Under the pieces are notes generated by a model. The model ran no database searches. It had not been told where the DNA came from and worked only from the letters and a program-made list of their open reading frames with translations. A DNA stretch of 64,000 bases from contig NZ_VCDI01000007.1 of the NCBI RefSeq assembly GCF_005844085.1, positions 62,001 to 126,000 of the forward strand, written 5' to 3'. The position numbers and the translations under genes are program-made. The DNA comes from Lichenicoccus roseus (GTDB lineage: Bacteria; Pseudomonadota; Alphaproteobacteria; Acetobacterales; Acetobacteraceae). This document shows positions 1 through 64,000 of this stretch, piece after piece; within the stretch, counting starts at the first letter, position 1; every line of letters begins with the position of its first letter.

Positions 1-2
1 AG

Positions 3-350
3 CGTGGTGACGGTAGCGGTCTGCGCGTGGCGGTGCGCGCCGCGCACGACGCTTTGCAGACCCTGAATGCGGACGATGTGGCGCGGGTGCTGGCGGCGGG
101 CAACTGGACGGTGCCGGCCGGGGCGTCGGGCGCGTGGCTGTGCGAGGTGCATCCCACGTTGGAGCAGGGCGACACTCCTGAGGTGGGGATCCTGTTCGTC
201 GCCAACACGTTCCTCTCGATGGACATGCTCGGCGATGACCAGCGTCGGCAGGTGGCGCTGTTCTGGCGACGTGCGCCCGACTTCCTGCAAGGCGCACTGG
301 CGCTCTCCGTGCTGCGCCCCGCCATTCTTCCCAGCCAGGTGCTCCAATGA
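3..350 (+). CDS. Hypothetical phage-region protein, probably 5'-truncated by the window edge
   Basis: The reading frame is open to the left edge of the window. A GTG at 27 could start a 107-residue protein, but there is no clear ribosome binding site before it, so the gene more likely begins outside. The visible part is a soluble mixed alpha/beta sequence with no motif I recognise. Its stop overlaps the next start codon as ATGA, so the two genes are translationally coupled. Such coupling with small unknown genes upstream of a terminase is typical of phage modules. No function can be assigned. Confidence 0.5.
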   Translation, partial: RGDGSGLRVAVRAAHDALQTLNADDVARVLAAGNWTVPAGASGAWLCEVHPTLEQGDTPEVGILFVANTFLSMDMLGDDQRRQVALFWRRAPDFLQGALALSVLRPAILPSQVLQ

Positions 351-775
351 GTCAGACCAACGTCGACTTTCGGTTGCGTGCTGCTGCCTTTGCGGCGGCT
401 CGTTTGGGCATGGCTCTTGACGCCGCGTGGTGCGACGAGCTGCGCGGCCGGAGCATTCCGGACTGTGTGATCCCGTCCGCCCGTCCGGTGCGCGCAACGC
501 GGCCGGAGACTGCCGCAACTTCCCCTGCCTCCATCGCAAAGGATGATGACGTGGACGACGAAATTGCCGAGAAGCTGCTCGCTTTCCTGGCCGAACGGCT
601 TGGCCCGTCCGATCTCGACAGGGCGGAGGGCATCCTACAGGGCCGCGACGATGGTCCAACCGGCATGGCGGCCGACAGTCTGCGGCGGCGGGTGGCGGCC
701 GGTGTCACGCGCAGGCAGGCGGCACGCGGCGGCTCCTTCGAGGCGATGTTCCCGCACGCGAACCGGCTGGCCTGA
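347..775 (+). CDS. Hypothetical phage-region protein, 142 aa
   Basis: Begins at the ATG of an ATGA overlap with the preceding gene. The N-terminal third is alanine-rich and basic, the middle is an acidic helix around residues 65 to 85 (DDDVDDEIAEKLLAF), and the last 40 residues are basic and end in FEAMFPHANRLA. I have the impression of similar short tails on small proteins near phage structural genes, but I cannot name the family. It is co-directional with its neighbours on both sides. Codon choice is GC-rich like the chromosome. Function unknown. Confidence 0.55.
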   Translation: MSQTNVDFRLRAAAFAAARLGMALDAAWCDELRGRSIPDCVIPSARPVRATRPETAATSPASIAKDDDVDDEIAEKLLAFLAERLGPSDLDRAEGILQGRDDGPTGMAADSLRRRVAAGVTRRQAARGGSFEAMFPHANRLA

Positions 776-778
776 CCG

Positions 779-1510
779 GTGCCGGCACTTGGCCTGCGCC
801 GCCAGCCGCCTGCGTTGTCGAGTGAGCGGCAGCACCTCGCGGCGTTGATTAGCGAACGCGACGACGCGGTGCGGCGGGCGCAGGCGCTAGAGGCGGCGGC
901 CGAGGCGGCCGACCGTGCGGTGTGGCAGGCGGATGCAGACTGCGAGGCGGCCGGGCGTGCGCTGCAGGAGGCGCGCGACGGCCTTGCCGACCGGGCACTG
1001 GCGATAGCGGCTGGCGAGGTGCTGGACGGTCCCGGGCCGGTGCAGGCGGCGCGGGAGCGCCTCGCGGCGGCCGAGGCGGCGCTGGTGGATGCGCGGCTGT
1101 CGCGCGATGCCTTGCGGGCGCGGTTGCAGCAGCCGGGGCATGGCCACACCGGACTGATCGACATGCGCGTGCATGAGGCGGCGGTGGCGGTGCTGGCCGC
1201 CGAGGTGCGGCCCCATGCGGCGCGAGTGCTGGCCCAGGTGGAGGCGGCGGAACGCGACGTGATCCGGCTGGGCCGCGAGCTCGTGTGGCTGGCGCGGCAT
1301 GGCGGCTTCGAGACGTCAGGGGAGCCAGGCGGGGCGTATGGCTATCCCGCAGACGACCAGACGCGCGCGGTGGTGCGGCGGTGCGAGCCGGGGCACCGGG
1401 GCCGGGACGATCTGCAGAACTGGCCCGTGCTGCGCGGCGAGGCGGCGTGGGAGCAGGCCTTGCAGGCGTTGAAGCATGACGCGACAGCGTTGCTTCCGGT
1501 GACCGCATGA
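779..1510 (+). CDS. Hypothetical coiled-coil protein, 243 aa, phage region
   Basis: A GTG start lies 3 nt after the previous stop, so it belongs to the same transcription unit. Residues from about 15 to 170 are almost entirely Ala/Glu/Arg/Leu-rich heptad-like helix, predicting a long coiled coil. The last 60 residues are less regular and Gly/Trp-containing. Long coiled coils next to packaging genes can be scaffolding, tail-length or structural proteins, but nothing specific shows which. Frames on the other strand across this stretch are compositional shadows. Confidence 0.5.
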   Translation: MPALGLRRQPPALSSERQHLAALISERDDAVRRAQALEAAAEAADRAVWQADADCEAAGRALQEARDGLADRALAIAAGEVLDGPGPVQAARERLAAAEAALVDARLSRDALRARLQQPGHGHTGLIDMRVHEAAVAVLAAEVRPHAARVLAQVEAAERDVIRLGRELVWLARHGGFETSGEPGGAYGYPADDQTRAVVRRCEPGHRGRDDLQNWPVLRGEAAWEQALQALKHDATALLPVTA

Positions 1511-1523
1511 GCGGCACCGGAAG

Positions 1524-1540
1524 AACTCTCGATCAGAGTT
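1524..1540. terminator. Small hairpin between convergent genes
   Basis: Perfect 6-bp arms AACTCT and AGAGTT with a 5-nt loop, sitting between the ends of the 779-1510 gene (plus) and the 1546-1995 gene (minus). It is short and lacks a strong T-run, so it is at best a weak bidirectional terminator. Confidence 0.35.
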
Positions 1541-1545
1541 AAGTT

Positions 1546-1995
1546 TCAGCGGAGTGCGATGCTGCTGATGCCGTGGCGTCGCAGGATAGCCAGAGCATAC
1601 TCGAGGCTGGAGTCCTGTATCTCTGCCTCAGCCGCCACTTCGTCGCGTTGAGGTGGAGTCGCTATGCCAGGGGCCGCCTCTGCTTTGGCATTTGGGTGAA
1701 GGACCTCGCGCACCTCATCGTCACTGTTGGCCTGCTCAAGCGCTTCCACCACGGCAGCCAACCGGTTGGCGAAAGCAGTCGAGACGTTGATTTTGTCGCC
1801 TGGGTTGTCACCCGGGTAACGGGTCGCGTTGCCGAGATATGTTGCCGCCCATTTCGCGGCCTCCGCGATCTGCCAGACGGCGAGCTTATGTTTTGCTCTT
1901 ACGGCATTGAAGCGACCAACCAATGCATCGGTCAGCATTCCGTTCAGGCTGACCTGATTAGCCGGGTTCCAGGCAAGGGATAGAGTCTGAGACAT
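1546..1995 (-). CDS. Hypothetical protein, 149 aa, divergent from the terminase
   Basis: ATG start at 1995. It is less GC-rich than the flanking genes and is preceded by an AT-rich intergenic stretch. The first 75 residues look like one folded domain (LAWNPANQVSLNG, then a helix with AEAAKWAATYLGNATRYPG). The middle is a helix (LAAVVEALEQANSDDEVREVL), followed by a Pro/Ala linker and a C-terminal helix EYALAILRRHGI. No family is recognised. Its position, opposite to and divergent from the terminase, is where phages often place regulatory or accessory genes. Function unknown. Confidence 0.55.
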   Translation of the reverse strand: MSQTLSLAWNPANQVSLNGMLTDALVGRFNAVRAKHKLAVWQIAEAAKWAATYLGNATRYPGDNPGDKINVSTAFANRLAAVVEALEQANSDDEVREVLHPNAKAEAAPGIATPPQRDEVAAEAEIQDSSLEYALAILRRHGISSIALR

Positions 1996-2033
1996 TTGCT
2001 TTTTCCATGTTCAGAGCCAAAAGCAGCTCTTAA

Positions 2034-2047
2034 ATGCTAAAAAGCAT
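2034..2047. promoter_or_regulatory. Small inverted repeat in the AT-rich divergent promoter region
   Basis: ATGCT-AAAA-AGCAT, a perfect 5-bp inverted repeat about 40 bp upstream of the minus-strand gene starting at 1995 and 90 bp upstream of the terminase. The surrounding 1996-2134 stretch is clearly AT-rich for this genome and probably carries both promoters. An operator role is only an inference. Confidence 0.3.
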
Positions 2048-2134
2048 ATCTTTTTGCTTCTGTAAAGCCAGAAGGGGCGAAACAGAGGTTTTCAACATTT
2101 TAAGGTTCTTAAAGTAGGTGGAAGATACCCTTCG

Positions 2135-3589
2135 GTGACGTTTTCGATCCTCGACGCACTGGACAGCCCTGCCGTGTTCGCCCCGCACTTCCGGGGCGGC
2201 CCGGCCTCCTGGCACGCGTGGCGGGCGTTCCTGGCGGCGCTGTTCGCCCTTCCGATGACCGATGACGACCTAGGGCTCTATCGGACGCATACAGGCCGCA
2301 GCGAGGCCCCTGCCGCCCCGTTCCGCGAGGCGGCGCTGATCTGCGGACGCCGCGCTGGCAAGAGCCGCATCCTGGCGTTGCTCGCGGTCTATCTTGCGGC
2401 GTTCCGGGACTACGGGCCGCACCTGGCATCGGGCGAGGTGGCGACCATCGCGGTGATTGCCGCCGACCGCCGGCAGGCGCGGCACATCATGCGCTACGTG
2501 CTGGGCCTGATCGACGGGGTGCCCGCCCTGGCCGCGCTAAAGAGCGACGAGACCGGTGAGTCGGTGGCGCTTGGCCCGCACTGCCTCATCGAGATCCACA
2601 CAGCCAGCTTCCGGGCTGTGCGCGGCTACACCTTGGCCGCCGTCTTGATCGACGAGGTGGCGTTTCTGAAAACGGATGAGCTGTCCGCCAATCCGGATCA
2701 GGAGATCCTGACGGCGGTGCGGCCGGGCCTGAGCAGCATCCCGGGCAGCCTGTTGATGATTGCGAGCTCGCCCTACGCGAAGCGCGGGGCGCTCTATCAG
2801 GCTTACCGGCAGCACTGGGGCAAGGACGACGCCCGCGTGCTGGTGTGGCAGGGCCCGACGTTGGCCATGAATCCTACGCTCGACCGTGCGCTGGTGGCGC
2901 AGGCCTACGAGGACGATGCGGCCAGAGCGGCGGCCGAGTTTGGCGCAATGTTCAGGGACGACATCGCGGCCTTTGTCTCTCGCGAGGTCATCGACGCCTG
3001 CACCGTGCCCGGCCGGTTCGAGCTGCCATTCATCACCGGCAACACCTACCACGGCTTCGTCGATCCGAGCGGCGGCAGCTCGGACAGCATGACGCTCGCG
3101 GTCGCCCATCTGGAGCGCGATGGGCTGGTGCAACTGGACGCGGTGCGTGAGGTGCGGCCGCCGTTCTCGCCGGAGGGGGTGGTGGCGGACTTCGTGGCGC
3201 TGCTCAAGTCCTACGGCATCCGGCGGGTGCGCGGCGATCGCTATGCGGGCGAGTGGGCACGCGAGCCGTTCCGCAAGCTGGGTGTCGAGTATCAGGTGTG
3301 CGAGCAGCCGCGCTCGGACCTCTATCGGGACCTGTTGCCGAGGCTGAACAGCCGCCAGGTGGAACTGCTCGACCTGCCCCGGCTCTCAAAGCAGTTGTGC
3401 GATCTGGAACGGCGCACGGCGCGCGGCGGCCGGGACAGCATCGACCATGCCCCCGGAGCGCACGATGACATCGCCAACGCAGTGGCCGGAGCGTTACTAA
3501 TGCCGCTAGGGGCTGCGCCGCCCATGCAGATCACGCAGGCGGCGCTGGAGTGGGCGCGGGCCCGGCCTGTGCGGGCAGTGCGGTGGTAG
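2135..3589 (+). CDS. Phage terminase large subunit (ATPase-nuclease)
   Basis: The motor and nuclease that packages phage DNA into proheads. The GTG start at 2135 follows a GGTGGAAG ribosome binding site. The P-loop GRRAGKS is at residues 71-77 and the Walker B AAVLIDEVAF has its Asp-Glu pair at 173-174, giving the ATPase half. An SSP motif (residues 211-213) fits the coupling motif. The RNase H-like nuclease half shows GFVDPSGG (Asp310), GDRYAGEW (Asp368) and AHDDIANAV (Asp444/445), a complete acidic triad. The 484-residue length is normal. Oddly, no small terminase subunit, portal or capsid gene lies next to it. The protein looks intact, so it may serve an element whose other genes lie to the left of the window, or it may be a relic. 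Confidence 0.88.
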   Translation: MTFSILDALDSPAVFAPHFRGGPASWHAWRAFLAALFALPMTDDDLGLYRTHTGRSEAPAAPFREAALICGRRAGKSRILALLAVYLAAFRDYGPHLASGEVATIAVIAADRRQARHIMRYVLGLIDGVPALAALKSDETGESVALGPHCLIEIHTASFRAVRGYTLAAVLIDEVAFLKTDELSANPDQEILTAVRPGLSSIPGSLLMIASSPYAKRGALYQAYRQHWGKDDARVLVWQGPTLAMNPTLDRALVAQAYEDDAARAAAEFGAMFRDDIAAFVSREVIDACTVPGRFELPFITGNTYHGFVDPSGGSSDSMTLAVAHLERDGLVQLDAVREVRPPFSPEGVVADFVALLKSYGIRRVRGDRYAGEWAREPFRKLGVEYQVCEQPRSDLYRDLLPRLNSRQVELLDLPRLSKQLCDLERRTARGGRDSIDHAPGAHDDIANAVAGALLMPLGAAPPMQITQAALEWARARPVRAVRW

Positions 3590-3696
3590 TGCAGCCGGTG
3601 AGGCCACGTCCGATCAGTGCTGCTCAGAAGCGGACATTATAAAGTAGAGTCTGCTGACAGCCAGCACGCCCATCTATAACGTGGAAGAAAGTTAAA

Positions 3697-3837
3697 ATGG
3701 CCCCTAAAGCTGCCATTAACATAGTTGAGGAGAAGTCGCTAGTTCGAGTTCAGCCATTTCACCGGGTAATTTCACCTTTTTTAAAAGAACTTAGCCGTTG
3801 CCAGTGGCAGCGCTGCCAGGTCATGCGCGAGTTATAA
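3697..3837 (+). CDS. Short hypothetical ORF, 46 aa, at the start of the low-GC patch
   Basis: ATG at 3697 is preceded by GGAAGAAAG at good spacing. The peptide starts MAPKAAINIVEEKSLVRVQP and has ordinary composition. It ends before the ATG at 3912 of the larger downstream gene. It could be a leader or small partner of that gene, or a decayed fragment. The stretch 3590-3911 otherwise holds only AT-rich intergenic sequence. Confidence 0.35.
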   Translation: MAPKAAINIVEEKSLVRVQPFHRVISPFLKELSRCQWQRCQVMREL

Positions 3838-3911
3838 GGCAGTTCTACCAGCTACGGCGTCTTATCAACTTTACTATTCGCCTTGGCCTACGATGGTGGC
3901 AGGATAGGCCA

Positions 3912-5144
3912 ATGCATTTGTTATCTTCTAATAATCGTTCCGAGTTCTTGGCGTGTCCGCAGCTAGTCCGCTTCGACTACGTCAGGGGCAGCGATGGGTT
4001 TGAACCCACCCTACTGATCAAAGGCAGCACGCTTCTTCTGAAATATGTGGTGCTGGGTGTGCCGACTCAACTTGCCTTTGCAGTCTGCAATGGTCGCTTA
4101 TTGTGTGCGTTACAAATACACGATGATGGCGACGACGGTGGCATCCTTTGGTCTATTGTAGAACGTGAAGAAGAACTGAATGGGATTCGTGGATTGGCAC
4201 GCGGTGAGCCGCTGGTAGTGTTTTTGTTCAACGAACTTGCCGTTAACATCGCTTGGAACGACTTTACGACGCTAGGCATATTGGATCGCCTGTCCGAGTG
4301 GGCTGCATGCGCAACGTTCGGGCAAGTCGACCACTCGACAATGATGGCGACGACAAGCCCGCTACTCGACCGCCTTCATCGTCGTGTCGAAGATGACGAC
4401 GTCTGGCTGGTGCTGGAAATTGGCGGCAGGTCCGACTGGAGACCCGTCCGCAATCACTTCATCACGGCGGGGGCTTCCTCTACTCTGATTGACATCTTTG
4501 ACGGCAATGAAGGTAATCAGCAGGAGCAGTTAGCCGTTTGGCTTACCGATAATCTTCTGCCAACAGGTGTGCATTACAGCCCACAGATTCCGAAGGGCGC
4601 TGGAACGCGAGAGTTGACGGATCTACTGCTAAGCTACGAATTCGGTGCGGTGCTGATCGAATCCAAGGCGCTGTCGATATTGACGCGTGAGCGGCTGCCC
4701 GACCGTGCAAAGTTAAAGCGCAAGATTTCTTCAGATATTAAGAAAGCCTTTGCGCAACTGCGCGGTGCCATAAGGGCGCTGCGGTCTGGTATTTTGGTGA
4801 CGGGTTTGAAGGGAGACACGCTATTAGTCGAACGCGAAAGTCCTGCTCATGTGATCGTTCTCGTTCCCGACTTAGAACTGGTTGAGGACCGTGCCGCCTA
4901 CGGTATCGAGTTCATACGCGAATTCACCCGCGCGTCCGGCGGCTTTCCTCATTTGCTTGACATTTCGGAATTGCTTCGTGTTGTGCAGGCCGCCGAAATG
5001 ATTGCTGCACGAGGTAAGACGACCACGCCAATGATGGCGTTCGACTACTACCTTACGCAACGGCTCGAACAAGCGGTTGATGCCGGCACACTATGCATTG
5101 AAGTGCTGTTGCAGTTCACTGAAGCCGAAACGGAGACAAACTAA
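3912..5144 (+). CDS. Unknown 410-aa protein with a PD-(D/E)xK-nuclease-like core
   Basis: I chose the ATG at 3912, which has AGGATAGG just upstream. The same frame is open to a TTG at 3798 with no ribosome binding site. The protein is soluble, with no signal peptide. The segment TRELTDLLLSYEFGAVLIES followed by KA resembles the Asp...Glu-x-Lys strand-turn of PD-(D/E)xK nucleases, with Glu about 250 and Lys about 252. A basic helix after it (KLKRKISSDIKKAFAQLRG) fits the usual follow-on helix. The N-terminal 200 residues match nothing I know. The region uses many AT-rich codons (TTA, ATA, TAT), unlike the neighbouring housekeeping genes, suggesting recent transfer. It could be a defence or mobile-element nuclease. 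The fold call is inference. Confidence 0.6.
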   Translation: MHLLSSNNRSEFLACPQLVRFDYVRGSDGFEPTLLIKGSTLLLKYVVLGVPTQLAFAVCNGRLLCALQIHDDGDDGGILWSIVEREEELNGIRGLARGEPLVVFLFNELAVNIAWNDFTTLGILDRLSEWAACATFGQVDHSTMMATTSPLLDRLHRRVEDDDVWLVLEIGGRSDWRPVRNHFITAGASSTLIDIFDGNEGNQQEQLAVWLTDNLLPTGVHYSPQIPKGAGTRELTDLLLSYEFGAVLIESKALSILTRERLPDRAKLKRKISSDIKKAFAQLRGAIRALRSGILVTGLKGDTLLVERESPAHVIVLVPDLELVEDRAAYGIEFIREFTRASGGFPHLLDISELLRVVQAAEMIAARGKTTTPMMAFDYYLTQRLEQAVDAGTLCIEVLLQFTEAETETN

Positions 5145-5528
5145 AGATACGCAGACTACTCAGAAGAAATCAACGACGACAGGTCATCGCATTTCCGATC
5201 TGGAGGTAATAGACCGAGTTCAGTCTTCACTTGTCATCACTCGAAAGCGTCCCTTTTACTCCCGGCGAGTTCACGCCAAGGTGGGCATGTCGGCAATTCG
5301 AATTCCACCCGAGAGAAGACAGGCGGCTAACCAGCTTCATTGAGGTGAAACCTCAGCGGCACGTCAGAATGGGACACTCTTCCCGTGTCGTTAGGGTTGT
5401 CCTGGATCTTTCGGAGCGCAGCGACCTCGAAACTTAAACTTTTATGGAGTAAGCCGGTCCGAAACACTTTCGCTTCCGTTGCTAGCGGACCCCCGTGCTC
5501 TAGACTGACATTAGTTAGAGGACTGGGC
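5145..5528. other. Intergenic stretch without a convincing gene
   Basis: 384 bases between the 410-aa gene and the 169-aa nuclease-like gene. Frames of about 67 residues exist on both strands (minus 5327-5530, plus 5231-5437), but neither has a recognisable family or a ribosome binding site. TTGCTA and TAGACT spaced 16 nt near 5490-5515 could be the promoter for the downstream gene. Base composition matches the low-GC patch. Confidence 0.4.
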
Positions 5529-6038
5529 ATGGCGAGAACCGGATCGATAAATACAGCGATGCTTGGAGCCGCCGGGGAGCATTACGTGATGTGCCAGCTT
5601 CTTCGGCGCGGTATGATCGCAGCGATTGCTCCAGCTGGAGCGCCGGATGTCGATATCATCGTCTCTGACAGAGAGGGACACTCACTGGCTGCCGTTCAGG
5701 TGAAGGCCCGACAGAACACGAACGGCAAGAGTGGATGGCCACTCAACCGAAAGCACGAAGGGATCATACGCTCCTCGCTATTCTATGCCTTCGTAGATTT
5801 TGGAAAAACACTGACTGACCCGCCTCGGTGCTGGATCGTGCCGAGCAGTGTCGTAGCCGAGGCAATCACCGACAGTCATAAGTCCTGGCTAAGCATGCCT
5901 GGTCACAGTGGTCGGGTTCATCAGGATAACGACATGCGATCGTTCCTGCATGACTATAGCCACCAAGGCCTCGATCGTCCCGCAGGATGGCTCAGCCAAT
6001 TTCTTGAACGGTGGGACACTATCCTTGCTGGCGCCTAG
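5529..6038 (+). CDS. Small PD-(D/E)xK nuclease-like (Holliday-resolvase-like) protein, 169 aa
   Basis: The frame is open further upstream, but the ATG at 5529 follows an AGAGGA ribosome binding site and removes a non-protein-like extension. The N-terminus has GAAGEHYVMCQLLRRG (Glu17), then APDVDIIVSDREG (Asp40/Asp42), then LAAVQVKARQ (Gln57-x-Lys59). This Glu...Asp...Q/E-x-K order is the signature of PD-(D/E)xK endonucleases such as archaeal-type resolvases and intron- or element-encoded nucleases. The C-terminal part (RCWIVPSSVVAEAI and later) looks like the shared trailing domain of such proteins. It overlaps nothing and lies 23 nt before the ParB-like gene. The biological role is not determined. 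Confidence 0.6.
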   Translation: MARTGSINTAMLGAAGEHYVMCQLLRRGMIAAIAPAGAPDVDIIVSDREGHSLAAVQVKARQNTNGKSGWPLNRKHEGIIRSSLFYAFVDFGKTLTDPPRCWIVPSSVVAEAITDSHKSWLSMPGHSGRVHQDNDMRSFLHDYSHQGLDRPAGWLSQFLERWDTILAGA

Positions 6039-6061
6039 CTGGAAACCAGGGAGTATCGACT

Positions 6062-6847
6062 ATGCTGCCACCTGAGCTCGCGATGCGAGCCTTCCACCCC
6101 ATCGCCGACCTATTTCCCCTCATAACCGGCCCGGACTTCGAAGCACTGGTCGCGGACGTCCAGGCGCATGGCCTGCGCGAGGCCATCGTGTTGCATGCCG
6201 ACGGCCGGGTGCTCGATGGCCGCAACCGGCTGCGGGCCTGCATAGCGGCGGGTGTCGAGCCGGTGTTTGCCACCTACGAAAGGTCCGACCCGCTGGCCTA
6301 CGTGGTGTCGTTGAACCTGCGCAGGCGGCACCTCGACGAGACCCAGCGGGCGCTGGTGGCGGCCCGGATCGCCACCCTTGGGGTCGGTCGGCCGTCAACT
6401 AACCCCGCAAACCTGCCGGGTATCGGGCAGGCCGAGGCCGCGGAACTGCTCAATGTGTCGGAGCGGAGCGTGCGATCAGCAGTCACGGTGCGCGACCATG
6501 CGATCCCTGCACTGGCCGGGCATGTGGAGCGCGGCGAGGTGTCGGTGTCGGCCGCCTCGGCCGTGGCCCGCCTTCCTGAGGATGAGCAGGAAGTGATCGT
6601 GGCGCGCGGCGAGCGCGAGATCCTGGCTGCCGCCAAGCGCATCCGCGACGCACGGGCTGCCGAACGCGAGGCCGTGGCGCTTGGCTTGCTGGGCGAGCGT
6701 TTCGGCGTCGCGCCGTTCACGGTGCTGAACGCGCGGGAAGGCTGGTGGCAGGAGCGCAAGCGCGGGTGGTTGGCACTTGGCATCCAGAGCGAGTTGGGGC
6801 GCGGGGACCAATGTCACCGCGCGCCCGACAGTTCTAGCTTTGGTTGA
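6062..6847 (+). CDS. ParB-like nuclease-domain protein, probably missing its native C-terminus
   Basis: ATG at 6062 follows AGGGAG. Residues 8 to 100 form a ParB N-terminal/sulfiredoxin-type domain with the signature GRVLDGRNRLRA near residues 48-58. An HTH follows (GQAEAAELLNVSERSVRSAV, about 120-140), then a long helix. The sequence FTVLNAREGWWQERKRGW near residue 220 is characteristic of phage ParB-like proteins found with methyltransferases. I would expect the chain to continue past it, but this one leaves the family-like sequence around residue 248 and ends in QCHRAPDSSSFG. Those last codons run into the convergent gene 6834-7388, which suggests the 3' end was replaced by recombination. 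Partition-type function is not implied. Confidence 0.7.
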   Translation: MLPPELAMRAFHPIADLFPLITGPDFEALVADVQAHGLREAIVLHADGRVLDGRNRLRACIAAGVEPVFATYERSDPLAYVVSLNLRRRHLDETQRALVAARIATLGVGRPSTNPANLPGIGQAEAAELLNVSERSVRSAVTVRDHAIPALAGHVERGEVSVSAASAVARLPEDEQEVIVARGEREILAAAKRIRDARAAEREAVALGLLGERFGVAPFTVLNAREGWWQERKRGWLALGIQSELGRGDQCHRAPDSSSFG

Positions 6848-7388
6848 ACACCGTGGCATTTGCCACTCGGCGTGCCAACTCGACCCTGAAATTCTCGAGC
6901 TGGACACTCTGTGTAGCGCACACCCTGTTCACGTGATTCGAGTGTTTTTCGACCTCAGCCATCTTGGTCGTCACTTCGTCGATCTGCCCCGATAGCGTCC
7001 CGACCTGCTTTCGTAGCTCTCCAATCTGCTTGTGTTGCTCCAGGATCTTATTGTCCTGCGCCTGCTCCTTCTCGTGGTCTTTCTTGAACTGGAGGGCAAG
7101 CTTGAGCAGGCCCTCCTGCTGAGGCACCGTGAGACGCTTTACGTCTTCCTTCAGACCTGCCAGCAGCTGCTCCTTACGCGGCATCGCCTCAACCTTCGCA
7201 AAGAGCGACTTGATGTTCCGCGGAAGGGCGCGCTCGCCCAGCGCCCAGGACTGCACTGTTCGGAGCGGCGTTCCCGTAAGGGCTGCAAAGGCGGATTGCC
7301 CTATTTCAAGGCGTTTGAGTTCTGCTCGGAATACCTCCCGGCCCATCTTTGATTTCACGGAGACGACGTTGCTTGACCGCGTTGTCAT
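6834..7388 (-). CDS. HTH (Cro/CI-like) regulator with a C-terminal coiled coil
   Basis: I chose the ATG at 7388 because GGGAGG sits just upstream. A longer frame begins at 7442, inside the operator. Residues about 15 to 60 (REVFRAELKRLEIGQSAFAA...RTVQSWALGERALP) form a helix-turn-helix of the XRE/plant-type HTH class. Residues 75 to 170 are Lys/Glu/Gln-rich heptads, a long coiled coil likely used for oligomerisation. The last 15 bases overlap the convergent ParB-like gene. A perfect 12-bp inverted repeat lies 18-46 bp upstream of the start, so autoregulation is very plausible. It may be the repressor controlling this element. Confidence 0.72.
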   Translation of the reverse strand: MTTRSSNVVSVKSKMGREVFRAELKRLEIGQSAFAALTGTPLRTVQSWALGERALPRNIKSLFAKVEAMPRKEQLLAGLKEDVKRLTVPQQEGLLKLALQFKKDHEKEQAQDNKILEQHKQIGELRKQVGTLSGQIDEVTTKMAEVEKHSNHVNRVCATQSVQLENFRVELARRVANATVFNQS

Positions 7389-7405
7389 GATGCCCTCCCG
7401 GCGCT

Positions 7406-7443
7406 CTATGTGCGTATCTAGTATACGCACATAGTTACGCACA
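7406..7443. promoter_or_regulatory. Operator: perfect 12-bp inverted repeat plus a third half-site
   Basis: CTATGTGCGTAT (7406-7417), a 5-nt spacer, then ATACGCACATAG (7423-7434), an exact inverted repeat. TACGCACA recurs at 7437-7444, overlapping the end as an extra half-site. It lies immediately upstream of the HTH gene whose start is at 7388. This is what a dimeric repressor binding its own promoter would need. Confidence 0.6.
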
Positions 7444-7593
7444 GTTCAAGGTGGTGTAGAGGCAGATGAGCAATGGGGTAGTTGCATCTCCCACGTAGGG
7501 ATGAGGGGCCTCTACCGCCCTGCCTGCCATGACGGTGATGCCGCGCTCGCGGCGGCCGTAGGCGCAGCGCAGCGGCAGGTGGATCAATGCCAC
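7435..7593 (-). CDS. Possible short ORF, 52 aa, upstream of the HTH regulator
   Basis: The frame begins at GTG 7593 (or the TTG two codons on, which has AAGG at better spacing) and ends at TAA inside the operator region. The peptide (ALIHLPLRCAYGRRERGITV...) is protein-like but unrecognised. It would lie upstream of, and in the same direction as, the HTH gene. Small element-encoded protein or chance frame; low certainty. Confidence 0.3.
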   Translation of the reverse strand: MALIHLPLRCAYGRRERGITVMAGRAVEAPHPYVGDATTPLLICLYTTLNCA

Positions 7594-7760
7594 CTTCCCT
7601 CACCCGGATGCGATCACGCCCCGTAGATCGAGCGACACCGCCCGCTGCGCCCTGCATCGCCTATTCCGTTCCGGCACACCACCGCCCGAAAGCGGATCAC
7701 CAGACGGCCTTGCGTCGATAGAACAACTATATAAACGTTTCGTAAACGCTACGGAATGTG

Positions 7761-7766
7761 TATGAT
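7761..7766 (+). promoter_or_regulatory. Possible -10 element TATGAT before the first GC hairpin
   Basis: TATGAT lies 24 nt before the hairpin at 7790, so initiation near 7773 would give a roughly 50-nt RNA ending in the terminator. The -35 (TTTCGT at 7738-7743, 17-nt spacing) is poor. The AAACGTTTCGTAAACG sequence around the -35 contains a repeated TAAACG that could be a binding site. Confidence 0.25.
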
Positions 7767-7789
7767 CCTGGGGCAGACATCATGACTTG

Positions 7790-7823
7790 GCCCCGCTGCC
7801 GTCACAGGCGGCGGGGCTTTTTT
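7790..7823 (+). terminator. GC hairpin with T-run, first copy
   Basis: GCCCCGCTGCC, loop GTCACA, GGCGGCGGGGC, then six Ts. This is a strong intrinsic terminator shape on the plus strand with no obvious protein gene upstream on that strand. It could end a short non-coding RNA. Confidence 0.55.
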
Positions 7824-7919
7824 GCTCGGCATCGAGATTGGCTGACATAGCTATCAGCACAAACCAGGCCGGATAAGGCACGGCGCTTGCAAGGTGCCGA
7901 ACGTTTCCTCAAGCAACTT

Positions 7920-7952
7920 GCCCCGCTGCCCTAATTGGCGGCGGGGCCTTTT
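7920..7952 (+). terminator. GC hairpin with T-run, second copy exactly 130 bp after the first
   Basis: Arms are identical to the copy at 7790 (GCCCCGCTGCC / GGCGGCGGGGC) but the loop is CTAATT, followed by CCTTTT. Identical stems with unrelated loops suggest a maintained structure. The 7594-7959 stretch contains these two hairpins and no convincing protein gene. Confidence 0.5.
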
Positions 7953-7959
7953 GCTGATG

Positions 7960-8301
7960 TCACTGGACGGTATGCCCGGCTGCACTACCTGCCAGGTGCT
8001 GCAAAACCGCATTGGCCCGGACCAGGCGCTCACGGAGCCATTTCAAATCAGCATCTGCTGCCGGTGGCGTCAGCAGCTTGGCGGCCGCTATGGCGGCCTG
8101 CCAGTAGCGGACGGCGGGCACCATGTCCCCGTTTGCCTCGCTTTTGAACGCTAACTCCCGCCAGAGGGCTACGTCACCCGCCGGCCCCTGAGGCCGCTTG
8201 TTCGGCTCCACCGTGCCGCCGTTCTTCGGGTGGGTGTCGCCGCTTGGTATGCTGCATGCCTTGCGGGCCTTGCGGGCGATAAGGCGTCGGCGGACTAGCA
8301 T
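7960..8301 (-). CDS. Hypothetical protein, 113 aa
   Basis: ATG at 8301 with AAGGG eight bases upstream. The N-terminal 40 residues are basic and probably disordered (RRRLIARKARKAC...). From residue 45 there is a compact helical repeat (DVALWRELAFKSEANGDMVP, AVRYWQAAIAAAKLL, LKWLRERLVRANAVLQHL) resembling a pair of TPR-like helical hairpins. It may bind a partner protein or nucleic acid. No family is recognised. A small palindrome CTCGA-GCAT-TCGAG lies about 25 bp upstream. Confidence 0.5.
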   Translation of the reverse strand: MLVRRRLIARKARKACSIPSGDTHPKNGGTVEPNKRPQGPAGDVALWRELAFKSEANGDMVPAVRYWQAAIAAAKLLTPPAADADLKWLRERLVRANAVLQHLAGSAAGHTVQ

Positions 8302-8380
8302 AGCAGGCCCTTAACGATTGTTTACCTCTCGAGCATTCGAGCTGTGGAACTTGGTAGATGCACTACGTTCCGCGTCCGTT

Positions 8381-8608
8381 ATGTCATTTGTGCCGCCGCC
8401 GCCGCTACCGTCCCTGGCCCCCACCAACCTGCAGGGCTAGACATCGGCTGTCCCACCGCCCGCTCCAGGACGGGCCGCCTCACCATCGCGACCCGGCTCG
8501 AGCGCACCGATAAGTCCAGCGGCGGCAAGTGGGGCCAACCACAAGCACATCATGGGCGAGATACACAGCCTGCTGACCCGGCTGGTGGAGCACTGGGCGC
8601 TGGGCTGA
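8381..8608 (+). pseudogene. Short ORF interrupted by an in-frame TAG
   Basis: One frame starts ATG at 8381 (MSFVPPPPLPSLAPTNLQG), meets TAG at 8438-8440, then continues 55 codons as a Pro/Ala/Ser-rich linker followed by a helix (HKHIMGEIHSLLTRLVEH) and a TGA at 8606-8608. Proline-rich composition on both sides of the stop and a good helix at the end suggest one gene broken by an amber codon. The rest of the 8302-8760 interval shows nothing else. Confidence 0.35.
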
Positions 8609-8760
8609 GGAGCGGGCACCTTAGCAAGTAGATTGCTTGTGCTTCTACGCTCGGTTTATTCATATCGTAGCCGCAACGTCGAGGGAGGCCAGCTTCGCTG
8701 AACCGCTCGACCCCGTTCTGTCCCACTTCCCACGACAGGGCGGCCTGAGAGGAAGAACGC

Positions 8761-9186
8761 ATGGCCGAAATACCTGAACCTATTTTTGCGCCAGACGGAG
8801 ATGACGTTCTGGAGTTAATCACTGCCATGCAGACGGTCATGCGGGAGATGGAGGAAGGCAACATACAGGCTAGCGTTGCTCACCGTGCCCTGTGCCGAAA
8901 GGCCTACGAGCCCTTTCGCGCGCTCCTGGACGATGACGGCATGGACTACATGTCGTTCGGCGACGCGCTGCATATCCGCCGGGAGGCGGATATGCAGATT
9001 ATAATGGAGGAACGCTGGCAGTGGCACCTCGCAGGAAATTCGCTTGGCTACAAGAGCAGCGCTAGGACCCTAGAAGACGGCACTGCCGAGATCTGCATGG
9101 GGGATTTCAGGTATCAGAAGGCGCCTGACAGCTTCGTCTGGGCTGCTGTGCTGCCGCAGCGGAAAGCAACAGGAGACGGCCTATAA
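8761..9186 (+). CDS. Hypothetical protein, 141 aa
   Basis: ATG at 8761 with a strong GAGAGGAAG ribosome binding site. It is acidic and soluble, with helices at residues 15-35 (LELITAMQTVMREMEEG) and 40-60, then an RREADMQIIMEERWQWHLA segment and a beta-rich C-terminus (TAEICMGDFRYQKAPDSFVW). No motif is recognised. A possible promoter lies around 8630-8665. It is convergent with the cluster of very short minus-strand genes that follows. Confidence 0.55.
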   Translation: MAEIPEPIFAPDGDDVLELITAMQTVMREMEEGNIQASVAHRALCRKAYEPFRALLDDDGMDYMSFGDALHIRREADMQIIMEERWQWHLAGNSLGYKSSARTLEDGTAEICMGDFRYQKAPDSFVWAAVLPQRKATGDGL

Positions 9187-9201
9187 GTCTGCGGTTCTCT
9201 G

Positions 9202-9393
9202 TCACCGCACCACTCCACCCTGGACACAGCAGGCGCGGCAGGCCGGTTTCACCGGCGCCGAGGTTCGGTAATACCCTCCCCTACGGCTGGCCACGTCATG
9301 GCAGATGTTCCACTTCCCGCTCCAGCACACGTCGCTTGACTTCTGTCTGGAGCCCCTAGGCCTGCCGGCGAAGCGCGCGCACCTGGCTTCCAA
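9202..9393 (-). CDS. Possible Cys-rich small protein, up to 63 aa
   Basis: ATG at 9393 overlaps the upstream 54-aa gene by 38 bases. An internal GTG (at the residue before CWSGKWNIC) is an alternative start. The core has CWSGKWNIC and later KPACRACC, giving spaced cysteines that could bind zinc. It is the last of several tightly packed short minus-strand frames. Confidence 0.35.
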   Translation of the reverse strand: MEARCARFAGRPRGSRQKSSDVCWSGKWNICHDVASRRGGYYRTSAPVKPACRACCVQGGVVR

Positions 9394-9520
9394 CTGGCCG
9401 CCCGTATGCGGCCTGGAGCAGCTGCTCAGCCACCGCCAGCTCGCTATCCGCCGCCAGCAGGGCGTCGAGCACGATGCGATCCTGCCCCGGCAGCAAGCCG
9501 ACCCTCCGCGGGTTCACCAT
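9356..9520 (-). CDS. Short helical protein, 54 aa
   Basis: ATG at 9520, 4 bases after the previous short frame. The sequence begins MVNPRRVGLLPGQDRIVLDA and continues as amphipathic helices (LAADSELAVAEQLLQAAYG), ending in a basic tail. It is plausible as a real gene because of its composition and tight packing. Function unknown. Confidence 0.4.
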   Translation of the reverse strand: MVNPRRVGLLPGQDRIVLDALLAADSELAVAEQLLQAAYGRPVGSQVRALRRQA

Positions 9521-9524
9521 CGGT

Positions 9525-9617
9525 TCAGGAGTGCAGCTTCTCGGTCGCTGACCTGACGCAGCCCGGACAGCACATGAGCGCGCCGTCCAGGCTCAGCGTG
9601 TCGCTATGGCGCTTCAT
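9525..9617 (-). CDS. Very short ORF, 30 aa, with a CCPGC motif
   Basis: ATG at 9617, 14 bases after the stop of the ribbon-helix-helix-like gene. It encodes MKRHSDTLSLDGALMCCPGC and ten more residues. The clustered cysteines hint at metal binding, but the size makes the call weak. Confidence 0.3.
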   Translation of the reverse strand: MKRHSDTLSLDGALMCCPGCVRSATEKLHS

Positions 9618-9631
9618 GCGCGCGCTACCGC

Positions 9632-9796
9632 CTACAGGCCAGCTTCGATGAGCCGGCGAGCCGCCTCTGCTTGCGGTGGAAGGTCGGGCTGGTCCCCCCG
9701 CCACGCGTCGATCTGGTCGGGCAGGGTGGGCGGGAGCCGCAGCTCGAATCGGGTTGGCCTGCGTTCTTCTTGCAAGGCAGCGATTTTACGACCCAC
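9632..9796 (-). CDS. Ribbon-helix-helix-like small protein, 54 aa
   Basis: GTG at 9796 with a weak GTAGG upstream. The sequence RRPTRFELRLPPTLPDQIDA is the typical ribbon-helix-helix start: a strand with alternating Thr/Phe/Leu/Leu, then a helix. It is followed by DLPPQAEAARRLIEAGL, the second helix seen in Arc/CopG-like DNA-binding proteins. Such proteins act as dimers and often are antitoxins or element regulators. No toxin gene is adjacent. It is first in a row of four very short minus-strand frames, which suggests one transcript. Confidence 0.6.
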   Translation of the reverse strand: MGRKIAALQEERRPTRFELRLPPTLPDQIDAWRGDQPDLPPQAEAARRLIEAGL

Positions 9797-9905
9797 TACG
9801 TAGCCTACGCAATCCGTTTGACCGGCGGGGCCCTTATACGGAGGTTAAGTATATTCAACGGGCGCAGATCTCCTGCAGCCCTGGCGGTGGCGCAGAGGGA
9901 CGACA

Positions 9906-10127
9906 GTGATTGACCGGGGGAAGGCGGCGGTGATGCGGCAGGTAATTAGCGACATGAGGCGGATCATCGCTTAAAATCTGGCCTCCGTTGCGAGGCTGCG
10001 CCACGAGATTGAGGAAGCGGACGAGCCCGATGAACGGCAGCTCGGGATCTTGGTTCGAGTGCTGCAGCATTATGCCGCCATCGGACTGAAGTTGCAGCAC
10101 ACGGGGCCGCGGTCATCGCTATCCTGA
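9906..10127 (+). pseudogene. Short helical ORF interrupted by an in-frame TAA
   Basis: GTG at 9906 with GAGGG seven bases upstream starts MIDRGKAAVMRQVISDMRRI, then TAA at 9972-9974. The same frame continues 50 codons with coherent helical sequence (VARLRHEIEEADEPDERQLG, then LVRVLQHYAAIGLKL) to TGA at 10125. The good start site and the protein-like sequence after the stop argue for a recently broken small gene. Confidence 0.45.
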
Positions 10128-10181
10128 GGCCGGCCTGAAGCCCGATCCAGCTGTGAGCCGCGCCGCGCACATAGAAAAGCT

Positions 10182-11201
10182 TTACAGGCATAAGGGATCG
10201 GGAACCGCTCCTACCGTTTGGCTTTCGCCCTTCTTCCTTACCACTCGCATAACCTCATCCAGAAATGGAGAAGACAGCATCTTCCGAGTGGAGGCATCGA
10301 TTGTCAGGAAGCGCAGCACATCTCGACCGTCGGTGCCATTCAGGTATCGATTTGCGTCCGCTGTTATCCAAGCCGTTGCCGCAAAGATGTCAAATATGCG
10401 AAGGCAAATCGCAATTCTTTCGTTGATGACAGTGGCGAAAGCGAGATGATGAGCACGATGCGGTAGCCAGAGAGGGAACAGATCGGAAGAACCGGCATCC
10501 CCGCAGTAACCCATCAATGTTTGGGCGATCGCAGGATCCGCCGATGTCACGGCGCTTCGAAGCTCCGAAGCTCTCGGATCATCAAGATAAGTCTCACCGA
10601 GCCACAGAAACGCAAGTTCATATATGATCTTGAGCAATGAATGCTCAAGGTATTTAAATTTGACTGTCAGATTGAACAGGACATTTGGGTTTTGCCGCAC
10701 GGTGACGGTCCGCGACGCTCGATCGAGGATCTCAGACATTTCCTGCTCAGTTGCAGGAGGAAGCCTACGGCGTTTGCGCTCTCTTTGAATGATCAGCGGA
10801 AGAGTGTGTAGTTCTGTCTCATCCACAAGAACTTGGAACGATACTTCTCCTTTCTCGTTTTCAATCACGGGAGACTTATGCTGGATCAGCCTGATATCCA
10901 TCTTCTGAGTGCGCGGGTTGAACTTCGTTCTGACGCGTAGCTCAGGGTCATCCACGAGCGTCGCAACGCCCTCCATTATCTCGTATTCCGAAGGAACGTG
11001 AGAACTATTTCCAGCAAGATGTAGCTCAGCTCGGCGCATACGTATCAGGAAGTGGTCGACAAGTGCTGCATCCACTCTACTGCCAAGCTGCGAATTGCAG
11101 GGCTCGCAGACGCGATCAGTGGTCAGGGGCCCCCCGATAGCGAGCGGAAAAACGTGTTCCTCGGAGCCGTCTCGCTCAAGCTGGCAGAATATACATCGCA
11201 T
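10182..11201 (-). CDS. HNH endonuclease-like protein (HNH_5 type), 339 aa
   Basis: I chose the ATG at 11201, which follows GAGGTAGGAACC. The frame is open 29 codons further. The N-terminus carries CIFCQLERDGSEEHVFP and then VCEPCNSQLGS: two CxxC zinc pairs (Cys3/6, Cys32/35) enclosing a Glu-His (Glu15, His16) and ending CN...LG. This is the layout of HNH-family nucleases with a zinc knuckle. The remaining 290 residues, including FNLTVKFKYLEHSLLKIIYE and a hydrophobic region near 270, belong to no domain I know. It is the last gene of the island before the tRNA-Glu. It is lower in GC than the chromosome and may be a defence or selfish nuclease. Confidence 0.68.
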   Translation of the reverse strand: MRCIFCQLERDGSEEHVFPLAIGGPLTTDRVCEPCNSQLGSRVDAALVDHFLIRMRRAELHLAGNSSHVPSEYEIMEGVATLVDDPELRVRTKFNPRTQKMDIRLIQHKSPVIENEKGEVSFQVLVDETELHTLPLIIQRERKRRRLPPATEQEMSEILDRASRTVTVRQNPNVLFNLTVKFKYLEHSLLKIIYELAFLWLGETYLDDPRASELRSAVTSADPAIAQTLMGYCGDAGSSDLFPLWLPHRAHHLAFATVINERIAICLRIFDIFAATAWITADANRYLNGTDGRDVLRFLTIDASTRKMLSSPFLDEVMRVVRKKGESQTVGAVPDPLCL

Positions 11202-11324
11202 GGTTCCTACCTCAGGCCGCTTCGTGTCCTGGTCCCTTGCGGCTCGGACTGACTGTCCAAGGCTGTATATCGGCCAGATCTTGGACAACTGCGCCGGCAG
11301 AAGCAGCTACATCGTTGCAAAGAT

Positions 11325-11400
11325 TGGCGTCCCGTAGGGGATTCGAACCCCTGTTACCGCCGTGAGAGGGCGGTGTCCTAGGCCTCTAGACGAACAGGAC
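11325..11400 (-). tRNA. tRNA-Glu (anticodon CTC)
   Basis: Cloverleaf on the minus strand: acceptor GTCCTGT pairs with ACGGGAC, the anticodon loop CTCTCAC gives CTC, the T-arm GTTCGAATC is present, and CCA is encoded at 11327-11325. The 3' end points at the accessory region, so this gene is the probable attachment site of the element to its left. Confidence 0.95.
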
Positions 11401-11465
11401 GTGGCCGGGGGTGGCAATACGGCAGGCCGCGGAGGGATGCAAGAGCCTGCAAACGCCAATGGTCT

Positions 11466-11777
11466 TCACCGCAGCAGGCCGGCCTGGGCGATGATCCGGC
11501 CGTCCTGCTCGTTCCAGACGAGCACGCGGTCAGGCCGTCCGCCTCCCGACAACAGCAGCGCCAGCGAGCTGTCCGACTGGCGAACGGCCGCGACGATCCG
11601 GGTTCCCGCCGGCTGGTCCAGCTGCACCGGCGCCCCCAACACCACCATCTCCGCGGTCGCCGTCGGATGCGGGTGCACGAGCCGCTTGATCACCGTCGCG
11701 ACCAGGATCGCCGTCAACGCCGCGATCAGCACCCCCATGCCGATGACCGCCCCGAGCATCGCCTTGACCCTGCCCAT
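11466..11777 (-). CDS. Small single-span membrane protein, 103 aa
   Basis: Residues 7-33 (AMLGAVIGMGVLIAALTAIL and onward) form one transmembrane helix. The rest is a small periplasmic or cytoplasmic beta-rich domain (AEMVVLGAPVQL, RVLVWNEQDGRII). It resembles a short uncharacterised alphaproteobacterial family (I believe DUF6476) and is divergent from the RluA/RluD-type gene, which begins 64 bp away. Function unknown. Confidence 0.6.
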   Translation of the reverse strand: MGRVKAMLGAVIGMGVLIAALTAILVATVIKRLVHPHPTATAEMVVLGAPVQLDQPAGTRIVAAVRQSDSSLALLLSGGGRPDRVLVWNEQDGRIIAQAGLLR

Positions 11778-11841
11778 AAACCTCCTCCCCCGTCATCCGG
11801 TCGCCTGGTGACACAGGCGTCAGTACCGCTATTGAACGCCA

Positions 11842-12855
11842 ATGATGGACAGGCCCGACGGGATCGTCGCCCCACTCGCGCTGTCCGCGTCCCCGGAGCA
11901 CGCCGGCGAGCGCACCGACCGGTTCCTTGCCGGTGCCATCGGCACGACCTCGCGCTCACGCGTCAAGGCCCTCATGCAGGCGGGTCATGTCCGTCGCGAC
12001 GGCATCGTGCTGCGCGATCCCGCGGATCCGGTGCGTGCCGGGGCTACGTATAGTGTCGAGATCCCCCCCGCCGTCGCGGCCGATCCGCAGGCGGAGGCGA
12101 TTGCGCTCGACATCCTGTTCGAGGATGACAGCCTCATCGTGCTCGACAAGCCGGCCGGGCTGGTTGTTCATCCAGCGCCGGGCAATCAGGACGGCACGCT
12201 CGTCAATGCCCTGCTCGGCCATTGCGGCGACACGCTGCCAGGGATCGGCGGGGAACGCCGGCCCGGCATAGTGCACCGGCTGGACAAGGACACATCGGGA
12301 TTGATGGTGGTCGCCAAGACGGAGCTGGCACTTGCCGCCTTGTCGGCGGACTTTGCCGCCCGCCGCATCGAACGCAGCTACCTGGCGCTCTGCTGGGGCC
12401 TGCCGAGCCCGCCCGACGGCACCATCGAGGGCGCCATCGGGCGTGACCCGCGGGACCGCAAGCGCATGGCAGTGGTGACGCATGGCGGGAAATGGGCCCT
12501 CACGCACTACCGCACGCTGCAGGTCCTGCACGCCTCGCTCAGCCTGATCGATTGCCGGCTGGCCACCGGCAGGACCCACCAGATCCGCGTGCACCTTGCC
12601 CAGAACGGGCATCCGCTGGTCGGCGATCCCGTCTACCTGCGCCGCACACCCGCTGCTGCACGAAAACTCCCGGAGCACGCTCTCCTCGCAGCGCTGGGCT
12701 TTCCCCGGCAGGCGCTGCATGCGCGAAGCCTGGGCTTCATCCATCCGGCAACACAGCAGGCAATGCAATTCGACAGCGGGCCACCACCGGATTTCTCGGC
12801 ACTGCTGGAGAACATTACAGGAATTTCAAGAGGCACAGAGCCGGCTTCCACTTGA
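11842..12855 (+). CDS. rluD: RluA/RluD-family 23S rRNA pseudouridine synthase
   Basis: Isomerises specific uridines in large-subunit rRNA to pseudouridine. The N-terminal S4 RNA-binding domain spans residues 15-75 (ERTDRFLAGAIGTTSRSRVK). The catalytic motif HRLDKDTSGLMVVAKT is near residue 145 with the essential Asp in RLDKDTSG. TGRTHQIRVHLAQNGHPLVG near residue 240 is the conserved family motif. The 337-residue length matches RluD. It starts at the first of two adjacent Met codons. Substrate specificity (RluD versus RluA or RluC) cannot be settled from sequence inspection alone. Confidence 0.85.
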   Translation: MMDRPDGIVAPLALSASPEHAGERTDRFLAGAIGTTSRSRVKALMQAGHVRRDGIVLRDPADPVRAGATYSVEIPPAVAADPQAEAIALDILFEDDSLIVLDKPAGLVVHPAPGNQDGTLVNALLGHCGDTLPGIGGERRPGIVHRLDKDTSGLMVVAKTELALAALSADFAARRIERSYLALCWGLPSPPDGTIEGAIGRDPRDRKRMAVVTHGGKWALTHYRTLQVLHASLSLIDCRLATGRTHQIRVHLAQNGHPLVGDPVYLRRTPAAARKLPEHALLAALGFPRQALHARSLGFIHPATQQAMQFDSGPPPDFSALLENITGISRGTEPAST

Positions 12856-12880
12856 CCGGACCAAATTGGTCCTGTATCAA
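12852..12880 (+). promoter_or_regulatory. Putative rpoH promoter with a palindromic operator inside the spacer
   Basis: TTGACC at 12852-12857 and TATCAA at 12875-12880 are separated by 17 nt, a good sigma-70 arrangement. The spacer contains GGACCAAATTGGTCC (12858-12872), a perfect 7-bp inverted repeat around one base. A dimeric regulator bound there would sit directly under RNA polymerase. The implied leader to the rpoH start is about 180 nt. Confidence 0.5.
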
Positions 12881-13067
12881 AGCGCCATTCCGACGAGCGG
12901 GCGCCCCGCCGGTCTGGACGTCCTGGGAACCGCTTGCCGAACCGGAAGCAATCTCAGGGACGTGAAGTCCTCACCCGCGCCCATGCTGACTGCAGACGAA
13001 ACTGGCCGTTCGATGCGCCGTATGGGCATCACCGGTTCGCTTCAGCCAGACGAAAGGAGCCTTTGCC

Positions 13068-13970
13068 GTGGCCTCTGCCGTCCTAAACCTGGGTCCCGAG
13101 GGAAATCTCTCTCGGTACCTCCAGGACATCCGCAAGTTTCCGATGCTCGCTCCCGAGGAGGAACTTGCTCTTTCCAAGCGTTGGCGTGACCACGAGGACA
13201 CCGCCGCCGCGCACAAGCTGGTGACTTCCCATTTGCGTCTCGTTGCCAAGATTGCAATGGGCTACCGCGGCTATGGCCTGCCGATCAGCGAGCTGATCAG
13301 CGAAGGCAACGTCGGCATGATGCAGGCGGTGAAGCGGTTCGACCCGGAGCGTGGCTTCCGTCTTGCGACCTACGCGATGTGGTGGATCCGCGCCGCCATT
13401 CAGGAATACATCCTGCACAGCTGGTCGCTCGTGAAGATGGGCACCACTGCCGCCCAGAAGAAGCTGTTCTTCAACCTGCGGCGCCTCAAGGGGCAGATGC
13501 AGGCGATCGAGGATGGCGATCTCCATCCCGAGCAGGTCGGCGTTATCGCGCGCTCGCTCTCCGTGTCCGAGCAGGATGTGGTGAACATGAACCGGCGCCT
13601 CGCTGCGCCGGATCACAGCCTGAACGCCCCGGTACGCGCGGACAGCGAGGGCGAGTGGCAGGATTGGCTCGTCGACGAGGGTGACAGCCAGGAGCAGGTC
13701 CTCGCCGAAAGCGAGGAGTTCTCCGGCCGCAAGGCGCTGCTCGGGGAGGCCCTGCGCACCCTGAACGAGCGTGAGCGTCATATCCTGATCGAGCGGCGCC
13801 TCAAAGAGGAGCCGGCCACCCTCGAGGATCTCTCCCAAGTGTACAGCATCTCGCGCGAGCGGGTGCGGCAGATCGAGGTAAGGGCGTTCGAGAAGCTCCA
13901 GAAGGCGATGCGGACCCAGGTGACGACGAGGCGACAGTCCGATCATGGCCAGGGCGAGAAGGCCGCCTGA
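13068..13970 (+). CDS. rpoH: RNA polymerase heat-shock sigma factor RpoH (sigma-32)
   Basis: Directs RNA polymerase to heat-shock promoters. GTG start after AAGGAG. Region 2 is present (LVTSHLRLVAKIAMGYRGYG, then GLMQAVKRFDPERGFRLATY-like sequence, with WWIRAAIQEYIL). The RpoH box QKKLFFNLRRLKGQ is near residue 130 and is diagnostic of sigma-32 rather than sigma-70. The region 4 helix-turn-helix is VYSISRERVRQIEVRA near residue 260. The 300-residue length is normal. It is monocistronic, with its own promoter candidate upstream and a hairpin terminator downstream. Confidence 0.95.
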   Translation: MASAVLNLGPEGNLSRYLQDIRKFPMLAPEEELALSKRWRDHEDTAAAHKLVTSHLRLVAKIAMGYRGYGLPISELISEGNVGMMQAVKRFDPERGFRLATYAMWWIRAAIQEYILHSWSLVKMGTTAAQKKLFFNLRRLKGQMQAIEDGDLHPEQVGVIARSLSVSEQDVVNMNRRLAAPDHSLNAPVRADSEGEWQDWLVDEGDSQEQVLAESEEFSGRKALLGEALRTLNERERHILIERRLKEEPATLEDLSQVYSISRERVRQIEVRAFEKLQKAMRTQVTTRRQSDHGQGEKAA

Positions 13971-14001
13971 CCGACTACTTAATCCGGCAGCAAGGCTCGC
14001 G

Positions 14002-14030
14002 GCGCCGTCTCAGCGATGAGGCGGCGCTTT
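14002..14030 (+). terminator. Intrinsic terminator of rpoH
   Basis: GCGCCGTCTC, loop AGCGAT, GAGGCGGCGC, then TTT. One G-U pair interrupts an otherwise perfect 10-bp stem, 30 bp after the rpoH stop. Confidence 0.6.
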
Positions 14031-14048
14031 CGATTCCAGGGTGCGACG

Positions 14049-14510
14049 TCAGGGATCGGTTGCCGGCAGGCTCCACTCGGTTCTCAATGCCGCCAGGCGC
14101 GCCTCTATCTCACGTCGGCGGCCCGCCAGACGCAGATCCGTCATCCATACGGCAGCCACGCACGACGTCTCGTTGACCAGCCAGCCGGCTGCAGCACCGG
14201 TCCAGGTCAGCGGCAGGCTGCCGATGCGGGCCAGCACATCGACGCTGTCGGCCAGCGTATGACTGCTGAACAGGAACGACCGCACCGGCTCGATCGCGCC
14301 GGCAAGGGTGAAGATCGTCACCGTCCGGGTCAGGGGACGGCCCGGTGCGGTCTCGCATACCAGACACAACAACACCGGAGCGCCCAGCGCCATCAGCAGG
14401 AGCATGCCGCCCGGCGACACCATCAGCAGGATGCCGAACAGCATTCCCTGCCACCATCGCCAACCGGCCGCCTTCGCGGCCTGCTTGTCCGGCAACGGCT
14501 TTCGCTTCAT
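14049..14510 (-). CDS. Membrane protein of unknown function, 153 aa, partner of the pseudokinase
   Basis: ATG at 14510. Hydrophobic spans are at about residues 20-48 (MLFGILLMVSPGGMLLLMAL and on, likely two helices), 65-80 and 100-122 (LTWTGAAAGWLVNETSCVAA), with a basic C-terminal tail (RLAGRRREIEARLAALR). It lies 49 bp downstream of the pseudokinase gene in the same direction, so the two are probably co-transcribed. No family is recognised. It could anchor or regulate the kinase-like protein at the inner membrane. Confidence 0.6.
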   Translation of the reverse strand: MKRKPLPDKQAAKAAGWRWWQGMLFGILLMVSPGGMLLLMALGAPVLLCLVCETAPGRPLTRTVTIFTLAGAIEPVRSFLFSSHTLADSVDVLARIGSLPLTWTGAAAGWLVNETSCVAAVWMTDLRLAGRRREIEARLAALRTEWSLPATDP

Positions 14511-14559
14511 GAGGCGACCGGTCGTAGCCAGGCGGTGCCCAGGGCGCCGGGGCGGACCA

Positions 14560-16533
14560 TCAGGCCAGCATCTCCAGCAGCAGGACGCCCATCAGGCATA
14601 CCAGCCCGGCACCCGCCGCGGTGTCCTGCGCCGCCTTTCGCGCGACCGCCTGCCGCTCCGGCAGCGCCACGGTTTCATCGTTCAGCGTCTGGCTCAGCCG
14701 GATCACCAGCTCGATAGCCTCCTCGCGCTCCGCTGCGTCCTGTGTCCGCTGTGGCTGATCGGTCAGCAGGCCGAGCATGGCAGCGAGATCGCCGCCGTCT
14801 GCCGCCGCCCTCACCTGCGCCTCCCGGGCGGTCCGGCGGCTGGCGCCTGGCCAGTCCTGAAGCATCGGCAGGACGGACTGCAACAGGGCCGCCGCGAGCC
14901 TGGGCGCGGGGCCGCAGCCACTCTGCTTCTGACACCGGGCCAATGCCATCAGCCCCCGCAGCGACGGGTCGAACGGCTCGTCCTTCTCCGGCACCGGTTG
15001 GCCGCCATCCTCGGCCCGTGCCGACAGGAAGGCCATGATGTCGGCATCCAGCGTCAGGCCCGGCGCGCCCGGCAAGGCCTGCCCCCGCTCGAGGGACAGG
15101 ATCAGGTCGCCCTGCGTCCCGGCCGGAACGGCGGCGAACACCGGCGATGCACAGGCCAGGAAAGGATTGAGCACGTAGAGGGCCAGCAGGAACATCGCAT
15201 CGGCCTCGAGCCCGGCCGCATCGCGCGCAAGCCGGGCCGGGATCGCGATGGCGAGATGATGCGAACGGCTGTCCTGCAGGTTCAGCCAGCGCGTTATCGT
15301 CTCCCGGCCGATCAGGGCCTCGACCAGTGAGGCTGCGGTGCGACGATCGGTTGCGGGCTTCGCGGCAAGCTGCGCGGCCAGCAGGCTGCCCAGCCCGTCC
15401 GGCCAGAGCCAGCCACGCCAGAACAACGGTGCGTCGGGATCGAGTGCCGCAACCAGGCGCATCAGCATGGCGTCGTCCACGCCCGGGCTGCGCCTCTCGA
15501 ACTTCGCATCCAGGCTGCGCAATTCAGCGATGCGGCTGGCAAGCGCGGCATCCTCGGCATAGCGCCGGATCCACTGCTCGATGGTGCCCTGCCTGAGCAG
15601 CTCGAGTCCGGCTGCCGGCTGGTCCGCGCACGCCAGCGCCAGGCTGCGGCAGTTCCAGACCGGCCGCTCCCCGACCGCGATCGGCCGGCCGCTGCGCAGC
15701 ATGGTGCGCCGGATGACGCGGCGCTCGTGGATCCCGTCGAGACTGGTCAGCGAGCTTGCGGTCGGACGCGCCGCCGGCTGTTCGGCCAGCATCGCGCGCA
15801 GGATCTCCTGCACGCCTTGCGGCAGCCTCTCGTTCTCGGTGAGAGCCGCGTGGCTTCCGAGCTCGAGCTTGCTCCGCAGCACGTCCTGGGTCGACAACCC
15901 CTCCATCGGCAGCCGGCGCCGCCACAGCGCGAGCAGCAGCACGCCGAGCGCATACACGTCATCGGCGGCGGTCCCCTGGCCGCGCGCATTCGGCGCGCAG
16001 ACCAGGCTCTCGGGGGGCTCGAAGGCCGGTGGCTGGTGCATCGCCGCCGGTGCTGCCCAGCACGGCCCGAGCACGACACCACCGCCCGCCGACAGGAAGA
16101 CGTTGTCCGGCCTGATCGCGCGGTGCGTCAGGCCGACGCCGTGCAACCGCTCGAGTGCGGCCGCCGCCGGACGCAGGAAATGTGTCAGCAGGGCATTGCC
16201 GATCCAGGGTGTGACCAGCGAGGTCATCGGCCGCCCGCCCGGTGCCGGTGCGATGATCCAGTAGTCGTTGCCAATGAAGCCGCTCGCCAGTGGTGCCAGC
16301 AGGCCCTCGTGACGCAGGTCGATGTAGACCGGCAGCCGCGGACGGCACGGCGCATCCCGCATCACCTTCAGCGCCAGCAGCTCACCCGACAGCCCCCGCC
16401 TGTCTTCTGCCTTGCAGGCGCTGACGCCGCCGATCTCGCCTCGCGGCGCCGACGCCAGGACCAAGTAGCGGTCGGCGATAATCGGCACCGGACCGGCCGA
16501 TGGCTGCGGCGGCCTGGCAGATTGTCCGCTCAC
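14560..16533 (-). CDS. Membrane-anchored protein-kinase-like protein lacking catalytic residues (pseudokinase)
   Basis: Residues 20-270 follow a Ser/Thr kinase fold. There is ALKVM with the ATP-binding Lys (about 56), a helical linker, then [18 protein letters not shown] (about 135-150) at the catalytic loop and [20 protein letters not shown] at the APE/F-helix region. The catalytic loop reads HRAIRPDN, with Ala replacing the proton-acceptor Asp of HRDxKxxN, and the DFG site reads LGP. Phosphotransfer is therefore unlikely. Residues 280-630 are helical and unassigned, and the last 20 residues ([16 protein letters not shown]) form a C-terminal transmembrane anchor. The likely role is a scaffold or ATP/lipid sensor. 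It is followed by a small membrane protein. Confidence 0.75.
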
Positions 16534-16692
16534 CTTGCGCCCCCTTGCGCCGCCTCCCCGCGATCATGCCCTGCGCCGGTTAAGACTTCCTTGATGGAGA
16601 GGCTCGATCCACGTGCGCATCGGACTGGTCCGGTTTTGACGAACCCGGCAATCACGGCCAAGTTGACCGCCCAGCGGGAAGGAGCGCCAGGC

Positions 16693-17385
16693 ATGTCCGA
16701 ACCGGATCAGGATGCGTCGGCACTCGCCCGGCTGATCGACCATACCATCCTTAAGTTGGATGCGACCGCGGAGCAGGTCCTCGCCTGCTGCGATGAGGCA
16801 ACGCTGCACGGGTTCCGGTCGGTCTGCATCAATCCGGTCCGGGTGAAGCTGGTGGCGGCAGGCCTTGCCGGCAGCGACGTCCGCACATGCTCGGTGATCG
16901 GCTTTCCGCTCGGCGCCGCCACCAGCCGCATCAAGGCGGCGGAGGCGGCACAGGCGGTGGCGGATGGCGCCGACGAGATCGACATGGTGATCGACATCGG
17001 CGCGCTGAAGGAGGGCCGGCACGATGTGGTCGGCGCCGACATCGCGGCAGTACGGGCGGCCTGCCCGGATGCCATTCTCAAGGTCATCATCGAGACCTGC
17101 CTGATCGATGACGACGAGAAGCGCACGGCCTGCCGGCTCGCGAAACAGTCGGGCGCCGATTTCGTCAAGACCTCGACCGGTTTCTCGTCAAGCGGCGCAA
17201 CCGTCGCCGACGTGGCGCTCATGCGCGCCGCAGTCGGACCCGACGTGGGCGTCAAGGCTTCGGGGGGCGTGCGCACCCTGGACACCGCGCGCGCGATGGT
17301 CGCCGCCGGAGCAATGCGGCTCGGCACCAGCTCGGGCGTCGCCATCGTGAGCCAGGCCGGCGGCATCCCCGCCGGCATCTATTGA
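16693..17385 (+). CDS. deoC: Deoxyribose-phosphate aldolase
   Basis: Cleaves 2-deoxyribose 5-phosphate to glyceraldehyde 3-phosphate and acetaldehyde in deoxynucleoside catabolism. The frame is open far upstream, but the ATG at 16693 follows GGAAGGAG and gives the standard 230 residues. Landmarks are the start [31 protein letters not shown] with the Schiff-base Lys near residue 155, and [14 protein letters not shown] with the second essential Lys. A ribokinase gene begins 22 bp downstream, which fits pentose salvage. Confidence 0.95.
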
Positions 17386-17407
17386 TCACCAGACCGGCAG
17401 GGTCCCC

Positions 17408-18346
17408 ATGAGCAGGCGCATCGGCGTTATCGGCAGCAACATGGTCGACCTGGTGACCTACGTTGATCGCATGCCGGAGGCGGGCGAGACCCTGGCGGCC
17501 CCACGTTTCGCCATGGGTCCCGGCGGCAAGGGCGCCAACCAGGCGGTCGCCGCGGCGAAGCTCGGCAGCGACGTGCTGATGGTGACCTGCGTCGGCGACG
17601 ACCTGTTCGGCCGCAATACGCAGAGCAGCCTTGCGGCTGCAGGCATCGATGCGCGCCACGTTCGCATCGTCCCCGGCCTGTCCAGCGGGGTCGCCCCGAT
17701 CTTCGTGGAGCCGAACGGCGAGAACCGTATCCTGATCGTCAAGGGCGCCAACGATGCGCTGGCGCCGGAGGATGTCGAGAACGCCGCGGATGATCTTCGT
17801 GGCTGCGGGCTGATCCTGCTGCAACTCGAAGTACCGTTGCGAACAGTCTATGCGGCGATCGAATTCGGTCGGGCGAACAAGGTTCCGGTGCTGCTAAACC
17901 CGGCGCCGGCGACGCCCGGGCTTTCGATGGACCGCATCGCGGGTGTCAGTTTCTTCGCCCCGAACCAGACCGAGCTTGCCATCCTGACCGGCCTGCCGAC
18001 GCGTACCGCGGACGAGGCCGGGCAGGCAGCGCGCACGCTGCTCGAGCGGGGCATAGGCGCGGTGATCGTAACGCTCGGCGCCGACGGTGCGTTGCTGGTC
18101 GAACCGGGCGGCATCCATCACATCGCTCCGGTTGCCGTACGGGCGGTCGACACCACCGGCGCCGGCGACGCCTTCATCGGCGCCTTCGCGCATCATTATG
18201 TCGGCGGACATGACAAACTCACGGCCCTGCGCCAGGCAGCGCGCTACGCCGCCGACGCGGTCACCCGGCCGGGGACGCAGAATTCGTTCGCCACCGCCGC
18301 CGAGTTCGCCCTGTTCTGCAACACGCTCGAAGGCGGCCGCAGCTAG
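17408..18346 (+). CDS. rbsK: Ribokinase (PfkB family)
   Basis: Phosphorylates ribose (or a related sugar) with ATP. N-terminal PfkB signature GPGGKGANQAVAAAKLG is near residue 37. The C-terminal signature DTTGAGDAFIGAF near residue 245 holds the catalytic Asp. An Asn-rich substrate pocket (ANDAL, LNPAPA) is present. The 312-residue length is typical. It is coupled with deoC in a two-gene operon for ribose/deoxyribose use; no sugar transporter accompanies it here. Convergent with the next gene, ending 6 bp from it. Confidence 0.9.
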   Translation: MSRRIGVIGSNMVDLVTYVDRMPEAGETLAAPRFAMGPGGKGANQAVAAAKLGSDVLMVTCVGDDLFGRNTQSSLAAAGIDARHVRIVPGLSSGVAPIFVEPNGENRILIVKGANDALAPEDVENAADDLRGCGLILLQLEVPLRTVYAAIEFGRANKVPVLLNPAPATPGLSMDRIAGVSFFAPNQTELAILTGLPTRTADEAGQAARTLLERGIGAVIVTLGADGALLVEPGGIHHIAPVAVRAVDTTGAGDAFIGAFAHHYVGGHDKLTALRQAARYAADAVTRPGTQNSFATAAEFALFCNTLEGGRS

Positions 18347-18352
18347 CGTAGA

Positions 18353-18697
18353 TCAGGCCGGGCCGGCCGCGCCACGCGCCGGCCTGAAAGTCTGCATCAC
18401 CTCGTAGCGCCCCGGCTCGAAGGTCGAGATCGTCAGCGCCCGGTACAGGATGGCGGGCAGCGACGCATCGTTGAGCATCGCCTCGTAGTCCGCCTCGCTG
18501 CGCCACTGCGCATAGAGCGTCACCTTGTCGCCATCGACGCCGCGATGCAGGCCGCAGGACAGGAAACCCGGCGCGCGCGACAACGAACTTCCGTAGCCCT
18601 CCGACAGCAGGTCGATGAGCTCCTGCTGGTCCTGCGGCTCTACCGTGAACACCTGGATTATGGTGAGGATGTCGGCGCCTTCGCTGATCTGGATCAC
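18353..18697 (-). CDS. Antibiotic biosynthesis monooxygenase (ABM) domain protein
   Basis: 114 residues with the ABM ferredoxin-like fold: strand ILTIIQVFTVEPQDQQ, helix LIDLLSEGY, then PGFLSCGLHRGVDGDKVTLY and AQWRSEADYEAML. Small ABM proteins are quinone or heme-related oxygenases or of unknown role. It lies 4 bp after purA in the same direction and is probably the last gene of the serC-hisZ-purA operon. Its substrate is not inferable. Confidence 0.75.
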   Translation of the reverse strand: MIQISEGADILTIIQVFTVEPQDQQELIDLLSEGYGSSLSRAPGFLSCGLHRGVDGDKVTLYAQWRSEADYEAMLNDASLPAILYRALTISTFEPGRYEVMQTFRPARGAAGPA

Positions 18698-18701
18698 GTG
18701 A

Positions 18702-19991
<1,290 letters not shown>

Positions 19992-19993
19992 GC

Positions 19994-21157
19994 TCAGTCT
20001 CCAGAAGACGAAGGAACCACCGCTACGGCCTCGCCGCCGCGCAGGACATGGGAACAACCCAGCCGCACCGCTTCCGCGGCGAGCTCGGCGTGCGGCGACA
20101 GCGACGCCACCGTGGCATAGCCCGCCTGCCGCAGCGACTGCGCCAGCGTCGCGTCTACGTCCGGCGGCAGCAGGACACGCGGGCGGGCGGCGCGCCCGGG
20201 TGCGGCGCGCAGCAGCGCCTCGGGACGCAACGTCAGCCCGCAGGCCGGCTCGTCGCCACCGCTCAGGTAGCGCCCGCCACGTCCGAGCTCCTCGTGCCGG
20301 CCCGGCGCATACACCGTCACGCACAGGCCGGTATGGTAGCGCCAGCCGCGGAACTCGATCGGGTCGATGGTCAGCCGCAACCCCGGCGCTCGCGCCAGGA
20401 TGGCCGCCACGCTGGCCTCGAGCCGGTCGACCAGCAACCGCGCTGCCGGCGTCAGGCTGGCGGCCTGCAGCACCTGCAGCGCACGCGCAGCTGGCCCCGC
20501 TGCGAGCAGCAGCTCGTTCAGCAGCGGCGCCAGTGCACCGCCGTGATGGCTCACCTCGGCGGCGTTCTTGCGGTCGAGGGCGCGCATCAGCTCGGGGCGA
20601 TGCGCTGCCGGTATGCCGGCCTCCTCGATCAGCATCGGCGCCAGCTGCGGCAGCGTCAGGTCGAAGCTGACCCGGGTCAGCCCGAGCGAGGCCAGCGCCT
20701 GCGAAGCGACCGCGATCACCTCGGCATCGGCTTCCGGCTGGTCCGGCCCGATCAGCTCGATGCCGGCCTGCGAGATCTGCCGGTCGGCGACCAGGGTGCC
20801 GCCCTGCACCTGGATGCAGGCGCCGGCATAGGACAGCCGCAGCGGCCGCGACGCGTTTATCAGCCGGGTCGCCGCGATTCGGGCCACCTGCGGCGTCATG
20901 TCCGGACGCAGGCCCATCATGCGGCGGGTCGAGGGATCCATCAGCCGGAAGGTCTGCTCGGCGACCGCCGCCCCCGAACCCGAAAGCAGGCTGTCCTCGA
21001 ACTCCAGCAGCGGCGGCTTGACCCGCTCGTAGCCGTGCGAGGCGAACACCGCCATCAGCTGCTCGACCGACAGCGCCTCGGTCTCGGCGTCGGGCGGCAG
21101 CAGGTCGCGCAGGCCGGCGGGCAGCAGGGCCGGGTTGGGGGGCAGGTCGTCGCTCAT
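19994..21157 (-). CDS. hisZ: ATP phosphoribosyltransferase regulatory subunit
   Basis: A catalytically dead histidyl-tRNA-synthetase paralogue that activates short-form HisG in histidine synthesis. It has class II synthetase-like motifs ([16 protein letters not shown], then [15 protein letters not shown], the motif 2 region) and the late [20 protein letters not shown] segment of HisZ. At 387 residues it lacks the anticodon-binding domain of HisS. It overlaps the serC stop by 4 bp (ATGA). Its presence predicts that the short form of HisG is encoded elsewhere in the genome. Confidence 0.9.
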
Positions 21158-22362
21158 GCGGACGCGCTCTTAGCAGCCGGAGACCCGTGCGTCTCGCCGG
21201 CAAACGCCATGCGAGTCTCGGCCTCGGCCCAGTCGAGCCAGGGTAGCAGCGCCTCGATGTCGGCGGTCTCCACGGTGGCGCCGCCCCACAGGCGCAGGCC
21301 GGGCGGCGCGTCGCGATAGCTCGCGATGTCGAAGCCGGCCCGCTCCGCCTCGACAAGACCGGTCAGGTGCCTTGCCGCCTTCGCCTGCGTGGTCTCGGGC
21401 AGCGCCACGAACCAGGGTGCGACGATGCGCAGGCAGATCGAGGTGCTGGAGCGCGTCTCCGGCTTGCTTGCCAGGAAAGCGGCCCAGCCGGAGCGATCCA
21501 CCCAGGCGGCGATGGCGGCGAGATTGGCGCCGCTGCGGGCTACCAGCGCGTCCAGGCCACCGATGCGCTCGGCCCAGCGCAGCCCGTCCAGCGCGTCCTC
21601 GGTGCACAGCATCGACGGCGTGTTGATGGTGTCGCCGGCGAAGATGCCCTCGATCAGGCGCCCCTTCGCGGTCAGCCGGAACAGCTTCGGCAGCGGTCGC
21701 GGCGGCGGCGCGCCCTCCAGCCGGGCCACCGCACGCGGCGACAGCGCCAGCATGCCATGCGCCGCCTCGCCGCCGAGCACCTTCTGCCAGGACCAGGTCA
21801 CCACATCGAGGCGGTCCCAGGGCAGCCGCATCGCGAAGGCCGCCGAGGTGGCGTCGCAGATCGCCAGACCCTCATGCACCGCCGGGATCGCACCGGCTTC
21901 CGGAAAGCACACGCCGGAGGTGGTGCCGTTCCAGGCGAACACCACGTCGCGCGACCAGTCGATGGCGTCCAGCGGCGGCAATGCACCGTATTCCGCCTCC
22001 AGCACGCGCGCATCCGGCAGCGCCAGTTGCGCCACGATGTCGTTCGCCCAGGTGGCGGAGAAGCTCTCGAAGGCGAGCACATCCACCGGGCGCGGGCCGA
22101 GCAGCGACCACAGCACCATCTCGACCGCACCGGTATCCGATCCCGGCACGATGCCGAGGCGCCAGTCCTGCGGCATGCCGAGCAGTGCGCGGGAGCGCGT
22201 TATGACCGCGTCAAGCCGTGCCCGGCCATCCGGCGAGCGATGGCTGCGCCCGAGGAACGCGTCCTGCAGCGCGTCCAGGCTCCAGCCCGGCCGCTTGGCG
22301 CACGGCCCCGATCCGAAGCGCGGGTTGACCGGGCGCAGGAGAGGCTTCGGCACGGGGTGCAT
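21154..22362 (-). CDS. serC: Phosphoserine aminotransferase
   Basis: A PLP enzyme converting 3-phosphohydroxypyruvate to phosphoserine in serine synthesis. I use the ATG at 22362 ([20 protein letters not shown]), where family-like sequence begins; an upstream ATG adds a non-conserved extension. [17 protein letters not shown] contains the PLP-binding Lys. [15 protein letters not shown] and [12 protein letters not shown] are cofactor-pocket segments. The 402 residues match the longer alphaproteobacterial SerC type. It is first in the serC-hisZ-purA operon. serA is not in the window. Confidence 0.92.
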
Positions 22363-22498
22363 GGGCGGTCTCGATACGGCAGAGGGGAGATCGGCGCGCA
22401 CCGTAGTGCAGCCGCCGCGCCAGGGGAATCCACCGCAACCGCGGCATTGCATGGAGCGATGGTTGGCGCTGGCCGTCCTGGTGCTTCATTAGAAGGCC

Positions 22499-24859
22499 AT
22501 GACCTTCGCCGAACAGACCGAGTTGCACCAGGGCCGATCGCCCGCCGAGATTGCCATCGACGAAGCCGGCTTCGCGGTGCAGAGCCGCGAGCTGCCACGG
22601 CTGATCCGCCTGGTGGCGCGCCGCTTGCCGCCCGGCAGCCCCCTCGCGGGTGAACACCATTCCAGCCGCGAGACCGTACGCGCGGCCTTGTGCGAAGTGC
22701 GCCGCAAGGGCTGGGCGTCCCGCCTGATCGACCGTGCCCAGCGCGGCAGCCGGCTCTGGATCGGGCGCGCCGACGCGCAGCTCGCCGCCGAGCTGATCAG
22801 CGATCCGGACGCCGGCGACGATGCCCTTGGCGCCGCCCTGGAGCCGATCCTCGCCACCCGCTACCGCGCCACCGCCGATACGCCGGAGGCGGCGCTTGAG
22901 CTGATCGTCGCCGACCTGTTCGATGCCGCCGGCCGGGTGCTGTCGCCGTCGCAGCACGCCATGCTGGCGCGCGAGATCGCCGACGCCTTCGGCAGCGACC
23001 CGGGCGCGGCGCTCGACTTCACCGAGGCCGCCACCCGCTCCGAGTTGCAGCGGCGCACCGAGCGCGAGGCGGTCGAGGCGGCTGCCCGCCGGCGGCGGCG
23101 CGAGGAGCTGCAGCGCCTGCGCGACTGGGAACGGAGCCTGGTCGCCTTTGCTGAGGTCCCGGCCCTGCTCGACCTCGACCGTGCCGGGGCGCTGCGCCTG
23201 GTGGCGGAGAATCGCCTGCCGGTGGCCCGCCGTGTCACCCGCGACGGCGTCGAGCACTGGGAGTTCGATCCCGCCGACCTGAAGCGTCTGCGCGAGCAGC
23301 TCGCCGCCGAGGCCGGTACGACCCGCCCGGCGCCGGAGCGGCAAGGCCGTTCGACGCAGACCGGCATACGCATCGGCAACGCCGCCATCGCGCGCATCGC
23401 GGCGCTCGACCGCTACGCCGCCCACTTCCGCACCGCCCGCGCACTGTCGCGCCGCATCACCCTGGTCACCGGGCCGACCAACAGCGGCAAGTCGCACACC
23501 GCGCTGGACATGCTGTCGCGCGCCGAGAGCGGCATGGCGCTGGCCCCGCTGCGGCTGCTGGCGCACGAGTTCCGCGAGGCGCTCGGCGCCCGTGGCGTTC
23601 CCTGCTCGCTTTCCACCGGCGAGGAGCGCATCCCGGTGCCGGGCAGCCGGCACCTCGCCGCCACCGTCGAGATGTGCCCGCTGCACAACCCGGTCGACGT
23701 CGCCATCGTCGACGAGGCGCAGATGCTGCACGATCCCGACCGCGGCGCCGCGTGGACCGCCGCCATCATGGGTGCCCCGGCGCGGCACCTGTTCGTGCTC
23801 GGCGCGCCCGATTGCATCCCGATGGTGCGACGCATCGCCGCTCTGTGCGACGACCCGGTCGACGAGATCACGCTTGAGCGCAAGGGGCCGCTGGTCGCCG
23901 CCGACGATGCGGTGAAGCTCGCCCACCTGCAGCGCGGCGACGCGCTGATCGCCTTCTCGCGCCGCGACGTGCTCGATCTGCGGGCTTCCCTGCTGGCACG
24001 CGGGCGGCGTGTCGCGGTCGTCTACGGCGCGCTGAGCCCGGAGGTGCGCCGGGCCGAGGCGGCGCGCTTCAACAGCGGCGACGCCGAGATCCTGGTCGCC
24101 ACCGATGCCATCGGCATGGGACTGAACCTCAACATCCGCCGCATCGTGTTCGCGGCGCTGCGGAAGTTCGACGGCACCATGAGCCGCGACCTCACCGCGC
24201 AGGAGGTCAAGCAGATCGGCGGGCGCGCCGGTCGCTTCGGCATGCACGAGGCGGGCGTGGTGGCGGTGCTGGCCGGCGCCGGCAGCCCGGGCTTCGTGCG
24301 CTCGATGCTGGCGGCACCCCCGGCGCCGCAGGCGGAGCTGCGTCCGCTGGTGCAGCCGGACGCCGACATCGTCCGCGCGGTGGCCGCCGAGATCGGTTCG
24401 GACAGCCTGTTCGGCGTGCTGGTCCGCATCCGCCGGGCGGTGCTGCGCCGCGACGACCCGAACTACCGGCTGTCGGACATGGGCCAGGCCTTTGCCGTCG
24501 CCTCCGCCCTGGAAGGCATCTCCGGCCTCGACCTGACCCAGCGCTGGACCTACGCGATGTGCCCGATCGACGAGCGCGACAACGGCATCACCCGCCTCGC
24601 CGCCTGGGCTGCCGAGCATGCCGCCGGCCGGCCGGTGATCCCGCCCGGCATCGGCAAGCTGCCGTCGCCGGAGCGCGCCTCACGCGAGGAACTTGAGAAG
24701 GCCGAGAAGCGGCACAAGCGGCTGGTCGCCTGGCGCTGGCTGGCGCTGCGGTTTCCCGAAGCCTACCCGGCCCGCCAGGATGCGGAAAACGCGACCCTGC
24801 GGCTGAATGCCTGGATCGAGGACGTGCTGCGACAGCAGCGCCGGGGCAAGGACGGCTGA
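22499..24859 (+). CDS. Suv3-like superfamily 2 RNA helicase
   Basis: An ATP-dependent helicase related to the mitochondrial degradosome helicase Suv3. ATG at 22499 after AAGG. The N-terminal 300 residues are helical and alphaproteobacteria-specific. The motor has motif I TGPTNSGKSHTALDM, motif II VDEAQMLHD (DEAQ, close to the DEVQ of Suv3), ATDAIGMGLNLNIRRI (motif V region) and QIGGRAGRFG (motif VI). A Suv3 C-terminal-like region (SDSLFGVLVRIRRAVLRRDD) follows. At 786 residues it is longer than typical yeast or human cores. It is probably involved in RNA turnover. Monocistronic and followed by a tRNA. Confidence 0.85.
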   Translation: MTFAEQTELHQGRSPAEIAIDEAGFAVQSRELPRLIRLVARRLPPGSPLAGEHHSSRETVRAALCEVRRKGWASRLIDRAQRGSRLWIGRADAQLAAELISDPDAGDDALGAALEPILATRYRATADTPEAALELIVADLFDAAGRVLSPSQHAMLAREIADAFGSDPGAALDFTEAATRSELQRRTEREAVEAAARRRRREELQRLRDWERSLVAFAEVPALLDLDRAGALRLVAENRLPVARRVTRDGVEHWEFDPADLKRLREQLAAEAGTTRPAPERQGRSTQTGIRIGNAAIARIAALDRYAAHFRTARALSRRITLVTGPTNSGKSHTALDMLSRAESGMALAPLRLLAHEFREALGARGVPCSLSTGEERIPVPGSRHLAATVEMCPLHNPVDVAIVDEAQMLHDPDRGAAWTAAIMGAPARHLFVLGAPDCIPMVRRIAALCDDPVDEITLERKGPLVAADDAVKLAHLQRGDALIAFSRRDVLDLRASLLARGRRVAVVYGALSPEVRRAEAARFNSGDAEILVATDAIGMGLNLNIRRIVFAALRKFDGTMSRDLTAQEVKQIGGRAGRFGMHEAGVVAVLAGAGSPGFVRSMLAAPPAPQAELRPLVQPDADIVRAVAAEIGSDSLFGVLVRIRRAVLRRDDPNYRLSDMGQAFAVASALEGISGLDLTQRWTYAMCPIDERDNGITRLAAWAAEHAAGRPVIPPGIGKLPSPERASREELEKAEKRHKRLVAWRWLALRFPEAYPARQDAENATLRLNAWIEDVLRQQRRGKDG

Positions 24860-24888
24860 AGCACTGTCCCTGCCTGCAACGGATCATC

Positions 24889-24973
24889 TGGTGGCCGAGG
24901 TCGGACTCGAACCGACACGCCTCTCGGCAGACGATTTTGAGTCGTCCGCGTCTACCATTCCACCACTCGGCCA
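24889..24973 (-). tRNA. tRNA-Leu (anticodon CAA)
   Basis: 85-nt class II tRNA on the minus strand: acceptor GGCCGAG with CTCGGCC, anticodon loop CTCAAAA, a long variable arm, T-arm GTTCGAGTC and encoded CCA at 24891-24889. Confidence 0.95.
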
Positions 24974-25031
24974 GCGGGTTCCTGATAATCAATCGGCACT
25001 GTCCTGACCAGTGGTCGAGCGACCCGGGCGG

Positions 25032-25784
25032 TCAGGCCGGCGCGGGCACCTGGTGGATGCCGCATTCGACCTTGGCGGAGCCCGACCACCGCCCGGCCCG
25101 GCTGTCCTCGCCGACACCGACGGCTCGCGTGCACACCGCACAGCCGATCGAGCGATATCCGGCGGCCACCAGCGGATGGCGCGGCAACTGGCGACGCTCG
25201 AACTCCTGCCGCACCGCAACCGCATCCCAGTCGGCGAGCGGGTTCAGCTTCAGCCGGCCGGTTTCCGCTTCGACGAAGGGCAGCCTGGCACGGGTGGCGG
25301 CCTGGAAGCGCTTGCGGCCGGTGATCCAGCCATCGAATGGCAACAGCACCTGCTCCAGCGGCTCGACCTTGCGCAACGCGCAGCACGCATCGGGGTCGAA
25401 CTGCCACAGCTCGCCGCCTGGATCGCGCCGGCGCAGCTCGGCCGGCGCCGGTGCGACGTCACGCACATCGGTGAGGCCGAGATAAGCAGCAAGCCCGTCA
25501 CGATAGGCCAGGGTCTCCGGGAAATGCTTCCGTGTCTCGAGGAACAGCACAGGGGTTGCCGGCGCGATCTCGGCCACCAGGGCAAGCAGCACCGCGGACT
25601 CCGCACCGAACGAGGACACCACGGCCAGTCGCCCGGCCAGCGTCCCGGTCAACGCCTCGGCCATCACGTCCCGCCCGTTGCCGCCCCGACGCTCGAGCGC
25701 CCGCAGATACGCGAGCGTGTCATCCACGTCCGCGGAGATCATCTGCCCGGCATCCGCCGCATGCTGATCGATCACTGACGCCAT
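25032..25784 (-). CDS. cysH: Assimilatory APS/PAPS reductase
   Basis: Reduces activated sulfate (APS or PAPS) to sulfite with thioredoxin. ATG at 25784 was chosen; the frame is open to 25931, but that extension is not conserved. VVSSFGAESAVLLAL is the nucleotide-binding motif, and VECGIHQ carries the catalytic Cys of the ECGIH tail. The protein also has DPDACCALRKVEPL and GCAVCTRAV, the CC...CxxC set that binds a [4Fe-4S] cluster. It is therefore the APS-using plant/bacterial type (EC 1.8.4.10) rather than the cluster-less PAPS type. It lies downstream of a Tat-exported binding protein in the same direction. Confidence 0.9.
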   Translation of the reverse strand: MASVIDQHAADAGQMISADVDDTLAYLRALERRGGNGRDVMAEALTGTLAGRLAVVSSFGAESAVLLALVAEIAPATPVLFLETRKHFPETLAYRDGLAAYLGLTDVRDVAPAPAELRRRDPGGELWQFDPDACCALRKVEPLEQVLLPFDGWITGRKRFQAATRARLPFVEAETGRLKLNPLADWDAVAVRQEFERRQLPRHPLVAAGYRSIGCAVCTRAVGVGEDSRAGRWSGSAKVECGIHQVPAPA

Positions 25785-25813
25785 AACGATCGGAACCACC
25801 CTCCAGACCTGCA

Positions 25814-25836
25814 CGAACATAACGAACATACGTTCG
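25814..25836. promoter_or_regulatory. Repeated CGAACATA / inverted CGAAC-GTTCG site upstream of cysH
   Basis: CGAACATA occurs twice at 9-bp spacing (25814, 25823), and the second copy forms CGAAC-ATAC-GTTCG with the following bases. It sits 30-50 bp upstream of the cysH start in the 143-bp gap after the binding-protein gene. The pattern suggests a regulator site, possibly sulfur-responsive, but I cannot name the regulator. Confidence 0.35.
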
Positions 25837-25927
25837 CCGAACAGGGTTTGATCCGACCAACAAGGCAGCATTGTGTTTTTGTGGCGGCAGGGACGCAGAT
25901 CCGCGTCAGATGTCGCTCGCGGCGGCC

Positions 25928-26968
25928 TCAAGCCTTCAGCGTGTCCGCCGTCACATCACGTGCGAAAGCCGTAGAATCAAGACTTTCAGGGGTGAGGCCA
26001 ATCAGCTTCAGCTCGTCCATGTATTCCGCGACCTGATCACGTAGATCATTGCCGACAGGATGCACGGCGCGGCCCTCGCTCCTCAGCATGCGGTCGAACT
26101 GTTCCTCGGTGATCGCGGGGCTTTCCGCCGCCAGCAGCGCCGCGGTCTGCTGCGGGTGGGCGCCGACCCATCGTGCCGCGTCCTGCATCGCCATGGTCAG
26201 CGCCACCGCCGCCACCGGATCGGCCTGCAGCACCGCGCTGCGCAGCCCGAGCACGCGGCTCACCCGGACGCTGTAGCTGCCGGACATCGAGGACGCGAGC
26301 TCGTCCAGATGCAGGCCGTCGCGCAGCATCCAGATCGCCGGGTCATGCCCCACCACCGCCTGGACATGTCCCTCCGCAAGGGCGAGCCCGAGCCCGTCGG
26401 CTGGCAGCTGGCGCCACTCGACGTCGCGGTTCGGGTCCATTCCCTTGCGCCGCATCATGATCGAGAAGAACAGCCGGTCGGGGCTGTCGAGGTTGGTGAT
26501 CCCGATCACATGCCGGTGCAGGTCCTCGATGCGATGGAACGGGGAATGGCGGGCAACCAGCAGGCGCGAACTGCCCGCCTGCAGGCCGCAGACCAGCCGC
26601 GCCGGCAGCCCGCCCTGCAGCCGGGGCAGCCAGGACAGCGCCGCTGCGACCGCGGCATCCGCTTCCCCGCTCTGGATCTGGTTCAGCGCGTCGCGTCCGG
26701 AGCGCACCGGCCCGGCATAGGCGATCTCCAGCTTGTAGCGATCGAACAGGCCCTGGTCGCGCGCCGCCAGCAGGACCGGATCGCGGCCAGGATTGGCGGC
26801 GGCCAGGGTCAGGTGGCGCGGGCGCCCGTCCGGGGTCACCTTCTTGTTCTTGTGCGGATGACGGATCTGGTTGCGCACGACCAAGCCGGCGCCGACCGCG
26901 ATCCCGGCGCCGCCGGCGGTCAGCAGCATCCGGCGCGAGAGTGCCTCGGGACCTGGTCGATCGGCCAT
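25928..26968 (-). CDS. ABC-transporter substrate-binding protein (NMT1/SsuA-like), Tat-exported
   Basis: A periplasmic binding protein of the nitrate/sulfonate/taurine/thiamine-precursor superfamily. ATG at 26968 follows AGGAAG. The twin-arginine signal SRRMLLTAGGAGIAVGAGLV is at residues 10-30. The binding core has LAARDQGLFDRYKLEIAY and SGEADAAVAAALSWLPRLQG, as in SsuA/NrtA-like proteins. No permease or ATPase gene is adjacent. Its position just upstream of cysH hints at a sulfur compound such as a sulfonate as ligand. That is inference; nitrate or pyrimidine precursors remain possible. Confidence 0.75.
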   Translation of the reverse strand: MADRPGPEALSRRMLLTAGGAGIAVGAGLVVRNQIRHPHKNKKVTPDGRPRHLTLAAANPGRDPVLLAARDQGLFDRYKLEIAYAGPVRSGRDALNQIQSGEADAAVAAALSWLPRLQGGLPARLVCGLQAGSSRLLVARHSPFHRIEDLHRHVIGITNLDSPDRLFFSIMMRRKGMDPNRDVEWRQLPADGLGLALAEGHVQAVVGHDPAIWMLRDGLHLDELASSMSGSYSVRVSRVLGLRSAVLQADPVAAVALTMAMQDAARWVGAHPQQTAALLAAESPAITEEQFDRMLRSEGRAVHPVGNDLRDQVAEYMDELKLIGLTPESLDSTAFARDVTADTLKA

Positions 26969-27170
26969 CTTCGCTTCCTGTCTGCGCCTTGCCCGCCCGT
27001 CGCGGCCAAATCGTGCCGCACATCGGAGCATCGAGCCCGGCGCAAGCCGCACGCCAACGCCGTCCGGCGCTCGCGGATGCCGCATCCGGCAAAGCTTGCC
27101 CAAGCCGGACGAGCAGTGGCCGGCGGGGCTTTACGTCCCGTTGCCGCATCGCTATACGAGCGACCGCCGT

Positions 27171-27246
27171 TCCCGGATAGCTCAGTTGGTAGAGCAAGCG
27201 ACTGTTAATCGCTCGGTCGTAGGTTCGAGTCCTACTCCGGGAGCCA
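27171..27246 (+). tRNA. tRNA-Asn (anticodon GTT)
   Basis: 76-nt cloverleaf: acceptor TCCCGGA with TCCGGGA, anticodon loop CTGTTAA, T-arm GTTCGAGTC and encoded CCA. Confidence 0.96.
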
Positions 27247-27344
27247 GCTCCGCCCGATCGCACGCCGCCCGGCAACGCCCGCTGCGCCGGTGACACGCCG
27301 GCTTCGCGCCTTGGCAAGATGCCTGTGATCGGCCAGAAGGTTGC

Positions 27345-27764
27345 ATGAGTGGCACCTCCCCCGAGTCGTCGGATCCGCGCGGCAGCGAGCCCGCCCCCGG
27401 CGACACACCGCCTGCGGCCGCAACCGCTCCGGTGATCACCGCCGACGACTTCAACGCCGTCGACATCCGCGTCGGAACGGTTGCGGACGCCAAGCCGTTT
27501 CCCGAGGCACGCAAGCCGGCGATCCGGCTCTGGATCGATTTCGGACCGGCGTTCGGTATCAGACGATCCTCGGCCCAGGTGACGCGTCACTACACGCCGG
27601 ACCAGCTTATCGGCCGGCAGGTCTGCGCCGTTGTCAACCTGCCCCCGAGGCAGATCGGACCCTTCGTTAGCGAGGTCCTCACCCTCGGCATGCCGGACAG
27701 CAAGGGCGAGGTCGTACTGATACGGCCGGACCACAAGGTCCCGGACGGCGGCCGGCTGTTCTGA
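27345..27764 (+). CDS. tRNA-binding domain protein (CsaA-like)
   Basis: After a 30-residue disordered Pro/Ala-rich head comes a single EMAPII/Trbp111-type OB fold: FNAVDIRVGTVADAKPFPEA, then SAQVTRHYTPDQLIGRQVCA and VLTLGMPDSKGEVVLIRPD. This is the CsaA family, dimeric tRNA-binding proteins once called secretion chaperones. It sits between tRNA-Asn and gpt, 14 bp before gpt, and is probably co-transcribed with it. Confidence 0.85.
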   Translation: MSGTSPESSDPRGSEPAPGDTPPAAATAPVITADDFNAVDIRVGTVADAKPFPEARKPAIRLWIDFGPAFGIRRSSAQVTRHYTPDQLIGRQVCAVVNLPPRQIGPFVSEVLTLGMPDSKGEVVLIRPDHKVPDGGRLF

Positions 27765-27778
27765 AGGAGGCCTGACCG

Positions 27779-28264
27779 ATGGCCGTCAGCTACGCCACCG
27801 TGACCTGGGACCAGCTGCATCGCGACGCGCGGCAACTCGCCGCCGCCCTTATGCCGCTCGGACCTTGGCAGGGCATCGTCGCGATCACCCGCGGCGGCCT
27901 AATCCCGGCCGCGATCATCGGGCGCGAGCTGGACTGCCGGCTGATCGAGAGCATTTCCGTGGTGTCCTACGACGAGGAACACCAGTCCGAACCCCGCGTC
28001 ATCAAGATGCCGGTGGCGGCGGGCGACGGCGAGGGCTTCCTGATCATCGACGACCTGGTGGATTCCGGGGTCACCGCCCAGCTGGTCCGCCGCCTGCTGC
28101 CGAAAGCCTATTTCGCTTGCCTGTACGCCAAGCCGTCCGGGCGGCCGAGCACCGACAAGTTCGTCGTCGAGGTGCCGCAGGAGACCTGGATCCTGTTCCC
28201 GTGGGACACCGCGCCGCTGTTCGTGCCGCCCCTGGCGCGGTCCAGGCCGGACACCGCGACCTGA
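27779..28264 (+). CDS. gpt: Xanthine(-guanine) phosphoribosyltransferase
   Basis: Salvages xanthine and guanine using PRPP. ATG at 27779 follows an ideal GAAGGAGG site. The type I phosphoribosyltransferase PRPP loop FLIIDDLVDSGVTAQLV is near residue 85. AITRGGLIPAAIIGREL is the second substrate loop, and WILFPWDT is the Trp-containing purine-stacking region seen in E. coli Gpt. The 161-residue length is close to that of Gpt. Confidence 0.9.
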   Translation: MAVSYATVTWDQLHRDARQLAAALMPLGPWQGIVAITRGGLIPAAIIGRELDCRLIESISVVSYDEEHQSEPRVIKMPVAAGDGEGFLIIDDLVDSGVTAQLVRRLLPKAYFACLYAKPSGRPSTDKFVVEVPQETWILFPWDTAPLFVPPLARSRPDTAT

Positions 28265-28332
28265 AGTTTTGCTGGAACCGGCCAGCCCTGCTTGCCTTGG
28301 CTGCCCGGGAACAATAGGGTCCGGACCGTCAG

Positions 28333-28409
28333 CGGGGCGTGGCGCAGCCTGGTAGCGCGCGTGTTTTGGGTACACGAGGCCGCCGGTTCGAGTCCGGCCG
28401 CCCCGACCA
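28333..28409 (+). tRNA. tRNA-Pro (anticodon TGG)
   Basis: 77-nt cloverleaf: acceptor CGGGGCG with CGCCCCG, anticodon loop TTTGGGT, T-arm GTTCGAGTC and encoded CCA. Confidence 0.96.
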
Positions 28410-28449
28410 GCGGTCCTTCCGCCCTGGCGACGTTGGAGGTTCGAACATC

Positions 28450-28755
28450 ATGCGTGCCCGTATCTACAGGCAGCCCAAGACATCGATGCAGTCCGGCCAG
28501 GCCAATACGCATGACTGGGTGCTGGAATACGGCCAATCCGAGCAGCGCCTGCAGGATCCGCTTATGGGTTGGTTCGGCAGCGGCGACATGCGCAGCCAGC
28601 TTCGCCTGAAGTTTCCCTCGCAGGAGGAGGCGGTTGCCTACGCACAGCGCGAGGGGATCGCCTACGATCTCGAACTGCCGGTGGCACGGGTCCGCAAGCC
28701 GAAGGCCTATGCGGACAATTTCCGCAGCGATCGCCTGCAGAACTGGACCCACTGA
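28450..28755 (+). CDS. NADH dehydrogenase accessory subunit, NDUFS4-like (ETC complex I family)
   Basis: A 101-residue homologue of the mitochondrial 18-kDa complex I subunit. ATG at 28450. Landmarks are [36 protein letters not shown] and [20 protein letters not shown], then a basic C-terminus with [13 protein letters not shown]. It occurs in alphaproteobacteria as a stand-alone gene away from the nuo operon, as here between tRNA-Pro and tRNA-Arg. It associates with the peripheral arm of complex I. Confidence 0.9.
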
Positions 28756-28794
28756 CCGACATACCCCTGGCTGAAGTGCAAAGCCTTGGCCTGC

Positions 28795-28871
28795 GCGCCC
28801 TTAGCTCAGTTGGATAGAGCAATAGCCTTCTAAGCTATGGGTCGGTGGTTCGAATCCACCAGGGCGCGCCA
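28795..28871 (+). tRNA. tRNA-Arg (anticodon TCT)
   Basis: 77-nt cloverleaf: acceptor GCGCCCT with AGGGCGC, anticodon loop CTTCTAA, T-arm GTTCGAATC and encoded CCA. Confidence 0.96.
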
Positions 28872-28986
28872 TCGCCGCATCTTATCGCACCACGGCATAC
28901 TATTCCGTCAACGCAGCGAACTGCTGTTGCGATTTTCGTGTGCGATGTCATTTTCGATCCAGCGCTCAGCACTGGATCGTCACGAC

Positions 28987-29286
28987 ATGCAGCGACCCTC
29001 CCTACCCTCCGCCGAGCACGCCCTGCCATCGGCCGCCATCGTGCGAATTCCGGTTCCTCCGCAGGCCCGGCTGCTGGCTGCCGTCCGGATGCTGGAGCGG
29101 CGCCTCGAGGAGCAGCGCGTCGCGGTCGCGGCCTGGCGCGACGAGGTGGCGAAGCTCGCCGAGCTGATGGCATCGGTCGCGGAGACAGCGAGATCTGCCG
29201 ACGACCAGCTCCGGACGACGCGGCAATGCCTCCCGGCCGCAGGGTCCCCGGCCGTCGAGCGCGAGGCCATCGAGCCGGCTTCGTAG
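28987..29286 (+). CDS. Small coiled-coil protein, 99 aa, hypothetical
   Basis: ATG at 28987 (another ATG lies 14 codons upstream). The first 25 residues are Pro/Ala-rich, then LAAVRMLERRLEEQRVAVAA continues into a heptad-rich helix to about residue 75. No family is recognised. A minus-strand frame covers the same bases but has Ser/Ala/Arg shadow composition. Confidence 0.45.
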   Translation: MQRPSLPSAEHALPSAAIVRIPVPPQARLLAAVRMLERRLEEQRVAVAAWRDEVAKLAELMASVAETARSADDQLRTTRQCLPAAGSPAVEREAIEPAS

Positions 29287-29393
29287 CGCAGCTGTTTCGA
29301 CCGGAGCCTCCCCTGCTGCGTTGACATCGACCCTGCGGCGGCTGATCAGGATGACCTGACGCACCGCCACGGGCAGATGAGTGCCAGACGCCG

Positions 29394-30626
29394 ATGAAGC
29401 CCAGGATGCCCGGCCTGATTATCGTGCTGCTGGCGCTGCTGACCGCGGTCGGCCCGATCTCGACCGACATGTATCTGCCCGCCTTCCCCGCCATGAAGGC
29501 GGAGCTGATGGCGCGGCCTGGCGAGGCGCAGATCACCCTGGCGGCATGGTTCCTCGGCCTCTCGGTCGGCCAGATCACCCATGGACCGCTCTCCGACCAT
29601 TACGGCCGCAGGGTGCCACTGCTGCTCGGCACCGCGCTCTACACGATCGCCTCGATCGGCTGCGCGATGGCGCCGTCGATGACCATCCTGTCCTGCTGGC
29701 GCCTGGTGGCGGCCTTCGGTGGCGCCGCCAGCCTGGTGATCCCGCGCGCGGTGATCCGCGACATGGTGCTGAACGGCGTCGAGGCCGCCCGACTGATCGG
29801 CCGGCTCACCCTGGTGATGGGCGTGGTGCCGATCCTTGCGCCGACAGCCGGCGGCTTCATCGCGGAGCACCTCGGCTGGGAGGCGATCTTCTGGGTCGCG
29901 GCCTTCTACGGCGTGCTCTGCAGCCTGCTGATCTGGCGCTACCTGCCGGATACCCTGCTGCCCGAGCGTCACGTGACGCTCAGCCTGGTGCCGACGCTGC
30001 TGCGCTACCGCAAGGTCTGGCGCGACCGGGTCTTCCGCTACCACGCCCTCGAGGGTGGCTGCGGCACCTTCAGCCTGTTTGCCTTCCTGGGCGGCGCGCC
30101 CACCGTATTCCTGGGCACCTACCACCTGTCGCCGACGCTTTTCGGCAGCGTCTTCATCTCCAACGCCACCGGCTACATCATCGGCGTCCAGGTGAATGCC
30201 CGCGCCGTGCGGCGGTATCGTCCCGGCCCGGTGCTGACCGCGGGTGCATGCGCCCTGGCCGTCACCACGTCCGCCATGCTGGTGCTGACGCTCACCGGCA
30301 TCGATACGCCGCTGGCTTTGACGCTCTGCATGATGGCCTGCATGACGGCACTCGGCTTCGTGCTGCCGGGAGCCGCCATCGGCTGCCTGCTGCCGCATGC
30401 CGCCGAGGCGGGCAGCGCATCCGCCCTGTATGGCACGACGGTGTTCTTCATCGGCGCCTTCAGCACGGTGCTGGTCGGCGAGATCGGCCGCGGCAGCCCG
30501 GTGCCGATGGCGGCGCTGATGGTGCTTGGCGCGATCGGCACGCTGCTGTGCGACCGCCAGCGTCCCCGGCGCGCCCGTCGCGGCTCCCGGCGCAACGCTC
30601 GTTCGGACACGCTTGTCGGAGGATGA
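29394..30626 (+). CDS. MFS multidrug exporter, Bcr/CflA family
   Basis: 410 residues with 12 predicted membrane helices and the drug:H+ antiporter-1 layout. The loop after helix 2 contains GPLSDHYGRRVPLLLG, the MFS motif A. TDMYLPAFPAM in helix 1 and RAVIRDM after helix 4 are typical of Bcr/CflA. Antiporter motif C is seen as VMGVVPILAPTAGGFI. It probably exports hydrophobic drugs such as bicyclomycin or florfenicol; the substrate is not predictable. It stands alone, with no regulator adjacent. Confidence 0.88.
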   Translation: MKPRMPGLIIVLLALLTAVGPISTDMYLPAFPAMKAELMARPGEAQITLAAWFLGLSVGQITHGPLSDHYGRRVPLLLGTALYTIASIGCAMAPSMTILSCWRLVAAFGGAASLVIPRAVIRDMVLNGVEAARLIGRLTLVMGVVPILAPTAGGFIAEHLGWEAIFWVAAFYGVLCSLLIWRYLPDTLLPERHVTLSLVPTLLRYRKVWRDRVFRYHALEGGCGTFSLFAFLGGAPTVFLGTYHLSPTLFGSVFISNATGYIIGVQVNARAVRRYRPGPVLTAGACALAVTTSAMLVLTLTGIDTPLALTLCMMACMTALGFVLPGAAIGCLLPHAAEAGSASALYGTTVFFIGAFSTVLVGEIGRGSPVPMAALMVLGAIGTLLCDRQRPRRARRGSRRNARSDTLVGG

Positions 30627-30691
30627 AGCCGCCTGCTTGTGAAGCGGTCGGACGCATGGTGATATCCGCCGTACTGAGTATCGGAGTGCCT

Positions 30692-31168
30692 ATGCGATCT
30701 GCCCCCCTGCCTGCGATCGGCGCCGTCCTGGCCCTGACGGCCTGCCTGGCAACCGGCCCGGGCGGCGCGGCCCGCGCGGACGACGGCGACGACTTCATGC
30801 GCCACATGGCGAGCCAGCCGGGCGTCAAGACGCTGCCTTCGGGCCTCGAATACAAGGTGCTGCAATCCGGCGATCCGCACGGAACGCCACCGGCACCCGG
30901 TGACCAGCTGGTGCTGAACTACGACGGCAAGCTGCCGGACGGCGCTACCTTCGACAGCACCGAACAGCAGGGCGGCATGGCCCGGATGACCTTCAACGGC
31001 CTGATCCCGGGCTGGATGGAGGGTCTGCGGCTGATGCGCCCCGGGGATACCTGGATGCTCTACGTGCCGAGCAAGCTAGGCTACGGCGCCAACGGAGCCG
31101 GCCCGATCCCGCCGAATTCTCCCCTGGTGTTCAAGATCGAGCTGGTCGCGGTTCACCCTGCCGGCTGA
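30692..31168 (+). CDS. FKBP-type peptidyl-prolyl isomerase, probable lipoprotein
   Basis: ATG at 30692 follows GGAG; a second ATG 12 codons upstream is possible. The signal ends in LTAC, a lipobox, so it is probably lipid-anchored in the envelope. The FKBP domain spans residues 50-158: LPSGLEYKVLQSG, GDQLVLNYDGKLPDGATFDS, GLIPGWMEGLRLMRPGDTWM (the FKBP core) and LGYGANGAGPIPPNSPLVF. It should help fold periplasmic proteins. One short FKBP domain without the FkpA dimerisation arm. Confidence 0.9.
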   Translation: MRSAPLPAIGAVLALTACLATGPGGAARADDGDDFMRHMASQPGVKTLPSGLEYKVLQSGDPHGTPPAPGDQLVLNYDGKLPDGATFDSTEQQGGMARMTFNGLIPGWMEGLRLMRPGDTWMLYVPSKLGYGANGAGPIPPNSPLVFKIELVAVHPAG

Positions 31169-31190
31169 GCCCGATCCGGCGGCTTCATCC

Positions 31191-31673
31191 GTGGCGGAGG
31201 CGGATCCTCCCGACGCGGCGCCGATCTTCACCATCGGCTACGAGGCCTGCAGCTTCGACGGGGTTCGCGACGCCCTGCTGGCCGCCGGCACCAGGCTGCT
31301 GATCGACGTCAGGGCCATCGCCGCCTCGCGCCGGCCCGGCTTCTCCAAGCGCATCCTCGCCGGCGGGCTGGCCGAGGCCGGCATCGGCTACCTGCACCTG
31401 CAGCCGCTCGGCACGCCGAAGCCGGGCCGGGACGCCGTGCGGCGCGGCGACATCCTGGCGATGCAGCGCATCTTTGCCGTGCACATGCAGGGCGACCGCC
31501 CGCAGGCCGCCCTGGCGGAAGCGCGCGCCGCCGCCCTCGAGACGCGGGCCTGCCTGCTCTGCTTCGAGCGTGATCCGGCGCACTGCCACCGCACCCTGGT
31601 CGGCGATCTGCTGTGCAGCGACGCCGGTCTGGCGCCGCTGGTGCATCTCCATGCATCGCCGATCGTGAAATAA
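31191..31673 (+). CDS. DUF488 family protein
   Basis: 160 residues with GTG start. It has the DUF488 signature: FTIGYEACSFDGVRDALLAA at the start, LIDVRAIAASRRPGFSK, and a late LLCFERDPAHCHRTLVGDLL with a Cys/His cluster. Members are uncharacterised; a nucleic-acid or redox role has been suggested. It starts 22 bp after the FKBP gene. Confidence 0.8.
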   Translation: MAEADPPDAAPIFTIGYEACSFDGVRDALLAAGTRLLIDVRAIAASRRPGFSKRILAGGLAEAGIGYLHLQPLGTPKPGRDAVRRGDILAMQRIFAVHMQGDRPQAALAEARAAALETRACLLCFERDPAHCHRTLVGDLLCSDAGLAPLVHLHASPIVK

Positions 31674-31829
31674 AATTGCCTCGGCCTCGATAGAGGTTGT
31701 AACGGACTCGTTTTGACGAAGACGGGTGAGGAACCCGACCGCGATGGAGCGACCTGTGCTGAACGGCAATCTGCTTCCCGACGGCGTGCGCGACGGCACG
31801 ACCCTTGCGCCAGCAACGGGAGCCTGAGC

Positions 31830-33635
31830 ATGGCACGTCCGCCGCCGGTCAAGATCAGCAGCGAGCGGCTCGTCCTGCCGCGTCCGGGCCAGATCCTCGG
31901 CGAAGGCGAGGACAGCGCCTTCAGCGCTTTCGCACGCGTCGCGATGCGTGGCCTGGACGTGCCGCTGGCCCTGGTGCTGGTCGAGGAGCATGGCGCCCTG
32001 CAGATCCGTGGCGCGTTCGGCCGCTCGCTCGGCGAGACGCTGCCGATCTCGATCATACGCACCCAGATGGACAGCCAGCGCCGGATGACGCTGGAGATCG
32101 CCGACCTGCAGCGCGATCCGGCATTCCTGGCGTCCCCGGAGGACGAGCGCCATGCCGGCTTCGGCGCCTACGCCGGGGCGACCCTGCGCGACGCCTCCGG
32201 CGCCTCGATCGGCGTGCTCTGCGTGCTCGACCACAAGGCGCACCGGTTCGGCCGCGAGAGCCTTGCGATCCTGGCCGACCTCGCCCGCGCCGCCGGCTCG
32301 CTGCTCGCCTTCGACCAGCATCACCAGGTGCGCACCGAGATCGGTTCCGAGGCGGTGACCGCGTTGCCCGGCCGCGAGGCCCTCGAGGGCGCGCTGGACC
32401 GCCTGGTGGAGGGCGCCGAGCGCGCCAATCCAAGCTCGCTGCCGCCCGGCTTCGGCGTGCTGCGGATCGACATCGGCCGCCTCGGCGAGCTCAACGAGAT
32501 GCATGGGCGCAGCGCCGTGGACCAGGCGCTCAAGCAGATCGCCGGGCGCCTGAAGTCGGTCACTCCAAGCCCGGGCTTCCTCGCCCATCTCGGCGGCGGC
32601 GGTTTCGCACTGGTGGTCGGCGGCCGTGTCACGGCGGCCGATATCGAGGCGGTTGCGGTGCGCGCGATGGACCGGCTGCGCGAGCCCGCCCATCTGGACG
32701 GTCTCGACGTGCCGCTGCGGCCGTCCGCGGGGATCGCCAGCTATCCGGCCGATGCGCTCGACAGCGCAGGGCTGCTGCGCAGTGCGGAGGCGGCGCTGAG
32801 CCATGCCAAGCGGCAGGGCGACGGCAGGCACATCCACTCGACGCCGAACCTGCTGCAGACCTACGAGCTCAGCGCCGGCATCGAGCAGGACCTGCAGCGT
32901 GCGGTCATGAAGGGCGAATTCACCCTGAACTGGCTGCCGGTGATCGACACCGCGAGCGAGAAGGTGGTCAGCTTCGAGGCGCTGGCCCGCTGGCACCGGC
33001 CCGGCTATGGCGACATCTCGCCCGACATCTTCATCTCCTGCGCGGAGTCCGCCGGCCTCATCGAGCAGGTGGATGGCTGGGTGCTCGCCGCCGCCTGCCG
33101 CGAGGCGGCATCCTGGGAGCAGGCGCTCGGCGTATCGGTCAACATCTCCCCGGTGTGGATTTCGCACAACCGGCTGCCGTCGCTGCTCAGGCGGGTGCTG
33201 GACGAGACCGGGCTCGACCCGACCCGGCTGCAGATCGAACTCTCCGAGCGCGTTCCGTTCGGCTCCGACGGCATGACGCGGCGGGAACTGTCGCAGGTGC
33301 GCGCCATGGGTGTGCGGCTGGCGCTCGACGACTTCGGCACCGGCTATTCCTGCCTGGGTCTGCTCGGCACCTACCCGTTCGACCAGGTCAAGCTGGACAG
33401 CCAGTTCGTGCAGGCGATCGGACGCGACCGCCGCGCCGAGGCGATCACCCGTGGCGTGCTGCAGATGGTGCAGTCGCTCGGCATGACCAGCTGCGCCGAA
33501 GGTGTGGAAACCGAGGAACAGCTGGCCTTCCTCGATGCCCACGGCTGCGAGGAGATCCAGGGCTACCTGATCGGCCGCCCGATCCCGCGCCTGCCCCGGC
33601 AGGTCGGGTCGGTCAGGGCGATGGACCAGGCCTAG
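31830..33635 (+). CDS. GAF-GGDEF(degenerate)-EAL cyclic-di-GMP phosphodiesterase
   Basis: ATG at 31830 after GGGAG; a frame extension to 31713 is not conserved. The GAF domain (residues 25-170) is followed by a diguanylate-cyclase-like domain whose signature reads LGGGGFALVVGG instead of GGDEF, so it cannot make c-di-GMP. The EAL domain keeps its metal and catalytic residues: SFEALARWHRP, VNISPVW, IELSER, LDDFGTGYSC, VKLDSQFV, EGVETEE and IQGYLIGRPI. The protein is therefore probably an active phosphodiesterase with the GAF and dead GGDEF as sensory input. No transmembrane segment is seen, so it is cytoplasmic. Confidence 0.88.
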   Translation: MARPPPVKISSERLVLPRPGQILGEGEDSAFSAFARVAMRGLDVPLALVLVEEHGALQIRGAFGRSLGETLPISIIRTQMDSQRRMTLEIADLQRDPAFLASPEDERHAGFGAYAGATLRDASGASIGVLCVLDHKAHRFGRESLAILADLARAAGSLLAFDQHHQVRTEIGSEAVTALPGREALEGALDRLVEGAERANPSSLPPGFGVLRIDIGRLGELNEMHGRSAVDQALKQIAGRLKSVTPSPGFLAHLGGGGFALVVGGRVTAADIEAVAVRAMDRLREPAHLDGLDVPLRPSAGIASYPADALDSAGLLRSAEAALSHAKRQGDGRHIHSTPNLLQTYELSAGIEQDLQRAVMKGEFTLNWLPVIDTASEKVVSFEALARWHRPGYGDISPDIFISCAESAGLIEQVDGWVLAAACREAASWEQALGVSVNISPVWISHNRLPSLLRRVLDETGLDPTRLQIELSERVPFGSDGMTRRELSQVRAMGVRLALDDFGTGYSCLGLLGTYPFDQVKLDSQFVQAIGRDRRAEAITRGVLQMVQSLGMTSCAEGVETEEQLAFLDAHGCEEIQGYLIGRPIPRLPRQVGSVRAMDQA

Positions 33636-33668
33636 GTCGCGCCCGCACTTCCCGCCCCGGCGACCAGC

Positions 33669-34040
33669 TCAGCCGCTGCGCCGGGTGCTCTGCCGGGTCG
33701 GCCTGTTGTTGAGGCTGTAGGCGATGCCGGCGGCGACCAGGCCGGTCATCAACGGCGTCAGCCAGGCCGGCCGCAGCAGGAAGGGCATCAGCCCCTGCCG
33801 CCAGAGCCCTTCCCAGGCGTGGCGCGCGATGGACAGGTGCAGCCGGCCGAGCATGGTGGGATCCAGCGCCAGCAGCATCGAGCCGAGGCTCATCTGCGGC
33901 GGCAGGAGTGCCGCGATCGCGAACGCAGCGACCAGGGCGACCGCCGAAAGGCAGGCGAACACGCGCACGAGGACGACGTGCCGGGTGCCGCGGGCCGGTG
34001 GCCTGCCGTTCCTGCGCTTGAGGCTATAGCGCGTAACCAA
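33669..34040 (-). CDS. Small two-helix membrane protein, hypothetical, 123 aa
   Basis: The start is uncertain: TTG at 34040 has GGGAG very close upstream, and the frame is open further. Membrane helices are at about residues 28-50 (VLVRVFACLSAVALVAAFAI) and 95-112 (WLTPLMTGLVAAGIAYSL). The linker LGSMLLALDPTMLGRLHLS is amphipathic. No known family. It lies downstream of the LpxR-like gene in the same direction, separated by 79 bp. Confidence 0.5.
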   Translation of the reverse strand: MVTRYSLKRRNGRPPARGTRHVVLVRVFACLSAVALVAAFAIAALLPPQMSLGSMLLALDPTMLGRLHLSIARHAWEGLWRQGLMPFLLRPAWLTPLMTGLVAAGIAYSLNNRPTRQSTRRSG

Positions 34041-34119
34041 TACTCCCGACCCAGGGTCCGCGCGCCATGGACTGCGCGGGTCCCCCACCCTAGAGCAGCC
34101 GCCGGCCGATTGGTATCGG

Positions 34120-35151
34120 TCAGAACTTGGCGGACAGCACGACCGAGCCGAAGTTGAACAGGCCGGAGCGCTGGCCGTTGAATTCCTGGGTCTGCCAGGT
34201 CTGCGTGTAGGCCAGCCGGACGCCGTGATAGAGCAGCGCAAGGCCACCCTCGAATTCGCCGACATCCCAGATCTTGGAGACATGCGGCTCGCCGGTGCGG
34301 AACGTGCTGCCTTGCAGGGTGGCGTCGTAGGCGACCGCCTGTCCGTCCACGCCGGCGAATGCATACCATGCGAACGGGCGGGTTGCCTTGTAGGCATCGG
34401 TGCCGTCCATGCCCGGGCTGATGCGCGGCGTGCCGAAGTCGGAGTCGAGTCCCTGGCCGATGCGCACGGTACCACCGGCCTGGGCGTAGGTGCGGAAGTC
34501 GCCGCCGGCGGCACTGACCGACGGCAGCAGGTCGACCGAGATGCCGTAGGCATCGACCACCGGGAAGCGCCAGGTGCGCATCGCCTGCAGCTGCAGCACC
34601 GGCTGGTTCGGCAGCTGGTGCGACCAGCCGCGATTTGGAGTATCGCCGATCAGGCTGTGGAAGCCGTTCTGCACCTGATAGCCACCCGCATAGGAGCCGA
34701 GCACGCCGGCCTGCAGGCCGAACACGCTGCGCGTGGTGTCGGTGTCGCTGATCAGGTTGGCGGTTGCCAGCAGCACGCCGGCATAGGGCCGGTCGCGAGG
34801 GTCGGGCGGATTGATCTGCGTCAGGCGCGGCGTGAAGATCGACTGCTGCAGGCCGAGCGCGATGCGCTGCACGCCATCCCCCCAGATCAGCCGGTTGAGG
34901 TTGGAGATCGCCGGCGGCTGGTTGTCGGTGCCGGAGGTCCAGCCGATCCGGAGGCCACTGGTGTAGTACTGGTCCGACGTGCCCTTCTGGGTCGAGACCG
35001 CATCGTTCTCGCCCTGGATGGTCCAGGTGCCGTACGGATCCTGCAGCGGCGTGGCCGCGGCGGGGCCGGACAGCGCGGCGGCGGCACCCAGGCCTGCCAG
35101 GCCGGATCCCAGCAGGCGGGAACCAAGAAGATTGGCAAAGCGACGCGTCAT
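34120..35151 (-). CDS. LpxR-like outer-membrane lipid A 3'-O-deacylase (DUF2219)
   Basis: Signal peptide at residues 1-34 (LGSGLAGLGAAAALSGPAAA), then a beta-barrel pattern. WTIQGENDAVSTQ has the Asn-Asp pair, and DQYYTSGLRIGWTSG has the Thr-containing strand. DPRDRPYAGVLLATANLIS is the strongest LpxR signature, and GFHSLIGDTPNRGW carries a candidate His. In enteric bacteria LpxR removes the 3'-acyloxyacyl group from lipid A. I chose ATG 35151 over 35181 because the signal peptide is then standard. It ends in KF, consistent with a barrel C-terminus (terminal Phe). Confidence 0.75.
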   Translation of the reverse strand: MTRRFANLLGSRLLGSGLAGLGAAAALSGPAAATPLQDPYGTWTIQGENDAVSTQKGTSDQYYTSGLRIGWTSGTDNQPPAISNLNRLIWGDGVQRIALGLQQSIFTPRLTQINPPDPRDRPYAGVLLATANLISDTDTTRSVFGLQAGVLGSYAGGYQVQNGFHSLIGDTPNRGWSHQLPNQPVLQLQAMRTWRFPVVDAYGISVDLLPSVSAAGGDFRTYAQAGGTVRIGQGLDSDFGTPRISPGMDGTDAYKATRPFAWYAFAGVDGQAVAYDATLQGSTFRTGEPHVSKIWDVGEFEGGLALLYHGVRLAYTQTWQTQEFNGQRSGLFNFGSVVLSAKF

Positions 35152-35262
35152 GATGCTCACTATACGGTATTCCTGGCTCATCGTCCGGCCGGGCGGTCAC
35201 GTGCGGCCGGACCCTTTTCTAAGAGGTTCATCCACCTGAGCAAACCCCCGCTCCGATCCGCC

Positions 35263-36228
35263 ATGCCGTATCCGCGCGACCTGCGTGGTTACGGTCGCAC
35301 TCCCCCGCATCCGCGCTGGCCAGGAGAGGCGCGGATCGCGGTGCAATTCGTGGTCAATTACGAGGAGGGCGCGGAATCTTGCATCCTGCACGGGGACGGC
35401 GCTTCCGAGGCCTTCCTGTCGGACATCGTGCCGGCCACGCCGCTGCCGGGTGCCCGGCATCCGAACATGGAGAGCCTGTACGAATATGGCAGCCGCGCCG
35501 GCGTATGGCGGCTGCTCCGGCTGTTCGCCGGGCGCGGGCTGCATTTCACCAGCTACGCCAACGGGATGGCGATCGAGCGCCTGCCCGAGGTGGCGATCGC
35601 CATGGCAGAGGCCGGGCACGAGGTGGCATCGCACGGCTACCGCTGGATCGACTACCAGAACGTCGAGCGTGGCCGCGAACAGTATGATCTGCGGCAGGCC
35701 ATCGAGGTCCACACGCGCATCCTCGGCAGCCGGCCGCTCGGCTTCTACCTGGGGCGCTGCAGCCCGAACACCCGTAGCCTGGTGCATGCGGAGGGCGGCT
35801 TCCTGTACTGGTCGGACAGCTATGCCGACGACCTGCCCTACTGGGATGTCGAGCGCCCCGGGGCCAGGCCGCAGCTGGTGATCCCCTACACGCTGGAGGC
35901 CAACGACATGCGGTTCGCCAGCCCCGCCGGTTTCGCCAGCGGCGACGACTTCTTCGCCTATCTGCGCGACAGCTTCGACATGCTCTATGCGGAAGGCGAG
36001 ACCGCTCCGAAAATGCTTTCGATCGGCCTGCATTGCCGCCTGGCCGGACGTCCCGGCCGCGCGATGGCGCTGGCGCGGTTCCTCGACCATGTGCAGCGGC
36101 ACGAGCGCGTGTGGATCGCGCGCCGCATCGATATCGCGCGGCACTGGCACGAGATGCATCCCCACAGGGTGCAACCCTTGGCCTCGGCGATAGCGCGTGA
36201 TGCAACCTTGCAACAAGGACAGACATAG
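35263..36228 (+). CDS. PuuE-type allantoinase / polysaccharide deacetylase family protein
   Basis: 321 residues. It starts MPYPRDLRGYGRTPPHPRWP and continues with IAVQFVVNYEEGAESCILHG, both diagnostic of the metal-independent allantoinase PuuE branch of NodB-fold deacetylases. GHEVASHGYRWIDYQNV and GFYLGRCSPNTRSLV follow. The reaction would be hydrolysis of allantoin to allantoate in purine use. No ureide genes are adjacent, so this may be a relative with another amide substrate. Confidence 0.8.
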   Translation: MPYPRDLRGYGRTPPHPRWPGEARIAVQFVVNYEEGAESCILHGDGASEAFLSDIVPATPLPGARHPNMESLYEYGSRAGVWRLLRLFAGRGLHFTSYANGMAIERLPEVAIAMAEAGHEVASHGYRWIDYQNVERGREQYDLRQAIEVHTRILGSRPLGFYLGRCSPNTRSLVHAEGGFLYWSDSYADDLPYWDVERPGARPQLVIPYTLEANDMRFASPAGFASGDDFFAYLRDSFDMLYAEGETAPKMLSIGLHCRLAGRPGRAMALARFLDHVQRHERVWIARRIDIARHWHEMHPHRVQPLASAIARDATLQQGQT

Positions 36229-36420
36229 ATGACAACCCAGCCGTGCAAATTCAACACGATCACGTGATGGATCGCGGTCTGCAATGCAGTGCTGACCGTG
36301 CTATGGCATGGTGCGACGCCTTCCCAAGATTAGGCAGTCACGAAGTAAACCGCCTCCACATGGTGCGCCCGCAGCCTCTTGCCGCGGACAAGCATCCCTT
36401 AGATCCCAGGATTACGACCG

Positions 36421-37107
36421 TTGAGAAGTAACAGGACCGACCGCAGCCCCCGCTCCCCGCGCCGCGGCGGATTTGACGACGATTTCGTGCCCGCGCCGAC
36501 CTTTACCGATCGCGGCGGTCCTCCAGCACGTCGCCCGATGGGCGGCGGCGGCGGCGGCTCCCAGGTCATCGCGTCGGGTCCGGAGCTCAGCGCCAGCGTC
36601 AAGTGGTTCAACAGCGAGAAGGGCTTCGGCTTCGTCGAGTTGTCGGATGGCTCCGGCGATGTCTTCCTGCACGCCAATGCGCTCACCCAGTCCGGCCATG
36701 ACAGCGTCAGCCCAGGTGCTACGCTCGGCGTCCGTATCGGCCAGGGTCCCAAGGGCCGCCAGGTTGCGGAGGTCCTGTCGGTCGACGAGAGCACCGCGCA
36801 GCCGGAGCGCCCGCGTTCGGCGGCACCCGGCGGCTTCGGCGCCCCGCGCACGGGCGGCGCCTTCCGTGGCGGCCGCAGCACGCCCGACCTTTCGCAGGCC
36901 GAGGAAGTCCGTGGCATCGTCAAGTGGTACAACGCCACCAAGGGCTTCGGCTTCATCACCCCGGACACCGGCGGCAAGGACATCTTCGTCCATGCCTCGG
37001 CACTCGAGCGCTCCGGCCTGTCGAGCCTGAACGAGGGCCAGTCGACCCGCGTGCAGGTAGTCCAGGGCCAGAAGGGTCCGGAAGCCGCCGCGATCAGCCT
37101 CGCCTGA
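36421..37107 (+). CDS. Two-domain cold-shock protein
   Basis: 228 residues from a TTG start (AGGA upstream). An Arg/Gly-rich disordered head is followed by two cold-shock domains. The first is at about 57-122 ([20 protein letters not shown], with DVFLHANAL). The second is at about 160-228 ([20 protein letters not shown], with DIFVHASAL). Each has the RNP1-like KGFGF and RNP2-like VFLH/IFVH aromatic patches that bind single-stranded nucleic acid. Tandem-domain CSPs are typical of alphaproteobacteria. The 190-bp gap upstream holds a palindrome at 36259-36268 and could be a structured leader. Confidence 0.9.
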
Positions 37108-37169
37108 ACACGACACCGGCCGCAGCTTCGCCCGCCCAATCAGGGTGGGCGTCCCAGCCGACAACACAG

Positions 37170-37203
37170 ACGCCCTGCCATCATCGATGGCAGGGCGTTC
37201 TGC
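37170..37203. terminator. Bidirectional terminator between the cold-shock gene and the binding-protein gene
   Basis: ACGCCCTGCCAT, loop CATCG, ATGGCAGGGCGT: a perfect 12-bp stem 62 bp after the cold-shock stop and just after the convergent gene's end. It is followed by TTCTGCTGTT. Confidence 0.65.
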
Positions 37204-37206
37204 TGT

Positions 37207-38232
37207 TCAGCGAATGCCGTCGATCAGGCCACCGTTGTTCCACAGCGCGTTGAGGCCGGGCGGCAGCCGCAGCGGGCTTGCCGCACCCGCCCTTGCCGCG
37301 AAGATCTGGCCGTAGTTGCCGGACGCCGCCACGGCACGGGCCGCCCAGCCGTCCTGCAACCCCAGCAGGCTGACGAGCCCCGGCGTCGGTGCCGAGAGCT
37401 CCGCGGTCGCAGCCGGGTCGCCGGCAAGCCGGCCCTGCTCATCCCGGATGACGCCCTTCTGCTCCGCCTGCACCAGCGACGCGACGACGTCGCTCACCGC
37501 GGCGGTCCAGGCCGGATCGTCATCCCGCGTCGCCGGTGCGACCGGATCGATCGAGATCATTTCCGGCAGGATCTCGAACTGGTCGCGCATGCCGTGGAAC
37601 CCTGCTCGCATCCCGGCAAGCGACGAGACGCTCGAGGTGATGGCTTCGCAGTGGCCCGTGGTCAGGGCGGCCTCCATCTCGCCGATCTCCTGGTAGGGAT
37701 CGTTGCGGATGGCAACGTGGCGTCGCGTGGACCAGTCGGCAATTCCGTCGTCGTACGGGGTTCCGGAGATGTAGCAGACCATGTGGCCTGCCAGGTCGGC
37801 GGGCGCGCGGAAGCCCAGTCGCCTGTTCACCAGGAAGCCCTGCCCGTCCATGAAGATGGACGGTCCGAAGCGCAGATGGCGGAGCAGGGCGGCGGTCGCA
37901 TCCGGGGTCACGCCGACCACGAGGTCTACGTCCCGGTCGTGCAGCGCGGCCAGCGCATGTCCCTCGTCCGGATAGCCTTTCAGCTGCGTCCTGTGCGGAT
38001 CACCCAGCACGGCGGCGGCCACCGCGCCGCAGAATGGTGCCGCGAAGCCGGACAGGTCGCCATGGCTGTCGGATTTGGTGAAGTCCTCCTGCTCGACGAT
38101 GATCGCGCAGGACAGATGTCCCGCCCTCCGGACCATGTCGATGGTGCGCGCTGTCGTCGCGCCTGCAGGAGACGAAAAAGTAATGGCCGCCCCGACGAGC
38201 AGGGCGGCCATGACACAGCCGTATCGGATCAC
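37207..38232 (-). CDS. AapJ-like amino-acid-binding periplasmic protein (family 3)
   Basis: 341 residues with signal peptide MIRYGCVMAALLVGAAITFS. The fold includes GHLSCAIIVEQEDF, GDLSGFAAPFCGAVAAAVLG and VGVTPDATAALLRHLRFGPS. The C-terminus reads ASGNYGQIFAARAGAASPLR then LPPGLNALWNNGGL, characteristic of the general L-amino-acid binding protein AapJ. No Aap permease or ATPase is nearby, so it is an orphan. Its start overlaps the stop of the upstream phosphoesterase by 4 bp, so the two are translated together. The ligand is unknown. Confidence 0.75.
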   Translation of the reverse strand: MIRYGCVMAALLVGAAITFSSPAGATTARTIDMVRRAGHLSCAIIVEQEDFTKSDSHGDLSGFAAPFCGAVAAAVLGDPHRTQLKGYPDEGHALAALHDRDVDLVVGVTPDATAALLRHLRFGPSIFMDGQGFLVNRRLGFRAPADLAGHMVCYISGTPYDDGIADWSTRRHVAIRNDPYQEIGEMEAALTTGHCEAITSSVSSLAGMRAGFHGMRDQFEILPEMISIDPVAPATRDDDPAWTAAVSDVVASLVQAEQKGVIRDEQGRLAGDPAATAELSAPTPGLVSLLGLQDGWAARAVAASGNYGQIFAARAGAASPLRLPPGLNALWNNGGLIDGIR

Positions 38233-40307
38233 GGAGTCCAGGTACCCGAGGTCGGAATGCCGGGAGTGACGCTGGGACGCGGGTTGAAGTCCGACGGCGC
38301 CGGGTCGATCAGCTTGCCGGTGGCGTAGTCGGTCGGGATGATGTTGAGAGCAGTGCAGCCGTTGCCGCCGTAGTGCGGCAGCGTGTGCGCGATCGAGACC
38401 GGGATCTCGGCGTATTCAGCCGGCAGCGGTGCGATCTGGCCGGTCAGGCGGGAATTGTCGAAAGCCGAGAACAGGTTGCCCACCGGGCTGCTGGCGCCGT
38501 CGGCCGGGCCGAGATCGCTCTGGCCGAACTCCTGCTTGCCGAGCGCCACGCCCTTGACCTCGTCGGGCAGGTTGGCGAGCGGCGTCAGCCTGAACAGCTC
38601 GTTGATGAACTTGATGACCGAGCTGTGCTCCGCGTACTCGTGGCTGATCGCGTGCACCCGGCTGAACGGCGAGATGATCATGAGCGGGATGCGCGGGCCG
38701 CCGGAGAGCGGGTTGCCCTCGGGATCGAGCTGCCGGACCAGCGGCTGGGTGTGGTCGTAGAGACCGTCGGTCTCGTCGTAGGTGATGATGATCGCGCTGT
38801 TCTTCCAGTACGGGGACGCCGCGATCGCATTCACCTCGTCGGCCAGCAGAGTCTCGGCGATCTGCGTGTCCGAGTAGCCCGGATGGTCGTCGCTGCCGGG
38901 GAAGGCGGACTGCACCGCGGGGTTGGGATCGACCGGCTTCAGGTTGTCGTTGTTGCCGTAGCCGCCACGCACGTAGAACACGCCGCCGGCGGAGGGCAGC
39001 GTCTGCTTGGACACGGCGGTGTAGAAGTCGCCGAGGCCGTGCAGGTTGCTGGCGACGGCCGGGTTGTCGCCGACATAGCCGAAATACTGCGGTGCATTGT
39101 GGTGCGTGATGTAGGTCGCGTGGCTATCGACGCCGTTGGTATCGGTCGGCTCGGTGTCATAGCCTTCCTGGTACCAGCCCCAGTTGGTGGGTGCCACCTG
39201 CTGGCTGGCGATGGTGCGGATGTCATCCTGCACGTCGATCAGGTCCAGCGCCGGGTTCTGGTCGGTCTGGATCGTCTTCTCGATCTGCTTGCCGAGGAAC
39301 GAGAGCGGCAGGCTCGCATAGGTCTGGTTGAGGTCAGGCGTCGCCGGGCTCTCGTCGTTCGGACCGTATGGCGGCTTGACCGCCGAGGTGTCGTAGTTCG
39401 AGCCGGCATAGGGTCCGTTATCGCCGATCACCGGCTCGCCGCCGGTCGCGGCCACCACCGGGTTGGTGTTGTTGCTGCCGGTGCTGGGGTGCAGCGCCCA
39501 CTGCGTCACGCCGGACTGGCCGGCGATCATCGAGATGGCGTTCGGCGAGGACGGCCCGATGATGGTCTGGTGCATGGCGTCGAACAGCGTGAAGCGGTCG
39601 GCGAACTGCCACAGGAACGGCACCGTGTTGCAGTCGATGTGGCTCACCGCGAGCTCGGCGGTCTGCTTCGCCGCAAGCGTCGGGTTGCTGGTCGCGGCGA
39701 CACCGGTCGACATCGAGACGATCTGGCCGCCCTTGGTGGTCAGCCCTTCCTCGTCGAGCGCGTAGCGATCGTTCTTGGCGACCCCGTTGAGGAAGTCGAG
39801 CGAGTTGTTGATGCCGGTATGCGAATGATCGACCGAGGCGGTATCCTGCGGATAGATCGGCACCGTCTTGCCGTTGACGTCCTTCACCGTGGCTGGGATC
39901 AGGAACGGCGAGATCGTGCCGACGCTGCCGTCGGTGTTCACGATCGGCTGCGTGAAGCCCGGCGTCTGCGCGGCAGGCTGGCTGAACAGGCCGTTGGCGC
40001 CAGGGAAGGTGCCAAGGTGGAAGTCGAACGAGCGGTTCTCCTGGAACAGCACGAACACGTACTTCACGTTCTTCCGCAGCAGGGCAAGCTTCTGGGCATG
40101 CGACAGCACCGGCTCGCCGGCGGGCGAGTGCGCCCGGGCCATTACCGCGCCGCTGGAGGCCGGCCCGATGACGACCATGGAGGCGTCGTTGCTGGTCTGC
40201 GAGGCGAACTGCGCCTGCACTCCGGCTGCGCAGGCCGCGAGCGGCTGCATGACCAGCGATACCGCCGTGATCATGCTGGTGCAGGTTAGTCTGACACGTG
40301 GAGACAT
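38229..40307 (-). CDS. Secreted phosphoesterase (phospholipase C / acid phosphatase AcpA family)
   Basis: 692 residues from ATG 40307; the frame is open far upstream, but a signal peptide begins here (LTCTSMITAVSLVMQPLAAC). The PF04185-type signature VFVLFQENRSFDFHLGTFPG is near residue 75. VDHSHTGINNSLDFLNGV and IITYDETDGLYDHTQP carry further metal and phosphate ligands. RIPLMIISPFSRVHAISHEY closes the active domain. It hydrolyses phosphate esters outside the cytoplasm; a phospholipid or generic phosphatase substrate cannot be distinguished. The 232-bp upstream gap has no Pho box I can recognise. Confidence 0.85.
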   Translation of the reverse strand: MSPRVRLTCTSMITAVSLVMQPLAACAAGVQAQFASQTSNDASMVVIGPASSGAVMARAHSPAGEPVLSHAQKLALLRKNVKYVFVLFQENRSFDFHLGTFPGANGLFSQPAAQTPGFTQPIVNTDGSVGTISPFLIPATVKDVNGKTVPIYPQDTASVDHSHTGINNSLDFLNGVAKNDRYALDEEGLTTKGGQIVSMSTGVAATSNPTLAAKQTAELAVSHIDCNTVPFLWQFADRFTLFDAMHQTIIGPSSPNAISMIAGQSGVTQWALHPSTGSNNTNPVVAATGGEPVIGDNGPYAGSNYDTSAVKPPYGPNDESPATPDLNQTYASLPLSFLGKQIEKTIQTDQNPALDLIDVQDDIRTIASQQVAPTNWGWYQEGYDTEPTDTNGVDSHATYITHHNAPQYFGYVGDNPAVASNLHGLGDFYTAVSKQTLPSAGGVFYVRGGYGNNDNLKPVDPNPAVQSAFPGSDDHPGYSDTQIAETLLADEVNAIAASPYWKNSAIIITYDETDGLYDHTQPLVRQLDPEGNPLSGGPRIPLMIISPFSRVHAISHEYAEHSSVIKFINELFRLTPLANLPDEVKGVALGKQEFGQSDLGPADGASSPVGNLFSAFDNSRLTGQIAPLPAEYAEIPVSIAHTLPHYGGNGCTALNIIPTDYATGKLIDPAPSDFNPRPSVTPGIPTSGTWTP

Positions 40308-40539
40308 GGGTGCTGACCTCAGGGGCTTGGTATGCGGCCTCTGGATAGGTCGTTGCTCCGTCTCAGAAAAGCACCGCGCGATTACACTTCCGAGACGTTT
40401 CGATACCGTCTTGATATGGCATGTCACCCAACGCGAAGCCCTGCCGCCAAGACATGCCTGCTGTCGACACGCTCGGGTTGCTACCCCTGCAACTTGGGAG
40501 GGTAATGCCAGCTTGGATCGTGGTATCGGAGAAAGCACA

Positions 40540-40692
40540 ATGAACGACGCACCGCACCTACTCGCCATCGTCGAGAGCAAGATGGCGCAGGTCAGGACGC
40601 AGCTCGAACACGGCAGTCCGGCCAAGGCGAAGGAACTGCTGGAAGAGGTCAGGATCTACTCGCAGGCCCTCCGCCTCGACCTCGCGGCCTGA
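40540..40692 (+). CDS. Small helical protein, 50 aa
   Basis: ATG at 40540 with GGAGAAA upstream. It is one or two amphipathic helices (LAIVESKMAQVRTQLEHGSP, KAKELLEEVRIYSQALRLDL) with no Cys or signal. It is divergent from the phosphoesterase and too short for most gene callers' default settings. Function unknown. Confidence 0.5.
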   Translation: MNDAPHLLAIVESKMAQVRTQLEHGSPAKAKELLEEVRIYSQALRLDLAA

Positions 40693-40809
40693 TCACCGGC
40701 CCGCGCTCTGCACCCAGGCGTCTGCCTGCGCATCTGCTTCAATTATAGGCAAACGCGCCGGGCACAGCCCGCGACACCGACATCAGCCGGCGCCGCGGAC
40801 GCGGGGGTA

Positions 40810-41826
40810 TCAGGCGGTCGGCACCGAGGCGACCGTCTTCAGGATGCGCGAGGCGATCTGGTACGGGTCGCCCTGCGAGTTCGGCCGGCGATCCTCGAGA
40901 TAGCCGCGGTAGTTGTTGTTGACGAAGCTGTGCGGCACCCGAATCGAGGCGCCGCGGTCGGCCACGCCATAGCTGAAGCTGTGGATCGAGGCCGTCTCGT
41001 GCAGGCCGGTCAGGCGCAGATGGTTGTCCGGCCCGTAGACCGCGATATGGTCCTCGCGAGTGTCGGCGAACGCCTTCATCAGCTTCTCGAAATATTCCTT
41101 TCCGCCGACTTCGCGCAGGTAGGTGGTCGAGAAGTTGGCGTGCATGCCGGAGCCGTTCCAGTCGGTGTTGCCCAGCGGCTTGCAGTGATACTCGATATCG
41201 ACGCCGTACTTCTCGGTCAGGCGCTGCAGCAGGTAACGTGCCACCCACATCTCGTCGGCGGCCTTCTTCGAACCCTTGCCGAAGATCTGGAATTCCCACT
41301 GGCCCTTGGCCACCTCGGCATTGATGCCTTCGTGGTTGATGCCGGCATCCAGGCAGATGTCGAGATGCTCCTCGACGATCTTGCGCGCCATGTCGCCGAC
41401 ATTGCTGTAGCCGACACCGGTGTAGTACGGGCCCTGCGGCGCCGGATAGCCGCTCTCCGGGAAACCGATCGGACGGCCGTTACGATAGAAGAAATACTCC
41501 TGCTCGAAGCCGAACCAGGCGCCCGGATCATCGAGAATGGTCGCGCGCATGTTCGATGGATGCGGCGTCAGGTCGGGCATCATGACCTCGCACATCACGA
41601 TGATGCCGTTCTTGCGCTGGCTGTCGGGAAACAGCGACACCGGCTTCAGCACGCAGTCGGAGCTGCCGCCTTCGGCCTGCTTCGTCGAGCTGCCATCGAA
41701 ACCCCAGAGCGGCAACTGCTCCAGCGTCGGGAAGCTGTCGAACTCCTTGATCTGCGTCTTACCGCGAATATTCGGGACCGGCGTGTAGCCGTCCAGCCAG
41801 AGGTACTCGAGCTTATACTTTGTCAT
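40810..41826 (-). CDS. glnII: Glutamine synthetase type II (eukaryote-like GSII)
   Basis: Makes glutamine from glutamate, ammonia and ATP. It starts MTKYKLEYLWLDGYTPVPNI with the GSII head EYLWLDG. Then come LPLWGFDGSSTKQAEG, ATILDDPGAWFGFEQEYFFY, GINAEVAKGQWEFQIFGKG and GNTDWNGSGMHANFSTTYLR, all active-site blocks of the short GSII class. The 338-residue length fits GSII rather than the 470-residue GSI. This class is known from Rhizobium and some other bacteria and is not adenylylated. A sigma-54 promoter match lies upstream. Confidence 0.93.
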   Translation of the reverse strand: MTKYKLEYLWLDGYTPVPNIRGKTQIKEFDSFPTLEQLPLWGFDGSSTKQAEGGSSDCVLKPVSLFPDSQRKNGIIVMCEVMMPDLTPHPSNMRATILDDPGAWFGFEQEYFFYRNGRPIGFPESGYPAPQGPYYTGVGYSNVGDMARKIVEEHLDICLDAGINHEGINAEVAKGQWEFQIFGKGSKKAADEMWVARYLLQRLTEKYGVDIEYHCKPLGNTDWNGSGMHANFSTTYLREVGGKEYFEKLMKAFADTREDHIAVYGPDNHLRLTGLHETASIHSFSYGVADRGASIRVPHSFVNNNYRGYLEDRRPNSQGDPYQIASRILKTVASVPTA

Positions 41827-41912
41827 TTAGTATGCTTCTCATTTCCTGTCGTGAAGCGAGAACACCAGGAGGTCCTGGCAGCCCCGTCGACTTCAAGGGG
41901 ACGCGGTTGCTG

Positions 41913-41928
41913 AGCATGTTCCATGCCA
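41913..41928 (-). promoter_or_regulatory. Sigma-54 promoter candidate for glnII
   Basis: On the minus strand: TGGCATGGAACATGCT, with GG and GC at the exact -24/-12 spacing and TGGCA and TGCT matching the consensus. Initiation near 41901 would give a 75-nt leader. glnII is NtrC/sigma-54 controlled in rhizobia, so the assignment is consistent. No clear NtrC site was found upstream. Confidence 0.55.
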
Positions 41929-42071
41929 AACCCGGGCCGTCCGCTTCCATCCATACCGATGGGTCGCCGCAGCCGCACAACCCGGGCATGCTTGATGCGC
42001 TGAGCTGAAGCCATCGCCACCCGAGGACATGCAGCATCGTGCCGAACTGGGCCTTGCCGAACTGGGAGACG

Positions 42072-43427
42072 ATGAGCCGGAGTGCGCGATGGCTGCACCC
42101 GCTCGACTATGTGCGGCCGCGCGTGGTGCGCGTCGGGGTCACCGGCCTGGCGCGTGCCGGCAAGACCGTGTTGCTGACCGCCCTCGCGGCCACCCTGCTG
42201 GCGCCGGACGCGCTGGCTTCGGGGGCGTTGGGCGGCAGGATCCGGCGCGTCCGCATCGCCCCCAGCGGCGCCGGACCGCTGCCGCGCTTCGACCACGTCC
42301 GGCACCTGGCAGCGCTCGCAGCCGACGCGCCGCACTGGCCCGGCCGCACCAATCAGGTCTCGCTGCTGGCGCTGGATCTCGAGCTCGGCGCGCCGCCGCT
42401 GCCGCCGCGCCAGGTCCGGCTCGAGCTGCTCGACTATCCTGGCGAGTGGCTGCTCGACCTGCCGCTGCTCGGCCAGAGCTTCGCGGAGTTCTCGCGCGCC
42501 ACCTTCGCCCGCCTCGAGCAGCCGCAACTGGCGCCGCTGGCGCGCGACTTCCTGGCCTTCGCGTCGGGCCTGCCGGCCCGTGCCGCCGCCGACGACACCC
42601 TCGCCGAAGCCGGACACGGACTGTATCGCACGCTGCTGCGCCGGCTGCGCGACGAGGCCGGGATGTCGCTGCTGCAGCCCGGTCGTTTCCTGATGCCGGC
42701 CCCCGGCGCCACACCGCCGTGGGAGATCTTCTTTCCGTTCCGCGGCGGCGGCGGCCTCGCCAGCCTGCTGGAGCGACGCTACGACGCCTACGTGCAGGCG
42801 GTTCGCGAGGCCCTGGTCTCGCCGTTGTTCGGCGACATGGACCGGCTCATCGTGCTCGCCGACCTGCTCGGCGCGCTGCATGCGGGCCCGGTTGCATTCG
42901 CCGATGCGCAGGCGGCGCTGTCGGCGGCGGCGGAAGCGCTGCGCTGGCGCGGCTCCTGGCTGGAACAGGCCGGGAGCGCGATGACCGCCCTCGCCCGGCT
43001 GCAGATGCCGCCACGCGTGGTGCGCCGGGTCGCCTTTGCCGCCAGCAAGGCGGACCATGTCGCCGAACGCCAGCGCGGCAACCTCGCCCAGCTGGTCCGC
43101 AGCATCGCCGCGCTTCCGGCGCGCGGCAATGACGGGCATAGCGCCGGCTTTGCGATCGCCTCGGTCCGATGCACCGAGGACATCGTCTGGGCGCTGGACG
43201 GACATCCGGTCTCGGCGGTGCGCGGCCGCATCCTCGGCGAACGGCAGATGACCCGCTCCTATCCCGGCGAAGTCCCGGACCGGGCGCCGGACGCCGCCTT
43301 CTGGGCGCATCCGTTCCTGACCCTGCCCGAATTCGAGCCGATGCGGCTGCCCGGCCAGGGCCGCCTCGGCGTCCCCAACATCGGCCTCGAGGCGCTGCTC
43401 GCCTGGCTGCTGGAGGACCTGCTGTGA
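42072..43427 (+). CDS. ycjX: YcjX-family GTP-binding protein (DUF463)
   Basis: ATG at 42072 with GGGAG close upstream; a GTG 11 codons earlier is possible. The P-loop GLARAGKT is near residue 29 and LELLDYPGEWLLDL (the G3-like DxPG) near residue 120. FPFRGGGGLASLLERRYDAY, ADLLGALHAG and VAFAASKADHVAERQRGNLA are family-specific. YcjX proteins bind GTP and are linked to envelope stress in proteobacteria. The stop overlaps the start of the next gene as GTGA, the usual YcjX-YcjF pair. Confidence 0.85.
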   Translation: MSRSARWLHPLDYVRPRVVRVGVTGLARAGKTVLLTALAATLLAPDALASGALGGRIRRVRIAPSGAGPLPRFDHVRHLAALAADAPHWPGRTNQVSLLALDLELGAPPLPPRQVRLELLDYPGEWLLDLPLLGQSFAEFSRATFARLEQPQLAPLARDFLAFASGLPARAAADDTLAEAGHGLYRTLLRRLRDEAGMSLLQPGRFLMPAPGATPPWEIFFPFRGGGGLASLLERRYDAYVQAVREALVSPLFGDMDRLIVLADLLGALHAGPVAFADAQAALSAAAEALRWRGSWLEQAGSAMTALARLQMPPRVVRRVAFAASKADHVAERQRGNLAQLVRSIAALPARGNDGHSAGFAIASVRCTEDIVWALDGHPVSAVRGRILGERQMTRSYPGEVPDRAPDAAFWAHPFLTLPEFEPMRLPGQGRLGVPNIGLEALLAWLLEDLL

Positions 43428-44308
43428 CCGATCCCGGCCTGCCGACCCGCATCCTGCCGCGCATCGAGGCAGAGCCTGGCCATGCCGCGCGTCTCGAGCC
43501 GCCTGCCCGCGAGGCGCTGCCGGCTGCCGTCGCCGCCGATGCCGATCCGGTGCGCTGGAGTACGCCCGCCCTGACGTTGGGAGGGGCGGCGATCCTTGCC
43601 CTCGGCCTGGCCGCCTTGCAGACCGGCAACTTCGTTGCCGCCGAGTTCGACCGCGGCCGGGTGCTCGGCTGGATCACCCTCGCCGTCGCGGTGCTCGGCT
43701 TCGGGCTGATCCTGTCCGGCGTGGCGCGCGAGCTGCGCAGCCTGCTGCGGCTGCGCAGCGTCGACCGGCTGCGCCAGGAGCTGGCCTCGGGCGATGCGCT
43801 GGTCCGCACCCGGGCGGCACGGCGCTGGCTGCAGCAGGTCGATGGCGGCGAGGCGCTGCTGCCGTCGCTGGCGGCCCTGAACGACCCGGACGCCATCGTG
43901 CCGCTGCTGCGTGCCGGCGTGGAAGCCCGGCTGCGGGCGGCGTCGGACACGCTCGGCCGGCGGGCGGCGCTGCAGGTCGTGGCCGGCATGGCGGCGACGC
44001 CGGCGCCGTCCCTGGTGGTGGTGCTGGTGAGCTGGCGCGGCCTGCGGCTGATCCGGCAGGTCGCGGCCGTCTACGGGATGCGTCCAGGCCTGTTCGGCAC
44101 CCTCGCGCTGCTGCGGCGTTCGGCACTGGCTGCCGGTGCCGCCGCCGTCACCGAGGTCGCGGTCAACACGGTGGCCCATGCGGCGCTGAGCACGCCGCTG
44201 CTGGCGCACCTGGCGGGCGAGATGGCAGGTGGCGCAGTCGCCGCGCGTCGCATGACCGTCCTGGCGCGCGCCACCGCGGTGGCCTGCAGTCCGCTGCCGC
44301 CGGCATGA
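43424..44308 (+). CDS. ycjF: YcjF-family membrane protein (DUF697)
   Basis: GTG at 43424 overlaps the ycjX stop by 4 bp. 294 residues: after a 40-residue cytoplasmic head there are two membrane helices (LTLGGAAILALGLAALQTGN and VLGWITLAVAVLGFGLILSG). A basic helical region follows, and the DUF697 domain is near the C-terminus (APSLVVVLVSWRGLRLIRQV, VYGMRPGL). It acts with YcjX at the inner membrane; the molecular activity is not established. Confidence 0.8.
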   Translation: MTDPGLPTRILPRIEAEPGHAARLEPPAREALPAAVAADADPVRWSTPALTLGGAAILALGLAALQTGNFVAAEFDRGRVLGWITLAVAVLGFGLILSGVARELRSLLRLRSVDRLRQELASGDALVRTRAARRWLQQVDGGEALLPSLAALNDPDAIVPLLRAGVEARLRAASDTLGRRAALQVVAGMAATPAPSLVVVLVSWRGLRLIRQVAAVYGMRPGLFGTLALLRRSALAAGAAAVTEVAVNTVAHAALSTPLLAHLAGEMAGGAVAARRMTVLARATAVACSPLPPA

Positions 44309-44326
44309 CACCCGCCATCGCGGATC

Positions 44327-45106
44327 CTACTGCAGCATGGCGCTCACACGCAGCATGACCGGGTCCGGCGTCCCCCGCTCGCCTCGCGCACAGGGCACCG
44401 GCGCGAAGCTCCGTCCGTAGCAGAGATCGACCTCGCGCAGCCGCTGCCGGTGATCGAGCCGGACCGCCACGGCGTCAGCAGGCAGGCCGGGATTGGCCGC
44501 CGCCAGCGAGGCGCGCAACTGGCCGGCCGTCAGCACCCGCCCCGCCAGGCTTCCCGCCGGCGGCAGCGACAGCCGGTTCCAGATCGACGCCTCGCGGGCG
44601 AAGTAGTCGGCCGGGCGTTGCCAGCCGCAGGTGCCGTGCGCCGCCCATTCGTGCTGCAGCAGCGACGCGGACGGGGTCATGCACCACGCCATGCGCAGCG
44701 TCGCGATGTCGATCGGGCCGGCGGGAGCACAATATTGCGGATGCTGGCGGTCGTCGCCGTTCGGCCAGAAGCCGTGCAGCACGAAGCCGCGCGACGGATC
44801 GCTGCATTCGGCGTCGCCACGCTCGCCGGCGCGGCGTCCGGCGCCGGTCCGGCACCAGGCCGGCGCCCAGCTCAAGGCGAGGATGTAGTGGGTGACCGGG
44901 ATGTCGGGATGCACCTCGTCCGCGCGCGGGGGGCGAGGTGGGGCCGGCCGCAGGTCCTGCGGCACGGCGCATTGCGATGCGGCGATCGCCATCCCGCCGG
45001 ACGGCAAGGCGGCCAGCATTGCCAGCACCAGGATACCGGCCGCGCAAGGCCCCCTGCCCAGGGACAGGGACGTACAGATCGGCCGGCTTGATCGTTTCGG
45101 AATCAT
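44327..45106 (-). CDS. Secreted ribonuclease T2 family protein
   Basis: 259 residues from ATG 45106, whose N-terminus forms a signal peptide (CAAGILVLAMLAALPSGG). The two catalytic blocks of RNase T2 are present: CAS1 FVLHGFWPNGDD with the first His, and CAS2 LLQHEWAAHGTCGW with Glu and the second His. HYILALSWAPAWCR is the first strand, and several Cys fit the disulfides. It degrades RNA in the periplasm or outside the cell, like RNase I. An ATG at 45199 extends the frame but spoils the signal. Confidence 0.88.
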   Translation of the reverse strand: MIPKRSSRPICTSLSLGRGPCAAGILVLAMLAALPSGGMAIAASQCAVPQDLRPAPPRPPRADEVHPDIPVTHYILALSWAPAWCRTGAGRRAGERGDAECSDPSRGFVLHGFWPNGDDRQHPQYCAPAGPIDIATLRMAWCMTPSASLLQHEWAAHGTCGWQRPADYFAREASIWNRLSLPPAGSLAGRVLTAGQLRASLAAANPGLPADAVAVRLDHRQRLREVDLCYGRSFAPVPCARGERGTPDPVMLRVSAMLQ

Positions 45107-45189
45107 TTCGTAAACCCGGGCTGCGGGGGGGAACACTCCTGGTAATTGCCCGTTATCCCGCGCAAGCACCATGCCGAAAGGGGGCACGA

Positions 45190-45408
45190 ATGAAGCCAAA
45201 GACGTTAGTGGCGCGCGCCGGTCGCGTCATCGCTGCAGCAGCTCTTGCAGCCGCCTGCATCGCGCCGGCAGTCAGCGCTTCGGCGCAGCCGTATCCGCCG
45301 CCGCCGCCCGGCTGGGCCGGGCCACACTATTACTGGCATGGCCACCATTGGCATCATCGTTCGTGGGACTACGGCCCGCATCATCGCCGCTTCTGGCGCT
45401 ACTACTGA
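45190..45408 (+). CDS. Small secreted His-rich peptide, 72 aa
   Basis: ATG at 45190 follows AAAGGGGG. The signal peptide VIAAAALAAACIAPAVSASA is followed by a 40-residue mature region rich in Pro, Trp, Tyr and His (PHYYWHGHHWHHRSWDYGPH). Its many histidines could bind copper or another metal. Similar short His/Trp/Tyr-rich periplasmic peptides occur in alphaproteobacteria without assigned function. The start lies 84 bp from the divergent RNase T2 start, and a hairpin follows its stop. Confidence 0.65.
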   Translation: MKPKTLVARAGRVIAAAALAAACIAPAVSASAQPYPPPPPGWAGPHYYWHGHHWHHRSWDYGPHHRRFWRYY

Positions 45409-45426
45409 GCCGCAGCGGCTCGAAGG

Positions 45427-45453
45427 AGGGCCGGTCCGCAGGGGCCGGCCCTT
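45427..45453 (+). terminator. Hairpin after the His-rich peptide gene
   Basis: AGGGCCGG, 10-nt loop, CCGGCCCT then T: an 8-bp GC stem 18 bp after the stop, with almost no T-run. It lies just before the convergent end of the protease gene at 45472. Confidence 0.4.
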
Positions 45454-45471
45454 CGCACCTGGCGGATCCGG

Positions 45472-46380
45472 TCAACGGATCTTCGGCTGCACGAAGAGAC
45501 GACGCCGCGGATACGAGATCCAGACATGGTTCGACCGCAGGAAGTCCTCGCCGATCAGCGTGAAATCGGTGTCCGACACAGTGAACCTGTAGTTGCGCAT
45601 CGTCTCGTCGCCGATCTCGAGCGTGTCGAAGCGATGCCGGTGCGACCGCAGACGTTCCTCGTCGACGCCGATCGCGAATACCGCCGGATCGGACCGCAGC
45701 ATCTGGCGGGTCACTCCGGCGCGCGCGGCATCGTCCTCGGTGACCAGGGTGCCGACGGCGCCGCTATCCAGCACGGCGTCGATCGGGTGGCCATTCAGCA
45801 TCGCCTGCAACTCGATGCGCGTGCTCTCCAGGCGGATCGGGATGTCGAAGGCGGCGTCGAGTGGCCGGAGTTCGCCGCGGCACTGCCTCAGATCGTAGAG
45901 GGCGAAATGATGGCCCGGTACATCGAGGTCGACATCGTAGTTCGACAGGAAGTCGGCGCCGAACAGGCCCGCGACCCGCAGCCCCTGCACCGGTGGCCCG
46001 AAATCGCTGGCCACCGGCATCTGGATGTCACGCGCCACTCCATGACCGAGATCGAGCCGACGGACGGCCACCACCGGCGCCTCGACGACACCCCCGATGC
46101 CGCCGAGGCCGATGCGCCTGTCCGACGCGCCGCGGAAGCCGAAATGATCCGCCGTCGAGCGGGTCAGGATGGTCATCGCCGCACCGGTGTCGATGTAGAA
46201 CAGCACCGGCTCGCCCTCGAGCGTCGCCCGCACCGCCGGCAGGCGCGTGCCGGGCACGATCGGCAGGTCCGCGACGCGATCGATCCGGCAGGCCGGCGGA
46301 CCGGACGCGCTCTCGGCGCAGGCAGCCAGCAGGCCCGGCAGCAAGGTCGGCAGCATGATCGCCAGCAGCCGGACCAGCAT
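45472..46380 (-). CDS. Periplasmic aspartic protease-like lipoprotein with two retropepsin motifs
   Basis: 302 residues from ATG 46380, 7 bp after thiD. The N-terminal signal ends LLPGLLAAC, a lipobox. Two aspartyl protease-like units follow: VLFYIDTGAAMTILTRS (about residue 62) and IDAVLDSGAVGTLVTEDD (about 200), each with the Asp-Thr/Ser-Gly catalytic triad and a hydrophobic second motif (VAGLFGADFLSNYDVDLD; TLIGEDFLRSNHVWIS). Both halves being present in one chain gives a self-contained pepsin-like dimer instead of the usual homodimer of single retropepsins. The substrate is unknown. It is probably co-transcribed with glmM-thiD. Confidence 0.8.
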   Translation of the reverse strand: MLVRLLAIMLPTLLPGLLAACAESASGPPACRIDRVADLPIVPGTRLPAVRATLEGEPVLFYIDTGAAMTILTRSTADHFGFRGASDRRIGLGGIGGVVEAPVVAVRRLDLGHGVARDIQMPVASDFGPPVQGLRVAGLFGADFLSNYDVDLDVPGHHFALYDLRQCRGELRPLDAAFDIPIRLESTRIELQAMLNGHPIDAVLDSGAVGTLVTEDDAARAGVTRQMLRSDPAVFAIGVDEERLRSHRHRFDTLEIGDETMRNYRFTVSDTDFTLIGEDFLRSNHVWISYPRRRLFVQPKIR

Positions 46381-46387
46381 GGTCCGT

Positions 46388-47194
46388 TCAGTAATCCAGC
46401 CGTGCCGGATCGATGGTGATGCCGTGGTCGAGCGGCCCATGTCCGGCTCCATAGCCCGGGGCGTTGCGGATGGCGGTGCGGACATAGGCGCGGCCGCGCA
46501 GCACCGACTGCCGCAGGGTCATCCCCTGGGCAAGGCCGGTGGCGATCGCGCTGGCCAGCGTGCAGCCGGTGCCGTGGGTGTGGCGGGTGACGATGCGCGG
46601 CGCCTCGAACATCTCGACGCCGTCCCGGGTCGCCAGCAGATCCATGACCACGTCGCCGTCGAGATGACCGCCCTTGAGCAGTACCGCCGGCGCGCCGAGG
46701 GCCAGCAGCCCCTCGGCCGCCGCCTTCATCTCGTCCAGCGACCGGATCGAGCGCCCGGCGAGCACCTCGGCTTCCGGCACGTTCGGTGTGATCACGCTGG
46801 CCAGCGGCACCAGCCGGCCCTTGAGACTGCCGACCGCATCCATCGCCAGCAGCCGTGCCCCGCCCTTTGCCACCATGACCGGGTCGAGCACGAACGCAAG
46901 CCCGGGATGCAGTTCGATCCGGTCCGCCACCAGCTCGATGATCTCGACGCGGTCAAGCATGCCGGTCTTGAAGGCATCGGCACCGATGTCCCGGACGACG
47001 CAATCGATCTGCTGCCCGACGAAACCGGGCGGCACCGGCATGACGCCGTGCACGCCGTTGGTGTCCTGCGCGGTCAGCGCCGTGATCGCGGTCGCGGCAT
47101 AGCCGCCGAGTGCGGTGATGGTCTTGATGTCGGCCTGGATGCCGGCGCCACCTCCGGAGTCGCTGCCGGCGATGACCAGGACGCGTCCCTTCAC
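46388..47194 (-). CDS. thiD: Hydroxymethylpyrimidine/phosphomethylpyrimidine kinase
   Basis: Phosphorylates HMP and HMP-P for thiamine synthesis. GTG start at 47194, 31 bp after glmM. The N-terminal signature VLVIAGSDSGGGAGIQADIK binds the pyrimidine. TGMLDRVEIIELVADRI, VLDPVMVAKGGARLL and the anion hole THGTGCTLASAIATGLAQG near the C-terminus are all intact. The 268-residue length is standard. No TPP riboswitch is seen, as the gene lies inside the folP-glmM transcript. Confidence 0.95.
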   Translation of the reverse strand: MKGRVLVIAGSDSGGGAGIQADIKTITALGGYAATAITALTAQDTNGVHGVMPVPPGFVGQQIDCVVRDIGADAFKTGMLDRVEIIELVADRIELHPGLAFVLDPVMVAKGGARLLAMDAVGSLKGRLVPLASVITPNVPEAEVLAGRSIRSLDEMKAAAEGLLALGAPAVLLKGGHLDGDVVMDLLATRDGVEMFEAPRIVTRHTHGTGCTLASAIATGLAQGMTLRQSVLRGRAYVRTAIRNAPGYGAGHGPLDHGITIDPARLDY

Positions 47195-47225
47195 CGGACC
47201 GGCCTGTCCCGCATGTCCGGGGCGT

Positions 47226-48584
47226 TCATGCGGGAACCGCGGCGCGCCGGATCGTCTCGCACAGCCGGTCGACCACCTCGTCGACCAGCGCCGCGTCCTC
47301 GGCTTCCGCCATCACGCGCACCAGCGGCTCGGTGCCGCTCTCGCGCAGCAGCAGCCGGCCGCGCTTGCCGAGCAGGTCGTCGGCCCAGCGGCGCGCCTCC
47401 AGCACCGACGGGTCCTGCAGCGGCGAGACGCCGGCGAAGCGCTCGTTGCGCAGCTTCTGCGGGAACGGCGTGAACATGCGGCAGATCTCGCTGGCGGGCT
47501 GGCCGCGCTCCACCAGCACCGACAGCACCTGCAGCGCGGCGATCAGCCCGTCGCCGGTGGTGGCGAACTCCGACAGCACCATGTGGCCGGACTGCTCGCC
47601 CCCAAGGTTCATGCCCAGCTCGCGCATGCGCTCCACCACGTAGCGGTCGCCCACCGCGGTACGCTCCAGGCCGAGGCCCAGTGTGGCAAGGTGCCGCTCG
47701 AGACCCATGTTCGACATCACCGTGGCCGCCACGCCGCCACCCTCCAGACGCCCGGCCTGCTGCCAGGAGGTCGCGATCAGCGCCAGGATCTGGTCGCCGT
47801 CGATGGTGCGTCCCTGTTCGTCCACCACCACCAGCCGGTCGGCGTCGCCATCGAGACCGATGCCGAGGTCGGCGCGGTTCTCCAGCACCGCCGCACTGAG
47901 CGCCGCCGGGCTGGTCGATCCGCAGTCGCGATTGATGTTCAGCCCGTCCGGCACGCAGCCGATGCGGATCACCTCCGCGCCCAGCTCCCACAGCGCCGTC
48001 GGTGCCACGCGGTAGGCGGCGCCGTTGGCGCAATCGATGACGATCCGCAGGCCGTCGAGGCGGCGGCCGCGCGGGAAGGAGGATTTGGCGCTCTCGATGT
48101 AGCGCCCGGCGGCGTCGGTCAGCCGCGAGGCACGGCCGATCATGTCCGGCGCCGCCAGCTGCCCGCCAAGATCGCTGCGCATCAGGGTCTCGATCTCGGC
48201 TTCCGCCTCGTCGGAGAGCTTGAACCCATCCGGCCCGAACAGCTTGATCCCGTTATCCTCGAAGGCATTGTGCGATGCCGAGATCATCACCCCGAGATCG
48301 GCGCGCAGGCTGCGGGTCAGCATGGCGATCGCCGGCGTCGGCAGCGGGCCGACCAGGGTGACGTCGATGCCCGACGACAGGAAGCCGGAAACCAGCGCAC
48401 ACTCGATCATGTAGCCGGACAGGCGGGTGTCCTTGCCGAGCACGACCCGATGCCGGTGGGTGCCGCGCCGGAAGCGCAGGCCGGCCGCCTGGCCCAGTCT
48501 TTGCGCCACCTCGACCGTCATCGGGTCGGTGTTGGCGGTGCCGCGTATGCCGTCGGTGCCGAAGAGTTTGCGAATGGCGTCCAT
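47226..48584 (-). CDS. glmM: Phosphoglucosamine mutase
   Basis: Interconverts glucosamine 6- and 1-phosphate for peptidoglycan and LPS precursors. It starts [20 protein letters not shown]. The catalytic phosphoserine loop [16 protein letters not shown] is near residue 100, the metal loop [13 protein letters not shown] near 240, the sugar loop GGEQSGH near 325, and the phosphate loop [18 protein letters not shown] near the end. 452 residues. It starts 14 bp after folP, the widespread folP-glmM order. Confidence 0.97.
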
Positions 48585-48598
48585 GCAGGCAAATTAGC

Positions 48599-49612
48599 CT
48601 AGAGGCGGATCGCCTGCCAGACGCGCAGCGCCTGCACCATCCCTGCGACATCATGCACACGAAGGATGCATCCGCTCAGGTCGAGCCCGCGCAGGCTGGC
48701 GGCGATGGTGCCGGGATCGCGCGACGCAGCGTGCGCAGCCCCACCGATGGTCCCGACGAAGCGCTTGCGCGACACGCCGAGCAGCACGCGCTGTCCGAGA
48801 TTGGCAATCAGGGGCAGCCGGCGCAGCACTTCCAGGTTCTGCGCGTCGGTCTTGGCGAAGCCGATGCCCGGATCGACCAGGATGCGCTCGCGGCCGATGC
48901 CGGCCGCCACCGCCGCATCGACGCGCAGGGCGAGTTCACGCACGACATCGACCGCGACGTCTTCATACCGGGTCAGCCCGGTCATGGTGGCGGGAGTGCC
49001 GCGCATGTGCATCAGCACGACCGCGCAGGCATCGCCTGCCAACGTGCCGGCGGCGGCCGGATCGTGCGCCAGCGCGGAGACGTCGTTGATCAGCGTCGCC
49101 CCGGCCGCCAGCGCCGCCTGCATGGTGGCGGCGTTGCGGGTATCGACCGAAAGCGCGACATGGCCAGCCAGCGCCTCGACCACCGGCAGGATGCGCTCCT
49201 GCTCGACATCCGGTGCCACCAATCCGGCGCCCGGCCTGGTGCTCTCGCCACCGATATCTAGCAGGTCGGCGCCGGCTTCGATCATCGCCATGCCCGCCCG
49301 GATCGCATCCGCGCTCGCCAGGTGCCGGCCACCGTCGCTGAAGCTGTCCGGCGTCACGTTGAGGATGCCCATCACCAGCGGCCCGGCAGGCAGGCCGGCA
49401 GGCGGCGGCGGCGACGAGACCAGGTGGAGCGATGCCTGCCAGTCCGGCGGCACGGCATGCACCGGAACGACGCACTCCTCGGAGGCGCCGATCAGGCGTG
49501 CGAGGGTGAAGGCAGCTCCCCCTCCCTGCAGTGGCAGGGCGAGGCGGGCGGCGATCGCGGCGGTCGCCTCCGGCCCGGTCAGCAGGCCGAGCGGTTCGAT
49601 GAGTTTCTGCAT
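48599..49612 (-). CDS. folP: Dihydropteroate synthase
   Basis: Joins p-aminobenzoate to dihydropterin pyrophosphate in folate synthesis; the sulfonamide target. ATG at 49612. An N-terminal extension of about 85 residues (unusual, but seen in some alphaproteobacteria) precedes the TIM barrel: LVMGILNVTPDSFSDGG, LLDIGGESTRPGA, LINDVSAL, VLMHMRGTPATM, ILVDPGIGFAKT and LLGVSRKRFVG. All binding motifs are intact. It is separated from ftsH by a strong terminator, so this gene starts a new unit with glmM, thiD and the protease. Confidence 0.95.
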   Translation of the reverse strand: MQKLIEPLGLLTGPEATAAIAARLALPLQGGGAAFTLARLIGASEECVVPVHAVPPDWQASLHLVSSPPPPAGLPAGPLVMGILNVTPDSFSDGGRHLASADAIRAGMAMIEAGADLLDIGGESTRPGAGLVAPDVEQERILPVVEALAGHVALSVDTRNAATMQAALAAGATLINDVSALAHDPAAAGTLAGDACAVVLMHMRGTPATMTGLTRYEDVAVDVVRELALRVDAAVAAGIGRERILVDPGIGFAKTDAQNLEVLRRLPLIANLGQRVLLGVSRKRFVGTIGGAAHAASRDPGTIAASLRGLDLSGCILRVHDVAGMVQALRVWQAIRL

Positions 49613-49623
49613 GATCCCGTACA

Positions 49624-49650
49624 AGCAAAAGGCGGGACCCGGGTCCCGCC
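49624..49650 (-). terminator. Intrinsic terminator of ftsH
   Basis: GGCGGGACCC directly followed by GGGTCCCGCC, a perfect 20-bp palindrome (49631-49650), then TTTTG on the minus strand, 28 bp after the ftsH stop. Confidence 0.75.
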
Positions 49651-49678
49651 TCGCTCCAGCTCCGGATCGACTGGTGGT

Positions 49679-51613
49679 TCAGCCCGGCTGTGGCGCCGGA
49701 CCGAGCCCGCCACCCGGCGGCGGTGCCGGATCGGGACGGAAGCCACCCGTGCTGGGCACCGACGCACGGCGGCTGTCCGGCATCGGCTCGTCCATCACCG
49801 TGCGGACCACCTTCTCGCCACGCAGCACCTGCCGCACCTCGGCGCCGGACAGGGTCTCGTGCTCGAGCAGCCCGTTGGCCAGCAGGTGCAGCTCGTCGAT
49901 GTGGCTGACCAGGATCTCCTTGGCGCGGTTGTAGCCGGCGTCGATCATCGCCTTGACCTCGGCCTCGATCTCGCGCGCGGTCTGCTCCGACACGTTCTTG
50001 TTCTGGGTTACCGAGTGGCCCAGGAACACCTCCTGGCTGTTGTCGCCATAGGAGATCATGCCGAGCTTGTCGCTCATGCCGAGTTCGGTGACCATCATGC
50101 GAGCCACCCGCGTCGCCTGCTTGATGTCGCTGGACGCGCCACCGGTGACCTTCTCCGGTCCCAGGATCAGCTCCTCGGCAACGCGGCCACCCATGATCTT
50201 GACCAGCAGGCCCTTCAGGTAGGCCCGGCTCTCCGACAGCCGGTCATTCTCCGGCAGGCTGAAGGTGACGCCGAGCGCACGGCCACGCGGGATGATCGTC
50301 ACCTTGTGCAGCGGGTCGCTCTCCGGCTCGTACAGCGCGCACAGCGCGTGGCCGCCCTCGTGGTAGGCGGTGAGGCGCTTCTCCTCCTCGCTCATCACCA
50401 GCGACCGGCGCTCGGCGCCCATCATCACCTTGTCCTTGGCGTTCTCGAACTCGCTCATCGCCACCGTACGCTTGCCGAGGCGCGCCGCCAGCAGCGCCGC
50501 CTCGTTCACCAGGTTGGCGAGATCCGCACCCGAGAAGCCCGGCGTGCCGCGCGCAATCACCTTGGGCTCGACGTCGGAGGCCAGCGGAACCTTGCGCATG
50601 TGCACGCGCAGGATCTTCTCGCGCCCGTTCACGTCCGGGTTCGGCACCACCACCTGGCGGTCGAACCGGCCGGGCCGCAGCAGCGCGGGATCCAGCACGT
50701 CGGGACGGTTGGTCGCCGCGATTAGGATGACGCCCTCGTTGCTCTCGAAGCCGTCCATCTCGACCAGCATCTGGTTCAGCGTCTGCTCGCGCTCGTCGTT
50801 GCCACCGCCCAGGCCGGCGCCGCGATGCCGGCCCACTGCGTCGATCTCGTCGATGAAGATGATGCAGGGCGCCGACTTCTTGCCCTGCTCGAACATGTCG
50901 CGCACGCGGGACGCGCCGACGCCCACGAACATCTCGACGAAGTCCGAGCCGGAGATGGTGAAGAACGGCACGTTGGCCTCGCCGGCGATGGCGCGCGCCA
51001 GCAGCGTCTTGCCGGTGCCGGGAGGGCCGACCAGCAGCACGCCCTTCGGGATCTTGCCGCCGAGGCGCTGGAACTTCTGCGGGTCCTTGAGGAAGTCCAC
51101 GACCTCCTGCAGCTCCTGCTTGGCCTCGTCGATGCCGGCCACGTCGTCGAAGGTGATGCGGCCCTGCTTCTCGGTCAGCATGCGGGCGCGGGACTTGCCG
51201 AAGCCCATCGCGCGGCCGCCGCCGGACTGCATCTGGCGCATCACGAAGAACCAGGCGCCGATCAGCAGCAGCATCGGCAGCCACTGCAGCAGGTAGCGCA
51301 GCAGCGGGTTGACGTCGCTGTCCTCGGGCTTGGCAATGACCTCGACGCCCTTCTCGGTCAGGCGCGGCACCAGGGTCGGATCTTCCGGCAGGTATGTCTC
51401 GAAGCTGGTGCCGTCGGTCAGCGTGCCGGTGACGTTGTGCTGCTGGATGGTGACCTGCCGCACCCGGCCGCCATTCACGTCGCCGATGAAATCGGAATAG
51501 GCGAGCTGCTGCGAGGCATGCTGGCCGCTGCCCGGCTGGAATACGTTGAACAGCAGCACGAGCATCACCGCGATGATGACCCAGAGCGCCAGGTTGCGGC
51601 CAAAATTACTCAT
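49679..51613 (-). CDS. ftsH: ATP-dependent zinc metalloprotease FtsH
   Basis: A membrane-bound AAA+ protease that degrades misfolded membrane proteins and, in many bacteria, RpoH and LpxC. Transmembrane helices are at residues 7-25 ([18 protein letters not shown]) and about 105-122 ([15 protein letters not shown]). The AAA module has [28 protein letters not shown] and the SRH region [20 protein letters not shown]. The zinc site is HEGGH (the common form is HEAGH) followed by a later Asp. 644 residues. No strong ribosome binding site precedes the ATG at 51613. A heat-shock-like promoter lies about 100 bp upstream. Confidence 0.97.
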
Positions 51614-51721
51614 CGGTGTTGCGTTTCCACAGTCACAGGTCCCTGCCCGACAGGCGCACAACCTGGATTACCCCGTGCCGACCATCGAAGTCGAGCAATC
51701 GGACGATCCGAGGTCCCCGGG

Positions 51722-51748
51722 GGTTGGGGAATTAGCGCCTGAGGCAAG
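51722..51748 (-). promoter_or_regulatory. RpoH-type promoter candidate upstream of ftsH
   Basis: Minus strand: CTTGCC, 13-nt spacer, CCCCAACC. The sigma-32 pattern is CTTGAA then CCCCAT with 11-15 nt between. It lies between tilS and ftsH with a leader of about 100 nt. Confidence 0.4.
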
Positions 51749-51822
51749 CATTACATGGGACGCGGTGCAACACCGGAAAGCCCCGCCGGCCCGCACCATG
51801 CGCTTAAAAGGTGAACATCGCC

Positions 51823-53010
51823 CTAGCGGGACATCGCGAAGAGCGCGTCCACCACCGCCGGCAGGCGAGGCTCGAAGACGAAGCCTGCTCCCGCAGGCAG
51901 CGCCAGTTCATCGCCGCCCTCGTCGATGAGCGTCGCCATGCCGGCGCGCACAGCCGCAGGGACGGTTCGTGCACGTCCTGCTTGCCGGGCCGGGGCGGCG
52001 CCGATCATGGCGCCGGCGGGAAGCGGCGCAGCGTTCAGACGCAGGCGGAACCGTCCGTCCCACAGCACGCCGTCGCCGGCCGGTAGCGGCGCCTGCACTG
52101 CATCCGCCTCGCGGACCAGCAGCCAGCCTGGGCCGAGCCGCCCGGCCGGCAGCAGCCGGGTGCCCCACAGCGTCGCCGCCCGCGAGCGTGCGACGAGATC
52201 CTCGACCGCCCCGGCCGGCGGCAGATGCGCGGCGCCGGCCACGGTACGGATCAGCGCCGCCAGCGCGCCGGGCGCCGGCAGCACCGCCGGCAGCAGCGCG
52301 AAACCTTCCGGCCGCAGCATCGACCCTTCGGCGAGCTCTGCAGCCAGCCGGCGCCGGCGCCGCATTCGATCGCCGCCCGCTTGCAGCGTGCCCCGCAGCA
52401 ACGCTTCGCGCGTCGGGACATCCGATGCCGCCAGTTCCGACCGCAGTCGACTGCGCAGCGCCACCGGGTCGCGGTTCGAAGGGTCCTCGATCCACTGCAT
52501 CCCGCACGCGTGCAGGGTCGCGCGCAGCCGCTCCGGCGCTGCCGGCAGGAGCGGCCGCAGCAGCCGCAGGTCGTGCGTTTCCAGCACCAGCGGCATGGCG
52601 GCGAGGCCGTCCGGGCCGCTGCCGGCGCGCTGGCGCATCAGGCTTGTCTCCGCCTGGTCGCCGGCATGGTGGCCGACCAGCAGATCGACGATGCCGGCCT
52701 CACGGCAGGCCTGTGCCAGCAAGGCGTAGCGGGCCTCGCGCGCCCGGGCGGCGAGACCCGGCCCCCGATCGAGACCCTCCACCCGCAGGATCCGGCTTGC
52801 CATGCCGATGCCGGCGAGCCGACCGGCCGTCTCCACGGCCTCGGCCGCGGACCCGTCGCGCAGGCCATGATCGACGATGAGCCCCAGGCACCCTGCTCCG
52901 GCACCCGCGGCCCAGCGCCATGCCAGCACCGCCAGGCAGAGCGAGTCGGCACCGCCCGACACCGCGACGGCGAGCCGTTCGACGCCACCCCAGGGCCCAA
53001 GGGGCCGCAT
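51823..53010 (-). CDS. tilS: tRNA(Ile)-lysidine synthetase
   Basis: Changes C34 of the minor tRNA-Ile to lysidine so that it reads AUA. The N-terminal PP-loop LAVAVSGGADSLCLAVLAW is near residue 13, then IVDHGLRDGSA, LLVGHHAGDQAETSLMRQRAG and IEDPSNRD, all family motifs. 395 residues from ATG 53010. The frame is open upstream with LGEAEFAAL before that ATG, which looks like the native TilS head, so the true start may be further back (a CTG at 53070 overlapping the ybgF stop). Standard order ybgF-tilS-ftsH. Confidence 0.9.
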   Translation of the reverse strand: MRPLGPWGGVERLAVAVSGGADSLCLAVLAWRWAAGAGAGCLGLIVDHGLRDGSAAEAVETAGRLAGIGMASRILRVEGLDRGPGLAARAREARYALLAQACREAGIVDLLVGHHAGDQAETSLMRQRAGSGPDGLAAMPLVLETHDLRLLRPLLPAAPERLRATLHACGMQWIEDPSNRDPVALRSRLRSELAASDVPTREALLRGTLQAGGDRMRRRRRLAAELAEGSMLRPEGFALLPAVLPAPGALAALIRTVAGAAHLPPAGAVEDLVARSRAATLWGTRLLPAGRLGPGWLLVREADAVQAPLPAGDGVLWDGRFRLRLNAAPLPAGAMIGAAPARQAGRARTVPAAVRAGMATLIDEGGDELALPAGAGFVFEPRLPAVVDALFAMSR

Positions 53011-53066
53011 CAGGGCGGCGAACTCGGCCTCGCCCAGCGCCTCTCGATGAACCTGGCCCGCCCGGT

Positions 53067-53945
53067 TCAGCGGCAGCCGGCGCGGTTGCGCAACGACGAC
53101 GACGCGGCCCGGACGCGCGGCTGCGGTGACGGGAACTCGTTGTGCAGCTTCTGCAGCGCCTGGCAGGCGTCGGTCTTGTCGCCCAGCGCCAGCAGCGACG
53201 CCGTCACGCCAAGCAGCGCGTCCGGCGCCCGGCCGGAGTGCGGCGCGTGGCTATACACATCATAGTAGGCGGTGGCGGCCTGCTGGAACTGCCGCTGCCC
53301 GGCGAGCGACTGCGCCAGCAGGAACTGCGCATCGGTCTGCCGCGGCCCCCTCGGCCCTGCCAGCACCTCGCGCGCCGCAGCCTGTGCGCCGGCATAGTCA
53401 CGACGCGCCAGCGCCGCATTGCCCTGCTGCAAAGCCATCTCCGGCGTACGCCGCTCGGGTGCGCGGTTGTCCGGCCGGGGCGCCGCTGGCACCGGGGCCG
53501 TCGCGGGCCCGTTCTCGTCGCCGCCCGACGACGCCCCGGGATGGCCCTGCTGCAGGGCGAAGTTCATGTCGCCGATCTGCTTGCTCAGGGCTGCATTCTG
53601 TTGCTGCACCTGGTTGCTGAGCTGGTCGAGCTGGCCGCGAAGGTCACGCACCTGGGCCTCGAGCGTCGAGACCCGGTCGAGCAGCTGCGACGTCAGCGGC
53701 GATGCGGCGCCCTGGTCGACGCTTGTGCTGGACGGTGCCCCGGTATCCCCGGACATCGGCGGCGCACCGGGCTCGCTGCCGCCGGACTGCATCTGCATCT
53801 CGTGCCGCAGCTCGAGGATCTGGTTCTGCAGCGAGATCGCCTCGCGGCTGTCCAGCTGGGCGCGGGCGACACCCCCCGAGAGGCCGGTGGCGACAAGAAG
53901 GGCAGCCAGTGCCGAGGCCCAGGCGCCGATGCACGCGTTCCGCAT
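53067..53945 (-). CDS. ybgF: Tol-Pal system protein YbgF/CpoB
   Basis: A periplasmic protein coordinating Tol-Pal with peptidoglycan synthesis. Signal peptide at residues 1-29 (ALAALLVATGLSGGVARA). A trimerising coiled coil follows (AISLQNQILELRHEMQMQ and LDRVSTLEAQVRDLRGQLDQ). The C-terminal TPR region has MALQQGNAALARRDYAGAQA, AQFLLAQSLAGQRQFQQAAT and GRAPDALLGVTASLLALGDK. 292 residues. Its TGA overlaps a CTG that may begin tilS. Confidence 0.9.
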   Translation of the reverse strand: MRNACIGAWASALAALLVATGLSGGVARAQLDSREAISLQNQILELRHEMQMQSGGSEPGAPPMSGDTGAPSSTSVDQGAASPLTSQLLDRVSTLEAQVRDLRGQLDQLSNQVQQQNAALSKQIGDMNFALQQGHPGASSGGDENGPATAPVPAAPRPDNRAPERRTPEMALQQGNAALARRDYAGAQAAAREVLAGPRGPRQTDAQFLLAQSLAGQRQFQQAATAYYDVYSHAPHSGRAPDALLGVTASLLALGDKTDACQALQKLHNEFPSPQPRVRAASSSLRNRAGCR

Positions 53946-54107
53946 GAAGAATATCCCGATCCGCCGTCAAGTTCGCCTTGGCCGCCCCGGGGGAGCCCAG
54001 GGGCATGCCATTGCCGGCAACCTAAGACAGCAACGGCCGGACGATAAGCGTCCGGCCGTCACCCGATCCAACTGTCCGATGGGCGGCCGCGGCCGCCCGG
54101 GGGAGCG

Positions 54108-54590
54108 TCAGTGCACCGCCGTGATGGCGTTGCGGTTCTGCTGCCAGGACTGCTCGTCGTCGCCGAGCGCAGTCGGGCGGTCCTTGCCGTAGGAGATCGT
54201 GGTGATGCGGCCGGCGGAAACGCCCTTCGACACCAGGTAGTCGCGCGCCGCATTGGCGCGACGCTCGCCGAGCGCGATGTTGAACTCCTCGGTGCCACGG
54301 TCGTCGCAGTTGCCGGCGACCTGGATGGTGACCTGCGGATAGCGCGCGAGCCACGCGGCCTGGCGATCCAGCGTGCCCTGAGCGTCGGACGACAGGGTGC
54401 TCTCGTTCAGCGCGTAGTAGACACGGTCGCCGACATTGGCGACCAAGTCGGCCTCGCTGCCCGGCGCGGCGGCGCCGGTCGGAGCGGCGGAAGCGCCCAT
54501 GCCGGACGCAGCGCCGGTGTTGGCATTCTCGCCGGAGCAGGCGGCGAGCATGGCGGCCAGCCCGATGGCGCCGAGAAGCTTCAGTTTCAT
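54108..54590 (-). CDS. pal: Peptidoglycan-associated lipoprotein Pal
   Basis: An outer-membrane lipoprotein that grips peptidoglycan. ATG at 54590 with AGGAACC upstream; signal MKLKLLGAIGLAAMLAAC ends in the lipobox LAAC. An Ala/Gly linker precedes the OmpA-like domain: RVYYALNESTLSSDAQGTLD, then VAGNCDDRGTEEFNIALGER with the DAP-binding Asp and Arg, then TTISYGKDRPTALGDDEQSW. 160 residues. Separated from tolB by 201 bp containing its own promoter candidate. Confidence 0.95.
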   Translation of the reverse strand: MKLKLLGAIGLAAMLAACSGENANTGAASGMGASAAPTGAAAPGSEADLVANVGDRVYYALNESTLSSDAQGTLDRQAAWLARYPQVTIQVAGNCDDRGTEEFNIALGERRANAARDYLVSKGVSAGRITTISYGKDRPTALGDDEQSWQQNRNAITAVH

Positions 54591-54655
54591 GGTCAGGTTC
54601 CTGAGGAGTTCGAGAGCGTCAAACGGGTCAAAGCAACCGAGCGTTAACCATTCGC

Positions 54656-54685
54656 GAATTACGGTGTCGTTTCGCATCCGGTCAA
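54656..54685 (-). promoter_or_regulatory. Possible pal promoter
   Basis: Minus strand TTGACC, 18-nt spacer, TAATTC, 65 bp before the Pal start in the tolB-pal gap. The pal gene may thus be partly uncoupled from tolQRAB. Confidence 0.35.
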
Positions 54686-54791
54686 GTCGCGCGAGCACCG
54701 GATGTTTCGGCGTCGCGCGTTTCTCCCGGGCCGTGTCGCAATTGCAATGCCGCCCCTGCCCCGCAAAGGCCACCCGTTCAGGCTTCGGACG

Positions 54792-56147
54792 TCACCCGTT
54801 GATCGGCGACCAGGCGGGATCGGACGCACCGCCCGCCATTCGCAGGGCATGGTCGTTGAACCCGGCGATGTCGATGGTGGCGAGGCTGGTCGAGAAGCCG
54901 GCGCCCCCCGCCCCCGCGGCGCTCTGCCGGCAATAGGCCATCACCCGGCCATTCGGACAGAAGGTCGGGCTCTCGACCGTGAAGCCCTGGGTCAGGATCC
55001 GTTCGCCGGTGCCGTCGGGCATCATCACCCCGATCGAGAAGCCGGCGCCGCCGATCCGGGTAAAGGCGATCAGGTCGCCTCTGGGCGACCAGACCGGTGA
55101 ACCATATTGGCCCGATCCGTAGCTGATGCGCCGCGCTGCGCCGCCCGACGCGCTCATGACGTAGAGCTGCGGGCTGCCGCCGCGATCGGAATTGAACACG
55201 ATCTGCGAGCCGTCCGGGCTGAAGCACGGGCTGGTGTCGATCGAGCCCGAACTGGTCAGGCGCGTCGACGACCGGCTGGCGAGATCGACGCGGAAGATGT
55301 CCGAGCCGCCGCCGCGTGTCGCCGACAGCACCACCGAGCCGCCGTCGGGTGAGAAGCGCGGCGCGAAGCTGATGCCCTCGAACTCGCCCAGCACCTCCTC
55401 GCGGCCGCTGGCGAGGTCGAACAGGTACACCCGCGGCCGGTCGTTGGCGTAGCTCATGAAGGCGATCTCGTCGCGCGTCGGATGGAAGCGCGGCGTCAGC
55501 ACCAGCCAGCGCCCGCTGGTGAGATACCGGCTGTTGGCGCCGTCCTGGTCCATGATCGCAAGGCGCGTCTGCTGCCGCCCGCGTGGACCCGAGCGCGCCA
55601 CATAGGCGATGCGGGTGTCGAAGTAGCCCTTCTCGCCGAGCATGCGCTGGTAGATCACGTCGGCGATCTTGTGCGCGATGCGGCGCCAGTTGGCGGCGCT
55701 GGTGGTGTAGGCGGTGCCCTGGATCTGCTGGCCGGCGAGCACGTCCCACAGCCGGAACTCGACGCGCAGATCACCCCCGGCGGAGGCATTGCCGGCCGCC
55801 AGCGCCTGCGCGCCGATGCTGCGATAGGACGAGAAGTCGGGCGTGCCGGACCCGCCCGCCGACGCCGCGCTGCCGAGCACGCGGAACAGGCCGCTGCCGC
55901 CCAGATCGTCGCTGATCACCTGGGTGATCTGGTCGCCGATACCGGGGCCGAAGGACGGGATCGCGATCGGGATCGGTGCCGTGTGCGCCTGGTCGACGGT
56001 GATCTCGGCGGCACCCGGGGCATTCGGCGATGCCGGTGCTGCCCCGGGTCCGGACTGCGCGAACGCACTCAGCGGCGATGCCGCCAGGCCGGTGCCGATC
56101 GAGCCCGCGATCATCGTCCGGCGCGTCGGGAAGAACTCAGAAGCCAT
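54792..56147 (-). CDS. tolB: Tol-Pal system beta-propeller TolB, Tat-exported
   Basis: A periplasmic partner linking Pal and colicin/Tol machinery. ATG at 56147 with AGAGGA upstream. The signal [20 protein letters not shown] has twin arginines, so export is by Tat rather than Sec. N-terminal domain ([36 protein letters not shown]), then a six-bladed propeller with repeats such as [48 protein letters not shown] and [13 protein letters not shown]. 451 residues. Confidence 0.95.
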
Positions 56148-56173
56148 CGTCTGCATCCTCTGTATCGCGACCA

Positions 56174-57142
56174 TCAGGGCCGGAAGACGAACTTGATCTG
56201 GTGCACCGCGCCGAGCTGCGACGCCGGCAGCGGCAGCTTCGCGCAGGTCGGGTTCATCACCGCCGCCCGCGCCCGCTCGGCGAGCGCCCGATAGGACGGA
56301 TCGGCCGCCATCCGGCCCTGGTCGGCGGGGGAGAACTGCACCATCCGCGCCTCGCCGGTGGCATCCACGGTGACCGTCAGGTGCGCCTGGAACTGCGCAT
56401 AGTTGCGGGCCTCGGTGTCCTCGGCGTAGCAGCGCCGCACCGAACCTGCGATGGCGTGCTGGTCACCGGCGCTCAGCGACGAGGTGATGTCGCGTCCGCG
56501 TGTCGGCGCACCCCCCTGGGCCGGGTTGGCGTGCGCGGCCGGCGCGTGCGTCTGCTTCTGGTCGGCGCGGAACTTCTCCAGCGTCGCCAGCAGCGAATGG
56601 GTGTCGGCTGCCGCATTCCTCGTCGGGTTCGGCTGCGTCAGGTGCGACGGCAGCGCCATCTTCTGCGGCAGGGCGGGCAGCGTCGACGGCGACGGCGGGC
56701 TTGGCGCCTGCGACGGCGACGGCGGGCTCGGCACCGGCGGCGGCGCACGCACGCTGTCGGGCGAAGGCGCCTGCAGCTTCGGTGGCGTCGGCAGCGGCGG
56801 CAAGGTGAGCGGCGCCACCTCGGGCGGCGGCGGCACCGGTGGCGGCGGCGGTGGCGGTGGGGGCGCCTCCTCGACCGGCAGGTGCTCGGGCGGTGTCGGG
56901 CTGGGCGGCGCCGGGTTAGGCACCGGCGCCGGCGGCTGTGGCGACGGATTGGCCTGGTCGGCGCGCGCGGAGGCGGCCGGCGGTCCAGTGAAATCCATCT
57001 CGACCGCCGGCGGCTCCGGCGGTTCCGGCGGCTTGCCGACCGGCAGCACCACGATCAGCGACAGCAGCACCAGCAGATGCAGGCCGCCGGAGACATAGAC
57101 CCCCCGGCGGAGCATCGGATTTTCTGGAAGGAGCGCCGCCAT
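56174..57142 (-). CDS. tolA: TolA-type envelope spanning protein
   Basis: Links TolQR in the inner membrane to TolB/Pal. One transmembrane helix near residues 14-33 ([20 protein letters not shown]). A very long proline-rich region from about 38 to 165 includes an uninterrupted run of prolines. The C-terminal domain (residues 225-322) has [20 protein letters not shown] and [20 protein letters not shown], like alphaproteobacterial TolA domain III. The usual alanine/lysine helix of enteric TolA is replaced by the proline-rich tether. Confidence 0.85.
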
Positions 57143-57152
57143 GCGGAAAGAC

Positions 57153-57623
<471 letters not shown>

Positions 57624-57626
57624 GGC

Positions 57627-58361
<735 letters not shown>

Positions 58362-58430
58362 CCGCCATCGTGATCTCCGGATTAGCCGACGCGCGCTTGC
58401 TTAAAGCCTTCCCGGCCAAAGCAGAAGCGG

Positions 58431-58448
58431 ACTCTGTTCAACCAGAGT
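58431..58448. repeat. Inverted repeat between ybgC and tolQ
   Basis: ACTCTG, 6-nt spacer TTCAAC, CAGAGT. Perfect 6-bp arms, about 70 bp upstream of tolQ. It could be an operator or an RNA hairpin; there is no T-run, so it is not a terminator. Confidence 0.3.
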
Positions 58449-58475
58449 TACAAACCAGACAGGCGCCGTCACAGA

Positions 58476-58934
58476 TCATTTGTGAGACGCATCCCCGCCG
58501 TCGGCGGACGCATTCTCGGTGTCGGCAAGTTGCGCCAGCAGGTCACGCCAGTGCGCCGGGATGCGCGACGGGCGCAGGGTGTCGACCTGGATGCAGGCAA
58601 GGTCGATCTCAAGCATGGCCTTCAGATCGCCGCCCGACTCCGCGGTGCCGCGGATCGCCTGGTCGAGCCGCATGCGCGCCGCGGTCAGCTCGCGCAGCGT
58701 GGTGATGACCTCGACCTCGTCATCGAGTCGCACCGGGCGCCGGTACATCACCGAGGCGCGCTGCACCACGAAGCCGATGCCGTGCTCGCGCAGCAGCGTC
58801 GAGACCGGCAGGCCGAGCCAGCGCATCGCCTCGGTGCGGGCGCGCTCGGCAAAGGCGAGATACTGCGCGTGGTACATCACCCCGCCGGCGTCGGTATCCT
58901 CGTAGTAGACCCGCTGGCGGAACACGTGCCGCAT
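58476..58934 (-). CDS. ybgC: YbgC, Tol-Pal-associated acyl-CoA thioesterase
   Basis: A hotdog-fold thioesterase. VYYEDTDAGGVMYHAQYLAF is near residue 10, with the catalytic Asp in EDTDAGG and the His-containing YH segment. FVVQRASVMYRRPVRLDDEV and the alternating strand pattern complete the fold. 152 residues. It begins the tol operon as in most proteobacteria, 3 bp after ruvB. Confidence 0.92.
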   Translation of the reverse strand: MRHVFRQRVYYEDTDAGGVMYHAQYLAFAERARTEAMRWLGLPVSTLLREHGIGFVVQRASVMYRRPVRLDDEVEVITTLRELTAARMRLDQAIRGTAESGGDLKAMLEIDLACIQVDTLRPSRIPAHWRDLLAQLADTENASADGGDASHK

Positions 58935-58937
58935 CGT

Positions 58938-60032
58938 TCAGGACTCCGGCCCGGACTCGATGGGCCCGGACGTGATGGGCCCGGACGTGACAGGCTCGGA
59001 CAGCAGGTCGAGCTGTCCCGGCTGCGGCGGCGGCGGCACCAGGCCGAGATGCCGCCAGCCGCGTTCCCCGAGCATGCGTCCGCGGCTGGTCCGCAGCACC
59101 AGTCCCTCCTGGATCAGGAACGGCTCCACCACGTCCTCCAGGGTGTCGCGCGCCTCGGCCAGCGCCGCCGCCAGCGTCTCGACCCCGACCGGGCCGCCAT
59201 GGTGGTGCTCGGCAATGCGCCGCAGGTAGCGCCGGTCCATGGCATCGAGCCCAAGCTTGTCGACCTCGAGCCGCGACAGCGCGGCGTCGGCGAGCACGCG
59301 GTCGACCGGCCGGTCGGGGCTGCGTCCGACCGAGGCGAAATCGCGCACCCGCCGCAGCAGCCGGCCGGCAATGCGCGGCGTGCCGCGACTACGGGTCGCG
59401 ATCTCCTCGGCGCCATCGTCGGTCAGCGCGAACCGCAGCTTCTCGGCGCCACGCGAGACGATCAGCCGCAGCTCGGCGGCGGTGTAGAACACCAGCCGCA
59501 GCGGAATGCCGAAGCGGTCGCGCAGCGGCGTCGCCAGCAACCCGGCGCGGGTGGTCGCCGCCACCAGCGTGAACGGAGACAGGTCGATGCGCACCGAGCG
59601 CGCCGCCGGGCCCTCGCCGATGATCAGGTCGAGCTGGAAATCCTCCATCGCCGGATACAGCACCTCCTCGATGGCGGGCTGCAGGCGGTGGATCTCGTCG
59701 ATGAACAGCACGTCGCGCGGCTGCAGGTTGGTCAGGATGGCCGCGAGGTCGCCGGCGCGCTGGATCACCGGACCGGAGGTCGCGCGGAACCCCACCCCGA
59801 GTTCGCGGGCCACGATCTGCGCCAGCGTGGTCTTGCCGAGCCCGGGCGGCCCGTGCAGCAGCACATGGTCGAGCGCCTCGCCGCGTCCGCGGGCTGCCTG
59901 GATGAAGATGGAGAGGTTCTCGCGGCTGGCCTGCTGCCCGATGAACTCGCCGAGGTGCTGCGGACGCAGGCTGGCCTCCGCGGCATCCTCGTCGAGACGG
60001 CGCTGGTCGACGGTACGGGGAGCCTCGCTCAT
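58938..60032 (-). CDS. ruvB: Holliday junction helicase RuvB
   Basis: A hexameric AAA+ motor that drives branch migration. Walker [19 protein letters not shown] near residue 62, Walker [21 protein letters not shown] near 108, sensor 1 [12 protein letters not shown] near 155, and a winged-helix domain at the C-terminus ([20 protein letters not shown]). 364 residues, with a short Pro/Gly/Ser tail. Overlaps ruvA by 4 bp. Confidence 0.97.
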
Positions 60033-60628
60033 TTCGCCAGCTCCTTCAGGCTGTCACGCAGCACCGTATCCAGAGAGGCACCCGAGCCGAGCCGGTCAAG
60101 CACCCGGGTCACCGCAGGGGCCGCTTCCTGCCGGCGGAAGCCAAGGCCGAGCAGCGCAGCCAGGGCGTCCGACTCCGTGCCGACGCCGGCGACCGTGCCC
60201 AGGGTGGCACCCGTGCCGGTCGGCATGCCGCCGGCTTTCTCACGCAGCTCGCTGAGCAGCCGGTCGGCGAGACGCGGCCCCACCCCCTGCAGCCGGGTCA
60301 GGCTGGAACGGTCGCCCGACGCGATCACCGCGATCAGGTCGCGCGGCGACAGGCCGGACAGGATGCCGAGCGCCACCTTGGCGCCGACGCCCTGCACAGT
60401 GGTCAGCAGCCGGAACCAGTCGCGCTCGGCGCTGTCGGAGAAGCCGTACAGCAGGATCGCGTCCTCGCGCACGACCGTCTCGACCAGCACCCGGGCCGGC
60501 TCGGGCGGCCTCGGCAACGCGGCGAGCGTGCGGGTCGAGGCCTGCACCAGGTAGCCGACGCCGTTCACGTCGATGACGCAGCGATCGGCCTCGACCTGCG
60601 CGAGGCGCCCGGTCAGGAGGGCGATCAT
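60029..60628 (-). CDS. ruvA: Holliday junction-binding protein RuvA
   Basis: A tetrameric junction-binding subunit. N-terminal OB fold ([31 protein letters not shown]). Two helix-hairpin-helix motifs: [20 protein letters not shown] and [20 protein letters not shown]. The C-terminal domain III contacts RuvB ([20 protein letters not shown]). 199 residues. Starts 31 bp after ruvC. Confidence 0.96.
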
Positions 60629-60659
60629 GACGCAGGGACGTTCATGGCAGGGTGAGCCG

Positions 60660-61166
60660 TCATGCCATGCGGGTCCCGGCGGCGATGCGCAGGTTCGACT
60701 GCCGGTGGTGCGCGTGGCAGATCGCCACCGCCAGCGCGTCCGAGGCGTCCGCGCGCCGGATGGTGGCGCCGGGCAGCAGCCGGCGCACCATCATGCCGAC
60801 CTGCTCCTTGCTGGCAGCCCCGGTGCCGACCACCGCGCGCTTGACCGCCATCGCGCCGTATTCGCTGACCGCGATGCCGGCCAGCGCCGGTGCCAGCAAC
60901 GCCACGCCACGCGCATAGCCGAGCTTGAGGGTCGCCGCGCCGTTGCGGTTCACATACGTCTCCTCCACCGCCGCCTCATCCGGCGAGAACGTCGAGAACA
61001 GGTCCTGCAACTGGTCGTGCAGCATCTTCAGGCGTAGCGGCACCGGTTCGTCGCCGTCGGTGGCGATCACCCCGTCGGCGACGTGACGCAACCGGTTGCC
61101 GGTCGATTCCAGTAGCCCCCAGCCGGTGAACCGCAGCCCGGGGTCGATCCCGACAATCAGGGTCAT
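60660..61166 (-). CDS. ruvC: Holliday junction resolvase RuvC
   Basis: Cuts four-way junctions symmetrically. ATG at 61166 (an extension to 61223 is not conserved). The acidic active site is complete: LIVGIDPGLRFTGWG (Asp), AAVEETYVNRNGAATLKLG (Glu) and RADASDALAVAICHAHH (Asp pair). 168 residues. Lies 7 bp after yebC in the yebC-ruvCAB order common in bacteria. Confidence 0.96.
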   Translation of the reverse strand: MTLIVGIDPGLRFTGWGLLESTGNRLRHVADGVIATDGDEPVPLRLKMLHDQLQDLFSTFSPDEAAVEETYVNRNGAATLKLGYARGVALLAPALAGIAVSEYGAMAVKRAVVGTGAASKEQVGMMVRRLLPGATIRRADASDALAVAICHAHHRQSNLRIAAGTRMA

Positions 61167-61173
61167 GCGACCC

Positions 61174-61923
61174 TCAGGCGGAAAGCCTCTCGGCGACATC
61201 GTCGGGCAGCTCGAAATTCGCATACACCGACTGCACGTCGTCGTTCTCCTCGAGCGCGTCGATGAGCTTCAGCAGGGTGGCGCCGCGCTCCTCGTCCAGC
61301 GTCACCACGGTGCCGGCGCGCCAATCCAGCCTGGCACTCTCGGCCGGCCCGAACCGCGCCTCCAGCGCATCGCGCACGGCGAAGAAGCTTTCGACCGCGC
61401 AGGTGACCTCGTGTCCCTCGGGGCCGGTTTCCACGTTGTCGGCGCCGGCCTCGATCGCCGCCTCCAGCATCGCCTCCTCGCCGGCGGCCCCGGCGGGATA
61501 GCGCACCACGCCAAGACGGGAGAACATGAACGACACCGAGTTGCTCTCGCCCAGGCTGCCGCCATGCTTGGAGAACGCGGCGCGCACGTCGGACGCGGTG
61601 CGGTTGCGGTTGTCGGTCAGCGCCTCGACGATCACCGCGACGCCGGCCGGTCCGTAGCCCTCGTAGCGGACCTCGACATAGTCGTCGCCGGCTGCCGCGC
61701 CCGCCGCCTTCTTGATGGCGCGGTCGATGGTGTCCTTGGGCATGTTGATCTCGCGCGCCGCCAGCATCGCGCCGCGCAGCCGCGGGTTGGAGCCCGGGTC
61801 CGGCAGCCCGGTGCGCGCCGCGACCGTGATCTCGCGGATAACTTTCGCGAACTGCCGCGCGCGACGCGCATCCTGCGCGCCCTTGCGGTGCATGATGTTC
61901 TTGAACTGGGAATGACCGGCCAT
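61174..61923 (-). CDS. yebC: YebC/PmpR family transcriptional or translation-associated protein
   Basis: 249 residues. It starts [20 protein letters not shown], the near-invariant YebC head. Domain 1 continues [20 protein letters not shown] and [36 protein letters not shown] is the second signature. Family members bind DNA as regulators, or in some cases relieve ribosome stalling at polyproline. It sits between secA and ruvC. Confidence 0.95.
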
Positions 61924-61942
61924 TGTCTCTGATCCGTCGCCC

Positions 61943-64000
61943 TCAGTTCACGCGGCCGTGGCAGTGCTTGAACTTGCGTCCCGAGCCGCACGGGCAGATC
62001 GCGTTGCGCGGCGTGTCGGCCCAGGCCGCGAGATGGGTCTCCGACGCCTCCGACACCTCCTGCAGCAGCGCCTCGCCGACGCCCCCCATCACCAGCGTGT
62101 CGCCGCGCTCCGGCAGGAAGCTCGCACCGGACGGACGGGGCGCTTCCTGTGCCACGCGCTCGAACGGCGACGGCTCCTCCGCCGGCGGCACCAGCTCGAC
62201 ACGCGCCAGCATCGCCGTGACGCGCTCGCGCATCTCGTCCAGCATGCCGTGGAACAGCTTGAAGGCCTCGCGCTTGTATTCGTTCAGCGGGTCCTTCTGC
62301 GCATAGGCGCGCAGGCCGATCCCCTGGCGCAACTGGTCGAGCAGCAGGAGATGCTCCTTCCAGACTGCATCGAGCGTCGTGAGCAGCAGCTGCTTTTCGA
62401 TATACTGCATGACGTTGGCGCCGAATGCCTCGCCCTTCGCCGCCATCCCCGCATTGGCGGCCTGCTCGATGCGCTCGGCCACGCGCTCGCCATCCATGCC
62501 GTCCTCGCGGGCCCAGTCGGCGACCGGCAGGCTCAGGCCGAGCAGCCGCTGCACGTCCTCGGCGAGCTCGCTGCTTTCCCACTGCTCGGCGAACGCACGC
62601 TCCGGAATGCGCCGCGACACCAGGCTCTCGACCAGCTCGCGACGCATCTGCGCCACGATCTCGGTGACGTCGGCCGCCGCCATGAACTCGCGACGCTGCG
62701 CATACACTTCCTTGCGCTGGTCGTTCATGACGTCGTCGTATTTCAGCAGGTTCTTGCGGGTGTCGAAGTTGCGCGCCTCGACCTTCTTCTGCGCCTTCTC
62801 CAGCGCGCGGTTGATCCAGGGGTGGACGATCGCCTCGCCCTCCTTCAGGCCGAGGCGCTGCAGCATGCCGCTCATGCGCTCGGAGCCGAAGATGCGCATC
62901 AGGTCGTCTTCCAGCGACAGGAAGAAATGCGACCCGCCCGGATCGCCCTGCCGCCCGGCACGGCCGCGCAACTGGTTATCGATGCGACGGCTCTCGTGCC
63001 GCTCGGTGCCGATCACGAACAGCCCGCCGGCCTCCTTGACCACCTCGTGCCAGTCGGCAACCTGGTCGCGCAGCGCCGTCTCGCGCACAGCCCGCTCGGC
63101 AGGATCCTCGATGTCGCCGAGTTCCTGCTTGATGCGCATGTCGACATTGCCGCCCAGCTTGATGTCGGTGCCGCGGCCGGCCATGTTCGTTGCAATGGTG
63201 ATCGCGTTCGGCGCGCCGGCCTGCGCGATGATCGTCGCCTCCATCTCGTGGAAGCGCGCGTTCAGCACGTTGTGCCGGATCTGGCGTTCCTTCAGCAGCT
63301 CCGACAGCATCTCGCTCTTCTCGATGCTGGTGGTGCCGACCAGGATCGGCTGCCCGGTCGAGTGGATCTCCTGGATCAGGTTGCTGACGGCCTTGTACTT
63401 CTCGGCGGCATTGAGGTACACCTCGTCATCACGGTCCTTGCGTATGACCGGCACGTTGGTGGGGATCTCCACCACGTCGAGCTTGTAGATCTCGGCGAAC
63501 TCGTCGGCCTCGGTCATCGCAGTGCCGGTCATGCCGGACAGCTTCTTGTACAGCCGGAAATAGTTCTGGAAGGTGATCGAGGCGAGCGTCTGGTTCTCCT
63601 GCTGGATCTCCTGATGCTCCTTCGCCTCCAGCGCCTGGTGCAGCCCCTCCGAGTAGCGCCGGCCTTCCATCATGCGGCCGGTGAATTCGTCGATGATGAC
63701 GACCTTGCCGTCGCGCACGATGTAGTCGACGTCACGCGCGAACAGCGTGTGTGCGCGCAGGGACTGCTGCACGTGATGCACCACGCTGATGTTGTGGATG
63801 TCGTACAGCGCGCCGTCGGTGACGATGCCGGCATCGGACAGCATCTGCTCGACCGTCTCGGTGCCCGGCTCGGTCAGGATGACGGTGCGGAACTTCTCGT
63901 CCTTGTCGTAGGTAGCCGGGTCCTGCACCAGCTTCTTCACCACCTCGTCGACCTGGCGGTACAGGTCCGAGCTGTCCTCGGCCGGACCCGAGATGATCAG
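61943..64000 (-). CDS. secA: Preprotein translocase ATPase SecA (C-terminal part; start lies outside the window)
   Basis: The motor of Sec export. The frame is open to the right edge, so about the last 685 residues are present. Visible parts are the nucleotide-binding domain ([40 protein letters not shown]), NBD2 with [19 protein letters not shown] and [20 protein letters not shown] then [10 protein letters not shown], and the helical scaffold. The C-terminal zinc tail [20 protein letters not shown] (CxC...CH) binds SecB and the ribosome. It heads the block that continues into yebC-ruvCAB. Confidence 0.97.

What the first reader, a model, noticed from the sequence alone, without database searches (positions are those of the whole stretch)
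3697..6038. Low-GC cargo with two different PD-(D/E)xK-like proteins, one of unknown family
The 410-aa protein (3912-5144) has a TDLL...GAVLIESKA core matching the Asp...ExK nuclease pattern but an unrecognised 200-residue N-terminus. The 169-aa protein (5529-6038) has a separate Glu...Asp...QxK set. Two nuclease-like genes with foreign codon use behind a terminase is a typical spot for phage-defence or anti-phage cargo. I know of no described system with this pair.
Basis: inference. Interest (0 to 1): 0.6.

Follow-up and report, generated by a model that had tools for sequence, protein, structure and literature searches.

The report
Solitary mobile nuclease gene near tRNA-Ser
Two unrelated nuclease-like genes ride in a small integrated phage-like element; they are not a team, but the larger one belongs to a rare, uncharacterised family that turns up alone beside tRNA genes in other bacteria and is probably a one-gene defence nuclease.

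Summary
Both proteins are real, at the stated coordinates, in a low-GC patch behind a large-terminase gene. They lie in a 17.05-kb element (tyrosine integrase, AAA_25 protein, TerL; 44-bp direct repeat at the 3' end of tRNA-Glu) that begins 5.7 kb before the window. Both carry PD-(D/E)XK-type residues invariant in their own families, but two AlphaFold runs gave no reliable fold for the larger protein. The 'pair' is not a system: the small protein's family is absent from the 16 other genomes found with the large one. The larger protein (410 aa) founds a rare family (16 relatives, 39-78% identity). In 8 of 17 loci it stands alone on the 3' side of a tRNA gene (seven tRNA-Ser, one tRNA-Arg), in either orientation. 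In three Rhodobacteraceae a ~1.4-kb gene-only unit, 88-91% identical, sits between unlike right flanks behind two different tRNA-Ser genes; its left edge is the T arm/3' end of the tRNA. It is under purifying selection (dN/dS about 0.25). Best reading: a stand-alone anti-phage/anti-element nuclease that moves as single-gene cargo; function untested. P0002 is an ordinary small Mrr/YraN-like accessory gene.

The parts
3912..5144 (+). P0001: 410-aa protein; N-terminal region 1-180 of unknown type, C-terminal NERD-like PD-(D/E)XK region (about 200-350)
4620..4667 (+). codons of Asp237 (4620-4622), Glu250 (4659-4661) and Lys252 (4665-4667), the D...ExK core
   Evidence: invariant in 14 of 14 members
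5529..6038 (+). P0002: 169-aa small Mrr/YraN-like protein with E17...D42...QxK (57-59)
2135..3589 (+). large terminase subunit of the element
   Evidence: PHROG 2 E 7.8e-23; relatives in 27 of 298 genomes of the order
6056..6847 (+). ParB-like protein
   Evidence: phrog_4715 E 7.9e-14, phrog_15396 3.5e-13
10182..11288 (-). further low-GC cargo: HNH_5 endonuclease-like protein
   Evidence: PF14279 E 3.3e-13
11325..11368 (.). right attachment repeat, the 3'-terminal 44 nt of tRNA-Glu; identical copy at C24:56274-56317 (L019:10274-10317), outside the window
1..11368 (.). part of the 17.05-kb integrated element that lies in the window (the rest, with integrase and AAA_25 gene, is C24:56274-62000)

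Best explanation
The two genes are separate accessory genes of a 17-kb integrated, terminase-bearing phage-like element. P0001 is a stand-alone nuclease: its C-terminal region has the E...D...ExK...Q residues of PD-(D/E)XK enzymes of the NERD kind, and its faster-changing N-terminal region probably senses or binds a target. I think it most likely cuts nucleic acid of incoming phages or rival elements as a one-gene defence, and spreads as single-gene cargo that lodges on the 3' side of tRNA genes, above all tRNA-Ser. P0002 is an unrelated small Mrr/YraN-like protein of prophages and plasmids. Shown here: gene integrity, conserved residues, purifying selection, separate occurrence, the element with its att repeat, the single-gene unit beside tRNA-Ser. 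Inferred: nuclease activity, defence role, role of the N-terminal region, how the unit moves.
For: Invariant catalytic-type residues in 14 of 14; NERD is the only recurrent Pfam hint (8 of 14 members at E<=1, best 0.0069). dN/dS 0.24-0.29 in four pairs; the N-terminal part is less conserved than the C-terminal part in 64 of 66 pairs, mean 59.1 against 68.6%. Sporadic: 2 of 299 order genomes, 1 of 385 class genomes, 3 of 295 in one other family, all counts including the centre genome; one copy per genome in 12 of 13, the 13th split over two contigs. Gene-only unit 88-91% identical over about 1.5 kb where shared flanks are 71.6-72.6%. Window copy rides in an element with integrase and att repeat. 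In Sphingobium the 5' part of a split copy abuts a DUF262 protein, best PDB match E 7.9e-17, with weaker matches to SspE chains.
Against: No PADLOC match for either protein. Two structure predictions were of low confidence (mean pLDDT 60.5 and 54.8) and gave no convincing fold match, so the nuclease fold rests on residues, weak profile hints and order of secondary structure. NERD stays below Pfam's cut-off for P0001 (14.6 against 22.1 bits). Most neighbourhoods of the family were not shown to be defence islands. No activity data.
Confidence: 0.5

Rival explanations
1. Leftover cargo. P0001 is carried by ordinary tRNA-targeting integrative elements; where it stands alone, the rest of the element was deleted and the tRNA-proximal gene was kept. 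Its mobility is that of the lost integrase.
For: The window copy is in such an element, and related elements sit on the 3' side of tRNA-Ala, Tyr, Lys, Ser, Glu, Asn and Arg genes. A tRNA-Ser-like remnant follows the gene in L007 (14-nt exact repeat; alignment).
Against: Three copies share nearly the same right edge, about 100-125 nt past the stop, although their right flanks differ; independent decay should not stop at one place. No duplicated tRNA 3' end was found at the far side of the solitary copies in the stretches held, L007's remnant apart, which is on the near side. Of 13 genomes searched none has an integrase gene within 4.9 kb of P0001 and 12 none within 20 kb, several on short contigs.
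Confidence: 0.22
2. Homing-like selfish gene: the nuclease cuts an unoccupied tRNA-Ser 3' region and repair copies the gene in.
For: Seven of 17 loci beside tRNA-Ser, always on its 3' side, with different anticodons and both orientations; left edge inside the T arm/3' end.
Against: Nine of 17 loci, the window's among them, show no tRNA next to the gene and one is at tRNA-Arg. No shared right flank that could guide repair. The tRNA stays intact. Target recognition untested.
Confidence: 0.1
3. P0001 and P0002 form a two-gene defence system.
For: Neighbours, same strand, similar low GC.
Against: 384-nt gap between the genes; P0002 family absent from the other P0001 loci and from 16 other P0001 genomes; P0002 relatives lie in prophages and a plasmid without P0001.
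Confidence: 0.03
4. P0001 serves the element's own replication, recombination or repair rather than defence.
For: PD-(D/E)XK enzymes include many such nucleases (recalled).
Against: Absent from the sibling element in the same genome and from the other 19 fetched places with a related terminase; solitary copies have no recognised replication module beside them (ORFs read by eye).
Confidence: 0.1

Closest known systems
NERD (nuclease-related domain, PF08378)
   Same: order of residues E...D...ExK...Q in P0001 (NERD's own order recalled); weak hits in 8 of 14 members
   Different: P0001 is below the gathering score (14.6 against 22.1 bits); it has a 180-residue N-terminal region and a C-terminal tail not covered by the match
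PHROG 30399 (phage protein family, function unknown)
   Same: residues 197-329 of P0001 align to 198-329 of 417, so similar length and position (E 1.9e-5)
   Different: only the catalytic part matches; no tblastn match to P0001 in 50,697 phage records
Mrr_cat (PF04471), PDDEXK_5 (PF11645) and YraN families, PHROG 29029
   Same: P0002 has the E...D...QxK arrangement; PHROG 29029 E 2.2e-9
   Different: below the Pfam and NCBIfam cut-offs; function of PHROG 29029 unknown
Terminase-bearing phage satellites / reduced prophages
   Same: integrase, AAA_25 protein, terminase, tRNA att site, 17 kb
   Different: no capsid or tail gene recognised in the window copy; helper dependence unknown

Membership tests
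PD-(D/E)XK nuclease superfamily (P0001) | conserved D...(D/E)xK residues | tested here: met
   D237, E250, K252, also E205 and Q282, invariant in 14 of 14 and in 12 of 12 with a 39% relative
PD-(D/E)XK nuclease superfamily (P0001) | PD-(D/E)XK fold | tested here: inconclusive
   pLDDT 30-40 over the core, same on the domain alone; no convincing match. Order helix-strand-strand-helix-strand-helix-strand after residue 200 is compatible
NERD (PF08378) | Pfam gathering score | tested here: not met
   14.6 against 22.1 bits
Mrr_cat (PF04471), for P0002 | Pfam gathering score | tested here: not met
   14.8 against 21 bits
PD-(D/E)XK nuclease superfamily (P0002) | conserved E...D...(E/Q)xK residues | tested here: met
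   E17, D42, Q57, K59 invariant in 7 of 7
PD-(D/E)XK nuclease superfamily (P0002) | PD-(D/E)XK fold | not tested
Known anti-phage systems (PADLOC 2.0.0) | match to a model | tested here: not met
   none for P0001 or P0002 at E<=1
Homing endonuclease gene | cleaves the unoccupied site and is copied into it | not testable with these tools
   only location near tRNA-Ser 3' ends seen
Integrated phage-like element at a tRNA gene (window element) | integrase next to one of two att repeats, one in a tRNA gene | tested here: met
   44-bp repeat, PF00589 integrase E 2.1e-17
Phage satellite | packaged by a helper phage | not testable with these tools
   -

The most novel reading that the evidence does not exclude
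P0001 marks a minimal mobile unit of one nuclease gene with about 100 bp on each side that inserts on the 3' side of tRNA-Ser genes without an integrase of its own, with the nuclease itself driving the insertion.
Probability: 0.1. Interest if true: 0.75.

Novelty: new variant of a known kind. Interest (0 to 1): 0.42.

Why it matters
It names a rare nuclease family, not matched above cut-off by the curated libraries searched, that moves as a single gene and keeps landing beside tRNA-Ser genes. If it defends against phages it is a compact system that defence-island searches would miss because it has no partners. If the nuclease drives its own insertion, it would be a new route of single-gene mobility. 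The apparent pair with P0002 is worth dismissing so that nobody tests the wrong combination.

Tried and rejected
Pair hypothesis: rejected. Shared ancestry of P0001 and P0002 beyond the superfamily: profile comparison gave 0.2% probability. Relatives of P0001 in plasmids, phages and viral contigs: none (the 39% relative as query; wider alignment; the 48% relative against phages). Profiles of both families against PDB sequences: none at E<=1.

Structure prediction of P0001 twice (whole; residues 177-410): too weak to decide the fold; Foldseek best E 0.082, VIA best Z 4.7. The N-terminal region of P0001 was not folded on its own.

Far-side copy of the tRNA 3' end at solitary loci: none of 11 nt or more within the stretches held, except a 14-nt match about 50 bp from the gene (near side) in L007 and an 11-nt match of sequence just past the tRNA, 4.6 kb away, in L018. 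Terminal inverted repeats of the L011 unit: best 8 nt, taken as chance. Right-flank hairpin of L011: z -1.2, not special. Search with the right flank of L018 in its genus for an empty site: 0 of 8 other genomes. Promoter scan of the cargo: nothing. L009 and L012 neighbours against PDB: no match.

Papers: six searches answered. I saw the listings and abstract starts only and opened no paper. None of the listings named this family or a gene-only unit at tRNA-Ser; that is the whole basis for calling it undescribed.

Full report
What is there. The window is contig C24:62001-126000 of a 4.79-Mb genome in 26 contigs. The 410-aa (P0001) and 169-aa (P0002) ORFs are intact and lie in DNA of 0.49-0.56 GC between genes of 0.67-0.70.

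The element. A 44-bp sequence, the 3' end of tRNA-Glu at 11325-11368, is repeated exactly at C24:56274-56317. Inside lie a tyrosine integrase next to the left repeat (Phage_integrase E 2.1e-17, PHROG 1 E 4.1e-52), an AAA_25 protein (E 9e-31), the large terminase, the two genes of the finding, a ParB-like protein and an HNH_5 protein. The distance between repeat starts is 17,051 bp. A sibling in the same genome (L087; integrase 84% identical, terminase 50%) sits at another tRNA-Glu gene with a 44-bp repeat and measures 17,049 bp. A related terminase occurs in 27 of 298 genomes of the order at E<=0.001, window genome included. I fetched 20 of these places; 14 showed a tRNA gene on the terminase's downstream side within the stretch held. 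The stretch between terminase and tRNA there is mostly head, tail and unknown phage genes, and 1 of 58 proteins scanned matched PADLOC at E<=1e-4. So that spot is not in general a defence-cargo site; in the window element it is filled in part by low-GC genes. None of the 20, nor the viral contig L038, carries P0001 or P0002.

P0001 as a protein. Pfam gives only a weak NERD hint (E 0.047; 8 of 14 family members at E<=1, best 0.0069), PHROG 30399 E 1.9e-5 over residues 197-329, PADLOC nothing. E205, D237, E250, S251, K252 and Q282 are invariant. Two AlphaFold runs failed to give a confident catalytic region, so the fold is not shown. Selection is purifying: dN/dS 0.25, 0.29, 0.24 and 0.25 in the four pairs computed (in that script the L030 sequence was cut one base short at its end, which affects only the last codon). 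The N-terminal part is less conserved than the C-terminal part in 64 of 66 pairs of the 12 members used; L013 and L016, which are incomplete, were left out.

Where P0001 occurs. 17 loci in all: the window, L006-L018 (13 loci), G109 (L002/L020), G879 (L030) and G762 (L031). Eight of the 17 have a tRNA gene within 600 bp: L006 (Ser-GGA, about 80 bp from the gene), L007 (Ser-CGA, 231), L008 (Ser-CGA, 586), L011 (Ser-GGA, 107), L014 (Arg-CCG, 145), L016 (Ser-GCT, 117), L018 (Ser-CGA, 108), L030 (Ser-CGA, 109). In all eight the gene lies on the 3' side of the tRNA. In L006, L007, L008 and L016 it points towards the tRNA, in L011, L014, L018 and L030 away. The other nine do not show one within 600 bp; L013 has a tRNA-Gly 2.6 kb away, L009 is a 3.9-kb contig, and L013 and L016 begin at contig ends. 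As an internal control, the 13 loci L006-L018 hold 8 tRNA genes in 124.6 kb, and 7 of the 8 lie within 600 bp of the gene. The loci are not all independent: L007/L008 and L018/L030 share a chromosomal place.

The unit. L011 (Tropicimonas) and L018 (Thalassovita) share 1526 bp at 91% from the tRNA-Ser gene to about 100 bp past the stop, with unrelated flanks; L030 shares the same stretch at 88-90%. The tRNA bodies differ (GGA and CGA) up to the T arm, then the sequence is near-identical. L018 and L030 are at one chromosomal place (L21, L27 and Obg genes on the far side of the tRNA in L018; matching DNA in L030), but those shared flanks are 71.6 and 72.6% alike against 88% for the unit, and the right flanks do not match beyond about 125 nt past the stop. 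L007 (with L008) is at the same place too, with the gene in the opposite orientation, so at least two insertions hit this tRNA. In 29 of 29 fetched relatives that hold the left flank of L011 (out of 179 genomes searched; 30 loci were fetched, one being L011's own genome), similarity to L011 never ran past position 4908, 15 nt past the tRNA, and none held its right flank; the tRNA itself lay in the fetched stretch in about half of them. Thus the left border is the tRNA 3' end; the right border is inferred from the three-way comparison only. A tyrosine integrase gene lies 4.9 kb away in G762, 22 kb in G683, 70 kb or more in five others, and on no shared contig in the remaining six; 13 of the 16 other P0001-bearing genomes were searched.

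L007 and L008 are 93.5% identical over 1.73 kb including the gene and a piece of a peroxidase gene tail, against 78-81% in their flanks, which also speaks for recent transfer.

P0002. Relatives at 46-54% lie in three viral contigs (L023-L025), a plasmid of Agrobacterium leguminum and G128, and a 27% one in G278. In one search its family was sought in 17 genomes: absent from all 16 P0001-bearing ones other than the window's; the one hit, G128, had been included because it carries P0002.

How it probably works. Shown: two independent accessory genes; P0001 an intact, selected, mobile single gene with conserved nuclease-type residues. Inferred: it cuts nucleic acid on a cue read by the N-terminal region and thereby defends the carrier. 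The one supporting neighbour is a DUF262 protein (best match 9jfl_B E 7.9e-17; SspE chain E 1.3e-5) next to the 5' part of the split Sphingobium copy. That SspE is a phage-defence protein is recalled. I put defence at about one half; decay of larger tRNA elements, a homing-like habit and a housekeeping role for the element share most of the rest.

Scores. The pair is ordinary. The P0001 family with its tRNA-Ser habit is moderately interesting (0.42); the boldest reading, self-driven insertion, is open but unlikely (0.1). Gene names given for host neighbours (katG-like, cysK, alaX) are by eye supported by Pfam families.

Noticed in passing
window 11325-11368 with C24:56274; L087:640-17689: Two diverged sibling elements in one genome (terminase 50% identical) have nearly equal length between att repeats, 17,051 and 17,049 bp; perhaps chance, perhaps a packaging size.
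   Followed up: no
window 10182-11288 (-): HNH_5 protein (PF14279 E 3.3e-13) in a second low-GC patch of the same element; an HNH-like ORF (by eye) lies 4.2 kb from a P0002 relative in viral contig L025:9708-10480.
   Followed up: no
L032:127-291 and L013:41-1180: The Sphingobium copy of P0001 is split over two contigs; its 5' part abuts a DUF262 protein (PDB matches include SspE).
   Followed up: partly
L008:4730-4945: Second copy of a peroxidase (katG-like) gene tail beside P0001, closer to that of L007 than to L008's own gene: the tail seems to have moved with P0001.
   Followed up: partly
L018:6492-6548: 57-bp sequence right of the unit has three further copies (96-100%) in the Thalassovita genome, some near contig ends; possibly an IS end.
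   Followed up: no
L009: A 3.9-kb contig binned as Acidimicrobiales carries a P0001 relative 67% identical to the window's; binning error or very wide transfer.
   Followed up: no

Follow-up and report, generated by a model that had tools for sequence, protein, structure and literature searches.

The locus at positions 14049-16533 of the Lichenicoccus roseus DNA analyzed here (64,000 nucleotides, referred to below as the window) raises the question of what a kinase-like protein with altered catalytic motifs might do at the membrane, and whether the small membrane protein encoded next to it is its dedicated partner. Both ORFs recognized in the preliminary description were found intact on the minus strand, as are all features of the two genes given below. 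The larger gene (14560..16533, GTG start) encodes 657 aa, and its stop is separated by 49 nt from the start of the smaller one (14049..14510, 153 aa). The kinase fold proposed for the larger protein was borne out by a match to Pfam PF00069 above the gathering cut-off (34.0 vs 31.7 bits, E 2.6e-8), as well as by the family profile, which aligned to PDB kinases over both lobes (E 6e-14) and placed the domain at residues about 20-265 (15739..16476). In a Pfam scan of 47 relatives, 40 matched PF00069 at E 0.01 or better. The AlphaFold model of the 657-aa protein (2 sequences) had a mean pLDDT of 38 and was set aside from the fold search. The gene is present as a single copy in the 4.79 Mb source genome, and one related protein came from an Acetobacteraceae assembly. 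Whole-genome searches yielded further relatives, about 46 of them in a set of 100 relatives and about 130 in a set of 387 class genomes, so that the family is found in roughly one third of the sampled alphaproteobacterial genomes, and 148 distinct full-length members made up the alignment set.

Closer inspection of the catalytic motifs revealed that none of the 148 members combines the VAIK lysine, HRD aspartate and DFG aspartate of an active Ser/Thr kinase, or even carries two or more of these three residues, and no close active relatives with intact HRD and DFG motifs were encountered. The change from HRD to HRA (residues 137-139, 16117..16125) had been read correctly; the aspartate replaced by Ala139 is present in only two members and missing in 146, while the first-position histidine is retained in 134/148 and the motif varies among HRA, HRG and HGA. 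K56 (16366..16368) does occupy the beta3 (VAIK) position, with the canonical K-to-HRD distance of 94 (family median). The lysine is nearly private to the window protein, which shares it with one other member, and is absent from the remaining 146; its supposed conservation is thus no family feature. The site is mostly hydrophobic (V, I, L or A in 126/148), and no other conserved lysine occurs in residues 20-130. As for DFG, its loss stood up, while the assigned register did not: LGP covers residues 155-157, and the DFG site is P157-C158-W159 (16057..16065), a shift of two. Across the family this position is occupied by E (59 members), D (46), P (19) or C (11), with P or C in 25 of the 31 members from the GTDB family of the window and an acidic residue in 103 of the 117 from elsewhere. 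The catalytic residues have thus been lost across the whole family, and the loss has gone further in the lineage of the window. A single decayed copy was thereby ruled out. Judged by its sequences, the family qualifies as one of pseudokinases, with a kinase fold and catalytic residues lost across homologues.

Structural residues of the C-lobe are highly conserved in the same alignment. The helix F aspartate (Asp192) is present in 146/148 members, Arg256 in 147/148, the APE-type Glu172 in 138/148 and the catalytic-loop Asn144 in 142/148. Glu172 follows the DFG position at a distance of 15 residues in all but two of the 148 members, and Asp192 follows Glu172 at a distance of exactly 20 in every one of them. 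The corresponding distance from DFG to the APE glutamate is 24 in PKA. As far as the alignment can tell, the activation segment is short and of fixed length, and the fold is under constraint.

A pseudokinase of this kind could still have another enzymatic activity, such as the AMPylation or glutamylation performed by SelO and SidJ, exerted on or together with the membrane partner. Like the present family, SelO and SidJ have a kinase fold without the HRD aspartate, and a review (PMC12599244) presents them as examples of such changes yielding new chemistry; the conserved Asn144 and the acidic residue retained at the DFG position in 105/148 members would fit this explanation. According to the same review, SelO and SidJ retain the ATP-site lysine (PMC12599244), which is replaced in the present family in all but two members. 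The absence of this lysine makes alternative chemistry less likely, the GTDB family of the window has lost the acidic residue as well, and the SelO Pfam profile matched none of the 47 members scanned. Altogether we consider this explanation quite unlikely.

Between the kinase domain and the C terminus lies a helical domain of about 350 residues (275-630, 14644..15711) with near-invariant Y453, C461, S463, D496 and D599, for which a Pfam search returned no match. When this domain alone was used as the query against 397 genomes of the phylum, 19 matches were obtained, all within the same class, and among the members found it was never fused to a catalytically intact kinase domain. Matches to PDB entries were confined to designed armadillo repeats and were taken as composition-driven. 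The proposed C-terminal membrane helix (residues about 637-656, 14566..14625) was confirmed by hydropathy, which detected a hydrophobic helix in 144/148 members, followed by 0-11 residues. Because almost no tail follows the helix, the pseudokinase looks tail-anchored; the sequence suggests this form of attachment, and the orientation in the membrane is a prediction.

The 153-aa product of the downstream gene is hydrophobic, in agreement with the earlier reading of a co-directional multi-span neighbor, and is predicted to contain three to four membrane segments in a low-confidence model (mean pLDDT 56, unused). Neither Pfam nor NCBIfam contained a match to it, no consistent Pfam match emerged from 34 aligned relatives, and conservation is highest at P45 and W146. 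With a profile built for this protein, a homologue was detected directly downstream of 144 of the 148 pseudokinases (two of the matches being weak, E about 4e-5), mostly at a gap of 50 nt or less and with many of the genes overlapping. The profiles for the two proteins matched the same 130 of the 387 class genomes (130/130), and no genome contained the partner only. Three matches were limited to the pseudokinase profile; two of these are borderline kinases (E about 1e-11), and the third is a weak match in an assembly of 770 contigs. Linkage of the pair, which the preliminary description had left to be checked, is thus conserved. The Fisher p for co-occurrence (5e-101) ignores shared descent and should not be read literally. 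Two other observations carry more weight than this p value: in two genomes (G254 and G325) the gene with the strong partner match lies apart from the pseudokinase gene and both are nevertheless retained, and tandem pseudokinase duplicates each have their own partner.

Exceptions were observed on both sides of the pair. A few second pseudokinase paralogues have no partner, and one genus has additional partner copies that lack a pseudokinase; both observations were counted against a module. Two genomes (G073 and G194) contain one pseudokinase and four partner copies each, three of them extra copies located away from the pseudokinase. Around one such extra copy in G073 (L079, 1875-2480) no family-like pseudokinase gene was present in the fetched flanks. 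The same genome encodes a separate 289-aa kinase-domain protein (L078, 1569-2435) with a weak match to the family profile and no partner nearby, which is probably an ordinary kinase. With purA and rpoH controlled for, the partial distance correlation between the two proteins of the pair was 0.53, no clearer than the 0.49 obtained for purA and rpoH themselves, and any coevolution of the pair beyond shared descent did not stand out in this comparison.

The gene order most often observed around the pair is hisZ-purA-pseudokinase-partner, convergent with rpoH-rluD, with purA directly upstream in 91/143 members and rpoH downstream in 72/143. Azospirillum thermophilum exhibits this purA/rpoH arrangement, with the pair annotated as 'serine/threonine protein kinase' and 'hypothetical protein'. 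In the window, the convergent neighbor is an rpoH-type sigma factor gene (13068..13970, plus strand; annotated rpoH in Azospirillum), and purA (18702..19991, minus strand) is separated from the pair by deoC and a ribokinase-like gene (16693-18346), unlike in most relatives. Neither promoter-like nor terminator-like sites were found around the pair. Proximity to purA would suit a nucleotide or ligand sensor in which the degenerate pocket relays the level of a small molecule, perhaps purine-linked, to the partner. At many loci the pair is kept in the absence of purA, in the window two genes lie between purA and the pair, the purA/rpoH synteny may be mere ancestral gene order, and the ATP-site lysine has been lost across the family; a sensor of this kind therefore appears unlikely. 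At relocated loci away from purA and rpoH, only the pseudokinase and its partner stay together, and no third constant neighbor beyond the purA/rpoH order appeared when neighbors were clustered in two sets of 20-26 loci.

Elsewhere in the window, positions 1-11400 represent a probable prophage or mobile-island remnant beside a tRNA-Glu gene (11325-11400). Encoded there are a terminase large subunit (2135-3589), which matches phrog_2 at E 7.8e-23, and a protein resembling ParB (6011-6847), and at 4-6 kb GC falls to 0.54. Adjoining the tRNA gene is a 368-aa ORF (10182-11288, minus strand) with an HNH-like start (CIFC...EEHVFP) and no match in PHROGs or PADLOC.

Membrane-anchored pseudokinases with degraded motifs are also known as hubs of secretion and transfer systems, namely EssB/YukC of type VIIb secretion and TraF of pIP501, as described in two articles (PMC12599244, PMC13037476). 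The pair could accordingly be imagined as a hub for secretion or envelope assembly that recruits machine parts, since its overall plan resembles that of EssB as outlined in the former of these (PMC12599244): a membrane pseudokinase with a degraded pocket, a short activation segment and a small membrane partner. In EssB/YukC the partner is a different one, and it is in the present family that a long helical domain separates the kinase domain from an anchor at the extreme C terminus, giving a different topology. The YukC Pfam profile matched none of 47 members, no secretion or envelope gene recurred beside the pair in the two sets of loci with clustered neighbors, and the family also occurs in 1.4-2 Mb genomes, all of which renders such a hub very unlikely. 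As an analogy, EssB/YukC and TraF would still be the closest working comparison, even though the pseudokinase does not belong to the YukC family by sequence.

Seven bacterial pseudokinase families with degenerate kinase motifs (ActPs1-3, GLW, CP1, DYD and DLHK) are described in the accessible part of the review (PMC12599244). Several of them have a C-terminal membrane region, DLHK and CP1 are without membrane helices, and GLW is mainly proteobacterial (PMC12599244). Going by these descriptions, none of the seven has the motifs of the present family or a partner gene of this type (PMC12599244); in GLW pseudokinases the site occupied here by HRA, HRG or HGA reads GLW. The best named profile matches of the pseudokinase are the defense kinases MkoA, MAD6 and PD-T4-6, which might be taken to indicate an anti-phage defense protein. 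The matches are weak, cover the generic kinase region only and remain far below cut-off (56 vs 460 bits for MAD6, NCBIfam NF047741), no C-terminal domain is shared, and the locus exhibits conserved housekeeping synteny and no defense island. A function in defense has next to no probability in our estimation.

What the computations show directly is a kinase fold whose catalytic residues are lost family-wide, an activation segment that is short and fixed in length, a hydrophobic helix at the C terminus, and a partner that is linked to the pseudokinase and co-occurs with it. The previously suggested role as a signaling scaffold or sensor goes beyond these observations and is an inference. The reading we favor, and hold to be fairly probable, is a dedicated two-protein module of the inner membrane: the pseudokinase, tail-anchored and serving as scaffold or switch, would bind the small partner and perform no canonical phosphotransfer. 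The kinase-shaped domain and the 350-residue helical domain would both face the cytosol, held by the single C-terminal helix. Presumably lacking canonical phosphotransfer, the pseudokinase would act by binding, its predicted contact in the membrane being the small multi-span partner, and could thereby recruit or regulate a further client, in the manner of a scaffold or conformational switch.

The wide distribution of the pair suggests a two-protein membrane module of early origin that has so far escaped characterization. No study of this pseudokinase-partner family was found in the literature, and its sequences may already be included, unnamed, in the 42-family classification of bacterial STKs. 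We propose more tentatively, with slightly less than even confidence, that the pair constitutes an undescribed, ancient and largely vertically inherited alphaproteobacterial module, through which the tail-anchored pseudokinase, together with an obligate small partner, would govern a core process of the membrane or envelope that is retained even in genomes of 1.4-2 Mb. The 'serine/threonine protein kinase' label that databases give to the pseudokinase would mislead work on phosphosignaling. Bacterial pseudokinases are numerous, and very few have a known job; the fixed partner, fixed architecture and wide range of this family within one class make its role directly testable.
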